Source: a virus. Taken from it: a stretch of DNA of 64,000 nt. The DNA is taken from positions 1 to 64,000 of the IMG/VR virus record IMGVR_UViG_3300025898_000005; one strand, written 5' to 3'. How positions within the stretch are numbered: the first letter of the stretch is position 1; the number at the start of each line of letters is the position of its first letter. Positions 1-64,000 of this stretch are shown in pieces. Position numbers and translations under genes: made by a program. Under the pieces are notes generated by a model. The model was not told the DNA's origin and ran no database searches. It saw nothing but the letters and a program-made list of their open reading frames with translations.

Positions 1-14
1 ATAATAAAGGAGAC
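1..14. repeat. Terminal repeat, left copy
   Basis: ATAATAAAGGAGAC here matches ATAATAAAGGAGGGAC at 63985-64000 apart from two extra G. Joining base 64000 to base 15 keeps the replication gene in frame, so this is probably the overlap of a circular or terminally redundant genome. Confidence 0.6.
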
Positions 15-369
15 AAAAAAAACAGCGCCGGTCATCGAATTGGAATTCGACAAGAAAATCCCCTTTGAAAAATTTTGGACTACCTATGACAAAAAAGTGG
101 GCGACAAGAAAAAACTGATGCCGAAGTGGGATCAGTTCAGTCTGGAAACCCAGCAGGCGATCATGGCATATCTACCCGGCTATAAACTGGCCCAGCCGAA
201 CAAAAAATATCGTAAGGACCCGGCCACATTTTTTAACAATTCATCCTGGCAGGATGAACTAATTTTTTCAAACGATGCAGGAAAAACACATTTCGGAGGT
301 CATCAAAGCCCTACCGCTGGCGGACAAGATCCCACAAGAATCGAACGTGAAGGCATTGGAGAGTTATGA
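1..369 (+). CDS. Phage replication initiator, C-terminal part
   Basis: The frame is open from base 1, so this is a gene fragment; the first ATG inside it, at 40, is not a believable start. It encodes the basic aromatic block FEKFWTTYDKKVG and the later ATFFNNSSW motif, which I recognise as the conserved tail of Bacteroidota phage replication-initiation proteins (DUF1376-like N-terminus, linker, this C-terminal box). The matching N-terminal half is the open frame at 63510-64000. The 3' end overlaps the helicase-loader gene by 95 nt, a usual arrangement for a coupled initiator and loader pair. The function is inferred from family resemblance and from this neighbour. Confidence 0.75.
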   Translation: MIKETKKTAPVIELEFDKKIPFEKFWTTYDKKVGDKKKLMPKWDQFSLETQQAIMAYLPGYKLAQPNKKYRKDPATFFNNSSWQDELIFSNDAGKTHFGGHQSPTAGGQDPTRIEREGIGEL

Positions 370-1129
370 CCATATCACGCTGACGGAAGAGGAAACCGCC
401 GGCGCTCTCCTGGAAGCCAAAAGACGCAAACAGTTGATCCTGGATGAAGAGCGGCGCCGGGAAATGGAGGAAAGTAACCGCCGTTTCCTTTTCGGGAACT
501 GGGATGTTACCCTTACCCGAAATTACATGCTGGCCAGGGCGGAAAAGATATTCAAAGGGGCTTTCCGGGTGGATGCAGAGAATCAGGCTTTTGTCGAACT
601 GATGTGCCTATACTTCGCAAAGGACCCGATTTTCGTGGATGCTGCAGCCCAATGCGGCATAAAGGACCCCAGTCTGGAAAAAGGGTTATTGCTGGGCGGC
701 GCGGTCGGGGTAGGTAAAACCTGGTTGATGCAGTTGTTCTCCCGAAACCGCCGGCAGGTTTACTTCATCCGATCTGCGAAACTGATCGCCGATGCCTTTG
801 GTAAGGATGGCGAAGAAGGAATGGGCCCCTTCACTTTCCTGAACAAATTACCTGTGAATGACATGGATAATTTCTATCATCCGAATGCCGGGCTTTGTAT
901 CGATGATATCGGAACGGAGGAATTAAAAATCCATTACGGCAACCGTAAGAACGTGATCGGGGATCTTATCGAAAAACGGTATGAACTTGGGAATACCGGC
1001 ACCCTGCTGCACATGACCACTAATCTGACCATGGACCAAGTAAAGGAATTCTATGGGGTTCGGGTCGGTAGTCGGCTTCGGGAAACGATGAACATCATCC
1101 TACAAAAGGGAAGAGATAGAAGGAAGTAA
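275..1129 (+). CDS. DnaC-like helicase loader ATPase
   Basis: A protein of 284 aa with an AAA+ core like that of DnaC/IstB loaders. Walker A is GGAVGVGKT near residues 141-149 and Walker B is LCIDDIGTE near 208-216. The region around HMTTN (sensor 1) and the arginine-rich VGSRLRE near the C-terminus fit the same fold. The N-terminal 100 residues are charged and helical and would contact the replicative helicase or the initiator. The start at 275 lies inside the upstream initiator; no later in-frame ATG precedes the conserved region. Its predicted role is to load the host DnaB-type helicase at the phage origin, since no phage helicase of that class was seen. Confidence 0.88.
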   Translation: MQEKHISEVIKALPLADKIPQESNVKALESYDHITLTEEETAGALLEAKRRKQLILDEERRREMEESNRRFLFGNWDVTLTRNYMLARAEKIFKGAFRVDAENQAFVELMCLYFAKDPIFVDAAAQCGIKDPSLEKGLLLGGAVGVGKTWLMQLFSRNRRQVYFIRSAKLIADAFGKDGEEGMGPFTFLNKLPVNDMDNFYHPNAGLCIDDIGTEELKIHYGNRKNVIGDLIEKRYELGNTGTLLHMTTNLTMDQVKEFYGVRVGSRLRETMNIILQKGRDRRK

Positions 1130-1148
1130 ACTTTTAAAAATCAATCAA

Positions 1149-1529
1149 ATGTCAAAACCAATTAAAGTATCCATTGACCTGACCCTGCTGGGAGAAATCG
1201 CCAAAACAGGGCATTCGGCCATCAAAAGGGCGGGGAAGAATAATCATGCCTATGCCAGCATCGATGTATGGGTAAATGACCGGACGGACAATTATGGGAA
1301 TGATGTATCCATTACCCTGTCATCGACCAAAGCCGGCCGGGACAGTGGGGAAAAGAAGGTATACATCGGCAACGGGAAGAGCGGTGCCCAGAACAATGCG
1401 GCCAGCGGCTGGGGACAAACGAACAATCCGGCCCCGGCCCCAGGGCACAACAATGCCAATAATACCCCACCTGCTTGGCCACCGCAGGACTGGAATCCCA
1501 ATCAGGGTGATGAAGGCCTTCCATTTTAA
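1149..1529 (+). CDS. SSB-like DNA-binding protein with acidic tip
   Basis: A 126-aa protein 19 nt after the loader gene. Residues 1-75 look like a small beta-rich domain (IKVSIDLTLL, then YASIDVWVND). The rest is a Gly/Asn/Pro-rich disordered linker ending in DEGLPF. This architecture, compact domain plus low-complexity linker plus acidic tip ending in Pro-Phe, is that of bacterial and phage SSBs, whose tip docks repair and replication enzymes. The N-terminal domain is not a clear match to a classical OB-fold SSB, so it may be a phage-specific analogue. Its place beside the loader and a nuclease supports a role in replication or recombination. Confidence 0.6.
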   Translation: MSKPIKVSIDLTLLGEIAKTGHSAIKRAGKNNHAYASIDVWVNDRTDNYGNDVSITLSSTKAGRDSGEKKVYIGNGKSGAQNNAASGWGQTNNPAPAPGHNNANNTPPAWPPQDWNPNQGDEGLPF

Positions 1530-1601
1530 ATATGTTTAAAGGAAATTAGGAATTTTAAATAATGAATTGTACTTTTACGATATTCATAAATCGCCAGCCA
1601 T

Positions 1602-2096
1602 ATGAGATTTACCATTAAGGATCTTATGGCTATGAAGGATTCCGGCAAGATCAAAGGTTACATTGTGATCGGCGGCCGGGGTCATTCAAAGCAAGGTATG
1701 CTACCTGGCAGGGTGGTCGCAAAGGCCTGGAAGAACGCCGTCCATCCTCAAAAGACCTGGGTGTGCGAATTTTTGCTGGGTTGGTGCGGCCATCGATATG
1801 TTCGCCTATGGGAAGAATTCCGCTTTCATCCGACCCGGAAATGGCGTTTCGACTGGGCAATACCGGACCTGATGATCGCCATCGAATATGAAGGACTGGC
1901 TTTCAAAAAGACTGGTCACACGGAAAGCAAGGGGTATTCCGACAATACCGACAAGTACAACGAAGCCGCCGCCATGGGATGGACGGTTTTCCGCATTACA
2001 TACCTGAATTATGGAACAATAGAAAAAAGACTGAACGATTTCGAAAAACTTAAAAATCAATCAAATGTCACAAAAACCCTCCCGCCAGATCGGTAA
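1602..2096 (+). CDS. PD-(D/E)XK endonuclease, resolvase-like
   Basis: A 164-aa protein. The core RFDWAIPDLMIAIEYEG (residues about 83-99) gives the D...ExE spacing of a PD-(D/E)XK nuclease, followed by a basic His/Lys block (HTESKGYSDNTDKYN) and WTVFRITYL, which resembles the last strands of the fold. Phage relatives are often annotated as Holliday-junction resolvases or VSR/DUF559-like nucleases. It probably cuts branched DNA or prepares ends in replication. The start context tatATGAGATTT is usual for this genome. It overlaps the next gene by 32 nt. The exact substrate is not readable from the sequence. Confidence 0.7.
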   Translation: MRFTIKDLMAMKDSGKIKGYIVIGGRGHSKQGMLPGRVVAKAWKNAVHPQKTWVCEFLLGWCGHRYVRLWEEFRFHPTRKWRFDWAIPDLMIAIEYEGLAFKKTGHTESKGYSDNTDKYNEAAAMGWTVFRITYLNYGTIEKRLNDFEKLKNQSNVTKTLPPDR

Positions 2097-2370
2097 AGAA
2101 GAGGATCAGACCTTCTTTAAAGAAAATGCTGGCGATCACACCGTAAAAGAATGGTCTGACATTTTTGGGATCAGCATCGCCTTCATAAAGAAAAAGGGCG
2201 ATGAATGGCGCCTTACCTTCAAAAAGGCACCCCGAAAGGAATACGTCATGACGGCCCGCTATCCGGAGGGCCGGAAGTATGAAAAGACCATGGCGCCGGT
2301 GGCCCCGCAGCGCCCTCCCGCCGAATATTCCAATCATAGCCCTATGGGGGTTGCTGATAAACTTCGCTAA
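2065..2370 (+). CDS. Small protein of unknown function
   Basis: A 101-aa basic protein. Residues 20-50 (HTVKEWSDIFGISIAFIKKKGDEW) could form a helix-turn-helix-like pair of helices; the C-terminal third is Pro/Arg-rich and probably disordered. It overlaps the nuclease gene by 32 nt, with the usual leader aatcaaatgtc before the ATG. I do not recognise a family. A DNA-binding accessory role in the replication operon would fit but is only inferred from the neighbours. Confidence 0.5.
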   Translation: MSQKPSRQIGKEEDQTFFKENAGDHTVKEWSDIFGISIAFIKKKGDEWRLTFKKAPRKEYVMTARYPEGRKYEKTMAPVAPQRPPAEYSNHSPMGVADKLR

Positions 2371-2383
2371 AATCCTCAACCAT

Positions 2384-2605
2384 ATGCGTAAATACGATTT
2401 ACTGAAAGCCCTGTGGGCCATTCCCGGTAATCCTGTTGTTGCCCTGCTGGATGTAGTTGCCAATATGAAAGCCGACGATGGCGATGGCAGTTCCGCCGGC
2501 GTTTATGTGGACTACTCCGTCTTTCTGATGAAGGGCGAAAATGTCCCAGATGGTGCCCGGCCATGGATTTCTATTCAGTTCACCCCTGATCCCCCTGAAG
2601 CATGA
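2384..2605 (+). CDS. Small conserved-looking phage protein, unknown
   Basis: A 73-aa protein starting at ATG 2384 (context accatATGCGTAAA). An upstream ATG at 2279 would add an Arg/Trp/Pro-rich stretch read out of the neighbouring gene and is rejected. The sequence LLKALWAIPGNPVVALLDVV followed by an acidic DDGDG loop and a strand PWISIQF resembles small alpha/beta phage proteins of unknown role. Its stop overlaps the next start as ATGA, so translation is probably coupled. Confidence 0.5.
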   Translation: MRKYDLLKALWAIPGNPVVALLDVVANMKADDGDGSSAGVYVDYSVFLMKGENVPDGARPWISIQFTPDPPEA

Positions 2606-2937
2606 AAGTCATAAAATGGGTCAGTTGGGAAGAGGCCGAAAAGATGGAACCCAGCATCGACACGACGGGTGGTTATTTTGAAGATGGCATGCGGTGGCCG
2701 GATTATCGCTATCCTACGGAACTTTCCCGCCCCTATATCGATGCTCTTCGCGCCGAAATTATAGAAAAGAACATCCGATGGACTGGCGTTGAACATCAAA
2801 ATTTTCCGGTAGGAGTGCCAGTATTTGAAGACAATTCGGTTGCAACCTTCAGTTATCGGGGATGGGGTGATCTGCTGGCGGCTATCTGGGCCACCGAAGA
2901 GAATAAGGATTATAATTATATGGATTTTTATTGTTAA
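2602..2937 (+). CDS. Hypothetical protein
   Basis: A 111-aa protein that starts inside the preceding stop (ATGA). It is rich in Trp, Tyr and acidic residues (for example MRWPDYRYPTE and FSYRGWGDLLAAIW). It has no signal peptide, membrane segment or catalytic motif that I can identify. It is followed after 15 nt by a gene with a strong ribosome-binding site. Function unknown. Confidence 0.5.
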   Translation: MKVIKWVSWEEAEKMEPSIDTTGGYFEDGMRWPDYRYPTELSRPYIDALRAEIIEKNIRWTGVEHQNFPVGVPVFEDNSVATFSYRGWGDLLAAIWATEENKDYNYMDFYC

Positions 2938-2946
2938 AAAGGAGGA
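2938..2946 (+). promoter_or_regulatory. Strong Shine-Dalgarno before 2953
   Basis: AAAGGAGGA precedes ATG 2953 with about 7 nt spacing. Such a complete anti-16S match is uncommon in this window, where most starts follow A/T-rich leaders. Confidence 0.5.
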
Positions 2947-2952
2947 CTTTTA

Positions 2953-3351
2953 ATGATCAACCCCAAAGAATTTAGGATCGGCAATCTGGTCAACCATTAC
3001 CATCCTGGCCGGAAGATGATCCACATGATCTATCCGACCGTGGGGACCGTCACCCGCATAGACAAGAATGACATCACCATCGATCACGGTATCCCTGGCA
3101 AGCAATATAGGGCCGAACCCCTTCCGACAACTTTGGAAATATTGCCAAAATTAGGATTTGTGGAAAGTACCCTTTCTGCGAAGTGCCCTATTTATTATTT
3201 TGTAGATAAAGGATTTGTAATCATTAAATTAAGCGATGGATTCAGGTTGGACAGCCATTGTTTTCGTGTTTACCTTCCTTACGTCCACCAGCTGCAAAAC
3301 CTTTTTTTCGCCCTCACCGGTGACGAACTAAAATTTACACCATGTTCCTAA
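2953..3351 (+). CDS. Bacteroidota phage conserved protein, unknown
   Basis: A 132-aa protein with the pattern FRIGNLVNHYH at the N-terminus, a central PLPTTLEILPKLGF and the C-terminal YVHQLQNLFFALTGDEL. I recognise this layout as a widespread small protein of Bacteroidota phages and prophages that has no assigned activity. It probably forms a small beta-barrel with a helical tail. The last 10 nt overlap the next gene. The name is by resemblance only; no catalytic residues are evident. Confidence 0.6.
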   Translation: MINPKEFRIGNLVNHYHPGRKMIHMIYPTVGTVTRIDKNDITIDHGIPGKQYRAEPLPTTLEILPKLGFVESTLSAKCPIYYFVDKGFVIIKLSDGFRLDSHCFRVYLPYVHQLQNLFFALTGDELKFTPCS

Positions 3352-3668
3352 CGGACAAAATAACGGACCAGATTTTGGACATCCTGGGTTTTAATGAATA
3401 TTGGGACAAGGGTGGCACGACGTGTGATATCGGCTACCGTTTTATTGCATTGAATGATGAAGGTAATAGGGGATATAGGATTTGGATAGTTGGGGAACAG
3501 GAGGCCGGCAGTTATTGGGGATATGAAATAGAGGCGCGGCCGGGTCATTTTGCGACTTCAGATTTTGATCATATTGAAACGCTGGAAGATCTAATCAACG
3601 ATATAAAGATAAAATGCCCTGTGGATCAATTTAAAAAATTTATGGATTTGATAACTGAAAAATTATGA
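3342..3668 (+). CDS. Hypothetical protein
   Basis: A 108-aa acidic protein overlapping the preceding gene by 10 nt and the following ATPase gene by 4 nt. Alternating strands (YRFIALNDEG, YRIWIVG, YWGYEIEA) followed by a helix near the C-terminus suggest a small alpha/beta fold. The base composition is A/T-richer than its neighbours. I do not recognise a family. Confidence 0.5.
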   Translation: MFLTDKITDQILDILGFNEYWDKGGTTCDIGYRFIALNDEGNRGYRIWIVGEQEAGSYWGYEIEARPGHFATSDFDHIETLEDLINDIKIKCPVDQFKKFMDLITEKL

Positions 3669-5461
3669 ACTACTTCGATATCGGCACGGTAATGAACCGC
3701 CTCATTCTTTTGAAGACCCGGCTCCTGGTCACTGGCGGCAGCGGATCAGGAAAATCCTACCTTCTTCGAAAGATCATGGAAGAGAATAGCGGGCAGGTCC
3801 CCATGATCATCATGGACATCGAAGGGGAATTCGTCACCCTCCGGGAGGAATTCCCCTTCGCCCTGGTGGCGGTCAGTGACGGGGATCTTCCCCTTTCCGT
3901 CCAATACGCCGACATCCTGGCCCGGAAGATCATCGAAACCCGGCTTTCCGTTATCATCGATCTTTACGACCTCCTTTCCCACGAACGGGCCCAGTTTGTG
4001 GATAAGTTCCTGAAGGCACTGATGAACCTGCCGAAGACTTTATGGTTGGACACCCTGATCTTCATCGATGAAGCCCATTTATTTTGCCCCCAGACCGATA
4101 AGGCGCTGTCCGGGAACGCCGTCATTGATGTGATGACCCGGGGCCGGAAGCGGGGCCTTGCCGGCATCCTTTCCACCCAGCGACTGGCCAAGCTCCACAA
4201 GGATGCCGCCGCCGAATGCCAAAACAAGATGATCGGCAAAACCAGCCTGACGATGGATATGGAACGGTCTGCCGATGAACTGGGTCTGTCCCGTAAGGTC
4301 ATCGGCCCCATGCTGCGGGCCCTGCAACCTGGTCAATTCCTTGCCCATGGTCCTGCCTTCATCAATGAACTGGAACAGGAAACGGATGGGAAAATCGAAG
4401 TTACTCCCGTAAAGACCAGCCACGAAAAAAGGACCGGTGGGCAATCGATGCCGTCGACTCCCCCTTCTATTCGGGACATCCTGGCCAGCCTTCAGGACAT
4501 CCCCCAGGAAGCGGAAAAGGAATTGAAGACCGTTGAAGAACTACGGATTGAAGTTTCCAGTCTCCGGGAGCGGCTTAAAAAATGGGGCGCCGGAATCCCC
4601 CCGAATGATAAGGAAGCCGGCCTGATCACCCGATACCAGAACAATCTGGCGGCGATCAGCAAAGAACGGAACCGATATAAGGAGGACTGGCTCGTAACAC
4701 AGAAACAGTTGGTGGAATTGGCGGTGATCGTTGACAAACAGCGAAAGGTGATTATATCCATCCTGGATATTACCCGGGATCATCTGGGAGCGGAAAAAAG
4801 CAATGTTCACATTTATAACGGCAGTCCCGGCAATGTTTCCGATGCCGAATTTGAAAAATCCGTTGAATTCGAAATGCACCTGCAGGATGACGTTCATCCC
4901 GAACGCAATGGCAATTATCTGGCAAAGGAAACCAACCTGGGCCCCGGGAAGGCTCGGGTGGAATTGAAACCTATCGAAGGACCTGCCAAATTGGGCCGGT
5001 GTGAAAGGACCGTGCTTTCCTGGTTATCCGGGTTCGACCGCGCCTTCACAAAATACCAGATAGCCATGGCCACGGGATATTCCCAGACCTCCGGCGGTTT
5101 CAAGAATGCCCTGTCTATCCTGCGGACCGAACAATTGATCGAAGGCAAAGACCTGATCAAAGCCGTCAATGAAGATAAATTCGAAAATTATGGCATGATC
5201 CCGCTTATAAAAGGGAAAGTAACCGTCCATACCTACCGCAGCCGCCCGGGTCTTTGTGAACGGACTATCCTGGATTTCCTGGCCGATCATCCCAAAGTCC
5301 TTTACACTAAGGCAGAACTGGCTGAAATTACTGGTTATTCGGCTACTTCCGGGGGCTTTAAAAATGCCCTTTCAATATTGCATAGTCTGGAAATGGTTAA
5401 AAAGACAGCCATCGGCTTTGAAATTCATCCATCTTTGCCTATCAATAAAAAATCATCATGA
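3665..5461 (+). CDS. HerA/FtsK-like ATPase with tandem winged-helix tail
   Basis: A 598-aa protein. The N-terminal 240 residues form a P-loop ATPase: Walker A is GGSGSGKS at about 24-31, Walker B is TLIFIDEAHLF near 130, and a TRGRKRGLAGILSTQ segment follows that is typical of HerA-type hexameric DNA translocases. A coiled-coil region (about 280-370) follows. Two copies of a winged-helix-like unit end the protein, at about 446-498 and 530-582; each contains CERT(V/I)L and a GY-S-T-S-GGFKNALSIL motif. The protein probably pumps or remodels DNA, possibly with the nuclease at 1602. HerA in archaea and bacteria pairs with NurA-type nucleases, but no NurA was found here. Confidence 0.75.
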   Translation: MNYFDIGTVMNRLILLKTRLLVTGGSGSGKSYLLRKIMEENSGQVPMIIMDIEGEFVTLREEFPFALVAVSDGDLPLSVQYADILARKIIETRLSVIIDLYDLLSHERAQFVDKFLKALMNLPKTLWLDTLIFIDEAHLFCPQTDKALSGNAVIDVMTRGRKRGLAGILSTQRLAKLHKDAAAECQNKMIGKTSLTMDMERSADELGLSRKVIGPMLRALQPGQFLAHGPAFINELEQETDGKIEVTPVKTSHEKRTGGQSMPSTPPSIRDILASLQDIPQEAEKELKTVEELRIEVSSLRERLKKWGAGIPPNDKEAGLITRYQNNLAAISKERNRYKEDWLVTQKQLVELAVIVDKQRKVIISILDITRDHLGAEKSNVHIYNGSPGNVSDAEFEKSVEFEMHLQDDVHPERNGNYLAKETNLGPGKARVELKPIEGPAKLGRCERTVLSWLSGFDRAFTKYQIAMATGYSQTSGGFKNALSILRTEQLIEGKDLIKAVNEDKFENYGMIPLIKGKVTVHTYRSRPGLCERTILDFLADHPKVLYTKAELAEITGYSATSGGFKNALSILHSLEMVKKTAIGFEIHPSLPINKKSS

Positions 5462-6684
5462 AAACGAAAATTATCCTTTACCTCTTCTACAGCGTATTGG
5501 CCTTTCATTCATCCAATACCTTATATGTGACAGCCTTCGGAGCTACCGGCAACGGGATCACCGATGACACCAACGCCATCAATACCGCCCTGGCGGCCGC
5601 CGCCTCCCAGCAGAAAACCTTGGTCTTCCCGGCAGGTACCTACCTTTGCAACAAGGTGGATGGGTCCGGAAATATCCTTTCCTTCGCAGCTGGTGGCCTG
5701 ACCAGTCCCGCGATCGTCGGCCAGAACGCCATCATAAAAACCACTAAGGATTCTGCCTGCACCCAGCTTTATATCTACGCCTTTTCGGGCTGCAGCGGAC
5801 TGGCAATCAGTGGTATCTTCTTCCAGAATACCCACGGCAAGATCACGGGAATAACGGATGCCATCTTTATGACAGGGACTGGCGGCCAGTTGCTGACCAA
5901 CGTATATGTCCAAAACTGCCGCTTTGAAGGATTTAGTCAGGCAGTCGCTGGGCAGGGTATTACTGGATGGTATATTCAGAATAATACTTTCGGCGCCCCC
6001 CAGGGACATGATAACGGCCAGCAAACCACTGATCCCTGCGTTGGCATCTGGCTTTTCGATAATAGTAACGGAGTCTGCCGTTCAGTCTTCATCCAACGAA
6101 ACAAGGCCAGCGGATATACGGGCACCTTTCCAATGGCCTGCAAAAGACCGCTGGATGGCTTTGTCTATGGCAGCGGCTACGGCCTTCACATCGATCATAA
6201 TCAGACCGATTATTATTCCGAAGAGCATTTCATGATCAACCCCCAGACCGCGGCTACCGATTCCGTCACCAATATTTCCAATAATGAAATAAATTGCCGC
6301 CTGCCTGCGGGATCCCAGAATGACGACAATTCCCCGCATGTCATCAACTACGGCATCCGGGCGGATGTTTCCAATGCCTATATCGGCGGCAACAACATCA
6401 CCAGTTATACCTATGGCATCATGTTCCGCGGCATCGATTACCCCACCACCACTTTCACCAACCTGGAATATGATGGAAACCAGTTGTATGCTCCCACCGA
6501 CACGGTGGCATATTCCATTCAAAAGGCCATTACCATCACTGGCAGCACAGGCCACCCTGTAACGGGAATAAAGGTCCACGGTACAACCACCCGGTTTATT
6601 GATGCCCAGCCCATTGAACTGATCAATACGACCGGTGCCCAATCCTTCAGTAATAATTTCTATCCTTTCAATTTCATACAGTAA
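5458..6684 (+). CDS. Secreted right-handed beta-helix (pectate-lyase-like) protein
   Basis: A 408-aa protein starting in the ATPase stop (ATGA). A Sec signal peptide (MKTKIILYLFYSVLAFHSSN) leads into TAFGATGNGITDDTNAINTA, the standard opening of the pectate-lyase superfamily beta-helix used in phage tailspikes. Repeated rungs such as ISGIFFQN, YVQNCRFEGF, YIQNNTFG and ISNNEINC follow. It could be a polysaccharide depolymerase or tailspike. Its site among replication genes, far from the fibre region, and its export signal are odd and suggest an envelope or secreted role. The catalytic residues cannot be fixed by eye. Confidence 0.7.
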   Translation: MKTKIILYLFYSVLAFHSSNTLYVTAFGATGNGITDDTNAINTALAAAASQQKTLVFPAGTYLCNKVDGSGNILSFAAGGLTSPAIVGQNAIIKTTKDSACTQLYIYAFSGCSGLAISGIFFQNTHGKITGITDAIFMTGTGGQLLTNVYVQNCRFEGFSQAVAGQGITGWYIQNNTFGAPQGHDNGQQTTDPCVGIWLFDNSNGVCRSVFIQRNKASGYTGTFPMACKRPLDGFVYGSGYGLHIDHNQTDYYSEEHFMINPQTAATDSVTNISNNEINCRLPAGSQNDDNSPHVINYGIRADVSNAYIGGNNITSYTYGIMFRGIDYPTTTFTNLEYDGNQLYAPTDTVAYSIQKAITITGSTGHPVTGIKVHGTTTRFIDAQPIELINTTGAQSFSNNFYPFNFIQ

Positions 6685-6703
6685 TCAATTAAAAACCAAT
6701 CAT

Positions 6704-7675
6704 ATGTACGACAAATTAGATTACAAATCACAGAAAACATTCGCGGCGACCGGAAACAAAAATGGTCCCGCTTCAGATTTTGTATTCCCTTCCGAAGGGG
6801 CGGGCGATGAAGTTCTTCTTCTTCACAGAATTGTAAACTGCTGGGGAAATGCCTTATATCCGCTTCCCACGATGGTCGAATGGCTTACCGATTATGCGGC
6901 AAATTCCCAGACCGATGTGGAAAACTTCACCATTTCCATCATGCGGAAGCGGCTAAAGGAATTAAATGAAGCAAATCGCCATCTACGCCAGCAGAAAGAA
7001 GTTCTGATCCAGGAAAAGAATCATTGTGAAAAAATGCACAAGCTGGCCCTGGATAAGATAGAAGAGATCACCGAAGAACGGGATGCCGCCAGGGCGGACG
7101 TAAAAGCCTGGGAAGATAACTGGAACCGTGACAATGGAGCGCCGGACAATACCCGTGCGGTCATTAAAAACCTTCGTAATTCCATCAATGAGATAAAGGA
7201 CCGGCTGGCTTTATTGGAAAAAAAGCCGGTCGCCATAGTACAGATGGAAAAAATCCGTGACATTCAGCAGGAATCTTTCCTGGGCGCCGCCCAGCGCCAC
7301 CAAGCTGAAGAAGAAAAGCGGGAAGGACCCAACCTGGATTATCGGAGTCTCTACCACCAAGGCGTTCAGGATCTTTACATTTCAAAAAGCCTGCTGACCC
7401 AGTTGACGGAATCCAATGCTGCAGTCAGGAAAGGACTGGCTGAAGAAAAATTGATCAATTCCCGATATAATGCCAGAATTTCCAAATTGGAGGCAATTAT
7501 TTCGGAATTGGGATATGCCGCCGGTCTGCCATCCCCCGCTGCACAGATAATGACTTCCGACAGTATTGTGGAATTTCTTTTGCAAACCCTAAATAAATTA
7601 GCCCATGATGCTGGAAAAACTTCAAACACTGGAACGGCTGACGGAACGCGATCGGTTGATCCTGGAAAGGCATAG
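6704..7675 (+). CDS. Coiled-coil protein, unknown
   Basis: A 323-aa protein; the start is taken at ATG 6704 (aaaaccaatcatATGTACG), because the earlier ATG at 6635 lies in the previous gene. Residues 85-190 form a long charged coiled coil (LKELNEANRHLRQQKEVLI and similar). A second helical part, about 225-300, ends in a Ser/Thr/Gly-rich tail. No enzymatic motif is visible. It could be a scaffold or an adaptor. It overlaps the next small gene by 71 nt. Confidence 0.55.
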   Translation: MYDKLDYKSQKTFAATGNKNGPASDFVFPSEGAGDEVLLLHRIVNCWGNALYPLPTMVEWLTDYAANSQTDVENFTISIMRKRLKELNEANRHLRQQKEVLIQEKNHCEKMHKLALDKIEEITEERDAARADVKAWEDNWNRDNGAPDNTRAVIKNLRNSINEIKDRLALLEKKPVAIVQMEKIRDIQQESFLGAAQRHQAEEEKREGPNLDYRSLYHQGVQDLYISKSLLTQLTESNAAVRKGLAEEKLINSRYNARISKLEAIISELGYAAGLPSPAAQIMTSDSIVEFLLQTLNKLAHDAGKTSNTGTADGTRSVDPGKA

Positions 7676-7787
7676 GCTTATTGAAGAGCATCGGCAGGCC
7701 CTGATCTGCGAACAGGCCAAGATAAAACCCGGCGAACGCCCCCTGATCGTCACCATCGGCAACAAAGCATTTTTTAACTTCTTTTAA
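7605..7787 (+). CDS. Small helical protein
   Basis: A 60-aa protein overlapping the preceding gene by 71 nt in another frame. It is made of an amphipathic charged helix (EKLQTLERLTERDRLILERH) and a short beta-like C-terminal end (LIVTIGNKAFFNFF). It is placed directly before the lipoprotein gene with a 9-nt gap. It could be real, but dual coding with the end of the coiled-coil gene lowers confidence. Confidence 0.4.
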   Translation: MMLEKLQTLERLTERDRLILERHRLIEEHRQALICEQAKIKPGERPLIVTIGNKAFFNFF

Positions 7788-7796
7788 ATCAACTAA

Positions 7797-8120
7797 ATGA
7801 AAAAGATCATCCCGCTGCTGATCATCGCCTGCCTGGGTGCCTGCAAACGCCCACTAACCAATCATCAGCTATTTTGGAAATATCAGGACAGCACTAATAA
7901 ATATATGGCGCTGCAGATTGACATGCAGTGTTTTGAAATCGATGCCGTCATAGCCAATAAGCGGGATGATTATTTTTATTATGATCGGATGGCAACGATG
8001 GCAGGAGAAGAAGCAACCAGATATCAGGACAGCGTGGATAAATACTTCCAGGCTTTCGAACGAGATCAGGCGGCAACCTATCTACAACAACGCGCATTTT
8101 CTCACCAAAAACCAAAATAA
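7797..8120 (+). CDS. Small lipoprotein
   Basis: A 107-aa protein. The N-terminus MKKIIPLLIIACLGACKRP is a lipoprotein signal peptide with a lipobox ending at Cys16. The mature part is charged and helical, with Tyr- and Gln-rich segments, and is predicted to be periplasmic. Known roles of phage lipoproteins include superinfection exclusion, receptor blocking and outer spanins; none can be chosen here. It abuts the Acb2-like gene with no gap, so the two are probably co-translated. Confidence 0.6.
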   Translation: MKKIIPLLIIACLGACKRPLTNHQLFWKYQDSTNKYMALQIDMQCFEIDAVIANKRDDYFYYDRMATMAGEEATRYQDSVDKYFQAFERDQAATYLQQRAFSHQKPK

Positions 8121-8366
8121 ATGAAAGAAGAGAGCCCAGCCCCATTAACAGCAGCCGGCAAGGAATACAATTCCGAAGGCGAACGCCGCGTGCGCATCCA
8201 TTTCAATGTCGGGGGCGACAGCATCGTGGACGCGATCAAACAGAAAACAGCCGAATTGATCAATCTATCCCTTTCCCTCAAAGACAAAGATCCACGGGCA
8301 GCAGCGGAAGCCGCTACTTGTTATGAGACCGCCGGCATGTATGCCGTGAAAGCAGCAACGGCGTAA
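8121..8366 (+). CDS. Acb2/Tad1-like cyclic-nucleotide sponge candidate (anti-CBASS)
   Basis: An 81-aa protein immediately after the lipoprotein gene and the last one before a terminator. After a disordered N-terminus there is a strand (RVRIHFNV), then two helices, SIVDAIKQKTAELINLS and DPRAAAEAATCYETAGMYAVKAATA. This helical hairpin, with the DPR...A...YE.A.M.AVKAAT pattern, is how I recognise the Acb2/Tad1 family. Its members are small phage proteins that bind cyclic oligonucleotide signals and so block CBASS and, in some cases, Thoeris defence. Size and position as a small accessory gene agree. Binding residues cannot be proven by eye, and some family members have no tested activity. Confidence 0.6.
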   Translation: MKEESPAPLTAAGKEYNSEGERRVRIHFNVGGDSIVDAIKQKTAELINLSLSLKDKDPRAAAEAATCYETAGMYAVKAATA

Positions 8367-8398
8367 GAGTTTACCAAAAGTAAAGGTGGCGCACCTGC

Positions 8399-8422
8399 AA
8401 AACCCCCGTAACTGGGGGTTTT
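8399..8422 (+). terminator. Rho-independent terminator
   Basis: The stem AACCCCC/GGGGGTT has a GTAACT loop and runs into TTTT. It closes the replication and early operon before the packaging genes. Confidence 0.75.
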
Positions 8423-8434
8423 CTCATTTATGTG

Positions 8435-8442
8435 TACATTTA
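8435..8442 (+). promoter_or_regulatory. Possible -7 promoter element
   Basis: TACATTTA resembles the Bacteroidota -7 box TAnnTTTG with the last base changed. It lies just after the terminator and 37 nt before the start of the packaging operon. No -33 TTTG is found at the expected spacing. Confidence 0.3.
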
Positions 8443-8478
8443 TCCTATAAAAGGCCCCTAAAAACCCTTTTCACTGCT

Positions 8479-8991
8479 ATGAACATGATAAAATTGTCCA
8501 CCCTTAAACCATTGGGCGACAAAAACCCCCGGATCATCAAAGATCCAAAGTTCGAAGCCCTCAAACGCTCCATCCAGGATTTTCCCCAGATGATGGAATT
8601 GCGCCCCATGGTCATCGATAAGACCAATATCATCATCGCCGGCAATATGAAATACCGCGTCCTGCTGGCATTGAAGTACGAAGAGGTTCCAGCTTCCTGG
8701 GTAAAAAAGGCCCACAACCTGACCGAAGAACAGCGCGACCGGTTCATCATCGTGGATAACGACCATTCCGGCGAATGGGATTACGATGCCCTGGCCAACG
8801 GATGGGACAGCACCCTGCTGACAGATTGGGGTCTATCCATCCCCGATTTCAATGAAGAAAGGACTGTCACTTTCAATGCCCGCAAGATCAAAAAGGGCTG
8901 TCTGGTCAAAGTAATATGTGACACCACCGACCAGGCCGATCTACTTTGTGAACGCCTTATTAAAGAAGGACATCAGGTGGAGATAAAATAA
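8479..8991 (+). CDS. ParB-like nuclease-domain protein
   Basis: A 170-aa protein; ATG 8479 is chosen over 8386, which lies within the terminator hairpin. The N-terminus NPRIIKDPKFEALKRSI, then a hydrophobic core LRPMVIDKTNIIIAGNMKYR and the helical NLTEEQRDRFIIVDN, match the ParB/Sulfiredoxin-type N-terminal domain. This domain is common in phages next to terminase or methyltransferase genes. The family binds DNA or hydrolyses CTP in true ParB; the phage versions have uncertain roles in packaging-site recognition or modification. It is the first gene of the packaging operon. Confidence 0.7.
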   Translation: MNMIKLSTLKPLGDKNPRIIKDPKFEALKRSIQDFPQMMELRPMVIDKTNIIIAGNMKYRVLLALKYEEVPASWVKKAHNLTEEQRDRFIIVDNDHSGEWDYDALANGWDSTLLTDWGLSIPDFNEERTVTFNARKIKKGCLVKVICDTTDQADLLCERLIKEGHQVEIK

Positions 8992-9035
8992 GTATTAGTA
9001 ATCAATTAGTTATAAAATGGTAATTTGATAATTTT

Positions 9036-9416
9036 ATGGAAGAAGAAAATAATTCGCCCGAAATCCCAAAAGACAAACGCCTGCAGAATTTACGACCTGC
9101 CCGCCCTGGTGAGGTACGCAACCCGAATGGTCGGCCGAAAGGCAGCATGAATCTGAAGACCGTCTTCAATAAATTCCTGAAGATAAAGGAGCCGACAACC
9201 AACCCGATCACAAAGCGGGCCTGCAACTTATCCCAGATTGAGATCATGGCCCTGGCGATGATAAAGGAAGCCAGGAATGGGAACGTGCAGGCTTTCAATG
9301 CCATCGCCGACCGCTTGGAAGGCAAGCCGGAGCAAAAACAGATCAATGCCTTTGAGGAAGGAACAGAGATATCCGTAACCATCGGTAAGCCGCGGGACAT
9401 GCAGCAAGATGCCTAA
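9036..9416 (+). CDS. Terminase small subunit-like protein (DUF5681 type)
   Basis: A 126-aa protein overlapping TerL by 8 nt. It contains the motif RPARPGEVRNPNGRPKGS (about residues 20-37), characteristic of DUF5681 proteins found directly upstream of phage large terminases. A helical region follows (LSQIEIMALAMIKEARNGN) with a short acidic tail. The predicted role is recognition of the packaging site on phage DNA and handing it to TerL. The assignment rests on the motif and on position. Confidence 0.75.
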   Translation: MEEENNSPEIPKDKRLQNLRPARPGEVRNPNGRPKGSMNLKTVFNKFLKIKEPTTNPITKRACNLSQIEIMALAMIKEARNGNVQAFNAIADRLEGKPEQKQINAFEEGTEISVTIGKPRDMQQDA

Positions 9417-10893
9417 GATCAATGTCGATATTGACCCCGATAATTTCCTACCCGTTTATCAGCCCACCATCGGCAGTACAAACGACATTGAATTTCTATA
9501 TGGTTCCCGGGACAGCGGCAAATCCCGCCACATCGCCCAGATCCTGGTCACCATCTGCCTGGCACTGCCGAAGTTCAAGTGCCCGCTTATCAGGAAGGTG
9601 CAGAACACCGTGAAGGATAGCCAGTGGACCATGATCAAAGAAGTGGTGGAGGAATGGAAACTGGATCACCTGTTCAAGTTCACTACGAGCCCGCTGGAAA
9701 TAAAATGTAAATCGGGCGGCGTATTCCTGGCCCGGGGGCTGGATGATGCCAAAAAGATAAAATCCCTGACCAACCCCAGCCATGCCTGGATAGAAGAGGG
9801 CGCCGACATTACCAGCGATGACTGGACCATCATCACCACTTCCCTGCGGTCGAACCATTACAAGACCCAGATATGGTTCAGTTTCAACCCGGATATACCT
9901 GGCATCTATGAAGATTTCTGGCTTTACCAGCGGTATTTTGCCCATCATAAGGAATTGACCTTTACCGATAAGATCACCGAAACCTTGCAGGATGGTGAAG
10001 AAGTAAACATCACCTACCGGGCGACACACAGTACTTTTTATGATAACCGATATTGCCCGGGAACACGGAAAGCCTATTACGAAGGACTTGCTAAAACGTC
10101 TGAATATGAACATCGTGTATACTGTCTTGGCCTCTGGGGGGTCCGAAAGACCGGCGGGGAATTCCTCAAAAGGTTCCAGTCGAACATCCATGTCAATCGC
10201 CGGCTGCAGTACAATCCTATGTTTCCCCTGTTTTTTTCGCTGGATAACAACGTCTACCCCTATTGTGCGGTGGGAGTATGGCAACTGATCCCCGAAGAAA
10301 TTGATGGGGGAACGATATGGTTTGCCCGACAGATAGCGGAACTGCCAGCGGTGGATCCTGATAACAGTGCGGCCGGGGCGGCAAAACTGATCATCAAATA
10401 CCTGCACCAGCTCAAATACTACGAAATGACCGTCCATATCTGTGGGGACCGGTCCACAAAGAACCAATCCACCATTGATCCGCTGAAAAGATCCTTCTTC
10501 CAGATCGTCAACGAAGCCGTCACTTCCGCTGACTTCCGTACAAAGGATTGCTTCCTGGCCTATTCACCGGCGCCGCCAGGGATAGCCGACTTCGCAAATG
10601 CCATCTTCAATAATGAGATTCCCGGCCTGCAGATAGAAATCGGTAATTGCCCGGAATCCATAAAGGACTATATCATCACGAAGGCCGACCGTAATGGTAA
10701 TATCCTGAAGATCAATAAGGCGGACTATGAGGGTGGCCCATCTTACCAGCACAATGGCCACTTCACCGATACGCTGAAGGATATGATCGTGCAGGCCTTC
10801 TATGATCAGTACATTGCCTATACCAACCGGCATAAAACCATCCAGCCAGGGGGTGTCTCTAAAGTGAATCGCGTTTCAAATATTACCGGATAA
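9409..10893 (+). CDS. terL: Terminase large subunit
   Basis: A 494-aa protein of normal TerL length. The ATPase domain has Walker A GSRDSGKS near 32-39 and Walker B-like HAWIEEGAD near 126. The nuclease domain shows candidate acidic residues in FFSLDNNVYPY, HICGDRST and HFTDTLKDMIV, the usual RNase-H-like arrangement. This places it in the Terminase_3/PBSX-like group. It powers DNA translocation into the prohead and cuts the concatemer. It overlaps the small subunit and is followed after 25 nt by the head-completion and portal genes. Confidence 0.92.
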   Translation: MPKINVDIDPDNFLPVYQPTIGSTNDIEFLYGSRDSGKSRHIAQILVTICLALPKFKCPLIRKVQNTVKDSQWTMIKEVVEEWKLDHLFKFTTSPLEIKCKSGGVFLARGLDDAKKIKSLTNPSHAWIEEGADITSDDWTIITTSLRSNHYKTQIWFSFNPDIPGIYEDFWLYQRYFAHHKELTFTDKITETLQDGEEVNITYRATHSTFYDNRYCPGTRKAYYEGLAKTSEYEHRVYCLGLWGVRKTGGEFLKRFQSNIHVNRRLQYNPMFPLFFSLDNNVYPYCAVGVWQLIPEEIDGGTIWFARQIAELPAVDPDNSAAGAAKLIIKYLHQLKYYEMTVHICGDRSTKNQSTIDPLKRSFFQIVNEAVTSADFRTKDCFLAYSPAPPGIADFANAIFNNEIPGLQIEIGNCPESIKDYIITKADRNGNILKINKADYEGGPSYQHNGHFTDTLKDMIVQAFYDQYIAYTNRHKTIQPGGVSKVNRVSNITG

Positions 10894-10918
10894 TCAAAAA
10901 AAGTATAACTTTATCCTC

Positions 10919-11395
10919 ATGGCCCTTACCATCGATCAGCTAAAAGCCCTGCCTTTAGGATATCTCACCGGAAAAGACCTGGTGGCGTGGTGCCCTTATC
11001 AAATATTGAACACGGTCTATTCCACCGACCCGGACCGCCTGCAGGAGGGATGCACAACGGCGTATGGGGAAATAACCAGCGCGGCCAACAACCGATATGA
11101 TATCGCCACCGAACTGGCCCAGACCGACCCGACCAAAAGATCCACCTATCTGGTAAAGATCATCACCCTGCTGGCCGTTCGTAATGCGATGGGATCGATG
11201 CAGGGCATCAGTGAAAAGATGGCTGCTGATTTTAAATGGCTGGAAAAGACAATGCTGGATATCCGCAATGCCCAGGCAAATCTGCCACTTCACCCGGTTC
11301 CTTCCCAAGGCACTGATCCACTCACCAACCAACCATTACCACCACCGAACAGTCGGCCGGAATTGGTTTGTTCAAACTTCCGCACCCGTGGGTAA
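10919..11395 (+). CDS. Gp36-like head-tail adaptor (DUF1320)
   Basis: A 158-aa protein between TerL and portal. The helical core DPDRLQEGCTTAYGEITSAANNRYDI, then KRSTYLVKIITLLAVRNAMG, matches the Mu Gp36/DUF1320 head-tail connector pattern, in which a helical bundle joins the portal ring. The C-terminal 35 residues are Pro-rich. The end overlaps the portal start at GTG 11388 by 8 nt. It probably forms an adaptor ring under the portal. Confidence 0.7.
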   Translation: MALTIDQLKALPLGYLTGKDLVAWCPYQILNTVYSTDPDRLQEGCTTAYGEITSAANNRYDIATELAQTDPTKRSTYLVKIITLLAVRNAMGSMQGISEKMAADFKWLEKTMLDIRNAQANLPLHPVPSQGTDPLTNQPLPPPNSRPELVCSNFRTRG

Positions 11396-13001
11396 ACATC
11401 GAAGTGAACGCCGCAATAACGACCCCGCTGTCCTGGCAAAACGCCAGCAATTCTATTCCATTCCCAGCCAAGGGATCACCTTGCCCAATTCCGGCGCCAA
11501 CAACACGGCCCCAGGTGCCCCCTTCGGCAATCTTCCGCTGGTAGCTCCGAACACTGGCGGTTATGGCAACCTGGGTGGCGGCAGCGTAGTATGGGGAAAC
11601 AACAAGGATGCCGGCGGCTGGGGCGTAGGACTACCCGGCGCCAAACCTGCCAGCGGGCAGGCCCCATCTGCAAATCCTTACATTACCCCGAAGGCGACTG
11701 GTTTGACCAGGATCACCCAAACCTATCCATCCAACTATTTCCAGGTATACGATATCAGCACATGGCGCTATGCATGTGATCAGGCCACCAATATGGGGGA
11801 CACCCGGCAACTGGCGGCGATGTATATCTGGTGTTATACCAGCAGCGCCTTCGTCCAAGGCCTCTTTGAAAAACTGGGTGATGCCATAGATGCCATCGAT
11901 TTTAAGATTGTGGATAAGTCGGGCAATAAGATTGATTCCATGCAGGAAGAATTTTGTGACCGGCCATGGCAAAAGACCGTGCGAAAGGAAATCCTTTGGG
12001 CTTTTTTCTGGGGTTTTACCGGTCTTAACTTCGATCCCCCCACCCGGAAGGTCTACAAATATCCCCAGCAGCAGATTGACCCCATCAATAGGTTCCTAAA
12101 AAACACCACTTTCAGCCCTTATGATGGCGTGAATTTCTCTGATCTGGATAATGTATTGTTCATCCAGCATTCCACCAATATTGAAAACCAACTGGGATGG
12201 ATGCAACCTATATGCCGGTCTTTCATCCAGATCAACCAGTCGAAAAATAACTGGCTGGCTGCCGGCCGTCGACTGGCTTATCCGATCATGACGGTTGGAT
12301 ATCCTCAAAACGACAACGCCATCACCCTGACCAACGGGCAGCAGGTCAACCAGTATAAAGTGCAAGCGGAAGAAATAGCCTCCGAAGTAGATCCTTCCAA
12401 AGGGTTCGTCTATCCTTATACCGTGGTCCCTGGTGGTGAGATTCAAAAAAGCATTGAAATCGACTTCGCTGAAACGAAGGCCGGCCAGAATATGTACAAG
12501 GTCTATTCTGAATTCAATGATGATGAAAAGAATGAAATCCGGGAATGGTTGCTGGGCGGCACCTTGGCCAGCAGTGCCAGCAAGTCCGGCAGCGGCTCCA
12601 GGTCCTTGGGCGAAGTGCATGAACGTATGTTTAAGGCCGTAGTAAAATCCAAACTGCCCCGGGTGCTGGCGGTTCTTAATGATGACTATGTGCCGAAACT
12701 GGCAAAGTTTTATACCGGCCTGCCGGCTTATTGGGCCTATGACTATGATAAGGCCGAACAACTGACATTTGAAGAGATGACCAGCCTGTCATCCGTGGTC
12801 ACCGCCAATGGCAAACGGCTGACCAATGAGTTTTTTGAGGCCAACGGCGTGGCCCGGGAATATATCGAAGATGCTCCCGAACCCGTCGTGGCACCAAAGC
12901 CCGGGACAGAAAAGCCTACAAAAGATCCTGATCCTCAGTCAAACAGCAGCGGCCTGCATTATGCTATACCGAAGGGCTTTCAAAAAAAAAAATACTGGTA
13001 G
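11388..13001 (+). CDS. Portal protein (DUF935, Mu gp29-like)
   Basis: A 537-aa protein if GTG 11388 is the start. It then begins MGKHRSERR, while the frame upstream of it is only the shadow of the preceding gene. Residues about 60-130 are Gly/Asn/Pro-rich. The central part, with STNIENQLGWMQPICRSF, and LLGGTLASSASKSGSGSRSLGEVHE near 410, are the signature of DUF935 portals. The protein forms the dodecameric DNA entry channel of the head. It ends within an A11 tract (12982-12992), where a -1 slip would continue directly into the MuF frame. Confidence 0.85.
   Translation: MGKHRSERRNNDPAVLAKRQQFYSIPSQGITLPNSGANNTAPGAPFGNLPLVAPNTGGYGNLGGGSVVWGNNKDAGGWGVGLPGAKPASGQAPSANPYITPKATGLTRITQTYPSNYFQVYDISTWRYACDQATNMGDTRQLAAMYIWCYTSSAFVQGLFEKLGDAIDAIDFKIVDKSGNKIDSMQEEFCDRPWQKTVRKEILWAFFWGFTGLNFDPPTRKVYKYPQQQIDPINRFLKNTTFSPYDGVNFSDLDNVLFIQHSTNIENQLGWMQPICRSFIQINQSKNNWLAAGRRLAYPIMTVGYPQNDNAITLTNGQQVNQYKVQAEEIASEVDPSKGFVYPYTVVPGGEIQKSIEIDFAETKAGQNMYKVYSEFNDDEKNEIREWLLGGTLASSASKSGSGSRSLGEVHERMFKAVVKSKLPRVLAVLNDDYVPKLAKFYTGLPAYWAYDYDKAEQLTFEEMTSLSSVVTANGKRLTNEFFEANGVAREYIEDAPEPVVAPKPGTEKPTKDPDPQSNSSGLHYAIPKGFQKKKYW
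12982..12992 (+). other. A11 slippery tract at portal end
   Basis: Eleven consecutive A sit 9 nt before the portal stop. One extra A, or a -1 ribosomal or transcriptional slip, fuses portal and MuF reading frames. The MuF frame is open upstream to 12932 but has no ATG or GTG before 13085. Confidence 0.5.
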
Positions 13002-13084
13002 GCGTTGAATATGCTACCCTGAAGCCACGGCCCCGCCTTCCCAATCCCAAACGCCTGATCCCGGATTCCCTCACCGAAGAGGAA

Positions 13085-14239
13085 ATGAAGTACATCTACC
13101 GCAACCGGAAGGGGAAAACCATCTTCACCCCGCTGTACAAAAAGTATACTGACCTGTTCTTCCAGGAGATTCTGGCCGAAACCACCATCCGCCATACGTT
13201 TGAATCCTTCGAACCTACCAACCTGGTCGAACGCTACCTGCTGAACGCCGCCCAGTTCTCTGCCGCAAAGAACGATGCCGAAGTAAAACTGATGCAGCAG
13301 CAGGTCTTTAATGAAAAAGGGGTGCTGAAGGGCTACCAGCAATTTCGCCAGGACGTAGAACCCATTGCCCAGGTTCAACAGGAAACATGGCTTCGGGTGG
13401 AATATGAGACTGCCCGCCGGCAGGCTGGCGCCATCGAACAGTTCACCCGCATGCAGAAAGATGCCGACCTGTATCCCTACTGGATATACAAAGGGGTCAT
13501 GGATAGCCGGGAGCGCCCGGAGCATGTGGAAATGGAAGACCGGGTATTTCAGATCGGCGATGCTGATAGCGATTCCTGTTTCCCCCCACTGGACTGGAAC
13601 TGCAGGTGTAAGGGTGAACCCATCGATGGGATGTTCGTGGAGGAAAACGGTCTGAAGGTATCCACGCCGGCGGATGCCAAGCAATACCTGGAAGATAATG
13701 TGGATCCCCAGTTCCGGTTCAACCCGGCGGTTCAGGGTGCCATGCCCAACGATCACAGTTATTTTCAGGGTTTCCCCAGCGCCAACGAAGGGGATGCCGG
13801 GACGTTCGGCCTGCCATCTGCCAAGGACCTTGGAGGGGATAAGGAACTGACCGGGCTGGCGGCGAAGCCATTCCACCAGCTGGTGGAAACCATACACGGA
13901 TGGAAATCCCTGTACCACAATGATCACCGGGGCAATATAGTCTTCCAGAACAAGGAAACGCTGGCCAATGTCCGCCTGGGGGACGGCGCCATCCATACCA
14001 TCCAGAAACATCAGCGCGGTTTTGAAAATATCCCCCGCTGCATCGAAAAACCTACGGAAATATGGGGGAAGTGGGAAAATGTGGGAACGCAAAAAGTGGT
14101 GCTGCGGGCTTACCTGCTGATCGGCCGGACTTCATATGCTGTCCTTACCCGGGATGGGCACATTACGGATGCCTTCGCCTTCAGCAACGGGTCGGAGAAT
14201 AAATTACGGAACGGCCTAATTATAGGAGGAAATGAGTAA
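13085..14239 (+). CDS. MuF head protein fused to PBECR-like nuclease domain
   Basis: A 384-aa protein. Residues about 40-190 hold the MuF/SPP1 gp7 domain, with the diagnostic YWIYKGVMDSRERPEH and PLDWNCRC motifs. Residues about 255-384 look like a barnase/EndoU/colicin/RelE-type domain (PBECR group), with IPRCIEKPTEIW, a strand pair ending YAVLTRDG, and ENKLRNGLIIG. Such MuF-toxin fusions are known in Gram-positive and Bacteroidota prophages. The toxin part may be packaged in the head and injected. The ATG at 13085 may be internal: sensible sequence (LPNPKRLIPDSLTEEE) precedes it in frame, back to the poly-A tract. Confidence 0.8.
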   Translation: MKYIYRNRKGKTIFTPLYKKYTDLFFQEILAETTIRHTFESFEPTNLVERYLLNAAQFSAAKNDAEVKLMQQQVFNEKGVLKGYQQFRQDVEPIAQVQQETWLRVEYETARRQAGAIEQFTRMQKDADLYPYWIYKGVMDSRERPEHVEMEDRVFQIGDADSDSCFPPLDWNCRCKGEPIDGMFVEENGLKVSTPADAKQYLEDNVDPQFRFNPAVQGAMPNDHSYFQGFPSANEGDAGTFGLPSAKDLGGDKELTGLAAKPFHQLVETIHGWKSLYHNDHRGNIVFQNKETLANVRLGDGAIHTIQKHQRGFENIPRCIEKPTEIWGKWENVGTQKVVLRAYLLIGRTSYAVLTRDGHITDAFAFSNGSENKLRNGLIIGGNE

Positions 14240-14248
14240 TTTTAATCG

Positions 14249-14782
14249 ATGGCTCAAAAAAACCTGAATGATCTCCTGAAAGACTGGCGGGGAACCGAAA
14301 CCGAGATGCAAACCTTAGTGAAGGCGCTGCCCCGGATTGTCGGTAGTGAAGCGGTGAAATCCGTGAAGGACAATTTCCGGCTGCAGGGATATGATTCCGG
14401 GACCGGCGTGGTGAAGTGGAAGGAACGGTCGGCCGCTACCCAGTCGCTATACGACAAACGGGTATGGGTCAAAGGGTCGGTCTATTCCTCTACCCGCAAA
14501 CTGCTGGAACAGACCATGGCCCTGTTCAATGGCATAAAGTATGATCAGATCGGCACCGGCCGGGTCAGGATAGGGGTGGATATCAACCTGGTTCCTTATG
14601 CCCAGTACATGAATGAAGGGGTGACGGATGGCAGCATGGGCCCCCACCATATCCATACCGAAATCCCACCCAGGCAGTTTATGCCCAGGCCGGGAGAGCC
14701 GCCCAACCCGAAGATCATGGCAGCGGTGGAAAAGAAAGTGATCTACGAACGGGACAAAGCATTACAAACCTTTAAAAAATAA
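14249..14782 (+). CDS. Virion morphogenesis protein (Mu gpG / tail-completion-like)
   Basis: A 177-aa protein after MuF, matching the Mu gene order. LVKALPRIVGSEAVKSVKDNF at the N-terminus, VVKWKERS, YAQYMNEG and the C-terminal PRQFMPRPGEPP are typical of the Phage_tail_S/gpG-like virion morphogenesis family. Members complete the head-tail joint or the tail end. The start context is TAATTTTAATCGATGG. Confidence 0.78.
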   Translation: MAQKNLNDLLKDWRGTETEMQTLVKALPRIVGSEAVKSVKDNFRLQGYDSGTGVVKWKERSAATQSLYDKRVWVKGSVYSSTRKLLEQTMALFNGIKYDQIGTGRVRIGVDINLVPYAQYMNEGVTDGSMGPHHIHTEIPPRQFMPRPGEPPNPKIMAAVEKKVIYERDKALQTFKK

Positions 14783-14788
14783 CGCTAT

Positions 14789-14986
14789 ATGCAGGACAGC
14801 ATTCCGATGAAACCGATAACCTGTTATGTTTGCGATGGGACAGGCATGATAAATACGACTGAGAATATGCCAACCCTGAACACATTCGTAAAGTGCCCGA
14901 ACTGCAAAGGTCGGGGCACCGTTGTAACGAATGCTATCCCCGGCGGCGTAGACCCGGGAACCCCCAAACCCAAAACACTGCTATGA
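14789..14986 (+). CDS. Zinc-ribbon protein, DnaJ-type CxxCxGxG motifs
   Basis: A 65-aa protein with CYVCDGTG and CPNCKGRG, two CxxCxGxG units spaced as in the zinc-binding region of DnaJ. An alternative start is ATG 14807. It may act as a small chaperone or nucleic-acid-binding zinc finger. It sits between virion genes, and its stop overlaps the next start (ATGA). Confidence 0.55.
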   Translation: MQDSIPMKPITCYVCDGTGMINTTENMPTLNTFVKCPNCKGRGTVVTNAIPGGVDPGTPKPKTLL

Positions 14987-15186
14987 AATCTACCACGTTT
15001 TTAGTGGCATTTGAAATAGGGGAATTGGTATACGTAAAGACGGATACCGAACAAAAACAGCGCATTGTTGTCGCCTTATTTGTTCAACAAGGGTCCATAA
15101 AATATCTGGTCGCCTGCGGGACGGAAGATAGATATTACTTTGATTTTGAATTAGCCGAAATTAAAAACGAACTAATAAAATTATAA
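14983..15186 (+). CDS. Small hypothetical protein
   Basis: A 67-aa protein; ATG 14983 overlaps the previous stop (ATGA), and the stop overlaps the next start (TAATG). Sequence such as FEIGELVYVKTDTEQKQRIVV and IKYLVACGTEDRYYFDF predicts a five-stranded beta-barrel, SH3-like. Such small barrels are common in Bacteroidota phages, where they read as KOW/Tudor-like domains. No function can be assigned. Confidence 0.55.
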   Translation: MKSTTFLVAFEIGELVYVKTDTEQKQRIVVALFVQQGSIKYLVACGTEDRYYFDFELAEIKNELIKL

Positions 15187-15746
15187 TGCCCATCGATACC
15201 ATCACCCCGGCCATCATTACCGCCTGCCGCCAGGAGGCCGAAGCCTTTTCTAAACAGAACGGCGATTTCATCGGCCAAGTCATCCTGAAGACCGACTTCA
15301 AAGATTCCGAAGCTGTTACCTACCAGTTTCCCCTGGCGATGATTGAAATGATCGATGATACCGAACTATCCCAGTGGTGCGGGGGATCCACGCGGGTCAG
15401 CTGGACCTGGGGTTTCAACCTTTACAACTATGAACCGAACGCATACGGGGATGATGTGACCGGAGAATCCGAAGCCACCCTGGCGTGGTGCGATCTGGTA
15501 CGGGTTCATTTTACCACCCGCCAATGGCTGACCCAGGGCATGCTGGATATAGAATCCAAATATGGTTACCGGTTCACCCTGACCGGCGCCCATAAGGCCG
15601 ATGCCCTGAAATATCGGGAGGGCCTATGCATGGGCTGGCGGTTCATGCTGGAAAGTGTGGCGATCGATGATAGCACCGACAGCGTTCAATATATATCAGG
15701 GGCCGATCTAAAAACCATTGTTGCCACCCCGCCGGATAATTCGTAA
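15186..15746 (+). CDS. Probable tail terminator or head-tail joining protein
   Basis: A 186-aa protein lying between the gpG-like gene and the non-coding block. It is aromatic-rich (VSWTWGFNLYNYEPN, WCDLVRVHFTTRQWL), with a central strand-rich part and a helical segment ALKYREGLCMGWRF. Length and position agree with a Mu gp37-like or tail-terminator protein, but no motif proves it. The start overlaps the preceding stop. Confidence 0.5.
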   Translation: MPIDTITPAIITACRQEAEAFSKQNGDFIGQVILKTDFKDSEAVTYQFPLAMIEMIDDTELSQWCGGSTRVSWTWGFNLYNYEPNAYGDDVTGESEATLAWCDLVRVHFTTRQWLTQGMLDIESKYGYRFTLTGAHKADALKYREGLCMGWRFMLESVAIDDSTDSVQYISGADLKTIVATPPDNS

Positions 15747-15789
15747 ATTTATATTGAGTTTCATAGATATTAGATTCATTTTTGTTTTT

Positions 15790-15818
15790 CCCTGCATGTC
15801 CATGCGGGGATTTTTTTT
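15790..15818 (+). terminator. Rho-independent terminator
   Basis: CCCTGCATG pairs with CATGCGGGG, with one G-T pair, and eight T follow. It ends the head-joining operon. Confidence 0.75.
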
Positions 15819-15825
15819 ATATTTG
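15818..15825 (+). promoter_or_regulatory. -7 promoter element TATATTTG
   Basis: An exact match to the Bacteroidota TAnnTTTG box just after a terminator. Transcription would start near 15832, at the 5' side of the predicted structured RNA. A TTTG at 15781 is too far upstream to be the usual -33 box. Confidence 0.5.
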
Positions 15826-15831
15826 CTTTAT

Positions 15832-16051
15832 GGAGCCGGGACCATATGGGCAACCATTCAGAGAAAGCCACGGAGGTCGAAGCTGGACCGTTTGACGTGG
15901 GGTATGCCGTCTCCTGATTGATAACAACCCCCTAAATAATAGCTGCGGTGCAGCCCGTTGAGGCCCAATGTTTGAGCCGATGACGCGGAGATACCACCAA
16001 AAGACGAAGCAAAATGAAATCCCTGGCATGCTGCAGCCGGGGATTTTTTTT
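15832..16051 (+). ncRNA. Candidate structured non-coding RNA
   Basis: About 220 nt between a promoter-like box and a terminator, with no convincing ORF (the longest plus-strand frames are shadows or under 30 codons). Several helices can be drawn by eye. GGAGCCGG (15832) pairs with CCGTCTCC (15907) with one mismatch. Inside it, CCACG (15868) pairs with CGTGG (15896), and within that GGTC pairs with GACC. GCTGC (15942) pairs with GCAGC (15949). The terminator hairpin follows at 16017. No known RNA family was recognised. It could be a phage regulatory RNA or packaging RNA. The whole 15747-16139 gap holds only this element and its flanking signals. Confidence 0.5.
16017..16051 (+). terminator. 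Rho-independent terminator
   Basis: AAATCCC-T-GGC pairs with GCC-G-GGGATTT around loop ATGCTGCA and continues into a T run. It closes the candidate RNA. Confidence 0.7.
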
Positions 16052-16092
16052 GCCTTTATGGGAACCCGTAAGAAATTGATAGACAGCGTTTT

Positions 16093-16100
16093 TATATTTG
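16093..16100 (+). promoter_or_regulatory. -7 promoter element TATATTTG
   Basis: This is identical to the box at 15818-15825. It lies between a terminator and ATG 16140. Confidence 0.45.
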
Positions 16101-16139
16101 TTCAACAACCGGGAACGGGGCAGCCGAACATTTTATATT

Positions 16140-16391
16140 ATGGAAAATATTACGCCAATAACAGATTTTTATGAAGCCGCAACCATGATCGGCGATGAAT
16201 GTCTATTCGCATTAAACAGCCAGATGGCACCTTTGAAGTGCGTCATAACCGGCGTAGATTGCACGCGCGGCAATATTTTATTTACTATCAGCCTGAACCT
16301 TGACCCTAATGTCGGAGAGTTTCAGGAAGATGAAACATGGCTTTCCAGGGTAAGTCCTAAATTTCTTTTTAAGCCGGAGGTTAAGGGATAA
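16140..16391 (+). CDS. Small hypothetical protein
   Basis: An 83-aa protein. ATG 16140 is preferred to 16098, because the latter overlaps the promoter-like TATATTTG and encodes an unconvincing Arg-rich start. The sequence (LKCVITGVDCTRGNILFTISL and then the acidic GEFQEDETW) looks like a small beta-barrel. It has its own promoter-like box and terminator, so it is a single-gene unit. No family recognised. Confidence 0.5.
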   Translation: MENITPITDFYEAATMIGDECLFALNSQMAPLKCVITGVDCTRGNILFTISLNLDPNVGEFQEDETWLSRVSPKFLFKPEVKG

Positions 16392-16411
16392 TTTGCATGC
16401 GTTTAAAGTCG

Positions 16412-16441
16412 AACCCCGGAGTAGCAAGCCGGGGTTTTTTT
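16412..16441 (+). terminator. Rho-independent terminator
   Basis: AACCCCGG pairs with CCGGGGTT around an AGTAGCAAG loop and is followed by a T run. Confidence 0.75.
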
Positions 16442-16492
16442 GTATCTTGCCGTCACTAAAACATTCATTAACCCCATGTAATTATGTAACTC

Positions 16493-16735
16493 ATGAGCCT
16501 ACGGATAAAAGCGAAATTTCGCTGTAACTCCATAACGGACAATGGTTATAATAAGAGCGCCAACCTGACGGCGGTCTATGGAAAAGACGGCGAAAATGCC
16601 GATTACTCCAAAGCAACCCCGACCGGTTCCTTGACGATCGCCATCGACAAGGATACCAAGGCCTCTGACTTTTTTGTGCCGCAAAAGGAATACTACCTGT
16701 ATTTTGAGGAAGTTCCTGCTGAAGCGGCCCCATAG
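16493..16735 (+). CDS. Small conserved phage protein, unknown
   Basis: An 80-aa protein. The pattern VYGKDGENADYSKATPTGSLTI followed by FFVPQKEYYLYFEEV is one I recognise from short Bacteroidota phage proteins of unknown role found near capsid or tail genes. It has a predicted beta-sandwich-like fold. It is flanked on both sides by terminators and faces the leftward regulator operon. Confidence 0.55.
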   Translation: MSLRIKAKFRCNSITDNGYNKSANLTAVYGKDGENADYSKATPTGSLTIAIDKDTKASDFFVPQKEYYLYFEEVPAEAAP

Positions 16736-16758
16736 ACCATTAAGCCGAACCGAAAAAG

Positions 16759-16787
16759 AAAAGCCCCACAGCAATGCGGGGCTTTTT
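16759..16787. terminator. Bidirectional terminator between convergent genes
   Basis: AAGCCCC pairs with GGGGCTT, with A run on the left and T run on the right. It lies between the rightward gene ending at 16735 and the leftward gene ending at 16807. Confidence 0.75.
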
Positions 16788-16806
16788 ACGTGAGTAGGGC
16801 CTTATC

Positions 16807-17130
16807 TCATATATGCAGTTGGATGGGGTTTTTCAGAAAGGCAAAGTATTCTTTGTCAAAGGTCTTTTGATTCTCTTCGCTGAACTGGATCCGCTGGCCC
16901 CCGCCTTCCACATTCAGGATGATGACATTGTTTAAGTCATCCCGGTCCGCCAGCCGCTCCACCAATTCCTTATAATAATTCTGAAATAATTTTATCCGAA
17001 CGTCATTGGCCTTATAGAAGGCATCAATCTTCGTGCGGTTGAATATTCCCCAGGTTATTGAATTGCGGCCCTGAGCTTCCATATCGGCCAGGATCAGCAT
17101 CAATTCATGGTACGTAGTCGATTTTGTCAT
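16807..17130 (-). CDS. Hypothetical partner of HTH regulator
   Basis: A 107-aa leftward protein, second gene after the HTH regulator and overlapping it by 4 nt. It is mostly helical and charged (YKANDVRIKLFQNYYKELVERL) with a short beta segment NNVIILNVEGG. No signal peptide or catalytic motif is seen. The two-gene unit, on the strand opposite to the structural genes, resembles a repressor plus accessory, or an antitoxin-toxin pair. No toxin fold is evident. Confidence 0.5.
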   Translation of the reverse strand: MTKSTTYHELMLILADMEAQGRNSITWGIFNRTKIDAFYKANDVRIKLFQNYYKELVERLADRDDLNNVIILNVEGGGQRIQFSEENQKTFDKEYFAFLKNPIQLHI

Positions 17131-17342
17131 AACACAGTTAATTGATTAAGAGCGGTTTCGTAAATAATTTGGCTGTCAATATCCCAGGCACCTTCCCTTC
17201 CATTTTCCATCCTCCGGATAGTTCGGACATTTAGCCCCGACCTTTCGGCCAGCGCCGCCTGGCTGATGTTCAGTTCCTTCCGGGCAGTACGCAATCTATC
17301 GGATATCCGCTTTCTTCCTTCTTCTAATTCGGTTGGGCTCAT
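17127..17342 (-). CDS. XRE-family HTH regulator
   Basis: A 71-aa leftward protein. RLRTARKELNISQAALAERSGLNVRTIRRMENG is a textbook helix-turn-helix of the XRE/Cro type covering most of the protein, with a short helical tail. It is the only clear transcription factor on the minus strand. An inverted repeat at 17367-17382, between it and the capsid gene, is a candidate operator, so it may repress itself and the rightward transcript. It could be a lysis-lysogeny repressor or a structural-gene timer. Confidence 0.75.
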   Translation of the reverse strand: MSPTELEEGRKRISDRLRTARKELNISQAALAERSGLNVRTIRRMENGREGAWDIDSQIIYETALNQLTVL

Positions 17343-17366
17343 GCTGTTAATAGGTTACTCTAAGAT

Positions 17367-17382
17367 AGGCAACTTATTGCCT
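17367..17382. promoter_or_regulatory. Candidate operator, inverted repeat
   Basis: AGGCAA-CTTA-TTGCCT is a perfect dyad in the 80-nt divergent gap between the HTH regulator and the capsid polyprotein gene. Its size suits an XRE dimer. Confidence 0.4.
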
Positions 17383-17422
17383 GTCAGCCAAAATAAAATT
17401 TAAACACTTTACTTTTAGTCCC

Positions 17423-20098
17423 ATGGAAGGTAAAAGAATCGTTTTCACCACGGCCACGCCGAACGATCAGGGTGGAGTGATCCCGAACGATTCCCTAAAT
17501 TTTGCCCGTTTTAGTCTTAACCCTGTAGTTCTTTGTCAGCATGATTGGAATGCCCCCCCGCTGGGAATAATGACCGACATCAAAAAGGATAAGGCTGGTA
17601 ACTGGACCGGTATCCCGGTCTTCCACGGGATCACCAAAGAAAGCCAGGAATATAAGGCCATGTATGAAGGTGGCTGGATCCGGGCCTGCAGCATTGGTGG
17701 TGAAGCCGAATGGAAAACAAACACCGCCGGCCAGACGGTGCTGGATGCCCAGGGAAACAAAGTGTGTGAGAAGTTCAACTTATATGAAATTTCCATTGTC
17801 ACACTTCCTTCCAATCATGAAGCGGTTACCACGGATGCCCAACTGGCCGCTAAGATTTACGAGAAGACCGAACTGCAAAGTATTGCAAATCAAATTGTCT
17901 CACTTTCTTCACAATATAAAATTTCTGCAATGAAATTGTCCCCCTGGCAGGTAAAGCTGAAAGCCCTACAGACAGCCCTGGCGGCTGCAAAGGCCGAAGC
18001 CACTCCCAACGCCGAAACCATCGCCGTATTAACCACTGCCGTAGAAGAGGCGGAAGCCCTTGTCGCTGGCGAAACGGCCCGACTGGCTGCTGCTGGCGGA
18101 GGTGGTAACCAATCCCCTGCTGATCCCAGCAATTCCCAGCTTCCCGGAGTGATCCAGGAAATTGTGAAGAACAATACATCCCTGATGGCAACTGTCCTTC
18201 AGTTCTTCATGGGAGGCAAAAAGGCTGACGGCACCAAACTGGAAGCCCCCGCACAAACCGGTCAACCATCTTCATCCATAAAGGATCCCACACAACCCCA
18301 ACCCGGCCCAACCGGACTGGAAGCTGCCCGCGCTGCTGCAAAAAGTAAGGCTGAAAAAGCCACTGAGGCTGCACAAGCCGCCGTTGCCGCCGCCGCTTCC
18401 GCGAAGGAAAAAGCCGAAAAGGAAGGCGCTTCGAAAGAAGACCAGGATGCATATGCATCTGCGTACGCTGCTGCTGAAAAAGCATGCAATGACGCATTGG
18501 AGGCTGAAACTGCCTACAAATCCTGTATGGAAACGGACGACACTGACGAGATGAAGACAAAGAACGCTGCCAATCTGGAAGCGGCCAAGGTTCTGCTGGC
18601 TGCCGGCGGGTATAAGGTTACCCCTCCTGAAAAAGGAACCGATCAGACCACCATCGCGCTGAAAACGCCCGAACAACTGAAGGCCGCCAATCTCAAACTG
18701 GCCCCACAACCCGAATTAAAAATCGTTATGAACAAACACAAAGGCGTTTCCTTCACGGAACTGACTTCCGCGAAGAATGAAGAAGGCCAGCGTATCCTGG
18801 GCAGGGTCATGACAAATGATGATGGGAAAGAAATTTCCGATTACGCGGTCATCCTGCAATCCATCATGGAAGATGGGCGCCTTTCTGCAGTGGTCGAAAA
18901 GACCCGGATCATTGCCAACATCAACCAGGGCGAATATGATTCCGCCCGCTCCCGCTCCGTGAATAAGAGTCGCGGCGGCATGACACTGCATTCCCTTTTA
19001 AACCAGTTGCAGTCCGGGCACGTTGAAGCCCTGGGCCGCGACAATACCGTCAGGACCATCACTTCCCTGGGCTCGAAAGGCCGGGAAATGTTGAAACTGA
19101 ATTCCACCGACAACGCGCTGGCCGCTCCCGCGCTGACAACCATCGAATGGCTGTCCCTTGCAATCTTTACCCTGTTCCCGACCACATCGTGGAAGTCGAA
19201 AATCCCAATGTTTGGCGCTGAAATGACCAGTGGAAACACCGGTCTGATCTGGGCAAACGTTGCGGCTGATCCCACCATCACCTTCGGTACTCAACCGGTC
19301 AGCCCGGCCGATTACCAGGTAGATGATACCGCTGTATCGCTCACCCTGATCCCTAGCTGGTTACAACCTATGCTCTGGACCCCGTTGACGCTGCATCAGT
19401 TACGGTATGATAAAATGGCCGTACAATGGGCCCAGGCGTTCGCTAAGTGGGGTGCAGCTTATGATGACAAACTGATCTTTACGCTGGCTTCCACGGTACC
19501 GGCCGGTTCGATCATCCAGACTATCGGACAAAAATCCGGTACACCTCCGAATGGTTCCTTTACCCTTACCGGTGCGAATGATCCGAATGCCTTCTTCTAC
19601 AATCCGACCCTGCTGACGGCGCTGGCTACTCCTGCGTACAATGACATCACCCGGATTGAACAGATTTACAACAAACAAAATTTCCAACTGGAAAATGAAG
19701 AACCTGTGCTGGTCATTGATCCCACCCAGGAAGCCTTCATTTCTCTGGACCCCGATACGAAGAGCCTGCTGACCCGCTGGATTGAATCCAACAAGGCCGA
19801 TCTGCTGCGTATCAAACATACGGTCTTAAATCAACGTAGCCGGGTAGCCATTTACGATCCGGCCACTGGACAGGTGAAAGATCCTTCCGGTATCATCCCG
19901 GCGACCGCCGTTTCTGCTGGCATCGGCTTCATCCCCAACCAGGTCGGTATCGGCCTGGGTATGCTGGATGTGTTCATGATCCAGGACCCGACCGCCTACG
20001 GTTACCGGATGTCGGCCGACATGCGTCAGGGTATTGTCCCCCTCCGTGCGAATTTCAACGGTACCACGCTGTACACTTACGGTACCCCGAACGTATAA
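17423..20098 (+). CDS. Prohead protease-scaffold-major capsid fusion
   Basis: An 891-aa single frame. Residues 1-150 resemble an HK97-type prohead protease: the catalytic pair is probably His40 in LCQHDW and Ser90 in RACSIGGE, and NLYEISIVTLPSN matches the conserved strand that follows. Residues about 170-430 are Ala/Glu/Lys-rich and low in complexity, like a scaffold (delta) domain. From about 440 to the end is an HK97-fold capsid protein (for example SWKSKIPMFG, then a C-terminal GIVPLRANFNGTTLYTYG). The protein should assemble and then cut itself, releasing capsid. This replaces three separate genes. Confidence 0.8.
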   Translation: MEGKRIVFTTATPNDQGGVIPNDSLNFARFSLNPVVLCQHDWNAPPLGIMTDIKKDKAGNWTGIPVFHGITKESQEYKAMYEGGWIRACSIGGEAEWKTNTAGQTVLDAQGNKVCEKFNLYEISIVTLPSNHEAVTTDAQLAAKIYEKTELQSIANQIVSLSSQYKISAMKLSPWQVKLKALQTALAAAKAEATPNAETIAVLTTAVEEAEALVAGETARLAAAGGGGNQSPADPSNSQLPGVIQEIVKNNTSLMATVLQFFMGGKKADGTKLEAPAQTGQPSSSIKDPTQPQPGPTGLEAARAAAKSKAEKATEAAQAAVAAAASAKEKAEKEGASKEDQDAYASAYAAAEKACNDALEAETAYKSCMETDDTDEMKTKNAANLEAAKVLLAAGGYKVTPPEKGTDQTTIALKTPEQLKAANLKLAPQPELKIVMNKHKGVSFTELTSAKNEEGQRILGRVMTNDDGKEISDYAVILQSIMEDGRLSAVVEKTRIIANINQGEYDSARSRSVNKSRGGMTLHSLLNQLQSGHVEALGRDNTVRTITSLGSKGREMLKLNSTDNALAAPALTTIEWLSLAIFTLFPTTSWKSKIPMFGAEMTSGNTGLIWANVAADPTITFGTQPVSPADYQVDDTAVSLTLIPSWLQPMLWTPLTLHQLRYDKMAVQWAQAFAKWGAAYDDKLIFTLASTVPAGSIIQTIGQKSGTPPNGSFTLTGANDPNAFFYNPTLLTALATPAYNDITRIEQIYNKQNFQLENEEPVLVIDPTQEAFISLDPDTKSLLTRWIESNKADLLRIKHTVLNQRSRVAIYDPATGQVKDPSGIIPATAVSAGIGFIPNQVGIGLGMLDVFMIQDPTAYGYRMSADMRQGIVPLRANFNGTTLYTYGTPNV

Positions 20099-20157
20099 TT
20101 TTAACCCCGGATGGGCTGCTGACCAAACTTAGGCGGTCCATCCTCAATACTTTTCAG

Positions 20158-20661
20158 ATGAAAAAGTTTCTCGTTCTCTCTTTTTTGGTGATCGGCTTCA
20201 TTGCCAGCACTTTCGCCCAGACCCGGGTGGTAAATACCGGCGTATTGACCCAGGGACAGTTCCTGGATTTCGGTGGCACCTACCCCAATGGCGGAACCCT
20301 GAATCCTTCGGATTCCCTGCAGGTATCGGATTCCATCGCGTATTTTATCCCGGTGCAGCATACGAATAATTTATCACCATACCTTACCTGGTATTGGAAT
20401 AAGATCGGCGCTGGCACGGCGACCATTACGTTGACCTTTTTGCAGTCCAATGATAACGTCAACTGGTTCGCGGTACCGAAGGGCGCCGCTCAATCTGCCT
20501 ATTCCAAATCCTACACATTGTCCGCAAATACGTGGAGCAACGTATCTTTTAAACAGGATACGGCTATTTTTGAGGGGCGATATCTGAAGGTCTACTTCAT
20601 TACCTCTTCCACCGCCAGCGTAAAAGGCAAACTTTTCAACCGGCTCAAAACCTCCTTTTAA
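20158..20661 (+). CDS. Secreted beta-rich protein after capsid gene
   Basis: A 167-aa protein with a Sec signal peptide MKKFLVLSFLVIGFIASTFA, probably cleaved after FAQ. The mature part is strand-rich (ATITLTFLQSNDNVNWFAV, FEGRYLKVYFITSS), of jelly-roll or Ig-like type. Its place directly after the capsid gene would suit a head decoration protein, but cytoplasmic head assembly and an export signal do not fit together. It could instead be exported to the envelope. No family recognised. Confidence 0.6.
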   Translation: MKKFLVLSFLVIGFIASTFAQTRVVNTGVLTQGQFLDFGGTYPNGGTLNPSDSLQVSDSIAYFIPVQHTNNLSPYLTWYWNKIGAGTATITLTFLQSNDNVNWFAVPKGAAQSAYSKSYTLSANTWSNVSFKQDTAIFEGRYLKVYFITSSTASVKGKLFNRLKTSF

Positions 20662-20696
20662 TAACCCGGGCCGGGATAGGCCATAAAACTGCGTAT

Positions 20697-21296
20697 ATGA
20701 TTTTCAAGACCCATGCGTACAACATTCCCCAGATAGCCGCTGCCCTGAGAAAGCACGATGCTGTCTGGTTCCACGGAGATGGTAATATGTATCCTACGGA
20801 CAAGGAATCCCTGAACCACCGGAATTTCGTCAATCCCAAACAGGAAGAGGCGACTTACCGGTATAAGTTTACCAGTGCCAGACAGTTGCCGCCATTCATA
20901 AATGGCAGCACAATGGAAGAAACGGAGCGATTGAACGCGGATTCGGTGGATAAACTGAATGAAATGCTGATGTCTTCCAGGAACACAGAAATACGGGATG
21001 AACGTAAATCGGTACAAACGTCCAATATTCTCAGCATGGATATGCATGAGGATCTGCAACCGAAGGGGAAGGCGGCGCAACCTGAAGAGGTAAAGGAGAA
21101 AGGCCCCGCCCCCTTACAGATTGATCCCAATGCCCTGCTGGCTGAAAAGATGAAGGCTTTGGACGATAAGATGGCCCTTTTGGAAAGCAGGAGCAAAGAA
21201 CTGGAAAAAAGATCGGCGGAAATCGATAAGAAGGCCGCTGAATTGAATAAAAAGGCCGGAAAGGGTACTGCAGCTGGTGAAGACTCGCAGGCATAA
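20697..21296 (+). CDS. Coiled-coil protein between capsid and sheath
   Basis: A 199-aa protein. The N-terminal half has HDAVWFHGDGNMYP and then charged helices. Residues about 147-190 are a regular Lys/Glu/Ala coiled coil (KALDDKMALLESRSKELEKR). It may be a head-tail connector or scaffold remnant by position. No known family. Confidence 0.5.
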   Translation: MIFKTHAYNIPQIAAALRKHDAVWFHGDGNMYPTDKESLNHRNFVNPKQEEATYRYKFTSARQLPPFINGSTMEETERLNADSVDKLNEMLMSSRNTEIRDERKSVQTSNILSMDMHEDLQPKGKAAQPEEVKEKGPAPLQIDPNALLAEKMKALDDKMALLESRSKELEKRSAEIDKKAAELNKKAGKGTAAGEDSQA

Positions 21297-21321
21297 CCCT
21301 GGATAGGCACAAAACTTTTAC

Positions 21322-22710
21322 ATGGATCACCCTATTTCCATATCGATCATCAATAATTCAGTCGGGATTCCCCAAAGTTCCGATGGGATCATGATGATCT
21401 TTGCCCAGGCAGTTGCGGTCACTTCCACCTTTTCCCTCAATACGCCCTACCTGATTACAGGTCTGACGGATTTGACGGCGTTGGGGATCACGGCGGCTTA
21501 TGATGCTACCAATGGCACAGCGGTATATCAACAGGTCAGTGATTTCTATCTGACCGGCGGCGATGGAACGCTGCTATGGCTGGTAGGGGTGCCAACAAAT
21601 ACGGCCTATGCCACCTATGTAGCGGCCACGCTATTTGATACCCTTGTCCGGTTCACGGCCCAGGCCGATCCCAACAACCGGGTGAAAATGCTGGGGCTTA
21701 CCTACGCGCCGCCGACCACCCTGATGACGGCCACGGACTTCCCGGCAGATGTGCCGGCGGCAGTCACCGCCCTGCAGACGAAGCAAATCGCTTTATTCCA
21801 GTTGGGGTATCAATTCAGTGCCATCGTGGACGGCTATAATATGTCCTCTACGGTAACACCTTCCACCATCGGCACCCAGGCCACCAATTCGGCCTATGCA
21901 ATATCGCTTTGTATTACCGGATCCCGGCCAAATGGAACATCCGGCGTGGGGCTGGCCTTGGGCCGCTTCGCACGGATCAGTATCGGCCATGGTTTGGGGG
22001 CAGTAAATGATGGCGCCGTTCCTATCAGTGCGGCCTACCTGACCAACAGCGTGCAAACGACGACCGCTTCCACCCTGGTGGTAGGGCATATTTATACAGT
22101 GCTGGGCGGGACGGTGACTTACAATGCTGTCACCTATCCACTGGGGGCACAATTCACTGCAGTAACCGGCCATACCACCTATACTACCGCCGATACCGGC
22201 TTTCTGGTGGACAATATCACGCCCATCGGAAATATCAATGGCACGACCCTTACCGGTCTTTCGCCGGCCGATATTACCAGCCTTGGCCAAAAGCAGTTCA
22301 TGTTCCTGCGGACCTGGTTCGGGCAGGCCGGATATTTCTGGAATGATGCAGCCACCTGCAATCCCAGCACCAAGGCCTTATCTTCCCAGGAATACAACCG
22401 AGTGGCCAACCATCTGGCGGCTGCCGCGCTGGCCTTCTTTACGGTACAGATGGGTGCTAACCTGCCTATCGATACGGCCACTGGGTCGGTCGCCCAGGGC
22501 TGGCTGTCCACCATCACCCAGCAGTTTACCGAACAGTTCATCGATCCGATATCGGAAAATACCGGTACGGGCGATATCTCCGGAGCTACGTTGACGGTGA
22601 CCGGCGCCAACTTCCTGGCCACAAAGACGCTCGTTTTCTCATTAAAGATAGTGCCCACTGTTATCCTGGGCGGGGTAACCGGCACCATTCAATTCACCGC
22701 AACACTGTAA
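21322..22710 (+). CDS. Contractile tail sheath protein
   Basis: A 462-aa protein. The N-terminus MDHPISISIINNSVG, GDGTLLWLVGVP, the central GRFARISIGHGLG and the C-terminal IDPISENTGTGDISGATLTVTG match Bacteroidota tail-sheath proteins (DUF2586-like). A segment at about 240-300 (LVVGHIYTVLGGTVTYNAVT and following) looks like a small beta domain inserted in the sheath. The protein polymerises around the tube and contracts on infection. The tube and chaperone genes follow directly. Confidence 0.8.
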   Translation: MDHPISISIINNSVGIPQSSDGIMMIFAQAVAVTSTFSLNTPYLITGLTDLTALGITAAYDATNGTAVYQQVSDFYLTGGDGTLLWLVGVPTNTAYATYVAATLFDTLVRFTAQADPNNRVKMLGLTYAPPTTLMTATDFPADVPAAVTALQTKQIALFQLGYQFSAIVDGYNMSSTVTPSTIGTQATNSAYAISLCITGSRPNGTSGVGLALGRFARISIGHGLGAVNDGAVPISAAYLTNSVQTTTASTLVVGHIYTVLGGTVTYNAVTYPLGAQFTAVTGHTTYTTADTGFLVDNITPIGNINGTTLTGLSPADITSLGQKQFMFLRTWFGQAGYFWNDAATCNPSTKALSSQEYNRVANHLAAAALAFFTVQMGANLPIDTATGSVAQGWLSTITQQFTEQFIDPISENTGTGDISGATLTVTGANFLATKTLVFSLKIVPTVILGGVTGTIQFTATL

Positions 22711-22713
22711 GCC

Positions 22714-23130
22714 ATGCCAGATTATAATCAACTCATATTAACCGGCGCCGATTACAAGTTCACCCTGGCGATCAATGGGGGCGGTGTCTATCCGCTGCGG
22801 ACGGTGGACAGCGTGAGCATGGATATTAAAGCGGAAGAAGAACTGATCTATGCCACCGGTGAACAAGATCCCATCGGCAATAAGCAGAATGCTAATTCCT
22901 ATGGGGGAAAGATCACGATGCAGGCCGGGGAATTGAATCCTATCCTGCTGATCGAAGGTCTTAAAAAAGCCATCGATATAAAAGGCGCCACCTTTGCCGC
23001 CACCGCTATCCGTGGCGGCCTGAACTGGATTTTTAAAGGCGTAAATATTAACTCTCAAACGACATCCGTTAAGAGAAAGGATAAAGAAACGTTGTCCGAT
23101 ATGAATTTCACATCCATCGGATTGGTGTAA
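22714..23130 (+). CDS. Tail tube protein
   Basis: A 138-aa protein starting 4 nt after the sheath gene. The beta-rich pattern VDSVSMDIKAEEELIYATGEQDPIG, then SYGGKITMQ, and its size agree with the tail tube of contractile phages. Hexameric rings stack to form the DNA channel. Position between sheath and tail chaperones supports this. Confidence 0.75.
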   Translation: MPDYNQLILTGADYKFTLAINGGGVYPLRTVDSVSMDIKAEEELIYATGEQDPIGNKQNANSYGGKITMQAGELNPILLIEGLKKAIDIKGATFAATAIRGGLNWIFKGVNINSQTTSVKRKDKETLSDMNFTSIGLV

Positions 23131-23151
23131 ACTGCTAAACTGTAAGTCTAT

Positions 23152-23577
23152 ATGAGCGATCAACAAACATTTTCCAGGGAAGTGACCTATTTAACTGCGG
23201 GATTTGATGGAACAAATCATGTGGTCACCCCCGTCACCAAAATAGTCACCTTTAAAGAATTGGATTCCAGAGATCAGGATCAGCATAAACTGCATTTCAA
23301 GATCATGTCCTTGTATACCAGCCAGCCGGATCAGGAAGATGGCGAACCTGTCATTAAAGATGGTAAACGCCATGTGGATGTGGATACCGATAAGATATAC
23401 GAACTGACCGTGGCGGCTATCAGGAAATTGGTGATCACCGATGATACTGAATTTACCAAGATCGATAAACAGGAGTTTCTGGCGGATTCAAAGGCCCTGC
23501 TGCCCTTCGGCATGTGGTTCCTGACGGAAAAGGCGTTCCCTTTTTTTCACGACACGACGCCGAACTCGAAGACTTAA
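23152..23577 (+). CDS. Tail assembly chaperone, upstream frame
   Basis: A 141-aa protein between tube and tape measure, the usual site of the G/GT chaperone pair. The N-terminus is beta-rich; helices follow (DTDKIYELTVAAIRKLVI). Near its 3' end the codons TTC-CCT-TTT-TTT-CAC contain a slippery T7. A -1 shift there continues into the frame ending at 23771, giving a product of about 206 aa. Such a chaperone binds the tape measure during tail assembly. Confidence 0.72.
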   Translation: MSDQQTFSREVTYLTAGFDGTNHVVTPVTKIVTFKELDSRDQDQHKLHFKIMSLYTSQPDQEDGEPVIKDGKRHVDVDTDKIYELTVAAIRKLVITDDTEFTKIDKQEFLADSKALLPFGMWFLTEKAFPFFHDTTPNSKT

Positions 23578-23771
23578 AAGAACAGCCCGTGGAGGCTTTA
23601 AATCGGCTTATCGCCCGGGACAATGTTTTTTATAAAAAAGCATTATTCCGGGCTTTTTTTGGCATGGGTAAAAAGGAATTGGACCGGCTGACAATGCGGC
23701 AATACATTGATTATAATATTGTTCTCCGGGATGTGCTGAATTTATGGCATGCCCCGTTTCAAAAAGACTGA
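23514..23771 (+). CDS. Tail assembly chaperone, -1 frameshift extension
   Basis: An 85-codon frame overlapping the upstream chaperone in the -1 frame. It is most likely expressed only as the C-terminal part of a fusion made at 23541-23547. After the shift it reads SRHDAELEDLKEQPVEALNRL and ends in a helical NIVLRDVLNLWHAPF. It would correspond to the T part of the lambda gpGT product. The internal ATG at 23514 lies before the slip site and is probably not used. Confidence 0.65.
   Translation: MVPDGKGVPFFSRHDAELEDLKEQPVEALNRLIARDNVFYKKALFRAFFGMGKKELDRLTMRQYIDYNIVLRDVLNLWHAPFQKD
23541..23547 (+). promoter_or_regulatory. -1 frameshift site T TTT TTT
   Basis: Seven T sit in the correct phase (T|TTT|TTT in the zero frame) just before the zero-frame stop. 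They lead into the overlapping chaperone frame. Confidence 0.65.
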
Positions 23772-23773
23772 TC

Positions 23774-25585
23774 ATGGCAACATATGGGTTCGATATAAAT
23801 ATGGGGGGGCAGATCCTGGAACAGATGAAGAAGGTCGAAAAGGCCATGGAATCCATGTCCAACAAGGTCAGCCATGAAACCCAAAAGATCGGTCAGCAGT
23901 TTAAGGAAATGGAAGAGCGGGTCCAGTCCGTTGGCCGCTATATCGTAGAGGCCTTCGCTGTAGAAAGGCTTTACGAATTCGGAAAGGAAATCCTGCAGTT
24001 GACGGCAGAATTCGAAGGATATCGCAACGTGATCAAATATGCCAGCATCAATTCCTATGATGCCGGGCAAAACCTGGAATATGTGGAAGGCGCCGTGAAG
24101 CGGCTGCACCTTCCGATAAAGGAAGCCATTGAATCTTTCAGCGAAATGCAGGCGGGGTTCTATGGGACCGGCATCGAAGGGGATCGCCTTCGGAAGGTGT
24201 TCGAAGGTGTGTCAACGGCCGCGACCGTCTTGCATCTGTCCGCCTACCGGTTCGGGAATGTCACCTTCGCCCTGAAGGAAATCGGAGAACTGGGCACCTT
24301 GCAGGCCAGGCAAATGCGGATGCTGGCCTTCTCTCTCCCTGGTGCGATGGAACTGGCGGCCAAGTCCATGAAAATGAGCGAAGAGCAATTTCACGGAGCG
24401 ATGAAACGGGGGCAAATATCCTCTGGGCAGTTCCTGATGAACTTTTCCGCCCAACTGCAGCAGCACTTCGAACGGGGACTGGCCAATGCGGGCAATTCCC
24501 TGATCGCAAAGATGAACGATACGAAGAATGCCTTTACCGAAAAACTCCTGGATATGGGGGAACGCCTCCGGCCGACATTTATTTCTATCATGAACGGGAT
24601 CATATCTGTTCTGGATAGTGCCCCCGTGCAGGCCTTCATCAATAACCTGGAAGGCATTGTCCGGGTGCTGGGCAAGATTCTGCCGATGTGGCTGATCTAT
24701 AAAGGCACCATGCTTAGTATATCAGCAGCGACCACGGCCTTCCGTTGGTCCCAGATGCTGCTGGCGGCAACGATGGGGGAAACTACCGTGGTGATCAATG
24801 GGGCGACCGTGGCCGTGGAGGGGTTTGAAACGGCCCTGCTGTCCACGGGGGTCGGTGCCTTCGCCGTGATCCTGGGCTTCCTTATTGAGAAGATGAACGA
24901 AATGGACACTAAGTTTGAAGGGATTATTGAAAAACTGGGTCATCTGAAGGAAGCAACGAATGGCCTAAATGATGCCCAGAAATCCTATGAACGTATCCAA
25001 GGGGCTTTCAATAATCGGGAAAGTCCTGATATGACCGGGGCCGATAAGGGGATGATGCTGAACGAAGCCCAGACCAATTTCCAGGCGATTGGTAAATTAA
25101 TAAGCCAGCAGACGGAGGCCCAGCTTGCCGATGCTAAAAATAATCTTGCCCGGATTACCCATGAATATAATTTGCGCCCGGAAAGCCAGCGGGATGAAAA
25201 GAACGCCTTTCTGTTTGATAAAGAAAGGAACGCCCTTATTAACAGCATCAACGGCTTAACCGATGCCCTGACGGCTGAAAAGAAAATACAGGCGGGTTAT
25301 GCGGGGATCATCAATACCTTGGGCAGCGAAGGGATCAAAGGGTATAAGGCGCCCCCCCTGCCGGCGGGTTCCGGATCCCAAAACGAAGCCCTTTCAACGG
25401 TGAACCTATCCGGAGCGAAGGGCGGCCTGGGGGAGGCGAAGACCATTATCATCCATTTCCATGATGCCCTGCAAAAGGTGACTGTCGGCGTGCCTGGTAA
25501 CATAAAGGAAGCCGGCCAGCAGGCGGTGGAAGTGATCCTTCGGGCGCTCAATAATCTTGCCTATCAACAATCCAGAACCATGTAA
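23774..25585 (+). CDS. Tape measure protein
   Basis: A 603-aa protein from ATG 23774 (actgatcATGGC); the earlier ATG at 23744 lies in the chaperone frame. The N-terminus FDINMGGQILEQMKKVEKAM, long helices, and a hydrophobic membrane-like stretch at about 300-380 (LPMWLIYKGTMLSISAATTA, VGAFAVILGFLIEK) fit tail tape measures. The family sets tail length and may form a channel in the inner membrane during DNA entry. A length of 603 residues suggests a tail of roughly 90 nm at the usual 1.5 angstrom per residue. Confidence 0.8.
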   Translation: MATYGFDINMGGQILEQMKKVEKAMESMSNKVSHETQKIGQQFKEMEERVQSVGRYIVEAFAVERLYEFGKEILQLTAEFEGYRNVIKYASINSYDAGQNLEYVEGAVKRLHLPIKEAIESFSEMQAGFYGTGIEGDRLRKVFEGVSTAATVLHLSAYRFGNVTFALKEIGELGTLQARQMRMLAFSLPGAMELAAKSMKMSEEQFHGAMKRGQISSGQFLMNFSAQLQQHFERGLANAGNSLIAKMNDTKNAFTEKLLDMGERLRPTFISIMNGIISVLDSAPVQAFINNLEGIVRVLGKILPMWLIYKGTMLSISAATTAFRWSQMLLAATMGETTVVINGATVAVEGFETALLSTGVGAFAVILGFLIEKMNEMDTKFEGIIEKLGHLKEATNGLNDAQKSYERIQGAFNNRESPDMTGADKGMMLNEAQTNFQAIGKLISQQTEAQLADAKNNLARITHEYNLRPESQRDEKNAFLFDKERNALINSINGLTDALTAEKKIQAGYAGIINTLGSEGIKGYKAPPLPAGSGSQNEALSTVNLSGAKGGLGEAKTIIIHFHDALQKVTVGVPGNIKEAGQQAVEVILRALNNLAYQQSRTM

Positions 25586-25588
25586 CCA

Positions 25589-26212
25589 ATGGCATTCATT
25601 CATATAAATACCGTCGACGTCCGTTATCATGGGAAGATATTACCCCGCGATGCTGCCCCGCTGAAGGTGTTCGTACCTGATCCCAACGTGGATTATGCAA
25701 ATAATACTTTGCCGGGAGGTGCCCCGCCGCCATTGATCCCTTTCACAGATCCTACCAACAATCCTAAGTATCTGGTCATCGGTCCGGTAGTATTGCCGCC
25801 GGACAGTAAGATTGAAATAACCAATAAGAAGATTGTGGTGCTGACCCACATCTTGGATGGGCCCAGCGTATTTGAAAGGATCAGCAGAGAACCGGCAGAT
25901 ATTGAAATAGAATGCGTTCTGCGGATGCAAAACCAGGGGGGAGTCACTTTTTACAATACCAACAACCAGCCGCCAGGGCTGGCAGGACCGGTGGCGGATA
26001 TATTTCCCGTGCAGTATATGGAAGATATCTGGAACCAGATATGGCTGCCGGATTCCGTGCAGACGGTCAACAATAGTTATTTAAACAAGCTAAATATCAG
26101 CCAGTTAGTGATCGAACACATTTCAGCCCATGTACAGCGGGGATCCACCAATATCCTGCTGCATCTGAAATGTTTCGAAAATGTACCTGGTCAAAGCCTT
26201 ATAATCGGATAG
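25589..26212 (+). CDS. Tail protein, DUF6046-like
   Basis: A 207-aa protein after the tape measure. The segments KKIVVLTHILDGPSVFERISR, PVQYMEDIWNQIW and LNISQLVIEHI resemble DUF6046-type proteins that occupy the slot between tape measure and hub in Bacteroidota phages. There the homologous position in Mu-like phages holds a LysM or DNA-circularisation protein. It probably links the tube to the baseplate hub. It ends at the last base before the hub start. Confidence 0.55.
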   Translation: MAFIHINTVDVRYHGKILPRDAAPLKVFVPDPNVDYANNTLPGGAPPPLIPFTDPTNNPKYLVIGPVVLPPDSKIEITNKKIVVLTHILDGPSVFERISREPADIEIECVLRMQNQGGVTFYNTNNQPPGLAGPVADIFPVQYMEDIWNQIWLPDSVQTVNNSYLNKLNISQLVIEHISAHVQRGSTNILLHLKCFENVPGQSLIIG

Positions 26213-27271
26213 ATGTATTTTAACGGGAAAATATCGGTTACGATCACAAACCAAACTACCGGCAGGGTGGCCCAGTTGCAGACTGTCCATTCCGTGCATA
26301 CTAAAAATGACAGTAAGGAGATAGGAGCTTCCTGTGATATCGTTGTTCCCCTGGCTACCCGGGTACAATATCAGGACGGTGCCCATGATTACCTTACGGC
26401 GATCACTAAGACCCTTTTTTCCACAGGGGATGCAGTGCTGGTCAAAGCCCACTATGAGACAAATGAAAACGGATTTTTGGAAATCCTTCCTGAAATTGAA
26501 GTTTTCAACGGCTTCGTCTATGAGTTTATTGAGGCCACCCCGATGAAGATTCGGTGCCTGGACAATATCTTCATGCTCAATCAGTCCGTTATCAACCTGA
26601 ATAAGGGATCGATAAAACTGAAGGACCTGCTGAACCTGGTGCTCAAAGGGACGGGGATCGACCTGCAATTGCCGACCCTGGACCTTTCCCTGGTCAATAT
26701 TACATTCCGCCTTATGAGCCCGGCTGCCATTCTGGAATGGATCAAAAAGGAACTGGGCCTGAATATTAGCCTGCATGGCCGCACCCTTTATTGCAATATT
26801 GCCAGCAACACGCTGAACGTGGTCAATTTCGATACCCGGCGCAACGTGATCAAAAGCAACCTGCAAAAGCCGGAAGCGGTATACCTGAAGATTCAAGTGA
26901 AATGCTGGTTTATTATGGAAAACGGGAAGAAGGCCAGCCTGGAAGTGGGGGAGCCCGGGGGGGAAATCCGGGAAGTATTCTTTTACCGGATACCGTTTGA
27001 CCTGGCGAAATATGAGCAACTGGCCAAAGAAGCCCTTATCAAATATAAGCAGTTCAAGTACAGCGGAAATATTGAGACTTATCTATATCCCGACTGCCAT
27101 CTATTCGATAAGGTAGTGTATTTAGATGCCCGGTACCCGGACAGGAATGGGAATTACACGGTGGTGGCGATCAATCACGAAATTGATGATAAAGGCTACC
27201 ACCGGAAGATAAAACTGGCCTATCTGTCTGACATTCCATCACCCCCCACCATAATACCCACATCAAATTGA
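26213..27271 (+). CDS. Baseplate hub protein (gpD/gp27-like)
   Basis: A 352-aa protein. The repeated beta-barrel features (VFNGFVYEFIEATPMKIRCLD; later YLDARYPDRNGNYTVVAINH), size and order tube-tape-hub-spike match the late-control/hub family. The hub trimer closes the tube and carries the spike. It is followed without gap by the spike gene, whose TTG start overlaps the stop. Confidence 0.7.
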   Translation: MYFNGKISVTITNQTTGRVAQLQTVHSVHTKNDSKEIGASCDIVVPLATRVQYQDGAHDYLTAITKTLFSTGDAVLVKAHYETNENGFLEILPEIEVFNGFVYEFIEATPMKIRCLDNIFMLNQSVINLNKGSIKLKDLLNLVLKGTGIDLQLPTLDLSLVNITFRLMSPAAILEWIKKELGLNISLHGRTLYCNIASNTLNVVNFDTRRNVIKSNLQKPEAVYLKIQVKCWFIMENGKKASLEVGEPGGEIREVFFYRIPFDLAKYEQLAKEALIKYKQFKYSGNIETYLYPDCHLFDKVVYLDARYPDRNGNYTVVAINHEIDDKGYHRKIKLAYLSDIPSPPTIIPTSN

Positions 27272-27834
27272 ACGAAGAAATCGAAATACAGGACGCGGTG
27301 GAACTGGCCATTAAATCGATCATGCGGAACTGCGTGACGGTGGAAGGAACGATCACGAAAGTGAATAATGACTTTACCGTCGATGTGACAGTGGGAAAGG
27401 ATGAAGTGGATGGGGGCAGCACTTTTTATTCCGTTCCTATGATGTGCCTGCCGGCGGTACAGGCTTCCGTTATCCAGATTCCGAAACTGAATTCGGACTG
27501 CCATATTTCCTTCCTGGATAATACGCTGGAACGTCCCCAGCTGGTGCGGGTCAATGAGGTAACGGATTATCTGATCGGCACCCAGGCGGGACAGGTAAAT
27601 ATAAAAGTGAACGGGGGAACGCTGGGGGGCATACCGAAGGCGAAGGAAATTCAAACCCAAAGCAATTTGGATAAAGCCATCCTGCAGGCATTCCTTCAGA
27701 TCATCAATGGACCGCCAATCGATGAACCAGGGAATGGTGCCCCATCTGCCCTGCAGATTGCCCTGAAGGCGGCACTGGCTGGCAAACAACCGGGGACCTG
27801 GGATAATCTTGAAAACCCAAAATTTACGCAATGA
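27268..27834 (+). CDS. Baseplate spike, OB-fold (gpV/gp45-like)
   Basis: A 188-aa protein with TTG start 27268 overlapping the hub stop as TTGA. Residues 15-100 (CVTVEGTITKVNNDFTVDVTV, VIQIPKLNSDCHISFLD) look like the OB-fold of membrane-piercing spikes. A short Gly-rich segment and a helical tail follow. The C-terminal beta-helix point is short or missing, so another protein may supply the tip. Confidence 0.62.
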   Translation: MNEEIEIQDAVELAIKSIMRNCVTVEGTITKVNNDFTVDVTVGKDEVDGGSTFYSVPMMCLPAVQASVIQIPKLNSDCHISFLDNTLERPQLVRVNEVTDYLIGTQAGQVNIKVNGGTLGGIPKAKEIQTQSNLDKAILQAFLQIINGPPIDEPGNGAPSALQIALKAALAGKQPGTWDNLENPKFTQ

Positions 27835-28145
27835 TCAACTGCATAAAATTCGATCCCGTCACCCGGGAAGTGGTAAGAAAAAATAATGACTTCGTGCTGA
27901 CAACGAACCCATCGGATCAGAATGCAGGCATCATCCTATTTTCAAAGGGGGCTTTCCCGTTAACTCCGATGCTGGGGATCGGGTTGGTTCCGCAGGTGAT
28001 CAATGGGCCGGTCCCTGTTTTCACCTTTGAAATGAACCGGTGGCAATTTCAGATGATCAATGACGGTGCCACCTTTGCCCGGTGGTCCAACCGGTTTTTA
28101 GCCAATCAGATTGCAGACATAAACATTCAAGCAAGTTATTTATGA
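27831..28145 (+). CDS. Baseplate wedge protein, gp25/gp46-like
   Basis: A 104-aa protein overlapping the spike gene by 4 nt. NPSDQNAGIILFSKGAFPLTPMLG and the acidic-aromatic C-terminus match the gp25-like/Mu gp46 wedge family, which links inner baseplate to sheath. The order spike-gp25-J agrees. Confidence 0.68.
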   Translation: MINCIKFDPVTREVVRKNNDFVLTTNPSDQNAGIILFSKGAFPLTPMLGIGLVPQVINGPVPVFTFEMNRWQFQMINDGATFARWSNRFLANQIADINIQASYL

Positions 28146-28489
28146 GCAGTATCTATACAGTAAAGCCGGGGGAAACCATTGTGGATGTATGTGAAAACAG
28201 CACCGGGAGCTTGGTGAACCTGGATGCTATTCTGGCGGCGAACGATTTTGATTCCTGGACCCCGGACCTGCTGGCCGGTCAGCAGATCATCATCCCGGAT
28301 GGCATTCAGAATGATGCTAATGCATTGCGGCAACTTATTACCTATCCCATCTGCAACAACTCCGTCAGTAATATAGATGACCAGATTAACGCGATATTTG
28401 GAGAACTAGCGGGGAATTGGATATTAAAAGACGGTTTCTGGAACGACAACGGGATATGGATCGATACGGCACAATGGCAGGATTCATAA
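28142..28489 (+). CDS. LysM-domain tail protein
   Basis: A 115-aa protein starting at ATG 28142, which overlaps the previous stop (ATGA). Residues 1-50, YTVKPGETIVDVCENSTGSL followed by DLLAGQQIIIP, form a LysM unit. The rest is short and ends in WNDNGIWIDTAQW. LysM in a tail protein may bind peptidoglycan or serve as a structural connector, as in other contractile systems. Confidence 0.7.
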   Translation: MSSIYTVKPGETIVDVCENSTGSLVNLDAILAANDFDSWTPDLLAGQQIIIPDGIQNDANALRQLITYPICNNSVSNIDDQINAIFGELAGNWILKDGFWNDNGIWIDTAQWQDS

Positions 28490-28498
28490 AACTAAACT

Positions 28499-28867
28499 AT
28501 GCAGCAAATTATCGCAAATCTGGAAAGTGGCTTAAATGCCCGGAATGCCATCAACGGTAATTTCACGGAACTATATAATAGCCTGATCCTTCCTATCAAA
28601 CTGCAGGGCGTAGGGTTTAATACGAACGTGCCCATACCGGCCAATACCATGGTCCTGGAATTAGCTCTGATCGCTACTTCCGGTACCCCGACCGTCCGCA
28701 TAGGGAAAACCCCGAACGGGCAGGAATATCTTGCTGACAAAGTGATCACCGGAACCATTTTGCCGATCACCATTCAGGATTATTTCCAGGGTGCCGGGTT
28801 CATTTATATCACCACCGGTACCGGAGCGATCAGCGTACGGATCGATGTGAAATATAATTATTTTTAA
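28499..28867 (+). CDS. Baseplate-region protein, unknown
   Basis: A 122-aa protein. A short N-terminal helix with NFTELYN is followed by a beta-rich body (KLQGVGFNTNVPIPANTMVL, FIYITTGTGAISVRIDVKY). It may be a small receptor- or baseplate-attached beta-sandwich. No gap separates it from the J-like gene. Not recognised. Confidence 0.5.
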   Translation: MQQIIANLESGLNARNAINGNFTELYNSLILPIKLQGVGFNTNVPIPANTMVLELALIATSGTPTVRIGKTPNGQEYLADKVITGTILPITIQDYFQGAGFIYITTGTGAISVRIDVKYNYF

Positions 28868-29656
28868 ATGGGTACTACCCGTGATCTCATATTATCCAAT
28901 CTTATCGCCCTGGGTCTTAATAATCCAAGCGATTCTGCCGTTGAAAATAAGATAGCGGATGCCATTGGCATCCCCGTTGACAATACGATCACGGAAATGA
29001 CCAATTCCGAAAATCGTATCCTTTCGATCATTACATCCAAAAATTACGGAAAATCCGGCTATTATACAGCCGCTGCCCTGGCCTTCCAATATGGTGACAA
29101 CCTGATCATCGATCCGGTCACCTTGGAACTGGTATATGCTACGCCGGACCCGGAAGCCCAGATCATCGCCCAGGCGGCCTTCGAAGAAATTGTATCCGGT
29201 AATTCCGCCCAGTTATTCCTGAAGGTGGCAGCCATCGACAAACTGACCGGATTCCTTCGGCAGTTATCCGCGGCTGAACTGGCTGCCTTTACCAATTACT
29301 TCGTCAATTACGAACTGCCTGGCCTGCCCATTTCCATCATATCCCTGCCGGCCAATATCATCAACTTCGTGGCTAACATGACCTACTTCGCCACCTATGA
29401 CCTGACCGCCCTGATGGCATCGGTCGCTGTGGCGATGACCACCTTTGCCCAGTCTTTTAAATTCAATGGGGAGTTTTTCAATGGGGATCTTTCCGATTAT
29501 CTGAAGGCCCAGGTGCCCGGGATCAGGGATGCCTATTTTTATAACACGACGATCGACGGAATACCCTTTTCCGGTTCGAAGAACCTGCCGGCGGGATATT
29601 TCAATTATGATCCCAATATTGCAACAAACCTAAATTATGTCCCGATAAATGGCTAA
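28868..29656 (+). CDS. Baseplate J-like protein
   Basis: A 262-aa protein. The opening TTRDLILSNLIALGLNNPSDSAVENKIADAIGIPVDNTITEM, with helical repeats and then DYLKAQVPGIRDAYFYNTTIDG and a C-terminal PAGYFNYDPN, is the layout of the Bacteroidota version of baseplate J. This wedge protein transmits the signal to contract. It overlaps the next gene by 8 nt. Confidence 0.68.
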   Translation: MGTTRDLILSNLIALGLNNPSDSAVENKIADAIGIPVDNTITEMTNSENRILSIITSKNYGKSGYYTAAALAFQYGDNLIIDPVTLELVYATPDPEAQIIAQAAFEEIVSGNSAQLFLKVAAIDKLTGFLRQLSAAELAAFTNYFVNYELPGLPISIISLPANIINFVANMTYFATYDLTALMASVAVAMTTFAQSFKFNGEFFNGDLSDYLKAQVPGIRDAYFYNTTIDGIPFSGSKNLPAGYFNYDPNIATNLNYVPING

Positions 29657-30143
29657 TAACTTCCGAAATATCGATTATGGCAAGATGCTTTATGAGGCGT
29701 TAAGGAATTATTTTTCCGTCAATTCGGATGGGCAGATCACCGTTTTATATAAATATTGCGCCTGTTTTCTTCAGCCGTTGCAACTGCCCTTCAATAATTA
29801 TGATGCTGCCCGACAGATCAATGCCCTGGTCGCTCAGTGTAGATGGCAGATCGGCCAGTTGACCAACGTGCTGAATTTCCTTTTTGATACCATTCAGAAA
29901 AGGATATTCATCACCCAGGCAAAGACCAGCGTTTTGTCAGCCCCCTCCTTTCCTTATAATACCCCGGTGCAGGTCAGGGGTTTCGGTTCGCCGGCCCAGG
30001 CCCAGGCCAGGGGGTTTGGCGATAATACATCGACCAGCAAAGTTGTGTTTAATGTGCCGGTGGGGGTGAACATCAGCAATATCACGGCGATCATAGAACA
30101 AATCCGTATCCAGGGCATCCCGTACGTAATTCAAACTTTTTAA
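29649..30143 (+). CDS. Tail protein, possibly gpI-like
   Basis: A 164-aa protein in the slot after baseplate J, where gpI-type wedge proteins normally lie. Helical N-terminus with ARQINALVAQCRWQIGQLTNVLN and a beta C-terminus (VVFNVPVGVNISNITAIIEQI). It is proposed as a wedge or fibre-attachment protein by position only. Confidence 0.5.
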   Translation: MANNFRNIDYGKMLYEALRNYFSVNSDGQITVLYKYCACFLQPLQLPFNNYDAARQINALVAQCRWQIGQLTNVLNFLFDTIQKRIFITQAKTSVLSAPSFPYNTPVQVRGFGSPAQAQARGFGDNTSTSKVVFNVPVGVNISNITAIIEQIRIQGIPYVIQTF

Positions 30144-31079
30144 ATGGCAGATTTAATACAGGCACCCGCTGAACGAATAGTATATGATGGAATTGACAAT
30201 CCCATCTATGACCAGGATCTTGTGGTGGCCACCCAGAATGCCATCAGCCTGGTCCTGGCCTTGTCGGGAGCGGATGGGGGCGATTTCTTTATCATTTCGG
30301 GTCTTTATTATGTCCCGGGCGTTCCCAATACGTACACGCCGGGCTTTTTTATATTGGGGCGCAAACTGTATGTCTGTACACAAAATTTTGTGGAAGGAAG
30401 TTATCTGGGTCCAAACGTTCAGCCTACTCAGAATGAAGGCTTTAATGATGGTACATCCAGAAATATTTATCAGTCCTATGGATCATTGATATCACCCACC
30501 CCGGACCCGACCTATTCCCCCCAGTTCGAAGGGAATATGAATCAGTACCGGATTGGGAATAAATATCTGGGGCTTTCGGTAATATCCCTGCTGGCCACGC
30601 AGGCCAGCCTGGGAAATGCTTCCACTAAGAATGTCGGCACTACGGCCGGGACGGTCGCCGCCGGCGATGATCCCCGGATGCCTTATACAGCGGCCCAACT
30701 GGCGGCCCTGTTCGTCATGCCGCCCGAAGTAATCCTGAAGGGGGATACAAATGCCTATACACCAGCTGGGCCCAATGATCCGGTAAATAAAAATTATACG
30801 GATACCAACTTCATAAAGAAACTGGCTTCCGGAAATGCGGCCGTGGGGGATGTTCCATCTGGGGGTAAATCGGTGGCGTTGGCCTTCGGTGTTACTCTCC
30901 CGGATACTAATTATATTGTTCTGGTCAGCGTGGTATCTGCCGGCGTTCCAGGAAATGATGCCAGCCTTCATACGCCAGTTATAGTTAACAAAACAACTGC
31001 TGGATGTAGTGTTCAACTAAATGAAGGGGTCGGTACCGTGCAAAATGTTAGTTTGGATTGGATCGTGCTTTCTAAATAA
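30144..31079 (+). CDS. Tail fibre or fibre-attachment protein
   Basis: A 311-aa protein starting at the base after the previous stop. Its mixed beta content (FFIISGLYYVPGVPNTYTPGF) and a segment GDTNAYTPAGPNDPVNKNYTDTNF, of the kind used as coiled linker in fibres, suit a fibre base. The C-terminal domain is a small beta-sandwich (TNYIVLVSVVSAGVP). Unlike the following genes it lacks a signal peptide. Confidence 0.55.
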   Translation: MADLIQAPAERIVYDGIDNPIYDQDLVVATQNAISLVLALSGADGGDFFIISGLYYVPGVPNTYTPGFFILGRKLYVCTQNFVEGSYLGPNVQPTQNEGFNDGTSRNIYQSYGSLISPTPDPTYSPQFEGNMNQYRIGNKYLGLSVISLLATQASLGNASTKNVGTTAGTVAAGDDPRMPYTAAQLAALFVMPPEVILKGDTNAYTPAGPNDPVNKNYTDTNFIKKLASGNAAVGDVPSGGKSVALAFGVTLPDTNYIVLVSVVSAGVPGNDASLHTPVIVNKTTAGCSVQLNEGVGTVQNVSLDWIVLSK

Positions 31080-31085
31080 ATGTAT

Positions 31086-34000
31086 ATGAGAAAAGTATTA
31101 TTTCTGCTGTCTCTTCTTTATGCCGGCTATGCCCAGGCACAGATCCCGCAATGGATCAATCAGCCGTATATTTTCCTTAAATGGATCAATGTCCGGGACA
31201 GCATGCGTTGTCAAATCTACTTCCAGGGAACCAATGACACCCTGGCCACCCAGGCCTATGCCCGGGGACATGGCGGGGGAGGGAGCGGGAACCCGCTGCC
31301 GGGATATGGCATAAAGATCACTGGCGGCGACACGGTGAGCATCGACACGGCCAACTACCGAAAGATGGATAGTCTGTATGTGGTGACGGATTCCACTTTC
31401 ATTGTAAAGATCAATGGCCGGGTTTATGCCTATAAAATGCGCGGGAACGTCTTTTCCTTCAACGGGCGCACCGCAGCCGTGGTCCCGCAGGATAACGATT
31501 ATGCAGCCTTTTATCCGAAACTGGATAGTACCTATAATGACCCGTCTTTTATTTCTCACATATCCTTCCCGAAAATAACGTCATTACCCTATACGCTGGC
31601 GGGATACAATATCACCGATGCCGTTCGAAACGCCGGCGGGGTTCGAACCTGGCAGCAGGATGTTTATGCCAACCGGCCGGCATTCGGGAACCTGGGGGCA
31701 TTCTTCTATGCCACGGATTCCAATGCCATCTACTTCGATACGGGCGCCGGTTGGACAAAGGTGACCACGGCAACCAGCGGGGGGGGAACAGATTCGGCCG
31801 TATTAGCCGGTAACCTGCTGATCAAAACGGTCAGCGGGACCGCTATTACCCTGAAAGTGGATACCAATGGCCTGAAATCTTTCATCGGAACCTTGACCGG
31901 GATCACCCAACTTTTCAGCAAACGGGGGGCGCTGATATCTGGCACCGACACGGTGGGGATTGATAGTTCCGTGGTCATTGCCTATACCGATACGCTATCC
32001 GGGGGCAAGATCGTCACCAAAACCTTCCTTACCAATCGGGGATACCTGACATCGGAAACGGATCCCGTGGCCACGGCAAAGACGATCACCCTGACCCAGG
32101 TTGCGAACCGTGGGGTTATTATAGCGGGAACGGCGGGGCAAACGCTGGGATCAGGCCCTGCCTGGACTATAACGGCGGATACGGCCTTTCTGGCGACAAA
32201 TACTTACGTCAATCGACAAGGATTCATAAAGGCAAACCAGACCATTACGCTATCTGGTCAGGCATCAGGATCTGGAACTACGGCGATCACGGTTGCCCTG
32301 GCGACCAATACGGTGACTTATGCCCAGTTCCAGCAGGTAGCTGCCAGTTCCCTGGTGGGGAATCCGACCGGGTCCTTGGGGAATGCCCAGGCGATCGGTA
32401 TACAGGCCCCGCTGATCTTCAGCAGCAGCGTACTAAAACTGGATACCACCGTTGTCCATAGTCTGGGTTTCAACGATGGCCGATACCTGACATTTGATTC
32501 CATCCGGGTGGTGGGAGTAGGAACCGGCGGCGTATCCATTGGATATGCACAGGGTTCGGATACCCTTAACCTTGCCCGACTGATCTCTGGGTCAAATATC
32601 ACCCTGACCAAAAATTCTGACAGTTCGATCACCATAGCAGCCGCCAGCGGCTTCAGCAATCCGATGACCACTTCTCAGGATTTGATCGTTGGCGGGACTG
32701 CCGGAGCGGCCGGGCGCCTGGGGGCGGGCGCAAATGGGACTTTCCTGGGGGTTCAATCCGGCGTGGTCGGATATTATACGCCACCTGGTGCGGTCAGTTC
32801 AGTGGCACCAGCAAATGGATCATTGATCATAAGTCCTACTTCCGGCAGCGTACTGGCATCGCTCAATCCGGCCTTTACCGATAGTTTCACCGTTATCCAG
32901 AAATTCGCCGCCGGCATGAATATAGGGGGAACCCTAACGCTTTTAAGTACAACATCCGCCGGGTCTGCCCTGAATACCAAACTGCAGGTCCTGGTGCAGG
33001 ATACCAGCGCGGGACAGGGGATTGTTTATCGTAGATCCTTCCAGGGAATGGATACTACAGGCCTTGGTAAGAACCAGGGATGGATTCCCTACTATGATAC
33101 GACCTGCCATTGCTGGAAGACGGAAGCAGCGCCCTCCGGCGGGGGAGGTTCGGGGAATACCAATTCCAATGTCGGGGGCGGTTACCGGTGGGCGATTCCC
33201 GGCACCAACAATGTAAAGACGGCCACGGTTGGCATAGGCCTTAGTGCGGATAGCATTGTCACCAATACGCTAAATTTTAAGGCTGATACTTCCTACCTGG
33301 TCACACTTGCTTCCGGTCAGAATATTACAGGGAATAAAAACTTAGGTGGCACCCTAACGCTTTCGGGTACCGGAGGGGCATCTTCCGCTTTGAATGGAAA
33401 ACTAAAAATCCTGATGGCCGACACGACCGCACAAAATACCGTTTATACCCGATCCTTTCAGGGAATGGACACGACCAATCTGGGTAAAAATCAGGGATGG
33501 ACGAATTATTATGATACCACCTGTAAGTGCTGGAAGGTGCAAGCTCCCCCTGGGTTCGCCAATCCGATGACTTCGGCTGGCGACCTGATCGTGGGCGGTT
33601 CTGCAGGTGCGCCAACCCGGGCGGCTGGCAATAATACCACCACACCCCAGGTCCTATGGGGAACCGGTACCGGGAGTGCCGCCACGGCCCCGGTATGGCA
33701 CACCCTGGTAAAAGGGGATATCGGACTGGGGAATGTTGAAAATACCGCATTATCGACCTGGGCGGGATCTTCATCCCTCACTACCCTGGGAACCATTGGG
33801 GCAGGCGTATGGCAGGGATCACCGGTAACGGGTCAGTTCGGTGGTACGGGGATCAACAATAGCGGAAAGACCATCACGCTGGGCGGAAGTTTTGCTACTT
33901 CCGGGGCCTTCCCGTTGACGTTTACCCTATCTGGCTCTACGAATGTCACGCTTCCCGTCTCTGGGACGCTGGTCAATAGTTCGGTGACGACCCTTTCTTC

Positions 34001-34772
34001 CTTGGCGGGAGTGGGAACGATTACATCGGGAACCTGGCAGGGCGGCATTGTCGGGCCGATATTTGGGGGTACCGGGGTGAACAATGGGATCAGCACCATC
34101 ACCCTGGCCGGGCCGCTGGTAACTACCGGGGCCTTTACCACGACATTGACCGCTACCGGAACCACGGCCGTGACGCTGCCGACATCCGGTACTTTATACG
34201 GTACGCAGGCGGGATCCATTACTTCGGCCCAGTTACTGGCATCTTTGACAGATGAAACAGGAACGGGTACGGCGGTCTTTTCTGCATCTCCGGCTTTGAC
34301 GGGAACACCGACCGCCCCCACGGCAGCGCCAGGGACCAATACTACCCAGATTGCCACCATGGCCGCCATTCAGGCTGCAACGGGGGCTGCCATCCCTTCC
34401 GGTGGATTAGCTGCGGGAACCTATACACCTACTCTTATTTCCACTTCTCTTGGTGGCATAGTTACGCCTGGTGTTTTCAAATATCAAAGAGTGGGGAATG
34501 TTGTCCATTACAGCGGGCCCGTTTCAATATCCGCTGAACCTGCCACAAATACGCAATACACGGTGGATATCTCCTTACCGATAAGTTCTACTTATTCCGC
34601 AGCAACGGATTTGAACGGGGTATGCGTAACCACCGGATCCGGAGATGCCCCCGGTTGGGCCACTGCTTTAAACAATTCTGGAACCATTGTTTCCAGAAGT
34701 CGGATGTGGTCTACCATCAACGCGGGTAATGGGGTGACCATCATAATTGAAGGAACTTATATCGTACAATAA
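31086..34772 (+). CDS. Giant fibre-like protein with signal peptide
   Basis: A protein of 1228 aa from ATG 31086; ATG 31080 is also possible. MRKVLFLLSLLYAGYAQAQ is a clear Sec signal peptide. The mature part is Gly/Ser/Thr-rich and repetitive, like tail fibres. Two related modules contain YRRSFQGMDTTGLGKNQGW and YTRSFQGMDTTNLGKNQGW near residues 645 and 785. A stretch of TLGTIGAGVWQG-type repeats follows. The C-terminal 130 residues look like a distinct binding domain. It could be a receptor-binding fibre or a phage-encoded surface protein. Confidence 0.65.
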   Translation: MRKVLFLLSLLYAGYAQAQIPQWINQPYIFLKWINVRDSMRCQIYFQGTNDTLATQAYARGHGGGGSGNPLPGYGIKITGGDTVSIDTANYRKMDSLYVVTDSTFIVKINGRVYAYKMRGNVFSFNGRTAAVVPQDNDYAAFYPKLDSTYNDPSFISHISFPKITSLPYTLAGYNITDAVRNAGGVRTWQQDVYANRPAFGNLGAFFYATDSNAIYFDTGAGWTKVTTATSGGGTDSAVLAGNLLIKTVSGTAITLKVDTNGLKSFIGTLTGITQLFSKRGALISGTDTVGIDSSVVIAYTDTLSGGKIVTKTFLTNRGYLTSETDPVATAKTITLTQVANRGVIIAGTAGQTLGSGPAWTITADTAFLATNTYVNRQGFIKANQTITLSGQASGSGTTAITVALATNTVTYAQFQQVAASSLVGNPTGSLGNAQAIGIQAPLIFSSSVLKLDTTVVHSLGFNDGRYLTFDSIRVVGVGTGGVSIGYAQGSDTLNLARLISGSNITLTKNSDSSITIAAASGFSNPMTTSQDLIVGGTAGAAGRLGAGANGTFLGVQSGVVGYYTPPGAVSSVAPANGSLIISPTSGSVLASLNPAFTDSFTVIQKFAAGMNIGGTLTLLSTTSAGSALNTKLQVLVQDTSAGQGIVYRRSFQGMDTTGLGKNQGWIPYYDTTCHCWKTEAAPSGGGGSGNTNSNVGGGYRWAIPGTNNVKTATVGIGLSADSIVTNTLNFKADTSYLVTLASGQNITGNKNLGGTLTLSGTGGASSALNGKLKILMADTTAQNTVYTRSFQGMDTTNLGKNQGWTNYYDTTCKCWKVQAPPGFANPMTSAGDLIVGGSAGAPTRAAGNNTTTPQVLWGTGTGSAATAPVWHTLVKGDIGLGNVENTALSTWAGSSSLTTLGTIGAGVWQGSPVTGQFGGTGINNSGKTITLGGSFATSGAFPLTFTLSGSTNVTLPVSGTLVNSSVTTLSSLAGVGTITSGTWQGGIVGPIFGGTGVNNGISTITLAGPLVTTGAFTTTLTATGTTAVTLPTSGTLYGTQAGSITSAQLLASLTDETGTGTAVFSASPALTGTPTAPTAAPGTNTTQIATMAAIQAATGAAIPSGGLAAGTYTPTLISTSLGGIVTPGVFKYQRVGNVVHYSGPVSISAEPATNTQYTVDISLPISSTYSAATDLNGVCVTTGSGDAPGWATALNNSGTIVSRSRMWSTINAGNGVTIIIEGTYIVQ

Positions 34773-34778
34773 TAAATT

Positions 34779-35798
34779 ATGAAAAAACTGCTATTTATCC
34801 TGCTATTCCCGATTCTCACCCAGGCCCAGACCAACCAGGGTGCATTCATGTATAACTATGGCGCTGCGGTGCCGGTGATCTTCGAAAGTGGTTCGCTGGC
34901 CCCGTTCACCACCGTATCGCCAGCGGCATCCACTCCGGCAAAAACATTCACCTTTACCGCCAGCAGTTTGACCGGTTCGGTGACCGCTACGGCCGATGCC
35001 CCGATGCAGGTCGCCCCGGATGGGTCAACCTTTGCCACCACGGCCGTTTTCGGTCAAACCCTGGGTATATCTTCAGGAACCGTTTCCGTACGAATAGCAG
35101 CTAGTACAGCGGTAGGTAGTTATTCGGGTAAAATCCGGCTTACTTCTCCCGGCGCTGCCTTCGTGGATGTTCCCTTCACCGCGACCGTCACATCCGGAGC
35201 CACCTTAACCGTGGTAAAGTTCAATATCTGGGATGCCAGTCAAACAAATGGGAAAGTATTGCAGTCTGGGTTTAATAACTGGAATCCATCGGATCTTCTT
35301 TTTGGCCAGACCACCACTTCCGGCGCCATGACAGATACGACCGGTGCCAGCACGGCCGTGACTATGACCTTATCGGCGGGACCTGAAGCGGATGTACAGG
35401 GATTTTATACCAACAATGGTGAACCGTATGCTGCTGCCACCACGGCACCCTATCCAGATACTTTGTTTGAAATTCCTTACCTCTTCACGACCGGCGGGGA
35501 ATCCTCCGGAACGGATTCCATTATTTTCAATGTTCCTGGCATCACACCTTCATCGGGGGGGTTTAATATTGAACTAATCAGCAGCCGGTCGACAGGGACC
35601 AGCAGACCGCAAACTTTCACTTGTAATGGCACGACGATTCCACTGGATGCCCAAAATAACCTGAATAATCTTACCGGCGGGCGGGTGCCCCTTCACTGGG
35701 ATAATGTTCCTGCAGTAGGGGGGCGGATTGTGGTGGTCATGAAATATACAGCCACTTTTGTCTATGCCAATGGCGGTAAAATATCGTGGATACCTTAA
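34779..35798 (+). CDS. Secreted Ig-like/beta-sandwich protein
   Basis: A 339-aa protein; MKKLLFILLFPILTQAQ is a Sec signal peptide. Residues about 35-135 match the Bacteroidota extracellular repeat type FTTVSPAASTPAKTFTFTAS ... SYSGKIRLTSPGAAFVDV, a short Ig-like domain found in many secreted proteins. The C-terminal 200 residues form a second beta-rich domain that is unlike typical phage fibres. It is probably acquired from, or shared with, host surface proteins. Role: exported adhesin-like protein or virion appendage. Confidence 0.6.
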   Translation: MKKLLFILLFPILTQAQTNQGAFMYNYGAAVPVIFESGSLAPFTTVSPAASTPAKTFTFTASSLTGSVTATADAPMQVAPDGSTFATTAVFGQTLGISSGTVSVRIAASTAVGSYSGKIRLTSPGAAFVDVPFTATVTSGATLTVVKFNIWDASQTNGKVLQSGFNNWNPSDLLFGQTTTSGAMTDTTGASTAVTMTLSAGPEADVQGFYTNNGEPYAAATTAPYPDTLFEIPYLFTTGGESSGTDSIIFNVPGITPSSGGFNIELISSRSTGTSRPQTFTCNGTTIPLDAQNNLNNLTGGRVPLHWDNVPAVGGRIVVVMKYTATFVYANGGKISWIP

Positions 35799-35809
35799 AA
35801 CTTAACTAT

Positions 35810-36289
35810 ATGAGAATCATCACCTTTTTATTGATCCTTTTTTCTTCCATCTGCCGGGCCCAGGATGTAACCGGGGATGTAAATAAGTTGATCAATGGCC
35901 AAATAAATACATTCAGTATGGGACTGGATAGTATTATTGTTCACACACAACTTACTTCAGGGACTACCGCTGCCTTCGTGGATACCCTTCGACTGCCCAT
36001 CAATACTACCTGTTTATATTCCATTCACTTACAGGCGGAAAATATTAACACGCTGGAAACGGCCAGGGCTTACAAAGAGATAGAAATTAAAAACATCAAT
36101 GGGGTCTATTCCTTTCCGGGATCCACCGATGTGGTCGCCTATCCCGGTCAATCGGCCACGACCAGCATTTCGAAAGCAACCTGGTCCATCCTATCCAGCG
36201 GTGGGATTTATGTCATCCGGGTGGCAGGAGTGGCTGGCGTAAATATGAAATGGACCATTACCCGAACGCAAATAATAACTGCATTATGA
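35810..36289 (+). CDS. Secreted small beta-rich protein
   Basis: A 159-aa protein. ATG 35810 gives the signal peptide MRIITFLLILFSSICRAQ; the earlier ATG 35786 lies in the preceding gene. The mature part is a strand-rich domain (CLYSIHLQAENINTLE, YVIRVAGVAGVNMKW), resembling a fibre head or jelly roll. Its stop overlaps the next start (ATGA), so it is co-translated with the large esterase-like protein. Confidence 0.55.
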   Translation: MRIITFLLILFSSICRAQDVTGDVNKLINGQINTFSMGLDSIIVHTQLTSGTTAAFVDTLRLPINTTCLYSIHLQAENINTLETARAYKEIEIKNINGVYSFPGSTDVVAYPGQSATTSISKATWSILSSGGIYVIRVAGVAGVNMKWTITRTQIITAL

Positions 36290-39200
36290 AGAAACTTATT
36301 TATTTCACAATTTTGGTATTCTTAGGACTTATCGGTAAGTCCCAGACGGCTGGGACCATCATCAATGTGCCTTATACCACGGCTTCTACGCCGACCTTCC
36401 AGGCATACCTGTATCTTCCCAATGACTACGGGACCACCGGTTCCCAGCGGTATCCGCTTTTCATATTCCTGCATGGCTCCGGGGAATCCTGCCCACCAGT
36501 GTCGAACATATACAATTCCACTACCGCCGGGGGACCGCTCTATTTTATCGAACATGGCCTGTGGCCAACTGGCGGATTTATGAATTACCGGACCGGAGCT
36601 ACTGAAAAATATATTGTTCTGGGTCCACAATCCGCCTGTAATTCCTGGTCTACTTCCGGAGATCAACTAGCGAACATCAAAACGTACATGGTGCAGAATT
36701 ACCGGGTGGATAGCAATCGGATCATCGTTTCCGGTCTTTCTTCCGGTGGTGGTGGAACGGTAGAAAATACGGCCAATCTTAGCGGGAATGAAACGACCCA
36801 GACCTTCCCTTCCCGTTATAAGAATGCCGCCGTGATCCCCATGAGCCCCGCCACGAACAATCCCCTGCAGGCTTGGGGGGCGCAATTCGTTACGGATTCC
36901 GTTCCCTCCTGGTTCTTCGGGGATCAAAACAATGACACCTATGGGGAATATGCCTGGAACTTCGCCCGGCGCCTACCCACCCCCAACGCGACCACCAACG
37001 GCTTCATCAATGCCATAAAATTCGGATATGCCTATTTTACCGGCAACCCGGGGACAAATGGCGTTTCCACTTTTAACACCGGCCATGGACCTTGGAATAC
37101 TTACTACAATCCTACCTTCCGGGTATCCTTTACTGATTCCACCATAAAGCCGGCGGTGACTGGGACCTTCAGCATTTATGAATGGGGGCTGATGCATGTG
37201 CGCAATTCGGTCGCCGTGACCACGCCAACGGCCAACGCTGGCAGCAATCAGTCCATCACCCAGCCGACCAGCACGGTGACGCTAACAGGATCAGGAACGG
37301 CCGGCACTGGCCATAATATCCCGACTTCAGGCGGATATGCCTGGACCCAGGTATCTGGGCCCACTTCAACGATCACTACGCCTACGTTATCTAGCACCAC
37401 CGTGACCGGCATGACAACGGCCGGGGCCTATGTCTACCAGTTGAAAGTCACCAATGAGATAGGGGCCTTCGCTACCAGTCAGGTGACAATAACGGTGATC
37501 AGCAATGCCCCGCATGCGAATGCTGGACCTGATCAAACGATCACCCTGCCCATCAGTTCCGTCACGCTTGACGGTACAGGATCTTCTGGCGGGATTACTT
37601 CCTACGCCTGGTCCCAATTGACCGGACCCAATACCGGAAATATCAATTCCGCAACGGCCGCCACCACATCGGTGACTGCCCTGATCGCCGGGGTCTATAC
37701 CTTTCAATTATCGCTGAATTCCGGGGCCAGCAAGGATACGGTGCAGATCACCGTGCAGCCGGTTCAGCCGTGCGGTCCTCACAACAAGATCATTCTGCAT
37801 CCTTTTTCGGACAGCACTTATTTTATCAATAACGCCGTTTCCCATACCTTCCAGGCTGGTGACACGATTGTCTTTACCCATACAGATGTATGGAAAAGTG
37901 CCGTCTTCCAGAATATGAACGGCGCCCCGGGTTGCCCTATCGTGCTGCAAAACGATTCCGGTCCCATTCCTTTTACAAGTCCTCCGAATGGTCACCGGTC
38001 CGGTAATGATTACAGTGGAATGAAATTCGCGTCCTGTTCTCATATTCACCTGCAGGGGAATGCGGATCCTACCACCAAATATGGTTTCTTCTTCCAGTAT
38101 GATCCGGTCTTCGTTTATCAGACCACGCCGGCGCTGATCATCGATGACAAGTCTACCAACGTGGAAGTTAACAATGTATCTTTCCGGAATGTGGATATTG
38201 CGATCGTCGCGGAAGTAACGGAGAATTGTGACACGACCTTCAACTGGCCCAATTGGTTCATGGATAGTATCATCATCCATGATATAAAGGTTCGACGGAC
38301 CTGGAATGAAGGGTTTTACCTGGGAAATACGAGTCCCGACAATGCCCTTTATGATCACCGGCCAACCGTTTGTGGGGTAGATACTTTTTATTATAAACCT
38401 GCCAAAAATGGATATACACAGGTTTATAACATTGATATGGATAGTACCGGCCGGAGTGGTATACAGTTGGCCAATGCGATCGTCAACCCAGCCGGGGCCC
38501 GGTCGGAAATCTTCAATTGTACGGTCAAACATGCTGGATTGAATGGCGATGATGCACAAGGGTGCGGTATCGATCCGGGACTTTATACCGTGGTCCGGAT
38601 TCATGACAATGTGATCACCAATACATATACTTTTGGCGTTGGCAGTTTGGGAGCCAATGGGACCAGTACACCGCTGGAAATCTATAATAACCGGATAGAC
38701 AGTGCCGGATTTTTGAGAACGTTCAATAATGCCACCACGGATTCCGTTCGTTATAATCCTGAAACGGCGCCTACCTTCCGGGATAGCCTGACCTATCCTT
38801 ATCCCATTTTTGTGACCACCAGACCGATGTCCTTTACTACCGACAGCCTGCCAGGTACGGCCATCCATGGGCTGGATAGTCTCAATTTCATCATCAAAAA
38901 TAATACCTTGGGTCTTTTTAAGGCGGCGACACGGCCGGACAGTAATGTCGTTGGTAACTCTACGGCTGCCATCCAGATTGAACAGGACAGCCGAAATACC
39001 ACCATTCAAAAAAATGGGAATGTGATCTGCGGGAATACATTCTTCAATGATCAGCCGGCCACAGTCTTCACCGACAATCGGCAGGGAGTGATCAATTATT
39101 CAACGAACTGCGGGAATGCTATTAAAAGACTGATAGCCAGTATTGGGGATGCCGTAGATGCCCCCGCAATTGTGGCCGATACGCTGATCCTGCCGTTGGA

Positions 39201-39525
39201 TTCCACTTTTATCGAAGGTTATGCCCTGGCCGATTCTTTGAATAATATTACAAATCTCACCATCACCCAAATAGGGGGGCCATCTTGTACCATTACGCAG
39301 CGCCTGAGAATACCAACCAGCGGGATAGGGCAATCCCTTATTATTGATTGGGATATTAAAAAAATGTTGACCCCGGGAATCTATTCCTTTTCCATAATAG
39401 GATTTTCCGATGCAGGAACCACTGCCAGTACTTCCGTATCGATCACCATCCTGGGGGCCTTACCCAATCCAAAAAATTACATGCCAGTTCATAAGTATAG
39501 TAAAAAACGTATATTGGGGCACTAA
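36286..39525 (+). CDS. Secreted esterase-PKD-beta-helix protein
   Basis: A 1079-aa protein. A signal peptide (MKKLIYFTILVFLGLIGKSQ) is followed by an alpha/beta-hydrolase domain (about 25-315): FIFLHGSGESC gives the oxyanion region, Ser152 in GLSSG is the likely nucleophile, with Asp213 and His267 as candidate partners. Two PKD/Ig-like modules follow (about 317-402 and 409-490; opening ANAGSNQSI and ANAGPDQTI). Next is a right-handed beta-helix (about 500-985) with many N-rich turns. The C-terminal part is beta-rich. It could be a spike that removes acyl groups and binds or cuts glycans, or a secreted enzyme made by infected cells. Confidence 0.7.
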   Translation: MKKLIYFTILVFLGLIGKSQTAGTIINVPYTTASTPTFQAYLYLPNDYGTTGSQRYPLFIFLHGSGESCPPVSNIYNSTTAGGPLYFIEHGLWPTGGFMNYRTGATEKYIVLGPQSACNSWSTSGDQLANIKTYMVQNYRVDSNRIIVSGLSSGGGGTVENTANLSGNETTQTFPSRYKNAAVIPMSPATNNPLQAWGAQFVTDSVPSWFFGDQNNDTYGEYAWNFARRLPTPNATTNGFINAIKFGYAYFTGNPGTNGVSTFNTGHGPWNTYYNPTFRVSFTDSTIKPAVTGTFSIYEWGLMHVRNSVAVTTPTANAGSNQSITQPTSTVTLTGSGTAGTGHNIPTSGGYAWTQVSGPTSTITTPTLSSTTVTGMTTAGAYVYQLKVTNEIGAFATSQVTITVISNAPHANAGPDQTITLPISSVTLDGTGSSGGITSYAWSQLTGPNTGNINSATAATTSVTALIAGVYTFQLSLNSGASKDTVQITVQPVQPCGPHNKIILHPFSDSTYFINNAVSHTFQAGDTIVFTHTDVWKSAVFQNMNGAPGCPIVLQNDSGPIPFTSPPNGHRSGNDYSGMKFASCSHIHLQGNADPTTKYGFFFQYDPVFVYQTTPALIIDDKSTNVEVNNVSFRNVDIAIVAEVTENCDTTFNWPNWFMDSIIIHDIKVRRTWNEGFYLGNTSPDNALYDHRPTVCGVDTFYYKPAKNGYTQVYNIDMDSTGRSGIQLANAIVNPAGARSEIFNCTVKHAGLNGDDAQGCGIDPGLYTVVRIHDNVITNTYTFGVGSLGANGTSTPLEIYNNRIDSAGFLRTFNNATTDSVRYNPETAPTFRDSLTYPYPIFVTTRPMSFTTDSLPGTAIHGLDSLNFIIKNNTLGLFKAATRPDSNVVGNSTAAIQIEQDSRNTTIQKNGNVICGNTFFNDQPATVFTDNRQGVINYSTNCGNAIKRLIASIGDAVDAPAIVADTLILPLDSTFIEGYALADSLNNITNLTITQIGGPSCTITQRLRIPTSGIGQSLIIDWDIKKMLTPGIYSFSIIGFSDAGTTASTSVSITILGALPNPKNYMPVHKYSKKRILGH

Positions 39526-39534
39526 AATTTTTAT

Positions 39535-39852
39535 ATGAAAAAATTACTGCTATTACTTAGTTTCTTATCAATCTGCCTGCTGACATTCAGCCAGGATCAC
39601 CAGGTCAACCCATTGAAAAAGGATACGGTGAAGGGAAAGATTCCGGCTGGTAAAAAGGTGATCGCCGCCAAAAAGGATACGATTCCGCCCCTATCCATTA
39701 TCCCCCGGGAAAAGGCCTACGTGCTGATGTTGTCTGAAAATGAGATCCAGCGCCTTTATTCCATTGTACGCACTTCCGGCAAACTTACCGGCACGGAAAT
39801 AGAGGATTATCTCATATTGCTGGATCAGCGAAAAAAAGAGATAAAACAATAA
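39535..39852 (+). CDS. Small secreted protein, possible spanin-like
   Basis: A 105-aa protein with signal peptide MKKLLLLLSFLSICLLTFSQ and a Lys-rich mature part ending in a charged helix (EIEDYLILLDQRKKEIKQ). It lies at the start of the lysis region, before a one-TM protein, so a spanin-type role is possible. No lipobox Cys is present. Not a recognised family. Confidence 0.5.
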   Translation: MKKLLLLLSFLSICLLTFSQDHQVNPLKKDTVKGKIPAGKKVIAAKKDTIPPLSIIPREKAYVLMLSENEIQRLYSIVRTSGKLTGTEIEDYLILLDQRKKEIKQ

Positions 39853-39856
39853 ATTT

Positions 39857-40048
39857 ATGCCTGACATGACAACCCCGACAAATCATATTGATGCCCCTGG
39901 ATTAGCAATGATATTCTTCGGGCAGGGCTTTAATACGCTTGCTATGATAACCCGCACCGATGTAACCTATTTTCTTGGCCTCTTTTCGACATTATTGGCA
40001 ATTGCCTATTATACCCTGAAGATGTACAAAGAATGGAAAAGCAAATAA
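39857..40048 (+). CDS. Small membrane protein, holin candidate
   Basis: A 63-aa protein with one clear transmembrane segment (VTYFLGLFSTLLAIAYYTL) and a basic C-terminus KMYKEWKSK. Small size, charge and place near the endolysin candidate suit a holin. The sequence is A/T-richer than its neighbours. Confidence 0.5.
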   Translation: MPDMTTPTNHIDAPGLAMIFFGQGFNTLAMITRTDVTYFLGLFSTLLAIAYYTLKMYKEWKSK

Positions 40049-40074
40049 TCTTCAACCTTTTAAAAGTTAAGTAT

Positions 40075-40482
40075 ATGAAATCAACCAAGTTATCGCTCAT
40101 TTTTGCTTTGGCCATCGGGGTGTCCTTCGTGGCCATTGGACAGAACCTGAAGGACAGTGCGGGCAGTCCGCCGATCAAAGATTCCACCCAGTACGTGGCT
40201 GACAGCGTTCAGATCGCCACCCAGATGCAGCCTACCATTGTCGGTTTGCCTGTATCGCGGCCAGTTCAATCAATCTTTATCGCGGTCATTACCGCCCTGG
40301 CTACGGTCCTGGGCGCTGTTCAGTATGTCTTGAAAAAGATACCTACCCCGGTCAGTGTAAAAATTGAAGGGGTTGTGGGGAAAATATTGGATGTGGCGAC
40401 CTTCTTCCAGCCGGATAGAAGTACCAATGGCGGCGTTCATGCGGATAAACCGGATCCACTAAGTGCGCCGAAGAAGCCCTGA
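40075..40482 (+). CDS. Exported membrane protein, lysis region
   Basis: A 135-aa protein from ATG 40075. The N-terminal segment MKSTKLSLIFALAIGVSFVA is a signal peptide or signal anchor (then IGQ). A second hydrophobic segment (SIFIAVITALATVLGAVQYV) precedes a basic tail. This two-segment layout suits a holin or an inner-membrane spanin. Family not recognised. Confidence 0.5.
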   Translation: MKSTKLSLIFALAIGVSFVAIGQNLKDSAGSPPIKDSTQYVADSVQIATQMQPTIVGLPVSRPVQSIFIAVITALATVLGAVQYVLKKIPTPVSVKIEGVVGKILDVATFFQPDRSTNGGVHADKPDPLSAPKKP

Positions 40483-40567
40483 TATTATTCTGATCAAAGC
40501 ATACGTGGGGGCCGTGATCATTCTCATGGCCCTCTTTAAAATAGTCTCTTTATTTTTTAAACATTAA
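40463..40567 (+). CDS. Membrane micro-protein, 34 aa
   Basis: GTG 40463, overlapping the previous gene, opens a 34-codon frame. It encodes a basic head (RRRSPD) and one hydrophobic segment (VGAVIILMALFKIVSLFF). It is one of several tiny membrane ORFs in this window and is a possible holin accessory. GTG start and size keep confidence low. Confidence 0.35.
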   Translation: MRRRSPDIILIKAYVGAVIILMALFKIVSLFFKH

Positions 40568-40578
40568 AAACTGTTATT

Positions 40579-41094
40579 ATGAGCATTTTCACAAAGATTT
40601 GGGGGGATGTCAAATGGCTGGGGAAAACCATTGGCCACCTGTTCGCTGCTGATATATTGCCCTTTGCAATTGAGGCCACCCAGAAAATCAACGAAGCCGT
40701 TAAGTCGGGGGAAGCCCAGCAGCTTGTCGATGTATTGAAAGGCCTTTATCCCGGTGCCGGTCAGATAGGGCAGGCTATTCTGGATGAAGCCCAGGTGCTG
40801 GGTCCAAAGGTGCTGTCCACCGAATTGGGACTGCAGGCCTTGGAAACCAGCAATACCCCCCAGGCGGATATCGCCTTCGCCCAATCTGTTATTGATGCCT
40901 ATGGATCGGCCGATCTGATCAAACAATCGAAGACGTGGAATTCATTGGCCACCCAGTTAACTATCCTATACGACCAGGGAAAGACCCAGGATAAAACCTG
41001 GATGGATTGGGCTGGAACCGTTGAACAAGGATTCAAAGCCATCCAGCAGGCGATCGCCGATCAGAAAGCAGCTGACGATGCCGCCACTGAATAA
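40579..41094 (+). CDS. Lysis-region protein, unknown
   Basis: A 171-aa helical protein (WGDVKWLGKTIGHLFAADILPFAIEATQKI; later KTWNSLATQLTILYDQGK). No signal peptide; one weakly hydrophobic region. It lies between small membrane genes and the endolysin candidate. Similar proteins of unknown role occur in Bacteroidota phage lysis regions. Its stop overlaps the next micro-ORF as TAATG. Confidence 0.5.
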   Translation: MSIFTKIWGDVKWLGKTIGHLFAADILPFAIEATQKINEAVKSGEAQQLVDVLKGLYPGAGQIGQAILDEAQVLGPKVLSTELGLQALETSNTPQADIAFAQSVIDAYGSADLIKQSKTWNSLATQLTILYDQGKTQDKTWMDWAGTVEQGFKAIQQAIADQKAADDAATE

Positions 41095-41192
41095 TGGCGC
41101 TGGCAAGATTCATAATCGAATTTATCCTGATCCTCTTGGCCATCCGGCAGGGGATCAGGATTTTTAACCGCTGGATGGATAAATTTTACTGA
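41094..41192 (+). CDS. Membrane micro-protein, 32 aa
   Basis: ATG 41094 overlaps the preceding stop (TAATG), and the 32-codon product is one hydrophobic helix (FIIEFILILLAI) with a basic end (RIFNRWMDKF). It lies directly before the endolysin candidate. Tight coupling on both sides favours a real gene. Confidence 0.5.
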   Translation: MALARFIIEFILILLAIRQGIRIFNRWMDKFY

Positions 41193-41193
41193 C

Positions 41194-41829
41194 ATGCAAA
41201 AACCAGTTTTAGACCGGGAACATGCCCTGCTGATCATGGGCGATCATTACGCAAAAGAAAAAGTGATCCTGCTGGGTATTCGCGGATTCTTTGATCCTGC
41301 CATGGGGAACAAACGGGGGGTTTATGACGATGCCGTCTTCCTGATCACGGATGAAGGCATCGAAGGGTTCAATTTCAATACTGATCCTTCCATTGACCGG
41401 CCAGGAATTGCTGTCCTGCAGGATGGCAAATATGACTATACCCAGGATCTTCATGGGGTCCATCACCTGAATCTTAAAGACATCAATGACAAGGTATTAT
41501 ATAATACTCTCATTGCTCACCACAAGGATCTGACACCCATCCCCGGTAAAATACTTCCCTACTTTGCTTTCCGGCAGGCAGGACCGGTCCTGTTAAAACG
41601 GGATGGGGATTCCGATGCCGCCCTGGATGGATGGCCATCAGCACCTGCCTGGATAGATATCCACAAGGGTGGGGTAAATACGACCTCTTCCGAAGGCTGT
41701 CAGACGGTTTTCCCGGATCAATGGGAAGATTTTCGGGACAAAGGTTATGCCGGCATGGACAAAAATTCCATGCACAAAATATCCTATGTCCTGCTGACGA
41801 AAACGGCAGATATGGACATTACATCGTAA
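41194..41829 (+). CDS. Endolysin candidate, L,D-transpeptidase-like
   Basis: A 211-aa protein. The C-terminal segment IDIHKGGVNTTSSEGCQT contains His157 and Cys169 in an arrangement like the YkuD catalytic motif (H..G ... S.GC). The N-terminal part has GIRGFFD and an acidic loop region. I recognise this pattern from phage proteins annotated as endolysins or YkuD-like peptidoglycan peptidases or transpeptidases. Position among small membrane genes supports lysis. No signal peptide, so a holin would be needed for release. Confidence 0.65.
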   Translation: MQKPVLDREHALLIMGDHYAKEKVILLGIRGFFDPAMGNKRGVYDDAVFLITDEGIEGFNFNTDPSIDRPGIAVLQDGKYDYTQDLHGVHHLNLKDINDKVLYNTLIAHHKDLTPIPGKILPYFAFRQAGPVLLKRDGDSDAALDGWPSAPAWIDIHKGGVNTTSSEGCQTVFPDQWEDFRDKGYAGMDKNSMHKISYVLLTKTADMDITS

Positions 41830-41989
41830 ATCCTTTTTTATGATCGTTATATTAAAAGAACTCATAATCGTTGTCCGGGATTTGGAAAATGAACTGCACG
41901 GAATCCGGCATAGAATATGGGAAAGATATAAGCATCACGCACACTTCAGTCAGTTCACCTTTTTAATTAACAATTTAAACTTTTCAGCA

Positions 41990-42346
41990 ATGAACAGTAC
42001 ATTAACGGTACCCTCCGGTACCCCGGTCGATGGCTTTAATGCCCCATTGGACGCAAAGAAGAATGTTTTGAAGGATTCGGCTTATAAACCGGGTTCCTGT
42101 AAGTACGGAGTAATCCCGGGACCCAGCGGCAACCCTCCCGGCTTCACGGTCGCACCGGGTGCCACCGAAGAAGATTTCACGGTCACGGAGAATACCGCCG
42201 GCGCTGCCAGTGACGGGATCATCACCTTTGATGCCCAGGATGCCGAAGGCAATCAATTGCCCCAAAGTCAGGGCACATTGATCTTTACCGCCGTTACGCC
42301 GGTAGCCGTTGAAAGTGAATTCAATTTCAATCAGACTTCTCACTAA
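41990..42346 (+). CDS. Small beta-rich protein, possible virion component
   Basis: A 118-aa protein; ATG 41990 has the usual A/T-rich leader. An in-frame ATG at 41840 would add a 50-aa helical extension, which cannot be excluded. The sequence is Gly/Pro/Thr-rich, with strands (GFTVAPGATEEDFTVTENTA, QGTLIFTAVTPVAV) of Ig-like type. It may be a head or tail decoration protein. A terminator follows. Confidence 0.55.
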   Translation: MNSTLTVPSGTPVDGFNAPLDAKKNVLKDSAYKPGSCKYGVIPGPSGNPPGFTVAPGATEEDFTVTENTAGAASDGIITFDAQDAEGNQLPQSQGTLIFTAVTPVAVESEFNFNQTSH

Positions 42347-42378
42347 CTTCTATTTTCTCATATAGCAGTTAATAAAGC

Positions 42379-42410
42379 AGCCGGGGTACTTTTGTACCGC
42401 CGGCTTTTTT
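42379..42410 (+). terminator. Rho-independent terminator
   Basis: AGCCGG-GGTAC pairs with GTACC-G-CCGGCT around a TTTT loop, with one bulged G, then a T run. Confidence 0.75.
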
Positions 42411-42439
42411 CTTTGGAAAAAGGAAGTACCTTTATAAGC

Positions 42440-42818
42440 ATGCAGCCACAATCCCTGAATATTAGCCGGGCCGCGCTGGTCAATATCAATATCAATGACT
42501 ATGATCAGATCCCGCTGACACTCACCTATACCGACACAACTGACCCGATGGTACCGGTCCCCATCGATATACGGACATATGCCTTTTCCTTCGATCTGAA
42601 GGCTGGGAATACCAATCCGGTTGTAAAGAATTACCCGCTGGCCCCGGCCGGGTCTTCCGCTTTTCTCTCCGTGACCGGTGCTGATCATAATATCCTGGAT
42701 ATGTCCCTGATGTGGGCGGATATAAAATCCATCATCACCTTCGATGGAGATTATCGCCTGATCCAGCTGGTGACCGATAACCTGGGCAATTCGTTCGTTC
42801 ATGTGATATATACTATCA

Positions 42819-42835
<17 letters not shown>
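42440..42835 (+). CDS. Appendage protein, unknown
   Basis: A 131-aa protein. ATG 42440 follows the promoter-like box TACCTTTA at 42427, which fits a new transcript after the terminator. The sequence is beta-rich ([37 protein letters not shown]) and resembles small Ig-like domains near fibre genes. It overlaps the collagen-like gene by 17 nt, so the two are probably made together. Confidence 0.5.
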
Positions 42836-44603
<1,768 letters not shown>

Positions 44604-44622
44604 TCACTCAAAAAATAAAAAA

Positions 44623-45045
44623 ATGAAGACGTTTTTTGACTTTTATGCCGATGCAGGAAATATAGCTGGCGATGCAACGGATGTATTTGCCGGAAAAGTT
44701 ACAGCCGGGAAAATGCCAGTTTGGGGGGATAAATTACAGGGTAAATATCTTGTAAATTCATCCATCTCCGATTTTTTAATCACTTTGCATCTTGGAAGTA
44801 TTTCCATTGATTTAAGTGGTTTACAATCAGGTGATAATGTTATAGAATTCCTTTTATTTAACAAAAACGGGAATAGTTCTTTATATTTTGGAACTGTTAA
44901 TGGAGGGAATATATTTAAAGGCACCTCTGATCCTTTTGCCAATGATGGAATCGTTAAACTTACTCTTCAGGATACTTCTGGTTCTCCGGCCGACAATACA
45001 GTGGTGGCCAAAATGGGAACTGTCCTTTTCATTCCTGCCGCTTAA
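44623..45045 (+). CDS. Small appendage protein, unknown
   Basis: A 140-aa protein that is A/T-richer than the adjacent fibre. It is strand-rich (FLITLHLGSISIDLSGLQS, VIEFLLFNKNGNSSLYFG) and may form a beta-sandwich attached to the fibre tip. It is the last gene before a perfect hairpin. No signal peptide or known family. The different composition suggests independent acquisition. Confidence 0.5.
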   Translation: MKTFFDFYADAGNIAGDATDVFAGKVTAGKMPVWGDKLQGKYLVNSSISDFLITLHLGSISIDLSGLQSGDNVIEFLLFNKNGNSSLYFGTVNGGNIFKGTSDPFANDGIVKLTLQDTSGSPADNTVVAKMGTVLFIPAA

Positions 45046-45051
45046 TTTAAC

Positions 45052-45084
45052 AAAGGATGGTATGTTCTACGCATACCATCCTTT
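45052..45084. terminator. Bidirectional terminator, perfect 13-bp stem
   Basis: AAAGGATGGTATG pairs with CATACCATCCTTT around a 7-nt loop. It lies between convergent genes and includes the end of the leftward glycosyltransferase gene. Confidence 0.75.
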
Positions 45085-46119
45085 ATCCCACAGGGTATAA
45101 AGATGATCAAAATAATGGTCATAGTGATAAGCCAGTTCGAGCATGGAAAATCTGTCGATTGCGCGATTTCTAATTTTTTCCCCTGGTTTCAGCATCCCAT
45201 TTTCACACCAATGCATTGCTTGAATGAAATCCTTAAAAGAGTGGCAGGTATATCCATCTACACCCGTTTTTATATTCTCCGAAAAGGTTCCCCACGGCGT
45301 GGCGATTACCGGCGTGCCAGATAAAAGGGCTTCCGCCATCACCCCACAAAACGGTTCAATATAGATGGATGGGCATAAAACGGCGACAGCATCCGCCAGC
45401 AGGTTGGCTTTTTGTTCTCCCGATACCATCCCGACATATTCCCCATATCCATCGAACTGGCCAGGACCCGCCACAATTAACCGGGCCCTTATTTTTTCGC
45501 ATGCCTGTTGGGCTATCCGCCATCCTTTCCGATCAGTCAGGCGCCCCATATAAAGGAAATAGTCCCCCTTCTTTTTGGATACATGATATTGGGTATGGTC
45601 AAAGAAGTTGGGGATCACCCGGTCATAGAAGTTGCCATCGGCCCGGTCAGCGGATCCCGCCATCTGGCCATAAACGGTATGCATCCAGGCGTAGGATTCA
45701 AAGACTTTGAATTTTGCGAAGACCCCGGCGTATCCTACCCCGAATTCCACTGCCATCAGGTAGGGCAGTTTTTCGGCCAGGACCTGCTGGCACCGGCCGG
45801 CGATCAGGCAAAGGAAGTCTTTATCCTTCGCCCGAATGGTAATTTCTGCCCATGCTATATGATTCATGCGGACCCAATGATCCGCCTGGGGGTCGAAAGG
45901 AGCATCCAGGTATTCGGCCGGGGACCACCGTTTATAATAGCAGGGGATGAATTCATCACATACCGCCTCATTTTCGGAGGACCCGTAAAGGAAGACCTTA
46001 TGGCCCAGGTCCTTCATCATCTTACAGAACTTTATGACTTTCTGGGTATAAGCACAGCAATTATATTCTGCCGTTGTCTGGGTATGGGGAAGCCCAACTA
46101 TATGAAAAGTGTATTGCAT
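45067..46119 (-). CDS. GT4 family glycosyltransferase
   Basis: A 350-aa leftward protein. The N-terminal domain has HIVGLPHTQTT and a Rossmann pattern. The C-terminal domain shows YFLYMGRLTDRKGWRIA, ARLIVAGPG and the EX7E motif EPFCGVMAEALLSGTPVIAT, typical of GT-B family 4. It probably transfers a sugar from a nucleotide sugar to a surface glycan, or to the Thr-rich collagen-like fibre. It has its own leftward promoter box at 46136-46143 and sits apart from both flanking operons, like a lysogenic-conversion or moron gene. Confidence 0.85.
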   Translation of the reverse strand: MQYTFHIVGLPHTQTTAEYNCCAYTQKVIKFCKMMKDLGHKVFLYGSSENEAVCDEFIPCYYKRWSPAEYLDAPFDPQADHWVRMNHIAWAEITIRAKDKDFLCLIAGRCQQVLAEKLPYLMAVEFGVGYAGVFAKFKVFESYAWMHTVYGQMAGSADRADGNFYDRVIPNFFDHTQYHVSKKKGDYFLYMGRLTDRKGWRIAQQACEKIRARLIVAGPGQFDGYGEYVGMVSGEQKANLLADAVAVLCPSIYIEPFCGVMAEALLSGTPVIATPWGTFSENIKTGVDGYTCHSFKDFIQAMHWCENGMLKPGEKIRNRAIDRFSMLELAYHYDHYFDHLYTLWDKGWYA

Positions 46120-46135
46120 ATTGATTTATTTTTTA

Positions 46136-46143
46136 CAAAAGTA
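46136..46143 (-). promoter_or_regulatory. Leftward -7 promoter element
   Basis: The minus strand reads TACTTTTG, an exact TAnnTTTG match, 17 nt upstream of the GT4 start codon. Confidence 0.5.
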
Positions 46144-46144
46144 C

Positions 46145-46178
46145 TTTAAAATAAATTAGGATGTTTAAAATAAATTAG
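46145..46178. repeat. Direct repeat between divergent promoters
   Basis: TTTAAAATAAATTAG occurs at 46145-46159 and again at 46164-46178, a period of 19 nt. The pair lies exactly between two outward-facing -7 boxes. Confidence 0.65.
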
Positions 46179-46186
46179 TATCTTTG
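46179..46186 (+). promoter_or_regulatory. Rightward -7 promoter element
   Basis: TATCTTTG is an exact TAnnTTTG match 30 nt before ATG 46216. It probably starts the long early operon. Confidence 0.55.
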
Positions 46187-46215
46187 AATATCGTTTAACA
46201 CTTAAAAACATATTT

Positions 46216-46917
46216 ATGAAAAAAGCAACCGAAGCCGATCTGCAAGTATCGGCCATCAAAACGAAGGAATCCATCGCTATCTTCTTGTATTTCTGCATGA
46301 CAGAATTTAATCTTAGTCTGGATATGGATTTAGACTTCGCTGATTATGTGGACAAAAACGGCGACCCGGCTATTAAGACAGCCGCTTCCATCGAAGAACT
46401 GAATATATTGATGGATACCTGCCATGATCTTTGCGATGCAAAGGGCTGGGATATCGCCGAAATCGCACTGACAGTAAAGCATGTCATTTTTCTGGAAGAA
46501 TTTGGTGAGAAATGGGAAGCCGCTACCGATAAGGAAAATAATGATGCTGAAGTGGACCGCCTTACCGAAGAATATCAGAAATATTTGGCTCTTTACGGTC
46601 TTCCGCAAATGTCTGCCGATGAACTACTTGCCAATCTGGAAAGGGATTTAAGCCGGGATGTGACGCTGGAACAGTTCAGGGCCGATAAGAAAATACTGAA
46701 TGACAAGGTTTTGATCAGATCATTTTTCACGGAACAGGATGGGGATGAAGAATATGCGAAAGATCAGGCGCAAAGGATATACGCCCTGCATGTTTATGGA
46801 GGTTCCTATTATATTCAGGAATATGATCCCGGCAAGTTCTGTACCACCATCGAAAATAATTGCCCCGAAGGACCGCTGGAAGAACTAGAAGAGGCCTTAT
46901 ATAATTTCGCTTTTTAA
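46216..46917 (+). CDS. First gene of early operon, unknown
   Basis: A 233-aa acidic helical protein. Charged helices alternate (EELNILMDTCHDLCDAKGWD, RLTEEYQKYLALYGL), and the C-terminal half has QRIYALHVYGGSYYIQEYD. No motif is recognised. As the first gene behind the strongest promoter-like box it is probably expressed at once after infection, so a host-takeover role is plausible but unproven. Confidence 0.55.
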   Translation: MKKATEADLQVSAIKTKESIAIFLYFCMTEFNLSLDMDLDFADYVDKNGDPAIKTAASIEELNILMDTCHDLCDAKGWDIAEIALTVKHVIFLEEFGEKWEAATDKENNDAEVDRLTEEYQKYLALYGLPQMSADELLANLERDLSRDVTLEQFRADKKILNDKVLIRSFFTEQDGDEEYAKDQAQRIYALHVYGGSYYIQEYDPGKFCTTIENNCPEGPLEELEEALYNFAF

Positions 46918-47177
46918 ATAACTGCCTGGAATCTGCCGCGCACCATTACTGCAAGGCCCCACAGTTCCGCCGCCCCGCCCCAACAAGGCGGGGTTTGGTG
47001 GCAGAATCCGCAGTGTAGGGCGCCGGACGGGATTGGGATCACAGGAAAAACCTGCCCAACGAAAGCCGGAGAACGCTATCGAAGGCGGCAACAAGCTGGA
47101 CAGCCGGTACTATATTCCGAAGTAGGGGACGCCCGAAAAAGAAGATGGACCGGCCAAAGGCGGCAAAAGACGTTAAT
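46918..47177 (+). other. GC-rich gap with weak hairpin and no clear gene
   Basis: 260 nt without a convincing ORF. A hairpin CCCCGCC/GGCGGGG lies at 46973-46993 with only TTT after it. One frame is stop-free from 46919 to 47122 but has no ATG or GTG; from TTG 47033 it would give a 30-aa peptide ending RYYIPK (stop at 47123-47125). It may be a decayed gene, a leader or an unknown RNA. Confidence 0.3.
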
Positions 47178-47411
47178 ATGGCAAATAAGGACGGTAAAGG
47201 CGGCGCGGTGATGGTAGCCGACACTATTTATGATGATGTCAAAACCCATCTGGAAGAGACGGGCGGCGCCATCGGAAAGTTTTTCGCACAGGCGGCAAAG
47301 GACAAGATGGCGATCATCAAAGCTCCCCCCGAACTTCGGGGCCGTATCGAAGAACTGGTAAAGGAAGCGCGGGCGCTCTTGGAATCCGGCCCAGCTATTG
47401 CACAGGAATAA
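47178..47411 (+). CDS. Small helical protein
   Basis: A 77-aa protein from ATG 47178 (gttaatATGGC); an in-frame ATG at 47145 would add MDRPKAAKDVN. It is charged and helical (DVKTHLEETGGAIGKFFAQA, ELRGRIEELVKEARALLE), consistent with a small adaptor. No family recognised. Confidence 0.5.
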   Translation: MANKDGKGGAVMVADTIYDDVKTHLEETGGAIGKFFAQAAKDKMAIIKAPPELRGRIEELVKEARALLESGPAIAQE

Positions 47412-47424
47412 AAAACTGCAGGAT

Positions 47425-47718
47425 ATGGAATGTTTAACTTTTCACGGTATCGATGATGCCGTTCAAATCGATGCATCTGAATGGATGCTGCGTTTTACAC
47501 AGGCCTTTGCTTTTCCGCTTCTTTTGGCTAACTTGTCTGAAGGAGCCCGGGAATGCCGGTTCATTATCAACGACCATACGAAGGGCGAAGCCTACTTCGC
47601 CAGGGCAAAGCGGATCATTGCCTGCCTTCGGATGCCGTTGGAACCCATCCTGAAGGTGGACAAGGTAGGAGGGCTCACTTACCAGACCCGCCTGATCGTT
47701 AAATATACTGGCCAATGA
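47425..47718 (+). CDS. Hypothetical protein
   Basis: A 97-aa protein from ATG 47425. Mixed alpha/beta content (SEWMLRFTQAFAFPLLLANL, YFARAKRIIACLRMPLEPIL). No signal peptide is apparent, although the hydrophobic run could be a buried helix. It overlaps the next small gene as ATGA. Function unknown. Confidence 0.5.
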   Translation: MECLTFHGIDDAVQIDASEWMLRFTQAFAFPLLLANLSEGARECRFIINDHTKGEAYFARAKRIIACLRMPLEPILKVDKVGGLTYQTRLIVKYTGQ

Positions 47719-47882
47719 GGACCCGCCAGTCACCGCCCCGGGAATATGCCGGCCTTCCGAATATGGTTTTCGTGAAGGTGGTCAGGGATTACAGCATCCC
47801 CAAAGGAATTGCCTTTCTGACCTGTTCCCAGCAATGGGTATGTTTCAGGGCCTATATCGATATCGCCAAGCAACTGAACTAA
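47715..47882 (+). CDS. Small hypothetical protein, 55 aa
   Basis: ATG 47715 overlaps the preceding stop (ATGA). The product is basic at the start (MRTRQSPPREYAG) and strand-rich after (NMVFVKVVRDYSIPKGIAF), ending in a helix. The coupled start argues that it is translated. Not recognised. Confidence 0.5.
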   Translation: MRTRQSPPREYAGLPNMVFVKVVRDYSIPKGIAFLTCSQQWVCFRAYIDIAKQLN

Positions 47883-47905
47883 TTATAAACCCTAAACATC
47901 TATTT

Positions 47906-48040
47906 ATGGAATCGCTCATTTTTTGGGGGCTTTGTGCCAGCGCCTACATAGTGGCGGCAATCCCTTTCGTCTGCAGTTATATCGGTAAACGCCGGAATGG
48001 TAAACTGCACCGGCATCAAAAGACTTTTTTCATTAAATAA
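47906..48040 (+). CDS. Membrane micro-protein, 44 aa
   Basis: From ATG 47906 (catctatttATGG), one membrane helix (LIFWGLCASAYIVAAIPFVC) followed by a strongly basic tail (KRRNGKLHRHQK). It could be a small inner-membrane protein of the early operon. An in-frame ATG at 47834 lies in the preceding gene. Confidence 0.5.
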   Translation: MESLIFWGLCASAYIVAAIPFVCSYIGKRRNGKLHRHQKTFFIK

Positions 48041-48076
48041 ATTTTGTTTTTTTTCATAAGTGTTAAAATCGCAATG

Positions 48077-48109
48077 GGACCATTTCTATGGTCCTAACGT
48101 TTTTTTTTT
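48077..48109 (+). terminator. Rho-independent terminator
   Basis: GGACCAT pairs with ATGGTCC around a TTCT loop; TAACG and a long T run follow. Confidence 0.7.
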
Positions 48110-48148
48110 AATTATTTTACCTTATAGTTGTCAACAAACCATTATTAT

Positions 48149-48283
48149 ATGACAGATTTATTTATTTTTGAACGCAACGAACTGGACCGGGAGAACTGGA
48201 CGGCGGCTTTGGCGTTTAACCCTGGTCCGGATGAAGAAGAGGATGATGACGAATTCGGCCTGGATGATGATGACGAAGATTAA
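48149..48283 (+). CDS. Highly acidic micro-protein, 44 aa
   Basis: ATG 48149 has the usual tattatATGAC leader. The protein has about 20 Asp or Glu in 44 residues (last 18: DEEEDDDEFGLDDDDED-type). It is isolated between a terminator and a perfect inverted repeat, so it is probably a separate unit. Such acidic small proteins may act as DNA mimics against restriction or nucleoid proteins (as Ocr or Arn do), but no homology is claimed. Confidence 0.5.
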   Translation: MTDLFIFERNELDRENWTAALAFNPGPDEEEDDDEFGLDDDDED

Positions 48284-48288
48284 AAATC

Positions 48289-48319
48289 AATAGCCGGTAA
48301 TAATCAGTTACCGGCTATT
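48289..48319. repeat. Perfect inverted repeat, 12-bp arms
   Basis: AATAGCCGGTAA and TTACCGGCTATT are separated by TAATCAG. There is no T run, so it may be an attenuator, an RNA-stability stem or a protein-binding dyad in front of recT. Confidence 0.6.
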
Positions 48320-48348
48320 AAGAAATGAAGCATTAAAAACCAATCAAT

Positions 48349-49293
48349 ATGTCTGAAGCAAATCTACCTAAAAGGCAGGAAATTATCCAAATGATTATGG
48401 ATACCCCGCCTGCCCAAATCGCTTCCCTTCCATTCGTGAAGGCGAAATTCATCGAAAATTATAATGCCTGCAACCGGTCGCCGGATGGCAAACCCGGGAC
48501 CGAAGGGGAAATGATGTACCACCGGCAGCAGATTCACTTCGTTCAGATCATCATGGCAGATGATAAGACCGGGGCGGCACTACGGGGCTGCAATCCTTTT
48601 TCCCTTTATGCCTGTTTTGCAACGGCGGCAGCCAATGGTTACAGCCTGGACCCGGCCGATAATGTGGTATACATGATCCCGAAGGGAGGGAAGGCATGTC
48701 TATGGCGCCAGGCGGGTGCCCACGTTCATCGCCTGATCCGTACCAATCAGATACGGCATGCTGAACAGGTACAGCTGGTGTACCAAGGGGATGCATTCCG
48801 GGTATCGAAAGGTGCAGTCCTCACCCATGAAAGCAATTTTGCCGGGGAAAAGATCATTGCCGCTTATCAGGAATTTGTCCTGCCAGATGGGAAAAGCCGA
48901 TATTTCATATATCAGCCTTCCGATTGGACTGCATGGCGTAGTAAATCCGATATGCCGAATGGGCCTAACTGGAATTCTGGTCCGCTGGGTCAGCCTGATC
49001 CCGGGTTCCTTCGGACAAAGATCACCAAGCATGCCTGCATGGAAAAGGTCTGGGCAACCGGCATGAATCCCATCCAGGTCGAAACCTTTGAAGATGTGGA
49101 GATTGAAAGCGATGCCCTGATTGTCGGCGCTCCGGTACTTAGTGAAATCTATTCGGAAAAGATCACGGCGCCCGATCAAAAGAAATCGCCGGAGAAAGAA
49201 CCTGCACCTGCGGGCATTGGGTCTACTATGACCACGCCCCGGGCCCAGGAAAAAAAGACGGAAGAGCCTGATGGCGACAATGAGGATTTTTAA
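48349..49293 (+). CDS. recT: RecT-family single-strand annealing protein
   Basis: A 314-aa protein. The core LRGCNPFSLYACFATAAANGYSLDP, then VVYMIPKGGKACLWRQAGAH and HVHRLIRTNQIR, is the RecT signature. TKHACMEKVWAT near residue 225 agrees. The C-terminal 55 residues are disordered and acidic, ending in DNEDF, similar in style to an SSB tip. It anneals complementary single strands in phage recombination, paired with the RecE-like nuclease at 50946. Confidence 0.88.
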   Translation: MSEANLPKRQEIIQMIMDTPPAQIASLPFVKAKFIENYNACNRSPDGKPGTEGEMMYHRQQIHFVQIIMADDKTGAALRGCNPFSLYACFATAAANGYSLDPADNVVYMIPKGGKACLWRQAGAHVHRLIRTNQIRHAEQVQLVYQGDAFRVSKGAVLTHESNFAGEKIIAAYQEFVLPDGKSRYFIYQPSDWTAWRSKSDMPNGPNWNSGPLGQPDPGFLRTKITKHACMEKVWATGMNPIQVETFEDVEIESDALIVGAPVLSEIYSEKITAPDQKKSPEKEPAPAGIGSTMTTPRAQEKKTEEPDGDNEDF

Positions 49294-49322
49294 CCATTCC
49301 CTTCACCTTTCAATTTTAAATA

Positions 49323-50936
49323 ATGCTCTCTCTACAAGAAAAAGTTAACCGCCTTTCCATCATCGGCGTGGAATGGATGGGCGCCGAAGTGCAGTATGTC
49401 ATCCAGAATAATTACGAATACCTCCCGGAAATTGAGGATATGACCGATGATGACTTCGAAAAGTTCATTTCCGATCTGGCCCCCCGGATGCCGACTGTTA
49501 TCGATAAATCCCTGGAAGTGGTGAAATCTGGTTCGAAGCTCCTGCGGGAACATGAACGGATCAGTAGCAGGGCGATGGCGGTCGGCCGGAAGATTAAGGA
49601 CGATGCCGATGCCGCCTATGCCATTGAAGATCCTAAACTTCGCTTTGAGGCCTTGGCAAAGGTGGATGAACGGGCCAATAAGTTTCTGGTCAACTGCCGG
49701 ACGCGCTCCACCGAAATGAAAGAAGCCCGGAGCGCCGTCACCCAGGTTTGTTCCAGGATCGTTACTATGTTCACAGAACTGGAAAATCCGCTGGACAATA
49801 AAACCGGCCCCATCCCGAAGTCCATCCAGGAATTCCGCAACCGGTATGCGAAGGACTTGGTGGTGGAACAGGAACGCATAAAAAAGGAAGCCAAACTGGC
49901 GGCCGACAAAAAGATTGAAGCGGTGGATCTTCGGGCCTGGGTGAAGAATGCCATCGGGCAGGCCTTGGTAAACTATAAGGCTGCCAGGAAATTGGCCTGG
50001 ACGGAATCCTTCAATGCCATCACCTTGGATAATTATGAAGACAAGAAGGTAAAGATGGATGCCGTCAATACTGCCTTCCCTGCAGCGAAACTTCGGGAAC
50101 TGATCATTATGAAGCCACCCTACCCTGTTATAAAATATCTCACTCCCGAAGAAAACAACGCCATCATCAATGAAGAATGGGATGTCTATGACTTTTTCAC
50201 CTTCTATACGGAGTATGGGCAGGAGATGTCCGACCTGAAAAAGGATCTGCAGGACAAACTTCCCAGCAAACTGGCCGAACTGCAGGAGGCAAAACGGATA
50301 TCCGACAAGGCGGAAGAAGACCGGCTGGCCCTCATAGAATCTAATCGGATAGCGGAAGAGAACCGGCAGGCCGCCCTGCTGAAGGCAAAGGGGGAAAAGG
50401 AAAAAGAACGTCTTCGCCGTCTGGGGATTCAGCAACGCTGGGATGAACGCAAACGCCTGAACAAAATCCAGGCCGATGCTGATAAAGAAGCCGCCCGGCT
50501 CTTAAAGGAGAAAGAAACCCGGGAACAGGAACAGGCCCAACAATTGAAAAGTGAACAGGAAGCCGCCCAGACCAAAATATCCAGCGCCGCCGAATTGGGC
50601 CGGCAGGCGGGGCATACTGCCACCCTTTTTGAAGAAATGTCCGCCACCGCCTCTTCCGGAAATGCCCCATCGGCTAAGAATGGTTTTGAAATAAAGGTGA
50701 AGAGCCCGGCCGGCTGGGTAGAAATATTCGGCTTTTGGATGCAGCGGGAAGGGATGATGCTGATGCCGGACGATCTGGAGAAGAAAAGCCTGGGTCAGAT
50801 GAAGAAGGCGGTGGAAGCCATCGCCGCCAAAGCCCAAAAGAATGGTAAAATAGATCAGATTGTCAGTGAGCATCTTATCTATGAAACGAAGATTACAGCC
50901 CGTAATGTGCGGGAAAAAGACGAAAAAACCGCATAA
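49323..50936 (+). CDS. Long coiled-coil protein between RecT and RecE-like
   Basis: A 537-aa protein. Helical throughout: the N-terminal region (WMGAEVQYVIQNNYEYLPEI), a middle with YDFFTFYTEYGQEMSDLKK, a highly charged coiled coil (about 310-420), and a C-terminal domain (about 450-537) with WVEIFGFWMQREGMMLMPDD. No ATPase or nuclease motif is visible. Its location inside the recombination pair suggests a mediator, a clamp or an inhibitor of host RecBCD/AddAB. Unknown family. Confidence 0.6.
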   Translation: MLSLQEKVNRLSIIGVEWMGAEVQYVIQNNYEYLPEIEDMTDDDFEKFISDLAPRMPTVIDKSLEVVKSGSKLLREHERISSRAMAVGRKIKDDADAAYAIEDPKLRFEALAKVDERANKFLVNCRTRSTEMKEARSAVTQVCSRIVTMFTELENPLDNKTGPIPKSIQEFRNRYAKDLVVEQERIKKEAKLAADKKIEAVDLRAWVKNAIGQALVNYKAARKLAWTESFNAITLDNYEDKKVKMDAVNTAFPAAKLRELIIMKPPYPVIKYLTPEENNAIINEEWDVYDFFTFYTEYGQEMSDLKKDLQDKLPSKLAELQEAKRISDKAEEDRLALIESNRIAEENRQAALLKAKGEKEKERLRRLGIQQRWDERKRLNKIQADADKEAARLLKEKETREQEQAQQLKSEQEAAQTKISSAAELGRQAGHTATLFEEMSATASSGNAPSAKNGFEIKVKSPAGWVEIFGFWMQREGMMLMPDDLEKKSLGQMKKAVEAIAAKAQKNGKIDQIVSEHLIYETKITARNVREKDEKTA

Positions 50937-50945
50937 ATTACAGTT

Positions 50946-51629
50946 ATGGAATGGGTGAAGGATCCATATTATTCCCTGCCGGAATGCAGCAATTCAGACC
51001 TTTCCTGGATGCTATCCTTTTTTGAACCGGAGGATTTGAAATATGACAAGGAAAAGGCCTACGCCGCCGGGACCTTGCTGGATTGCTGCATTACGGAAGC
51101 CCACAAGGTGAACTATTTTAAACATACTTGTGCTGGGAATCAATATACAAAGGAGGATTTCGACCGGACGGCGAAGATGAAGGCTTCCTTTTGGCGGGAC
51201 CCATACTGCCGGATGCTGGCAGAAAACAGCGATATGCAAAAGATCACCCGCTGCCAAGACTTCAAAATAACCTATGATGGTCTGACCTTTGTGCTGCCTT
51301 TCCGGATTAAATGGGATCTTTACGCATGGCACACGATCAACCAGGGCGGCGATATCAAAAGTACCACAGCTAAGACATGGGCTGAATTTCTGGCTGCCTG
51401 TAAGCACTTTCAATATTTCCGCCAGCGGGCCCTTTATATGGATGTGGAGAGTGCCGCCCTGGGCCGATCCATCGATACGGATACCCTGATTGGGATCAGC
51501 AAGGTGAACTACCAGGTTTTCAAAGTTCCCATTGTCCGGGGCGGCGAATTGTACAATATCGGCCGGGAGCAATACAGCCGCCTGGGCTTCCAGTATGCAT
51601 CACTATTTGGTAACATTAAAGCAGCATAA
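50946..51629 (+). CDS. RecE-like PD-(D/E)XK exonuclease
   Basis: A 227-aa protein. The segments AYAAGTLLDCCITEAHK and WDLYAWHTINQGGDIKSTTA (about 125-141; D...DIK with Lys) fit the RecE/YqaJ-type nuclease core. YFRQRALYMD and YNIGREQYSRLG follow as in phage exonuclease VIII relatives (PDDEXK_12/DUF3799-like). It resects double-strand ends for RecT. It is shorter than full RecE but of normal length for the catalytic domain. Confidence 0.75.
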   Translation: MEWVKDPYYSLPECSNSDLSWMLSFFEPEDLKYDKEKAYAAGTLLDCCITEAHKVNYFKHTCAGNQYTKEDFDRTAKMKASFWRDPYCRMLAENSDMQKITRCQDFKITYDGLTFVLPFRIKWDLYAWHTINQGGDIKSTTAKTWAEFLAACKHFQYFRQRALYMDVESAALGRSIDTDTLIGISKVNYQVFKVPIVRGGELYNIGREQYSRLGFQYASLFGNIKAA

Positions 51630-51639
51630 TATATCAACC

Positions 51640-52461
51640 ATGAACGATCAACTAGGAATACCCAAACAAGAGATACCGGCCGACTTTAAGAAATGGGCTG
51701 GACAATTAGCTATTAAGACTGCTAAAGAACAGGAGTTTAATTTCGGGCATAGTCGAATAGCTCATGTAGACGGATTTATCGAAGGAGCAATTAACACCTA
51801 CCGTCATCTCCACTCCCAGCCCCCTTCTCATATACGCCTTCCTGATGGTTCATTTGCGGGTCCAGCATCATATCTTCTTCAAAAAAGGCTAAATGAGTTA
51901 TACAACGGATTCAATATAACAATGTTAGGGGAAAACGAATCCCGCCTGCGTAAGTTTATCAATGGACTGGTCAAAGATTTCGAAGAGTTGGATCAGAAAT
52001 CCGTTTTCTCTATAGAAGAGACCGACCCTTGGTTTATTTTAAAGTATGTAAAAATAGTTTTAGAGCGCGGCTTTCCTCTCAAAGATGTTATTGAACTGAT
52101 CCGGAAAAAGCTACATCAACATTCGAAAGTAACCCAGGAAGAGACAAAAAAATTAGATAGGAAGGAATATGAAAACTGGATAAGAAATACAATTCAGGAC
52201 GTATTTTCCCCAGGCAACAATGATTATTTAATCGAAAGGTTGGCATTTGAATTTGATGCCCATGTCAGTGCTGTATATGAAGGTGCTGAAGAATGGGAAA
52301 GTAAATATCTGGAATCGAATGCTAAAATTACTATCCTTACCCAGCAGCGTGATCAGGCCCGGGAAAGCCTTCAAAAGATGATCGATGTAGCCGATCAATA
52401 TAAAAAAACGATAGAAGAACTTTCTGGCACTCCCAGAAAACCAGGAGGGCCCGTATCATGA
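51640..52461 (+). CDS. Hypothetical protein, A/T-rich
   Basis: A 273-aa protein from ATG 51640 (atcaaccATGAACG). Codon use is clearly A/T-richer than neighbours, suggesting recent gain. Helical N-terminal domain (FKKWAGQLAIKTAKEQEFNF), a middle with WFILKYVKIVLERGFPLKDV, and a C-terminal coiled coil (ILTQQRDQARESLQKMIDVA). No enzyme motif is seen. It overlaps the next gene by 4 nt. Confidence 0.5.
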   Translation: MNDQLGIPKQEIPADFKKWAGQLAIKTAKEQEFNFGHSRIAHVDGFIEGAINTYRHLHSQPPSHIRLPDGSFAGPASYLLQKRLNELYNGFNITMLGENESRLRKFINGLVKDFEELDQKSVFSIEETDPWFILKYVKIVLERGFPLKDVIELIRKKLHQHSKVTQEETKKLDRKEYENWIRNTIQDVFSPGNNDYLIERLAFEFDAHVSAVYEGAEEWESKYLESNAKITILTQQRDQARESLQKMIDVADQYKKTIEELSGTPRKPGGPVS

Positions 52462-52841
52462 AGAATCTATCCGAACCACCTATCGGCATCCTGCTGACCA
52501 TGGGCCAGAAAGTGATCGATGCCAATGGCGGCATCCGGCCCTTTCAGGAACATTTCACCAACTGCGTGAATAATGGCGGTCTTTGGCTGCAAAAGAGCCG
52601 GGCCGCTCCCCAGCACGATATCGCCCATATCTATCTGGTTTGCGAAAATTCCATCTGGGGGCGGGTATATTATGGCGGTTATTGCAAAGAGATCAACAAA
52701 ACGGTCTTTATGCTGGATGGGGAGGAACGCCGGTTCCCGTGGCCCCATATGATGCTGGCCGGTCCGATGGATATGCCGCCCCATGATATCCCCATGCGGG
52801 GCTTTCAGGGATTTCGATATGTATATAAAAACCTTTGGTAA
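52458..52841 (+). CDS. Hypothetical protein
   Basis: A 127-aa protein. Mixed composition with IAHIYLVCENSIWGRVYYGGY in the middle and aromatic C-terminus (GFQGFRYVYKNLW). It is probably an alpha/beta protein of the early operon. Start overlaps the previous stop (ATGA), end overlaps the next start (TAATG). Function not readable. Confidence 0.5.
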   Translation: MKNLSEPPIGILLTMGQKVIDANGGIRPFQEHFTNCVNNGGLWLQKSRAAPQHDIAHIYLVCENSIWGRVYYGGYCKEINKTVFMLDGEERRFPWPHMMLAGPMDMPPHDIPMRGFQGFRYVYKNLW

Positions 52842-53386
52842 TGCTAAGATATAAAGGTAAAAAAAGAAGAGATTATCCCCAGGGTGTCATCCACCTGCCA
52901 ATGGATATATGGGTAGATTTCACCCATCACAATAATATAGAAGTGCTGCATAAGGTTGGGAAAATACTTTCTTTTCTTTATGATAATAGAACTGATTATC
53001 AATGGTGCAGGCACAGATTACCAAACCCAAAATCCAGGCAGGAACTTCATGAATTTTTTAAAAGGATACGTCCCAGGTTTCGCTATGAGCATGAATGGGC
53101 GGACCTTAGAAAGGAATTTACATCCTTCTATTATGCCCCCCGTCCTAAATATTGGAATGAAGTGTTGCCTGATAAAGTGGTCCTATGGGCATCCAGGCGA
53201 CTGGCGGCTCTTCAAGGAAAAGAAGCATGTGTCGATAATTTTCGGGTGGCGCGGGTCGGAAACACCTGCCAGGAACGCCGATATCGACGGCAGGTAAAAG
53301 ATGGTTGTTGCGGCTTTATGGATATCATTGAAATTTGCCCGCACGATGGGCATGCATATCGCCTTGGATTTAACTATGGGCATTAA
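52841..53386 (+). CDS. Hypothetical basic protein
   Basis: A 181-aa protein from ATG 52841 overlapping the preceding stop (TAATG); a TTG at 52835 is less likely. It is Arg/Lys/Tyr-rich (RYKGKKRRDYPQGVIHL, ELHEFFKRIRPRFRYEHEWA), with Cys and His clusters near the end (CVDNF, CQERRYRRQVKDGCCG, CPHDGHAY), suggesting possible metal or nucleic-acid binding. Family unknown. Confidence 0.5.
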   Translation: MLRYKGKKRRDYPQGVIHLPMDIWVDFTHHNNIEVLHKVGKILSFLYDNRTDYQWCRHRLPNPKSRQELHEFFKRIRPRFRYEHEWADLRKEFTSFYYAPRPKYWNEVLPDKVVLWASRRLAALQGKEACVDNFRVARVGNTCQERRYRRQVKDGCCGFMDIIEICPHDGHAYRLGFNYGH

Positions 53387-53411
53387 ACGGTAATCAATTA
53401 AATTAAACTAT

Positions 53412-54086
53412 ATGGCTAAACAGACACCCCCTGAACTTTCGATGGATGATGTGCATGAAAATGCCCGGCTGGCAGATATCGGCGGTGCCGATAATTCCGG
53501 AAATTCCGATGATGATGAACCGAAAGAAAAAAGGAAACGCGGCCGACCACCCGGCAAAAAGGAACCGGAAGCTGCCGCCCCCCGCATGCGCAAACCGGTA
53601 GAGATCCGCGCCGGCGCCCTGAAGGACAAAATATTCTGTTCCTTCGCCTATGACCACAATCTTAGTCCGACCGCGACCAACGAAGTAAGGATAAAGTCGG
53701 AAGTCCCGGTCCATCCCGATATGGTGGAGGCCTTCAAAAAGTTCATCCCTCACATGGCCATCATCTTCCAGGGAATCCGTCAGGAGGACCTGGACGGTGA
53801 TCTTCCCCAGGATGAACACGATCCCATCTTCATCAAACTGGCTTCCTACGATGTCACCGCCTTCAAATTGGAAGAGTACGATGACGCGGAAGCCATCATC
53901 TTGATCGGGTCGGAATCCCTGCCTACCGGCGAAGCCCGGCTGGAAACCCCGCCGATTAAATTCGCCAATTCAAAATATTCCAACGCCGGGGAACTGCGGA
54001 TCGTAACCGATGACGTTCTTTTTGAGATTGAAGAATATTTGAATGGCCGGAAAAAGGCCGAAGATATCCAGACATCGCTTTTTTAG
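53412..54086 (+). CDS. AT-hook protein with possible clamp-binding tail
   Basis: A 224-aa protein. An AT-hook-like motif (KRKRGRPPGKK, about residues 40-50) is followed by a folded domain (IFCSFAYDHNLSPTATNEVRI and later PDMVEAFKKFIPHMAIIFQG). The final residues QTSLF match the QxxLF type of beta-clamp-binding peptide at the extreme C-terminus. It may bind A/T-rich DNA and the host sliding clamp. The whole protein family is not recognised. A terminator follows. Confidence 0.5.
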   Translation: MAKQTPPELSMDDVHENARLADIGGADNSGNSDDDEPKEKRKRGRPPGKKEPEAAAPRMRKPVEIRAGALKDKIFCSFAYDHNLSPTATNEVRIKSEVPVHPDMVEAFKKFIPHMAIIFQGIRQEDLDGDLPQDEHDPIFIKLASYDVTAFKLEEYDDAEAIILIGSESLPTGEARLETPPIKFANSKYSNAGELRIVTDDVLFEIEEYLNGRKKAEDIQTSLF

Positions 54087-54100
54087 TCGTAACCAAAACG

Positions 54101-54127
54101 GCCCCGCCAGCTGGTGGGGCTTACTTT
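54101..54127 (+). terminator. Probable terminator
   Basis: GCCCCGCC pairs with GGTGGGGC (one G-T) around an AGCT loop; TTACTTT follows. The T run is imperfect. Confidence 0.5.
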
Positions 54128-54140
54128 AAGATAAAATTCA

Positions 54141-55838
54141 ATGGTATATGGTTCAGTTTGTTCTGGGATAGAATGTGCCACGGTCGCATGGCATCCGCTT
54201 GGATGGACCCCGGCGTGGTTCAGTGAGATAGAACCCTTCCCTTGCCGGTTACTTGCCCATTATTACCCCACCGTGCCCAACCTGGGCGATATGCTCAAAC
54301 TACATGAAAAAGAAATCTTCCAGCAATCAAACATCGATGTCCTGGTCGGAGGAACCCCCTGCCAATCCTTCAGCACCGCCGGCCTCCGGGCAGGACTTGA
54401 CAGTCCTAATGGAAACCTGGCCCTGCAGTTTTGTAGAATTCTTACAATTAAGCGGCCGCGCTGGTTTGTTTGGGAGAACGTCCCCGGCGTTTTTTCATCT
54501 AAAAAAGGGGAAGACTTCCGATCAATCCTTTGCGGGTTTTCAGAATGCGGGTATAGTTGCGCCTGGCGGGTGCTGGACGCTAAGTTTTTCGGAGTACCCC
54601 AGCGCCGCCGTAGAGTCTTCGTTGTCGGATATCTTGGAAACGACTGGCGACCACCTGCAGCGGTACTATTTGAGCCCGAAGGCTTGCGAAGGGATATTGC
54701 GCCGGGCAGCGGCAAGGGGAAGGCAGTTGCCGCCCTTACTAAAACAGGCGTTGGAACATGTGGTGCAGATGACAACCAAGCCCAAGCCGGACACATTATC
54801 GTCGGAACCATAGACGCCAGCGACGACGGGAAAAAGCAAAATTTGATCTGTTGGTCGATCATGCCGATGAACAGTTCAAAGGATTACAAGGCCAGAGAAG
54901 TAGAGGTTTCCCAGCCCATCACCACCCAGCAGGGTATTTCAAATAATGGCGGCGATATCGTTCAGCAGTTCCCGCAAGGCTTTCAATCCAGCCAGTCCGA
55001 CCTACGCCTTGTCGATACCCACGCCACGTTGGACGCCAACAATGGGCCGCGCCAGCATAACGGAATCATTAACGGATCGATCGTCAGGCGGTTGACGCCT
55101 TTGGAATGCGAACGCCTGCAAGGATTCCCGGAAATTTTAAACGAAGTATTTATATGCGTGGACGAGAAACAAGAAAATGCATTATTTGCGGAACAGAATT
55201 TACTGCTCCTAAAGCAAAAAATAAAAGAACTTGTGGCCGTGCATGTGCAGACAAACTCCGTGCAATCAATTCTTCAAATACACAATGCAGAAAAATTACT
55301 ATTATCTGTCAATGGTGCGGAAAAGGAAAAAAGGTTTCCCCTACCTATGGCAACCGCCGATTTTGTTCATCTCCTTGCGCTTATGCCTTCAATAGTGGAC
55401 CGAACAATAAGTTATGGAAAGGAGGAATTACCCGATTGCATCAAACTTTTTTCACAAGCCTTGAATGGAAACGGGTTTGTCAGGTTATCTGGGCAAGATA
55501 TCAAAGAGTTTGCCAGCGATGTGGAAAGCGGCATCGCCATGGTGAAAAGACTTTCGAAGTCCATCATGTCAGAAGTTGGGCTAAATATCCCAGTCTTAGA
55601 ACAGTTCCTGAAAATCTGGTCCTCCTTTGTTACAACTGCCATAAATTCGTTCATTCCAGACGAAATAAAAAGCGTTGGTTCTTACTGGATTAGAGTATCT
55701 ATACCTCATGGATATACTGCCATCCCCGGCGCGGTGGATACGCCCAGATATGAGGCTATTGGTAATAGTATGGCCGTGCCGGTGATGTACTGGATTGGCC
55801 AACGGATTGATAAAGTAGATAAAATATTCAACAAATGA
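54141..55838 (+). CDS. DNA cytosine-5 methyltransferase with 192-codon insertion
   Basis: A 565-aa frame. C5-methyltransferase motifs are in order: motif I SVCSGIE (5-11), motif IV GGTPCQSFS with catalytic Cys74, motif VI ENVPG (112-116), motif VIII QRRRRVF (154-160), motif IX RRLTPLECERLQGFP (about 316-330) and motif X EAIGNSMAVPV (about 537-547). Between IX and X, residues about 332-522 have no methyltransferase character. They are the out-of-frame reading of an HNH endonuclease gene. Removing 55133-55708 (576 nt) gives GFPDGYTA, a normal junction. The enzyme would methylate cytosine and may protect phage DNA. Whether the inserted form is active is open. Confidence 0.85.
   Translation: MVYGSVCSGIECATVAWHPLGWTPAWFSEIEPFPCRLLAHYYPTVPNLGDMLKLHEKEIFQQSNIDVLVGGTPCQSFSTAGLRAGLDSPNGNLALQFCRILTIKRPRWFVWENVPGVFSSKKGEDFRSILCGFSECGYSCAWRVLDAKFFGVPQRRRRVFVVGYLGNDWRPPAAVLFEPEGLRRDIAPGSGKGKAVAALTKTGVGTCGADDNQAQAGHIIVGTIDASDDGKKQNLICWSIMPMNSSKDYKAREVEVSQPITTQQGISNNGGDIVQQFPQGFQSSQSDLRLVDTHATLDANNGPRQHNGIINGSIVRRLTPLECERLQGFPEILNEVFICVDEKQENALFAEQNLLLLKQKIKELVAVHVQTNSVQSILQIHNAEKLLLSVNGAEKEKRFPLPMATADFVHLLALMPSIVDRTISYGKEELPDCIKLFSQALNGNGFVRLSGQDIKEFASDVESGIAMVKRLSKSIMSEVGLNIPVLEQFLKIWSSFVTTAINSFIPDEIKSVGSYWIRVSIPHGYTAIPGAVDTPRYEAIGNSMAVPVMYWIGQRIDKVDKIFNK
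55133..55708 (+). mobile_element. HNH homing-endonuclease insertion in methyltransferase gene
   Basis: The insert is 576 nt, 192 codons, so it preserves the host frame, and that frame has no stop throughout. It consists almost entirely of the 540-nt HNH gene, with 21 nt before and 15 nt after. That leaves no room for an intron core outside the ORF. Boundaries are placed by restoring the normal GFPDGYT sequence and could be shifted by a base or two. Confidence 0.75.
55154..55693 (+). CDS. HNH endonuclease nested out of frame in methyltransferase gene
   Basis: A 179-aa protein from ATG 55154 (gtatttatATGCG); 55106 would start in the methyltransferase motif IX and is rejected. Two zinc-finger-like units (CIICGTEF...CGRAC; CQWCGKGK...CSSPC) are followed by an HNH domain: CQRCGKRH, then FEVHHVRSW, then NLVLLCYNCHKFVH, giving the H-N-H and two Cys pairs. 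This is the architecture of phage homing endonucleases. It reads in a different frame from the methyltransferase over its whole length. It probably spreads its own insertion by cutting the uninterrupted gene. Confidence 0.85.
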   Translation: MRGRETRKCIICGTEFTAPKAKNKRTCGRACADKLRAINSSNTQCRKITIICQWCGKGKKVSPTYGNRRFCSSPCAYAFNSGPNNKLWKGGITRLHQTFFTSLEWKRVCQVIWARYQRVCQRCGKRHRHGEKTFEVHHVRSWAKYPSLRTVPENLVLLCYNCHKFVHSRRNKKRWFLLD

Positions 55839-56116
55839 CCCAGAATCAACAGGATACGCTAATCGATATGCTCCGGGGTGCCTATCTCATAAAGACCCGG
55901 GACAGCAATAAACGGCCCTGCTATAAACTCTATACCGGAAACAACAGCCCGCTCCGGTATATCAAAAACAGCCATTTGCCTCCCTGGGATTGTTTAAAGG
56001 TATCGAAGTCCGATCCGAACAGAATCGGACTGAGCCGGCGGACGATCCAGGGATATCACGGGAAATCCATTATTAAAAAATTGTACCTAAAATATCGGAA
56101 GGATGGAATTAAATAA
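55835..56116 (+). CDS. Small basic protein between two methyltransferases
   Basis: A 93-aa protein overlapping the cytosine methyltransferase by 4 nt and the next gene by 14 nt. Lys/Arg/Tyr-rich (KRPCYKLYTGNNSPLRYIKN, GLSRRTIQGYHGKSI) and possibly DNA-binding. No family recognised. Confidence 0.5.
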   Translation: MTQNQQDTLIDMLRGAYLIKTRDSNKRPCYKLYTGNNSPLRYIKNSHLPPWDCLKVSKSDPNRIGLSRRTIQGYHGKSIIKKLYLKYRKDGIK

Positions 56117-57077
56117 ATTTACCCAGGGGGAGGCATTGGAGCAATTGCGGAAGATGCCGGATAATTTGGTCCACTGTATCGTAACATCGCCACCCTACTG
56201 GGGTCTTAGGAATTACGGGGTGGATCAACAGTTGGGCATGGAGCATACCCCGGAAGGATATATCCAGAACATGGTGGACGTATTCCGGGAATGCCGGCGG
56301 CTTCTCCGGGATGACGGCACCCTGTGGCTGAACCTGGGCGATACCTATATGGGCGGCAAAGGGGCCAACGGTGCATCACAGGCCTACAGCCAGCATACGA
56401 ACGCCATCAACCAGGTTGCCCTTCATACTACCGCACCGGGAGAATTCCGGCCGAATGATCGCCCCCACCCTTTTATAAAGGCAAAGGAACTGGTGGGGAT
56501 ACCCTGGCGGGTCGCGCTGGCGTTGCAGGCAGACGGATGGTATTTACGACAAGATATTATATGGCATAAGCCGAACCCCATGCCGGAATCGGTAACGGAC
56601 CGGTGTACGAAGGCCCATGAATACATCTTTCTTTTGACGAAGGGGAAAAAGTATTACTACAATGCTGCCGCCATTGCTGAAAAGGCTATCTACTCCAACG
56701 TGGCCGGCATGGATTCAACCGGGTATAAGGATGCGATGAAGTTCAATAAAAAGATGGCCGGCACCGGTCTACAGAGCAAAAGGAAAGATTACCCTGGCGC
56801 CGATATCGGCACCCGCAATAAAAGGTCAGTCTGGCCCATTGCCACGATTCCTTATAAGGATGCCCACTTTGCGACCTTCCCCGAAGAGCTACCCCGCCTT
56901 TGCCTGCTGGCCGGCTGTCCTGTAGGCGGGATCATGCTGGATCCTTTTTCCGGGGCTGGAACCGGCCCGATGGTGGCCCGGATGCTGGGGATCAACTTCT
57001 ACGCCATCGAACTAAACCCGAAATACATCAAACTGGCGGAACGCCGCCTGAAAAAAAGACTGGGACTTTTTATATGA
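56103..57077 (+). CDS. N4/N6 DNA methyltransferase, beta class
   Basis: A 324-aa protein. Motif IV TSPPYWG (28-34) precedes motif I LDPFSGAGTG (about 279-288) and IELNPKYIKLAERRL near the C-terminus, the circular order of the beta class (N6_N4_Mtase family). LLRDDGTLWLNLGD is the usual motif V region. It transfers a methyl group from S-adenosylmethionine to the exocyclic amine of adenine or cytosine. It lacks a partner restriction enzyme, so phage DNA protection is the likely role. Confidence 0.9.
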   Translation: MELNKFTQGEALEQLRKMPDNLVHCIVTSPPYWGLRNYGVDQQLGMEHTPEGYIQNMVDVFRECRRLLRDDGTLWLNLGDTYMGGKGANGASQAYSQHTNAINQVALHTTAPGEFRPNDRPHPFIKAKELVGIPWRVALALQADGWYLRQDIIWHKPNPMPESVTDRCTKAHEYIFLLTKGKKYYYNAAAIAEKAIYSNVAGMDSTGYKDAMKFNKKMAGTGLQSKRKDYPGADIGTRNKRSVWPIATIPYKDAHFATFPEELPRLCLLAGCPVGGIMLDPFSGAGTGPMVARMLGINFYAIELNPKYIKLAERRLKKRLGLFI

Positions 57078-57820
57078 AATATGATAATCAAAAGGTCGGA
57101 CTGGGTCTTTCTGGCGGCATAAATTCTATGGCTGTTCTTTGCTGGCTGATAGAAACCGGTGAGCAGCCGGCGGAATTACATATTTATTATGCCCATTTTG
57201 CCGAACACTCCCCGGATACTTTTCAATTTGTGGCTGACGGCATTAGGATGGCCAGGAAACATTTCAATAAGGTGGTGGTGAAAATTACCAGTAATAGCGT
57301 TCTGGCCTATTTCGAGAAGATACGCATGATTCCCCACCCCAGGCAATCTCCTTGCACAGGGCATCTGAAGACTTTTCCGATGGAGGCATACTGGATAGAT
57401 AACGGCGTTTCTATAGACCTTATCGGGTATGTAAAGGAAGAGAAGAGAAGAATGGATAAAATACTGGCCAACGGATCTAATAACCTTTTTACCAGTAAGG
57501 ATTTCCCCATCCATCTTTTTACCAATGAATGGTGTTTCGATATTGTGGATCGTATGCTGGGGTGGCATCCGGCTATTTATGACATTCGGGACGATAAGGG
57601 TAATCGGGTGTTTTCCCACAATAATTGTCTCCCTTGTAAAAACATGTGGATCAAAGCCATGAAGGATGTACAAACATATTATCCACGATATATGCAGCGA
57701 GCGATTGCTACTTCCAATAAACTGAAATCTTACTGGGGACGAGAGGCGGATAAATATTATACGGAATTTGGCAGGGAGGATTTCGAACCGGGACAGTGCG
57801 CTGTTTGCGCTTTTGATTAA
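57074..57820 (+). CDS. PP-loop ATPase, PAPS-reductase-like
   Basis: A 248-aa protein starting in the previous stop (ATGA). SGGINS (13-18) is a PP-loop that binds ATP pyrophosphate, as in PAPS reductase, DndC and tRNA thiolation enzymes. TGHLKTFPMEAYW near residue 97 and the C-terminal pairs CLPC and CAVC are typical of the phage PAPS-reductase group. It may catalyse sulfur or nucleotide chemistry on DNA or RNA; no Dnd partners were seen. The adjacent methyltransferases and helicase suggest DNA modification, but this is inference. Confidence 0.75.
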   Translation: MKYDNQKVGLGLSGGINSMAVLCWLIETGEQPAELHIYYAHFAEHSPDTFQFVADGIRMARKHFNKVVVKITSNSVLAYFEKIRMIPHPRQSPCTGHLKTFPMEAYWIDNGVSIDLIGYVKEEKRRMDKILANGSNNLFTSKDFPIHLFTNEWCFDIVDRMLGWHPAIYDIRDDKGNRVFSHNNCLPCKNMWIKAMKDVQTYYPRYMQRAIATSNKLKSYWGREADKYYTEFGREDFEPGQCAVCAFD

Positions 57821-57835
57821 CAATGAAATTTTTAT

Positions 57836-59527
57836 ATGAGCGATATCATCACAGCTACAGAAACGAAAGCCGGCTTTCAGATCCGGTTCATATTCCGGGG
57901 AGATATTTACCGGGCCATCAAAGAGATAGATAAATCCTATTGGCTACCGAAAGAACGCGTCTGGGTAGTCCCTAAGCGCAAATCTGAAGAACTCAAACGG
58001 ATAATGGCCCGCTTCAACAAGACCGATTACGACAGTAATATGGTGGTCGGCGCCCAGATGGATATGATCGAGGAAGAAGCCTACATCGTGGATAAGACCA
58101 TGCCGAAACTCACCATCGATATCCCCCTGCTGATGAAACTCCGACACTATCAGGAAGATGGGGTGGCCTATTCCCTGGAAAAACATAGTGTTTTGATGGG
58201 GGACCAGCAGGGCCTGGGGAAATCTGGGACCGCCATCGCCACCGTGATCGCGGCCAATGCCTTTCCCTGCCTGATCATCTGCAAGTCCGCCCTGGCCACC
58301 AACTGGGAGAATGAAGTAAAACTTTGGAGTACGAAGAAGGCTGTCCGGTTCAATGATACCGTTAAACGGTCCTGGCCGGCACTCTTCCAGGTGGGATTTT
58401 GTGACTTCGGCATTGTATCTTACGATTCCATAAAGAAATACTTCGTGCGGGGCATCCTGCCATACGACAAAACAAAGGAGGCTTTCCATACTAAACACAT
58501 CGATCTTAGGCCGGAAGCCACCATGTTTAAATCCGTGATCGTCGACGAAAGCCACCTTTGTAAAGATCCCACCACCCTGCGGACGAAGATGACTACCAAA
58601 ATGTGCATGGGCCGCGATTATCGGTTCCTACTTTCAGGTACCCCTGTCCTGAATAATCCGGAAGAACTATTCCCCCAGCTGGTGATGCTGGGCAAAAGCC
58701 ACCTTTTCGGAAAACCTGCGGAATTCAAAGCCCTCTACGGGAAAGGGCCAAAGCAGCGGAAGGCGCTGCCTTACCTGAACCATCTACTACATAAACATTG
58801 CTATTTCCGGCGCCTGAAGTCGGAAGTGGCCAAAGAGATACCCCCGAAGACCAGGCAGGTGGTCCTGTGTGACATCGACAACCGGGAGGAATATGACGAA
58901 GCAAAGTACAACTTCCAGAAATTCCTGAAGGAACGCCTGAACATGACAGATGGAAAGATCGATAAGGCATTGAGGGCGGAAGCTCTTGTGCAAATAGGCC
59001 ACCTGAAGCATCTGTCAGCCAAAGGGAAACTGCAGCATATTTACGAATGGATGGACAGCCTGGATGAAGAAGATGAAAAGGCGGTTATCTTTGCCTTTCA
59101 TAAGGACATCCAGGAAGAACTTTATCGGTATAAACCGGGGACCGTCCGGCTTTGCGGTACCGCCGCTCCGGACTTCCTGGCCAAAAGAAAGACGGCCTTC
59201 CAAACTGACCCGACCACAAAGCGGATCATCTGTAGTCTGATGGCGGATGCCGAAGGCCATACCCTGACAGCGGCCAGCAATCTGGCCATGTATGAACTAC
59301 CCTGGCACTTCGGAAAGGCCGAACAATGTGAAGACCGTATCCACCGTATCGGTACTATCTATCCGGTAACGATCAGTTACTTCCTGGGGGAAAATACCAT
59401 CGATCGGAAGATTTATGATCTTATTATGGAGAAAAAGGGCATACACGATGCCATTACCGGAACGGTAGATGATTCTGAAGAAAGTGTAAAAGACCTCCTT
59501 ATAAACTCTTTATTTAACGAATTATGA
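57836..59527 (+). CDS. SNF2/HARP-like DNA helicase
   Basis: A 563-aa protein. A HARP-like N-terminal region (residues about 10-60) is followed by superfamily 2 helicase motifs: Walker A DQQGLGKS near 122-129, DESH (in VIVDESHL, near 239-242), SGTPVLNN (motif III) and QCEDRIHRIG (motif VI) near 500. This resembles SMARCAL1-type fork-remodelling or annealing helicases found in phages. It probably restarts replication forks or branch-migrates recombination intermediates together with RecT. Confidence 0.82.
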   Translation: MSDIITATETKAGFQIRFIFRGDIYRAIKEIDKSYWLPKERVWVVPKRKSEELKRIMARFNKTDYDSNMVVGAQMDMIEEEAYIVDKTMPKLTIDIPLLMKLRHYQEDGVAYSLEKHSVLMGDQQGLGKSGTAIATVIAANAFPCLIICKSALATNWENEVKLWSTKKAVRFNDTVKRSWPALFQVGFCDFGIVSYDSIKKYFVRGILPYDKTKEAFHTKHIDLRPEATMFKSVIVDESHLCKDPTTLRTKMTTKMCMGRDYRFLLSGTPVLNNPEELFPQLVMLGKSHLFGKPAEFKALYGKGPKQRKALPYLNHLLHKHCYFRRLKSEVAKEIPPKTRQVVLCDIDNREEYDEAKYNFQKFLKERLNMTDGKIDKALRAEALVQIGHLKHLSAKGKLQHIYEWMDSLDEEDEKAVIFAFHKDIQEELYRYKPGTVRLCGTAAPDFLAKRKTAFQTDPTTKRIICSLMADAEGHTLTAASNLAMYELPWHFGKAEQCEDRIHRIGTIYPVTISYFLGENTIDRKIYDLIMEKKGIHDAITGTVDDSEESVKDLLINSLFNEL

Positions 59528-59919
59528 AAGTCAACACCAAAGCATTGACAGCTTCCACCCGGGGAATCCGGGGGTTTATCGCAAAAAACAAACTCTACAT
59601 TGACCGAGCCCGGGGATGGCTGGGTATTCCCCAGTACCTCATTCAAAGCCTCACCCTCATTGCGGCCGTTGGATATGCGGATTGGATAAAGCGGCATCCC
59701 CTCCTGGTCACGATCATAGGTATGGGGATCATCCTGGCCCTGCTGATCATTGTAGGGTTGATCGAAAAGATCACCGGGATAGTGCAGGCCGAATACGGGA
59801 GGATATCCAGTTTGAGCCCCGTCTATCAGGACATTTTTTCGGAATTCGCTGAAATACGCAAACAGAATGAAGAAATAATTTCTTTACTTAAATCCCCCGC
59901 AGACAATGAAAAGAAATAA
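59524..59919 (+). CDS. Membrane protein, unknown
   Basis: A 131-aa protein overlapping the helicase by 4 nt. Two hydrophobic segments (IPQYLIQSLTLIAAVGYA and LLVTIIGMGIILALLIIVGL) and then a soluble coiled tail. Probably inserts in the inner membrane with the C-terminus in the cytoplasm. A role in superinfection exclusion or lysis control is possible but not shown. Overlaps the next micro-ORF. Confidence 0.55.
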   Translation: MKVNTKALTASTRGIRGFIAKNKLYIDRARGWLGIPQYLIQSLTLIAAVGYADWIKRHPLLVTIIGMGIILALLIIVGLIEKITGIVQAEYGRISSLSPVYQDIFSEFAEIRKQNEEIISLLKSPADNEKK

Positions 59920-60010
59920 ATTATCCAAAGAATACCGGGATTTTAACTACGGTTGGATTCAAATAATTTTCGTGATCGCTCTTTTTTTAATTATTAAATA
60001 TTTATTATGA
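59906..60010 (+). CDS. Membrane micro-protein, 34 aa
   Basis: ATG 59906 overlaps the preceding gene by 14 nt, and its stop overlaps the next start (ATGA). A basic, polar start (KRNKLSKEYRDFNYGW) leads into one hydrophobic helix (IIFVIALFLIIKYLL). Coupled on both sides, so likely translated. Confidence 0.5.
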   Translation: MKRNKLSKEYRDFNYGWIQIIFVIALFLIIKYLL

Positions 60011-60336
60011 AACGATGCATTTTTGTTTTTGGGCTGGCCCTGGTGGTCGCCCCCGCTTTCTCCCAAGCCTTGGTGGCTCCGCACCCGGTCAAAAACTCCT
60101 GCACCGGCCAGTGGGCCATCCGCATGGGCCCGCACACCTTCATGGGTAAGTTTCACTACCAAGGCACCAACAAGATGGATGCTGTCCACTACGGGCAGGA
60201 ATTGAAGTTCCCCGATAGCGTGACGGCCGCCAATGTGCTGAAGACAATCCCGGAACTGGTCGATTATGTCGCCGGCGCCCGGCATGAACGGGATCACCAG
60301 CATGACAGTATTCCCCATTGCCACTATAACCAATAA
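60007..60336 (+). CDS. Small secreted protein
   Basis: A 109-aa protein. MKRCIFVFGLALVVAPAFSQ is a signal peptide; the mature part is His-rich towards the end (GARHERDHQHDSIPHCHYNQ), suggesting metal binding. Periplasmic location is predicted. It shares no recognisable family. It follows two membrane genes and precedes envelope-modifying enzymes. Confidence 0.55.
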   Translation: MKRCIFVFGLALVVAPAFSQALVAPHPVKNSCTGQWAIRMGPHTFMGKFHYQGTNKMDAVHYGQELKFPDSVTAANVLKTIPELVDYVAGARHERDHQHDSIPHCHYNQ

Positions 60337-60362
60337 CCCAGGAAACCACTAAATTAACTGCT

Positions 60363-60953
60363 ATGTACGATGACAACTACATCCATCCGTCCGCCATCAT
60401 TGACCGGAATGTAAAACTGGGATCCGGCAATCACATTGGGCCTTTTTGCGTGATAACCGGCAAAACCGTCATAGGGAATTGCAATCGCTTTGAAGGATTT
60501 TGTTCCATCGGCACGCCGCCGGAACATCGGGAATACTGGGCCGGGAAATATGATGGCGGTGTGAAAATTGGGGATAACTGCACCATCCGGGAGTACGTCA
60601 CGATCAATTCCGGGACCAAACAAGACACCATTGTCGGCGATGATGTGGTGATCCTCCGGGGCGCTCATGTAGGCCACGATGCCATCGTTTTAAGCAAAGC
60701 CACCATTTCCTGCAATGTATTGATAGGGGGCCATGCGACAGTCGGCGCTCATGCTAATCTTGGCCTGGGCTGTATTATCCATCAAAACCAGACCATCGCC
60801 CGGGGCTGCATGATTGGGATGGGTGCCGTGGTCACGAAGAAACTGATCACCGAACCTTTTAAAACGTATGTGGGCAATCCTGCCCGCCTGCTGGGGGACA
60901 ATACCAAACATCCGAATTACACCATTTTCATGCAACAATACCCAGGCGAATGA
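60363..60953 (+). CDS. LpxA-like left-handed beta-helix acyltransferase
   Basis: A 196-aa protein. The hexapeptide pattern IHPSAIIDRNVKLGSGNHIG, then GFCSIGTPPEHREY, CTIREYVTINSGT and VGHDAIV (with His about 102 and 105), matches LpxA, the first acyltransferase of lipid A synthesis. It lacks the helical C-terminal domain of full LpxA (about 260 aa). It could acylate or acetylate a UDP-sugar or surface sugar instead. A phage copy implies modification of the host envelope. It overlaps the GT2 gene by 4 nt. Confidence 0.75.
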   Translation: MYDDNYIHPSAIIDRNVKLGSGNHIGPFCVITGKTVIGNCNRFEGFCSIGTPPEHREYWAGKYDGGVKIGDNCTIREYVTINSGTKQDTIVGDDVVILRGAHVGHDAIVLSKATISCNVLIGGHATVGAHANLGLGCIIHQNQTIARGCMIGMGAVVTKKLITEPFKTYVGNPARLLGDNTKHPNYTIFMQQYPGE

Positions 60954-61774
60954 GACCCCGCATAACTATATCGATGCCCTGCTATATGCGGCCCATCCGT
61001 ACAGCAGCTGCGATTGAAAGCATCCGCCGGCAGACGGTGGAGGATTTTGAAGCCTTCGTGATCGGGGACGGTTGTCCTTTCTACCGCAATACCTTGGGCG
61101 ATGATCTCCGGTTCCGCTCCTTCAATACCGATGCAAATTATGGGGGGTGCGGCTATTATCAGACCAACTTTGCTATTCGGCATGCGACCGGCAAATACTT
61201 CGTCTTCCAGGGGAATGATGACCTGATCGACCCGAACCATTTCGAAAACTACCTTTCCGCCATCGAAGGGACGGACCTGGACTTCGTATGGTTTTCCCAG
61301 TACAAGGAAGCAGGCCAGGTCAAACAGTTCAAACTAAAAAGCTGGAAGATTGGCCATTGCGCCCTGATCATCCGCACCGACTTCCTGAAGCAAATGCCGC
61401 CCCACGTTCCCGCCTATAACCACGACTGGAACCTGATCGACAATATGATCAAAGCCGGCGCAAAGTACAAGCGGTGCGACAATAAGCCCACCTATCACTG
61501 CGATCCCTATAACTGGCGGTTCACGGATATGGATGGGGATGCCGACAGCCGGGTACGAAAAAAGAAACACTTCCGGGAACGGATGCTGCAGAAACTGGGG
61601 GCATGCCTGGGAATCCTAATCGTAATCGGGCTGGCCCCGATCTGGATCCCGTTGAGTATTATTTTACTTTTTAAATCAATGTATTATGGGAAAGGAATGG
61701 ATAATCTATATCGCCATCGTTACACCGATCGCGGGCGGTCTGATCTGGACACTTATAAAGAGAAAAACGGATGA
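60950..61774 (+). CDS. GT2 family glycosyltransferase with membrane tail
   Basis: A 274-aa protein starting in the previous stop (ATGA). ITISMPCYMRPIRTAAAIESI and FVFQGNDDLIDPNHFENY (the GNDD element corresponds to the DxD metal site) are typical GT-A family 2. The C-terminus has a membrane segment (ILIVIGLAPIWIPLSIILLF). It probably transfers a sugar to a lipid-linked or envelope glycan. Coupling to the LpxA-like gene suggests one pathway. Confidence 0.8.
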   Translation: MRPRITISMPCYMRPIRTAAAIESIRRQTVEDFEAFVIGDGCPFYRNTLGDDLRFRSFNTDANYGGCGYYQTNFAIRHATGKYFVFQGNDDLIDPNHFENYLSAIEGTDLDFVWFSQYKEAGQVKQFKLKSWKIGHCALIIRTDFLKQMPPHVPAYNHDWNLIDNMIKAGAKYKRCDNKPTYHCDPYNWRFTDMDGDADSRVRKKKHFRERMLQKLGACLGILIVIGLAPIWIPLSIILLFKSMYYGKGMDNLYRHRYTDRGRSDLDTYKEKNG

Positions 61775-61775
61775 A

Positions 61776-62354
61776 ATGAAAAATAAGATTCCCTTACTCC
61801 TGATCGCCATGTCTGCTATATTCACGGCCCAGGGACAAACCAAAACCGATCAATGGATCAAAAAGATGGTCTTTGATGACTATTTCACGACAATCCAGCA
61901 TACCGATAGCTTGGAAAAGAAATTTAAACGGTTTCAGCGGATCATCCAGGATCAGGAATATATGCATCATAACCTGGAAAACGCTTTTTTTGAAGAACTG
62001 CTGGCCATTTATTCCAAAATAGATAGCCTGGGAAAAAGGATAAAGGCCTTGGAGGACCGGCCTACCTTAATGTTTCACGAACCCAGTCTGATATTGCCGT
62101 CCTATCCGACCATCATCGGCAAGGACGCTTTATGGCTAAACCTGCAAAATACACTTTATTCGGTACCGCAGCCAACGACCATCTATTCCCTGGGCTTATC
62201 ATCGGGTGGCGCTCCACCTACGTTGGATGGGCCCGCTTTTGCTCCTATCGGTTCAGGATATTGGATTCCGGCCGATACCATCGAATATAAATTCACTGAC
62301 ACCATCATGGGAGTGACCCGAAAGCCGGTCACGAAGTTAAAAAAGAAGAAGTGA
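61776..62354 (+). CDS. Exported coiled-coil protein
   Basis: A 192-aa protein from ATG 61776, 1 nt after the GT2 stop, giving the signal peptide MKNKIPLLLIAMSAIFTAQG. An in-frame start at ATG 61686 would add a second membrane segment (IIYIAIVTPIAGGLIWTLI) and cannot be excluded. A helical region (about 15-100) is followed by a Pro/Gly-rich segment and a basic end. Periplasmic or anchored; function unknown. Confidence 0.55.
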   Translation: MKNKIPLLLIAMSAIFTAQGQTKTDQWIKKMVFDDYFTTIQHTDSLEKKFKRFQRIIQDQEYMHHNLENAFFEELLAIYSKIDSLGKRIKALEDRPTLMFHEPSLILPSYPTIIGKDALWLNLQNTLYSVPQPTTIYSLGLSSGGAPPTLDGPAFAPIGSGYWIPADTIEYKFTDTIMGVTRKPVTKLKKKK

Positions 62355-62479
62355 GGCGCCTGATCATTCCCGGCCTCCTGGTCCTGGCCACGGCCGGCGA
62401 ATGCTGGTTCATCGGTGCGCCCATCCTTTCCCTCTACGGGTGGGGTATTTATTTCCTTATTAAATTTCTGACGGCATGA
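62351..62479 (+). CDS. Membrane micro-protein, 42 aa
   Basis: GTG 62351 overlaps the preceding stop (GTGA), and its stop overlaps the next start (ATGA). Two short hydrophobic segments (LIIPGLLVLATA and PILSLYGWGIYFLI). The double coupling favours a real gene despite the GTG start. Confidence 0.45.
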   Translation: MRRLIIPGLLVLATAGECWFIGAPILSLYGWGIYFLIKFLTA

Positions 62480-62793
62480 AAAAAGAAAAAAAGGAACCGG
62501 AAACAAAGATGGGGAAGCTCATGTGGTTTATCAATGAAATGGAAACCTTTCTGCATCCCCGGGTGGGCGAAGCCCTCAAAAAATATGTATGGGACGCCCG
62601 CACCGAAATGGCCCAGGAAGCAAAGGATCAGGTCTTCAGCAAGGAAATGCAGATCCTGGAACAGCTGCTGGAAAAATATCGGGCAGACATCCGATTATTT
62701 TACCGGGGGGGATATAATGGTCGATTGTTATGGCACATGCGGCCCCTACTCAAAAAGATAATTGAACTGTATGGAGCCGATTCAGACCATTGA
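62476..62793 (+). CDS. Hypothetical helical protein
   Basis: A 105-aa protein, charged and helical (MKKEKKEPETKMGKLMWFIN; EALKKYVWDARTEMAQEAKD), ending YGADSDH. Start overlaps the previous stop. It precedes the HTH gene, overlapping it by 23 nt. Function unknown; probably a small soluble protein of the replication operon. Confidence 0.5.
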   Translation: MKKEKKEPETKMGKLMWFINEMETFLHPRVGEALKKYVWDARTEMAQEAKDQVFSKEMQILEQLLEKYRADIRLFYRGGYNGRLLWHMRPLLKKIIELYGADSDH

Positions 62794-63031
62794 ACAAATG
62801 CACCGGGAAACACTCCTGAAGGCCATAATTCGGGCCCGATCCATTCAGGAGATGTCCACCCTCATGGGCATCAGCACCCGTACCATAACCCGCTGGTTTC
62901 GCCGCTGGGGGATATCCTATGACTGGGATCTTAAACAATATGTCATTATCGATAAAAACAAAAATATATGCCCTGTTCAAAGCCTAACTGCGATTGCGCC
63001 GCCCGACACGAAGCCGCCGGCGAAGATATGA
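62771..63031 (+). CDS. Helix-turn-helix protein
   Basis: An 86-aa protein from ATG 62771; the TTG at 62762 is not needed. RSIQEMSTLMGISTRTITRWFRRWGI forms a clear helix-turn-helix (about residues 27-50), similar to Fis- or resolvase-type DNA-binding helices. The C-terminal part is Pro-rich. Its location just upstream of the replication initiator suggests a regulator or an origin-binding accessory protein. Confidence 0.6.
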   Translation: MEPIQTIEQMHRETLLKAIIRARSIQEMSTLMGISTRTITRWFRRWGISYDWDLKQYVIIDKNKNICPVQSLTAIAPPDTKPPAKI

Positions 63032-63330
63032 AAATCGGATATCCATGTCTTTATCCTGGCGACTGGCCACCAGCTGGTTTAACAAAATCAGATCCGCCAA
63101 TGACCGGGAAGAAGGCCCTGGTGATCCCGGAAAACTACCTGACCGCCGTCACGGAAATGCGCGAACTGCAGCGCCGGTTCTTCAATGGCGACCGGTCAGT
63201 GGTGGCCAGGGCAAAGAAATGTGAAGCCCAGGTCGATGCCCTAACCAATAAGATCCTTTCGGATGCCGGATGGACCCCCACCGAATGGGAACGACGGGCG
63301 CCGCCGGCCCAGCAGGGTGGACTTTTTTAA
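62968..63330 (+). CDS. Hypothetical protein with C-terminal QxxLF
   Basis: A 120-aa protein from ATG 62968 (aaaatatATGCC), overlapping the HTH gene by 64 nt; ATG 63100 is an alternative start that would avoid much of the overlap. The first 12 residues have a Cys cluster (CSKPNCDC). The helical middle contains YLTAVTEMRELQRRFFNGDR. The protein ends in QGGLF, a QxxLF clamp-binding-like tail. Could contact the host beta clamp. Family unknown. Confidence 0.5.
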   Translation: MPCSKPNCDCAARHEAAGEDMKIGYPCLYPGDWPPAGLTKSDPPMTGKKALVIPENYLTAVTEMRELQRRFFNGDRSVVARAKKCEAQVDALTNKILSDAGWTPTEWERRAPPAQQGGLF

Positions 63331-63395
63331 TCCACAACCCGGGGAAATATTTGCACAGTTCGGACAGTTTCCGCATATTCGCAAATAATATACCC

Positions 63396-63429
63396 CCTCC
63401 GTATACATCGTGGCAGATGAATACGGAGG
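63396..63429 (+). terminator. Possible terminator hairpin
   Basis: CCTCCGTAT pairs with ATACGGAGG around a 16-nt loop, followed by TACTTTT. The long loop makes it weaker than the one downstream. Confidence 0.4.
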
Positions 63430-63459
63430 TACTTTTCAGGACCCAAACCCTGAAATTAC

Positions 63460-63490
63460 ACCCCCGGTACTGCCACACTGGGGGTTTCCT
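63460..63490 (+). terminator. Rho-independent terminator
   Basis: ACCCCC pairs with GGGGGT, followed by TTCCTTTT. It lies 20 nt before the replication initiator start, so the initiator is probably controlled by read-through or its own promoter. Confidence 0.6.
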
Positions 63491-63509
63491 TTTACCCAAT
63501 ACCGATTAT

Positions 63510-64000
63510 ATGGCCCTCCGGGATCAGCCCTACTTGCCGTTATTTATAAAGGATTTTGTCACCGATGAAAAGTTGATTCACTGTTCACCGGCCGCACACG
63601 GAATTATGATCCGGCTGATGTGTCTTTTGCATAAAGAAGAGGTCTATGGAAAACTTTTGCTGCATCAAAAATATAAGCAAAACGGCAGCAAAATAACCGC
63701 TTCATTTGCCCTTCAACTTGCCAAACATTTCCCCTTCGATTCAATCGATATTGAGGCAGGATTGGATGAACTGTTCGCGGCCGATGTAATTCAAATTCGG
63801 GGCAACGTACTAAGTCAAAAACGAATGGTCCGGGACGGCGATATCAGCGACAAACGGGCATCTGCGGGGAAAACAGGCGGCAAAAAGACTTCAGAAAAAA
63901 ACAAAGAATTTGCTACACATTTTGCTACAGCAAAAACCCAAGCAAATACTGAAAGTGAAATTGAAAGTGGTATTACTGTATTAAATAATAAAGGAGGGAC
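63510..64000 (+). CDS. Phage replication initiator, N-terminal part
   Basis: The frame is open from ATG 63510 to the window end (163 codons, last codon incomplete). It encodes PYLPLFIKDFVTDEKLIHC, then HGIMIRLMCLLHKE and later a helical hairpin GLDELFAADVI, the N-terminal wing-helix region of DUF1376/DnaD-type replication initiators. A hydrophilic linker follows (KRASAGKTGGKKTSEKN). The C-terminal box is at the start of the window. Joining at base 15 gives a 281-aa protein, normal for the family. It probably binds the phage origin and recruits the loader. Confidence 0.72.
   Translation, partial: MALRDQPYLPLFIKDFVTDEKLIHCSPAAHGIMIRLMCLLHKEEVYGKLLLHQKYKQNGSKITASFALQLAKHFPFDSIDIEAGLDELFAADVIQIRGNVLSQKRMVRDGDISDKRASAGKTGGKKTSEKNKEFATHFATAKTQANTESEIESGITVLNNKGG
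63985..64000. repeat. Terminal repeat, right copy
   Basis: ATAATAAAGGAGGGAC matches ATAATAAAGGAGAC at 1-14 except for two extra G. It supports a circular map. Confidence 0.6.

Follow-up and report, generated by a model that had tools for sequence, protein, structure and literature searches.

Does the short gene at positions 8121-8366 of a viral contig encode a sponge for the cyclic oligonucleotides of bacterial defence, and if so, of which kind? The question reaches beyond a single locus, as sponge proteins reveal which alarm molecules phages must face. The window analysed here is a stretch of 64,000 nucleotides (positions 1 to 64,000) of the IMG/VR record IMGVR_UViG_3300025898_000005, which as a whole is a virus contig of 64,123 bases. 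A preliminary description of the window, drawn up from its letters, had placed the product of the gene in the Acb2/Tad1 group of anti-defence proteins.

The gene and its relatives

The open reading frame lies on the plus strand (8121-8366) and is intact, with 81 codons, an ATG start and a TAA stop. It is a real gene rather than a chance frame, because one scan found relatives of the 81-amino acid protein, at 41-66% identity, on 32 viral contigs, and a scan queried with the family alignment found them on 139. The pattern DPR...YE.A.M.AVKAAT, on which the preliminary description relied, is found at residues 57-80, and across 80 aligned relatives R59, E69, K77 and T80 of the window protein are invariant, while F28, N29 and K40 likewise do not vary. 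An N-terminal motif, GERRVRIHFNV (residues 20-30; 8178-8210, plus strand), has the family form GExRVRxxFNP. It is followed on the same strand by two helices of the AlphaFold2 model described below, helix 1 (residues 35-51; 8223-8273), which contains IKQKTAELI, and helix 2 (residues 58-80; 8292-8360).

Membership in the Acb2/Tad1 hairpin family

Against the Pfam model Acb2_Tad1_hairpin (PF24729), the window protein scores 26.9 bits (E 5.5e-6), which is 0.1 bit under the curated cut-off of 27 bits. The model matches each of the 29 proteins in the family alignment of the window protein, the best with E 2e-15, and relatives reach up to 57 bits, compared with about 14 bits for the next family. When whole records were searched as genomes, PF24729 exceeded its cut-off in 16 of 16 records and in none of 14 control genomes. 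For comparison, the established sponges PaP2 Acb2 and T4 Vs.4 score 66 bits (3.2e-18) and 71 bits (7.1e-20), respectively.

A test independent of Pfam compared, in hhalign, a profile of 81 unique relatives with two others, one built from 67 sequences of the PaP2 family and one from 31 of the Vs.4 family, the PaP2 protein used being the chain of the solved Acb2 structure 8h2j. The score was 39.2 (probability 92) for the PaP2 family and 30.2 (probability 75) for the Vs.4 family. The maxima over 60 column shuffles were 19.4 and 16.7, and reversing the profile gave 14.8 and 13.5, respectively. It could be argued that two short amphipathic helical hairpins resemble each other by chance, as such hairpins are common and the window protein itself falls marginally short of the Pfam cut-off. 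Yet the scores of the relatives, the shuffled and reversed profiles, which never came near the observed values, and the silent control genomes make a chance likeness hardly credible.

Direct sequence searches were less informative. No family for the window protein was found in PHROGs or NCBIfam, and a PDB sequence search with the window protein alone returned chance matches only. With the family profile as query, the PDB search listed the Acb2 homologue 9ptq (E 0.28) and Vs.4 (E 0.59), which is suggestive only. Low identity is, however, normal in the Acb2 family, since PaP2 Acb2 and Vs.4 match each other only at E 0.03 in a single-sequence search. Judged by its profiles, the window protein belongs to the Acb2/Tad1 hairpin superfamily as one of its divergent members, and the family assignment of the preliminary description holds in substance.

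The family as such has been recognized before. Acb2 genes are already annotated in new phages, e.g., Microbacterium phage Statler (PMC13348362), viral relatives of the window protein are already named Acb2/Tad1 in UniProt, and the PDB chain 9ptq carries the name 'Acb2 homolog 43'. What is added here is a distinct and well-populated branch with its own signature within this known family.

Predicted structure and fold

An AlphaFold2 monomer model, built with a 29-sequence alignment, has a mean pLDDT of 86 and three helices (residues 19-24, 35-51 and 58-80), arranged as a short N-terminal helix, an extended segment and two antiparallel helices. The preliminary description had proposed a strand plus a two-helix hairpin; the model has the hairpin, but in place of the strand it shows a short helix (19-24) with an extended segment. 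As reviewed, the Acb2 protomer consists of a short N-terminal helix and two antiparallel helices (PMC12043709). The predicted layout of the window protomer is thus of the Acb2 type, without the N-terminal beta-sheet of Tad1. Only 34 residues precede helix 1 in the window protein and no strand of at least 3 residues is predicted, and Tad1 of Bacillus phage SBSphiJ7 aligns to PF24729 at profile positions 24-54 only. Membership in Tad1 was rejected, as the window protein lacks the beta-sheet domain. The suggestion that such proteins sometimes block Thoeris finds no support here in terms of gcADPR binding, since the N-terminal beta-sheet of Tad1 is absent.

Fold searches gave a mixed picture. Acb2 was not among the PDB matches to the window model in Foldseek or VIA-align, which returned generic helical proteins only. 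As a control, PaP2 Acb2 was modelled in the same way, and Foldseek on the PDB returned 8h2j and 7uq2; the miss therefore reflects a real difference of the window model, in which the first hairpin helix has 17 residues compared with 34 in the PaP2 control. In the viral predicted structures of BFVD, the top two Foldseek matches were Acb2/Tad1 hairpin proteins (probability 1.00, E 0.085). The PDB miss would suit a protein that inherited the hairpin fold by descent and has taken on another phage job, e.g., that of a small adaptor in the virion, in packaging or in regulation. This reading is weighed further with the gene neighbourhood, and the retention of the hexamer-interface residues and, partly by conservative exchange, of most pocket residues, described next, speaks against it.

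Residues of the hexamer interface and the nucleotide pocket

The window protein, Vs.4 and PaP2 Acb2 were brought to a common residue numbering by their positions in the PF24729 profile. Mutants of Vs.4 have shown that the stacking residues Y8 and F82 and the hexamer-interface residues L29, A66, A73 and A77 are needed, and in its structure the nucleotide (cGAMP) is contacted by Y8, H11, K23 and R79 (PMC10097602). In addition, the exchange T68M lowers affinity (PMC12657230). All four interface residues are identical in the window protein (L46, A64, A71 and A75), and each of them is kept in 77-79 of 80 relatives. T68 corresponds to an identical T66, and the cGAMP contact K23 to an identical K40. 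The nucleotide-stacking Y8, equivalent to Y11 of PaP2 Acb2, is aligned with F28 (PF24729 position 2), R79 is replaced by K77 and F82 by T80, and H11 falls in a gap. Of the pocket set Y8, H11, K23, R79 and F82, one residue is therefore identical, two are conservative and two are not kept. The threonine at position 80 is not disqualifying, because PaP2 Acb2, solved with 3',3'-cGAMP (8h2j), has A88 at the position of F82. Identity at critical sites (6/8) exceeds that elsewhere (7/30; p 0.011), which is suggestive only, and the enrichment weakens when the count takes in all reported residues that can be aligned (6/11 vs 7/27; p 0.096).

The pocket also bears on which signal would be bound. The invariant R59 of the window family aligns with R67 of PaP2 Acb2, a residue of the trinucleotide pocket, but with D61 of Vs.4. 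Together with the loss of the F82 stacking residue, the invariant N-terminal motif GExRVRxxFN, which is absent from canonical Acb2, and the resemblance of helix 2 to the TKLEEALMW segment of Tad1 of SBSphiJ7, this alignment would fit a sponge of the same fold that binds a signal other than the classical CBASS dinucleotides, such as cA3 (CBASS, type III CRISPR), the gcADPR type of Thoeris or another nucleotide. Several signals are indeed bound by sponges of the Acb2/Tad1 family (PMC12043709). Yet the dinucleotide-pocket equivalents of Y8 and K23 are kept as F and K, the beta-sheet domain of Tad1 is absent, and Tad1 aligns to profile positions 24-54 only, so that another signal appears rather unlikely.

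Operon and genomic neighbourhood

The gene was described as standing at the end of an operon beside a lipoprotein, and its surroundings fit this. Upstream lies a gene for a small predicted lipoprotein (7797-8120, plus strand) with a signal peptide and an LGAC lipobox but no Pfam match, whose stop codon directly precedes the ATG at 8121. Downstream, a terminator-like hairpin (8399-8422, plus strand) of 10 pairs and a loop of 4, followed by CTCATTTATG, a weak T run forming a short T-rich tail, would close the operon, terminator-like matches across the region being no more frequent than in shuffles. Beyond it follow a ParB-like gene, a DUF5681 gene and a gene for the terminase large subunit. The ParB-like open reading frame (8386-8991) is listed with a GTG start that overlaps the hairpin, and the ATG at 8479 is more likely to be its true start.

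The terminase large subunit gene only a few genes away could point to packaging, and thus to the adaptor role raised above by the fold search. In ~110 related loci, however, the tested window neighbours, including the terminase and ParB-like genes, did not recur beside the gene, with the exception of two isolated cases, and no constant partner emerged; a packaging or terminase partner as a constant association was rejected on this ground. Across 79 distinct loci, the neighbours spread over many PHROG families, the commonest of which was seen only three times, and ~84% of the genes adjacent to family members lie on the same strand. As the neighbouring genes change from phage to phage, the pattern is what a mobile accessory gene within phage operons would show. 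Taken with the retained interface residues and most of the pocket residues, a job other than binding nucleotides is improbable, and less probable than a change of signal.

Other features of the region may be recorded. An open reading frame of 408 amino acids (5458-6681) with a signal-peptide-like start lies just upstream of a coiled-coil gene and of the operon that contains the 81-amino acid gene; it is the likeliest source of a pectate-lyase-like (PF12708) match and possibly encodes a depolymerase. The gene set of the window (1-64000) as a whole includes matches to DNA methylase families (C5, N6/N4), RecT, SNF2 and glycosyltransferases, and with such methylase matches, modified DNA could add protection against host defence. 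A DNA search for phages resembling positions 6000-10000 of the window found none.

Distribution of the branch

The branch is present in 146 records of Flavobacterium phages, which are cultured phages, and among the entries listed the gene is annotated as 'hypothetical protein'. Members also occur in one phage recorded from Gammaproteobacteria, in a Parvularculaceae metagenome-assembled genome (MAG) and in an Arsenophonus plasmid, and the branch is thus not confined to Bacteroidota, although the preliminary description spoke of a Bacteroidota branch. Among 189 further genomes of the class of the Parvularculaceae MAG, one weak match was the only one. The MAG and one viral contig each have two PF24729 matches, both over the cut-off in the MAG, while the second in the viral contig is weak (18.6 bits).

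A clear member of the branch is gp60 of Flavobacterium columnare phage FCL-2 (YP_009142773.1; NC_027125.1, 41210-41437), annotated as hypothetical and scoring 51 bits against PF24729. Long co-evolution of FCL-2 with its host is documented. For one group of these phages, genome changes have been reported at 38,922-43,395 bp (PMC5524643). This stretch would include the gp60 gene, which does not imply a change in gp60 itself.

Proposed function

Conservation of the Vs.4 assembly residues and, partly by conservative exchange, of most nucleotide-contact positions, membership in the superfamily and the Acb2-like layout together support the view of the gene product as a nucleotide sponge of the Acb2 type, a reading to which we assign a probability of about three in four. 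By analogy, the window protein is most likely a candidate cyclic-oligonucleotide sponge that would blunt CBASS-like defence. As in characterised relatives, the small hairpin protomers would assemble into a hexamer, which would bind the cyclic oligonucleotides that host defence enzymes produce and leave them uncut, the enzymes being the CD-NTases of CBASS and possibly those of other cyclic-nucleotide signalling defences. With the signal sequestered, the effectors would stay inactive and the infected cell would not kill itself. In the papers searched, no functional data on this branch were found.

It could further be speculated that the branch, with its signature GExRVRxxFNP...KQKTAELI...YEEAAMWAVKAAT, forms a separate sponge lineage, the third after Acb2 and Tad1, in which the invariant N-terminal motif builds part of a distinct pocket and the ligand range differs from both, matched to the signals of Bacteroidota and other hosts, but we regard this as a long shot. 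The branch is widespread, as the 139 viral contigs of a single scan illustrate, and in cultured Flavobacterium phages, FCL-2 among them, it has gone unannotated. It thereby bears on the questions of whether cyclic-nucleotide defence plays a part in these hosts, and whether a single hairpin scaffold was retuned for other signals.

Comparison with known sponges

Among the characterised sponges, Acb2 of Pseudomonas phage PaP2 (p26; PDB 8h2j/8h2x) shares with the window protein a common Pfam profile over nearly the whole length and a short N-terminal segment followed by the hairpin. Both have an aromatic residue and then a lysine (Y11/K26 in PaP2 Acb2, F28/K40 in the window protein), an arginine at the R67/R59 position and a non-aromatic residue where Vs.4 has F82. 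PaP2 Acb2 differs in its longer first helix and in its KGYR N-terminal and RAxAQP C-terminal signatures, whereas the window branch has GExRVRxxFNP, KQKTAELI and AVKAATA. With T4 Vs.4 (Acb2; PDB 7uq2), the window protein shares identical equivalents of L29, A66, T68, A73, A77 and K23, and helix 2 of Vs.4 (EASMWACRA) resembles that of the window family (EEAAMWAVKA); it departs from Vs.4 by the replacements at F82 and R79, the gap at H11 and a short interhelical loop. Tad1 of SBSphiJ7 has a similar second hairpin helix (TKLEEALMW vs TxYEEAAMW in the window family) and falls under the same Pfam hairpin model, but is a protein of 142 amino acids with an N-terminal beta-sheet domain. The closest counterparts in cultured phages are FCL-2 gp60 and its elemovirus homologues, which belong to the branch of the window protein and carry the motif GEKRVKAEFNP, while gp60 differs in a longer loop and in a C-terminus, KANFTE, that puts a phenylalanine near the F82 position of Vs.4.

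Follow-up and report, generated by a model that had tools for sequence, protein, structure and literature searches.

The window analysed here, which covers 64,000 nt of a 64,123-nt virus record in IMG/VR, contains a run of seven consecutive genes, immediately after the baseplate genes, in which six products (31086-40482) begin with a predicted signal peptide (SP). With a probability of about 0.5 for the explanation as a whole, we propose that the fibre-block genes encode appendages with which a contractile-tailed Bacteroidota phage binds receptors and degrades glycans, and that these would be exported and would dock on virions at lysis.

Gene order and affiliation

According to the gene annotation, head and contractile-tail genes are ordered from left to right in the window. 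The features that frame the SP genes are as follows.

9409, terminase, head/tail block
11184, portal, head/tail block
13085, Mu-F-like head protein, head/tail block
17423, protease-capsid fusion, head/tail block
21322, sheath, head/tail block
23744, tape measure, head/tail block
26213..27271, plus strand, baseplate hub (phrog_4930, 2.7e-37); further baseplate-region genes come next
30144..31079, plus strand, conserved protein without SP that fills the short-tail-fibre slot directly upstream of the SP genes (homologues L002:8206 and L015:14231)
42819..44603, plus strand, collagen-like tail fibre without SP (PF01391; phrog_5073, 7.8e-50)

The hub shows distant kinship with that of the Winoviridae (Flavobacterium and Winogradskyella phages), and closer kin of the phage are uncultivated (L002, L003 and L013-L017); GTDB genomes gave no relatives of the hub, by alignment search, or of the 36286 protein. 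These relatives and the glutamine rule described below point to a Bacteroidota host. The phage keeps SP-less appendages: 30144 occupies the short-fibre slot, and the collagen-like 42819 is an ordinary fibre within a genome that also encodes SP fibre-like proteins. A Pfam search with 30144 was without match and its structure model reached only pLDDT 30. Judged by eye, the C-terminus of its L002 and L015 homologues resembles a tail-collar domain.

Identification of signal peptides

SPs were identified with a home-made scorer of n-, h- and c-regions and lipoboxes, an SP-type N-terminus being defined by K/R in the n-region, a hydrophobic core of 8-14 residues and an AxA-like site. On control genomes the scorer's sole picks were Lom, Rz and the lipoprotein Bor for lambda and the SAR endolysin for Mu, with no virion protein picked in either phage. 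In the window it identified SPI-type SPs in nine proteins (20158, 31086, 34779, 35810, 36286, 39535, 40075, 60007 and 61776) and a lipobox at 7797; 60007 was scored separately because an antisense ORF had masked it in the gene list, and the start of 40075 is an internal ATG of ORF 40033. Nine N-termini scored at least 9, against 0.3 expected from shuffled N-termini (84 genes), and a run of at least five consecutive SP genes has P = 6e-4. The five consecutive SP genes reported in the first-pass annotation are thus borne out and were slightly understated, 40075 having been missed from its list of run members. The genes of the run are given below.

31086..34772, plus strand, 1228-aa long-fibre-like protein directly after the baseplate/short-fibre genes; SP MRKVLFLLSLLYAGYAQA, predicted to be cleaved before QIPQWINQPYIFLKW; score 12.3, +1 Q
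34779..35798, plus strand, 339-aa SP protein of no family; SP MKKLLFILLFPILTQA then Q; score 11.4
35810..36289, plus strand, 159-aa SP protein of no family; SP MRIITFLLILFSSICRA then Q; score 9.9
36286..39525, plus strand, 1079-aa SP protein with a PHB-depolymerase-like esterase and two K319L-like PKD domains (PF22352, 3.8e-38); SP ends ...GLIGKS, then Q
39535..39852, plus strand, small K-rich SP protein of 105 aa in the lysis region, not fibre-like; SP ...LLTFS then Q; score 10.3
39857..40048, plus strand, 63-aa protein with one TM-like segment (hydropathy), holin-like by position
40075..40482, plus strand, 135-aa SP protein, sixth in the run; SP MKSTKLSLIFALAIGVSFVAIG then Q; score 11.9

Other candidates in the window lie outside this run.

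5458..6684, plus strand, pectate-lyase-like tailspike protein (PF12708, 1.3e-9; phrog_2234 tail spike), SP doubtful
7797..8120, plus strand, 107-aa putative lipoprotein; lipobox LGAC
20158..20661, plus strand, 167-aa SP protein in the decoration/cement slot, immediately 3' of the protease-capsid fusion gene; SP ...ASTFA then Q
60007..60336, plus strand, 109-aa SP protein outside the structural block; SP ...VVAPAFS then Q; score 11.6
61776..62354, plus strand, 192-aa SP protein outside the structural block; SP ...AIFTAQG then Q; score 11.4

The SPs of the five genes first reported had been described as ending in AQ or SQ. Glutamine occupies +1 at all nine SPI sites of the window, in keeping with the Bacteroidetes Q-rule. 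When the cleavage site was called without using Q, +1 Q was still present in 7 of the 9 window proteins and in 19/30 across all SP proteins studied, at a background Q content of ∼3%. For comparison, more than 60% of P. gingivalis SPI substrates have Q at +1 (PMC5837995). The Q-rule is specific to the host group, and an N-terminus that is hydrophobic by chance would not be expected to follow it. We regard the window N-termini as almost certainly genuine export signals, and export and cleavage of the proteins as very probable. No T9SS C-terminal sorting domain family was found in a Pfam scan of the window proteins at E<=0.1, so the mature proteins, if exported, should remain periplasmic until lysis. 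As for the SPs claimed elsewhere in the window, those of 20158, 60007 and 61776 and the lipobox at 7797 were recovered, whereas that of 5458 is weak, scoring 7.6 with neither a clear site nor Q.

The fibre block lies after the baseplate genes within the structural block, the placement of tail fibre and tailspike genes. The label 'fibre-like', which had been applied to the five genes first reported, suits 31086, of which residues 71-179 (∼110 aa) match a protein annotated as tail fibre in Leeuwenhoekiella phage Arctus_1, itself without SP; an IMG/VR search with the whole 31086 protein returned only a generic fibre motif. With no family match for 35810, and for 34779 nothing above the curated Pfam cut-off and no PHROG match, the label rests on composition and position in these two cases. 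The longer mechanical start of 35810 is a GTG at 35786. The label does not suit 39535, which has no family in Pfam or PHROG searches; 39535 and 40075 are small proteins on either side of the one-TM protein 39857 (no match among PHROGs), and neither is fibre-like. The esterase assignment of 36286 derives from weak matches to NF050058, TIGR01840 and PDB 4q82/3doh. By eye its C-terminal half, which is without domain assignment, looks beta-helix-like. The mature parts of 36286 and 31086 contain 12 and 6 cysteines, respectively.

Over nearly its full length, with the SP counted in, the 20158 protein is 33-35% identical to L016:3186 and L017:4548, which occupy the same slot and have A or S at +1, and phage Pan5 encodes an SP+Q protein annotated 'cement' right behind its capsid gene. 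The structure model of 20158 is a beta-sandwich (mean pLDDT 65) with only weak beta-sandwich/CBM-like fold matches, so the 'cement' label rests on position and homologues.

Conservation and modularity

Proteins L002:9269 and L015:15211 have an SP and an N-terminus homologous to 31086 and lie in the same slot, after the 30144 homologue. The mature starts that follow SP+Q are related (QIPQWINQPYIFLKW in the window, QSPVIISQPYIFQKY and QVIITQPYRFTKR in L002 and L015), and L015 has two SP+Q genes of this kind consecutively. Within the gp103 family the first ∼35-65 residues are alike (most 60-93% identical), corresponding to the SP and ∼20-45 mature residues, and the C-terminal parts differ. In three phage families the conserved N-terminal module, made up of the SP and ∼40 further residues, is combined with exchanged C-termini. 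The C-terminal domains of Cellulophaga SP fibre-block proteins have matches among the structural proteins of phi17:2, phi4:1 and phi12:1, and the phi17:2 structural homologues examined have no SP; the SP start thus behaves like a virion-attachment module that is swappable for a cytoplasmic one. SP sequences vary between families with the n/h/c layout retained. In the comparison of 19:3_88 with 19:1_102 there are 6 synonymous and 0 non-synonymous changes, and the SP codons are, judging from the sequences of this pair, under purifying selection.

A DS[ILM] motif lies within the first 35 mature residues in 9/28 cases, against 4.5% of background windows. We set aside this candidate for a single shared N-terminal docking motif as post hoc, drawn from partly related sequences and without a host-secretome control.

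Virion detection in cultured phages

For the Cellulophaga phages, virion status was taken from the GenBank label 'annotation based on experimental MS/MS proteomics analysis'. Eleven fibre-block proteins are so labelled (phi10:1 gp91-94, phi19:1 gp101-104 and phi18:3 gp85-87); all 11 have a predicted SP, with +1 Q in 10. Sister records cite 'phi8:3_gp85-87' and the MS/MS note sits in the phi18:3 record; phi8:3 and phi18:3 are presumably one phage. The labels in phi10:1 and phi19:1 lie within the structural block, and other proteins of these phages (phi10:1 gp58, gp95 and gp106; phi19:1 gp61 and gp111) have SP+Q yet no MS/MS structural label, so the MS/MS detection is not merely of any exported protein. 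Co-purification of proteins from the periplasm or from vesicles might also account for such labels. On the database annotation we consider it likely that SP-bearing fibre-block proteins are virion components in the Cellulophaga phages, and, with less assurance, probable that this also holds for the window phage.

A survey of Bacteroidota phages, which the first-pass annotation had recommended, yielded SP fibre genes in Cellulophaga phages, Ingeline, L002 and L015. Matching SP blocks occur with four consecutive members in Ingeline_1 and five in phi46:3, and also in phi19:3, phi13:2 and Nekkels; the blocks of the Cellulophaga phages and Ingeline each have 2-5 SP+Q fibre/lyase proteins in a row. 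No SP was present on the large structural proteins of Flavobacterium 11b and 6H, Bacteroides B40-8, crAss001 and phi38:1. Fibres of phi17:2, phi38:1, crAss001 and Arctus_1 are SP-less, so SP fibres represent an alternative route and the trait is not universal.

A proposed assembly route and its alternatives

Virions of tailed phages are taken to be completed within the cytoplasm, and we know of no tailed phage with post-lysis assembly of appendages. In the route we propose, appendage proteins would leave the cytoplasm through the host Sec/SPI route, the SP would be removed, and the exposed N-terminal glutamine would probably be cyclised by host glutaminyl cyclase. The exported fibres would then fold and oligomerise in the periplasm, and holin and endolysin would join cytoplasm and periplasm at lysis, allowing the fibres to dock on the virion baseplate or short fibres. 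If the SP-bearing proteins are virion components, the lysing envelope is the simplest meeting point, because exported proteins would be periplasmic and virions cytoplasmic until lysis; we hold docking at lysis to be an evenly balanced proposition. We infer cleavage, periplasmic folding, the time and site of docking and the virion role of the window's own proteins. Possible gains would be oxidative folding, in view of the cysteines of 36286 and 31086, glycan-active enzymes kept out of the cytoplasm, and fibre loading only at exit. Among the four options listed in the first-pass annotation, attachment in the periplasm or during lysis is the best supported, because the SP fibre-block proteins of phi10:1, phi19:1 and phi18:3 are MS/MS-annotated in virions. 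Counting against the route, besides the want of a known precedent and the possible co-purification in the MS/MS data, are two observations: depolymerase domains homologous to SP-bearing ones are structural without SP in phi17:2, so export is not required for function, and the fibres of the window phage show no clear homology to those of the Cellulophaga phages.

The proteins might instead be exported without joining the virion, acting as free adhesins, esterases or depolymerases that alter the surface or surroundings or as surface proteins of the infected cell, with co-purification accounting for the MS/MS labels elsewhere. We consider this unlikely for the block as a whole, and yet a serious rival, above all for 36286, whose esterase and PKD architecture is that of a secreted enzyme; free secretion, another of the earlier options, may apply to single members such as this one. 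Pan5 20965 is likewise an SP+Q polysaccharide lyase with PKD, lambda Lom is exported from a gene directly behind tail gene J, and Q-rule phage proteins have been proposed to modify the outer membranes or envelope of P. gingivalis (PMC10367356). Set against these are the fibre-like sequence and baseplate-adjacent position, the location of MS/MS labels inside the structural block, with SP proteins encoded elsewhere in those genomes unlabelled, and the conserved N-terminal module with swapped C-termini, which is typical of virion-attached fibres. Display on lysogenic cells, also listed earlier, appears less likely: ten larger non-structural window proteins scanned included no integrase or transposase, and GTDB genomes yielded no relative of the hub. 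As to a lysogenic-conversion (moron) role, the SP run sits inside the structural block.

Retention of the hydrophobic N-terminus, as an inner-membrane anchor or as a membrane-targeting or assembly element in cytoplasmic assembly, seems improbable to us. Winoviridae capsid proteins do bear SP-like N-termini, without Q, and similar N-termini in P. gingivalis phages have been ascribed to prohead-protease processing (PMC10367356). The near-universal +1 Q, including at sites called without Q, is however sensible only with SPI cleavage, after which alone this residue is known to matter, and the SP sequence differs between families while its n/h/c layout is kept; the earlier option of uncleaved anchors is disfavoured on the same ground. 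That the SPs are relics of recently captured host genes with no phage role is very improbable: the PKD/esterase and PKD/lyase proteins appear host-derived, but the SP is under purifying selection and is kept across distant relatives while the protein body diverges, and the small structural-block protein 20158 and its relatives carry SPs too.

Returning to export followed by docking, we would extend it only tentatively, at somewhat under even odds, to a group of tailed phages, widespread in Bacteroidota, that would complete their virions outside the cytoplasm: exported, pyroglutamate-matured adhesins and depolymerases would dock at lysis, perhaps together with a decoration protein of the capsid. 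Were this true, tailed phages would have a second assembly pathway, the host's Sec and SPI machinery and its glutaminyl cyclase would join phage assembly, and fibres would be exchangeable between co-infecting phages, as shareable goods among phages lysing one cell. Taking an SP as an argument against a virion role would then be a wrong annotation rule for Bacteroidota phages.

Comparison with known systems

The Assiduviridae phi10:1, phi19:1 and Nekkels, which infect Cellulophaga, are like the window in that their structural block encodes SP+Q fibre/lyase proteins in succession, and phi18:3, phi19:3, phi46:3 and phi13:2 (Pachyviridae) and Ingeline (Duneviridae) have the same fibre/pectate-lyase type of SP+Q block. 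However, these phages belong to other families than the window phage, and their fibres are without overall sequence homology to those of the window, sharing at most a short possible N-terminal motif. Lambda Lom, exported and encoded directly after J, resembles the window SP genes beside tail genes, but Lom and Bor, which serve lysogenic conversion and are not virion fibres, are single genes without modular fibre features. Pseudanabaena phage Pan5 (ON968456) has a terminase related to that of the window (41.5%) and SP+Q proteins at matching cement, fibre and lyase positions, whereas its tail genes show no detectable homology and its deposited host is a cyanobacterium.

Our search of the open-access literature turned up no report that connects Sec signals with fibres or depolymerases detected in virions, which is weak evidence of absence, and on SPs in virion proteins of Bacteroidota phages PMC10367356 alone was directly relevant. 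It notes Q-rule proteins and SP-like capsid starts in P. gingivalis phages (proposed Nixviridae), among them five Q-rule genes of unknown function for which an envelope role was proposed, whereas the window has SPs on fibre-block proteins that are virion-associated in other phages.

Fibre and PKD proteins

A possible common motif, [IV]xQPx(6-8)[IV]xxxDS[ILM], was noticed post hoc about 20 residues past the signal peptide cleavage site, and was drawn from phage sequences alone, namely the fibre N-termini of L002 and L015 (uncultivated relatives), L027 and L031 and the long-fibre-like protein at window 31086. The window phage and Pan5 (L012, ON968456), otherwise different phages, have a PKD module in common, and both PKD products end in a short basic tail (SKKRILGH at window 36286, KKKQRIKGQ at L012:20965). 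Pan5 was deposited as a phage of the cyanobacterium Pseudanabaena; three of its proteins obey the Bacteroidetes Q-rule, its terminase is 41.5% identical to that of the window phage, and the phage may really infect a Bacteroidota bacterium that contaminated the culture.

Capsid proteins

In the window phage, head maturation protease and capsid protein apparently form one fused polypeptide of about 820-890 amino acids, which is kept in the uncultivated relatives L015 and L016:
window 17423-20098
L015:2071-4620
L016:677-3145

Winoviridae major capsid proteins carry signal peptide-like hydrophobic N-termini without Q at +1, possibly a segment cut off by the prohead protease or a sign of membrane-linked capsid assembly:
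L007:6083-7165
L008:4624-5631
L009:6023-7120

Possible surface-glycan and lysis genes

Two signal peptide genes of the window enclose a pair possibly involved in host surface-glycan modification:
60363-60953, hexapeptide-repeat acyltransferase-like protein (LpxA-like by eye)
60950-61774, family-2 glycosyltransferase

In Bacteroidota phages, holin/amidase genes repeatedly adjoin small proteins with a signal peptide and Q at +1, which are candidates for a spanin-like role in lysis:
window 39535-40482, two proteins
L008:17335-17700
L007:19606-20016
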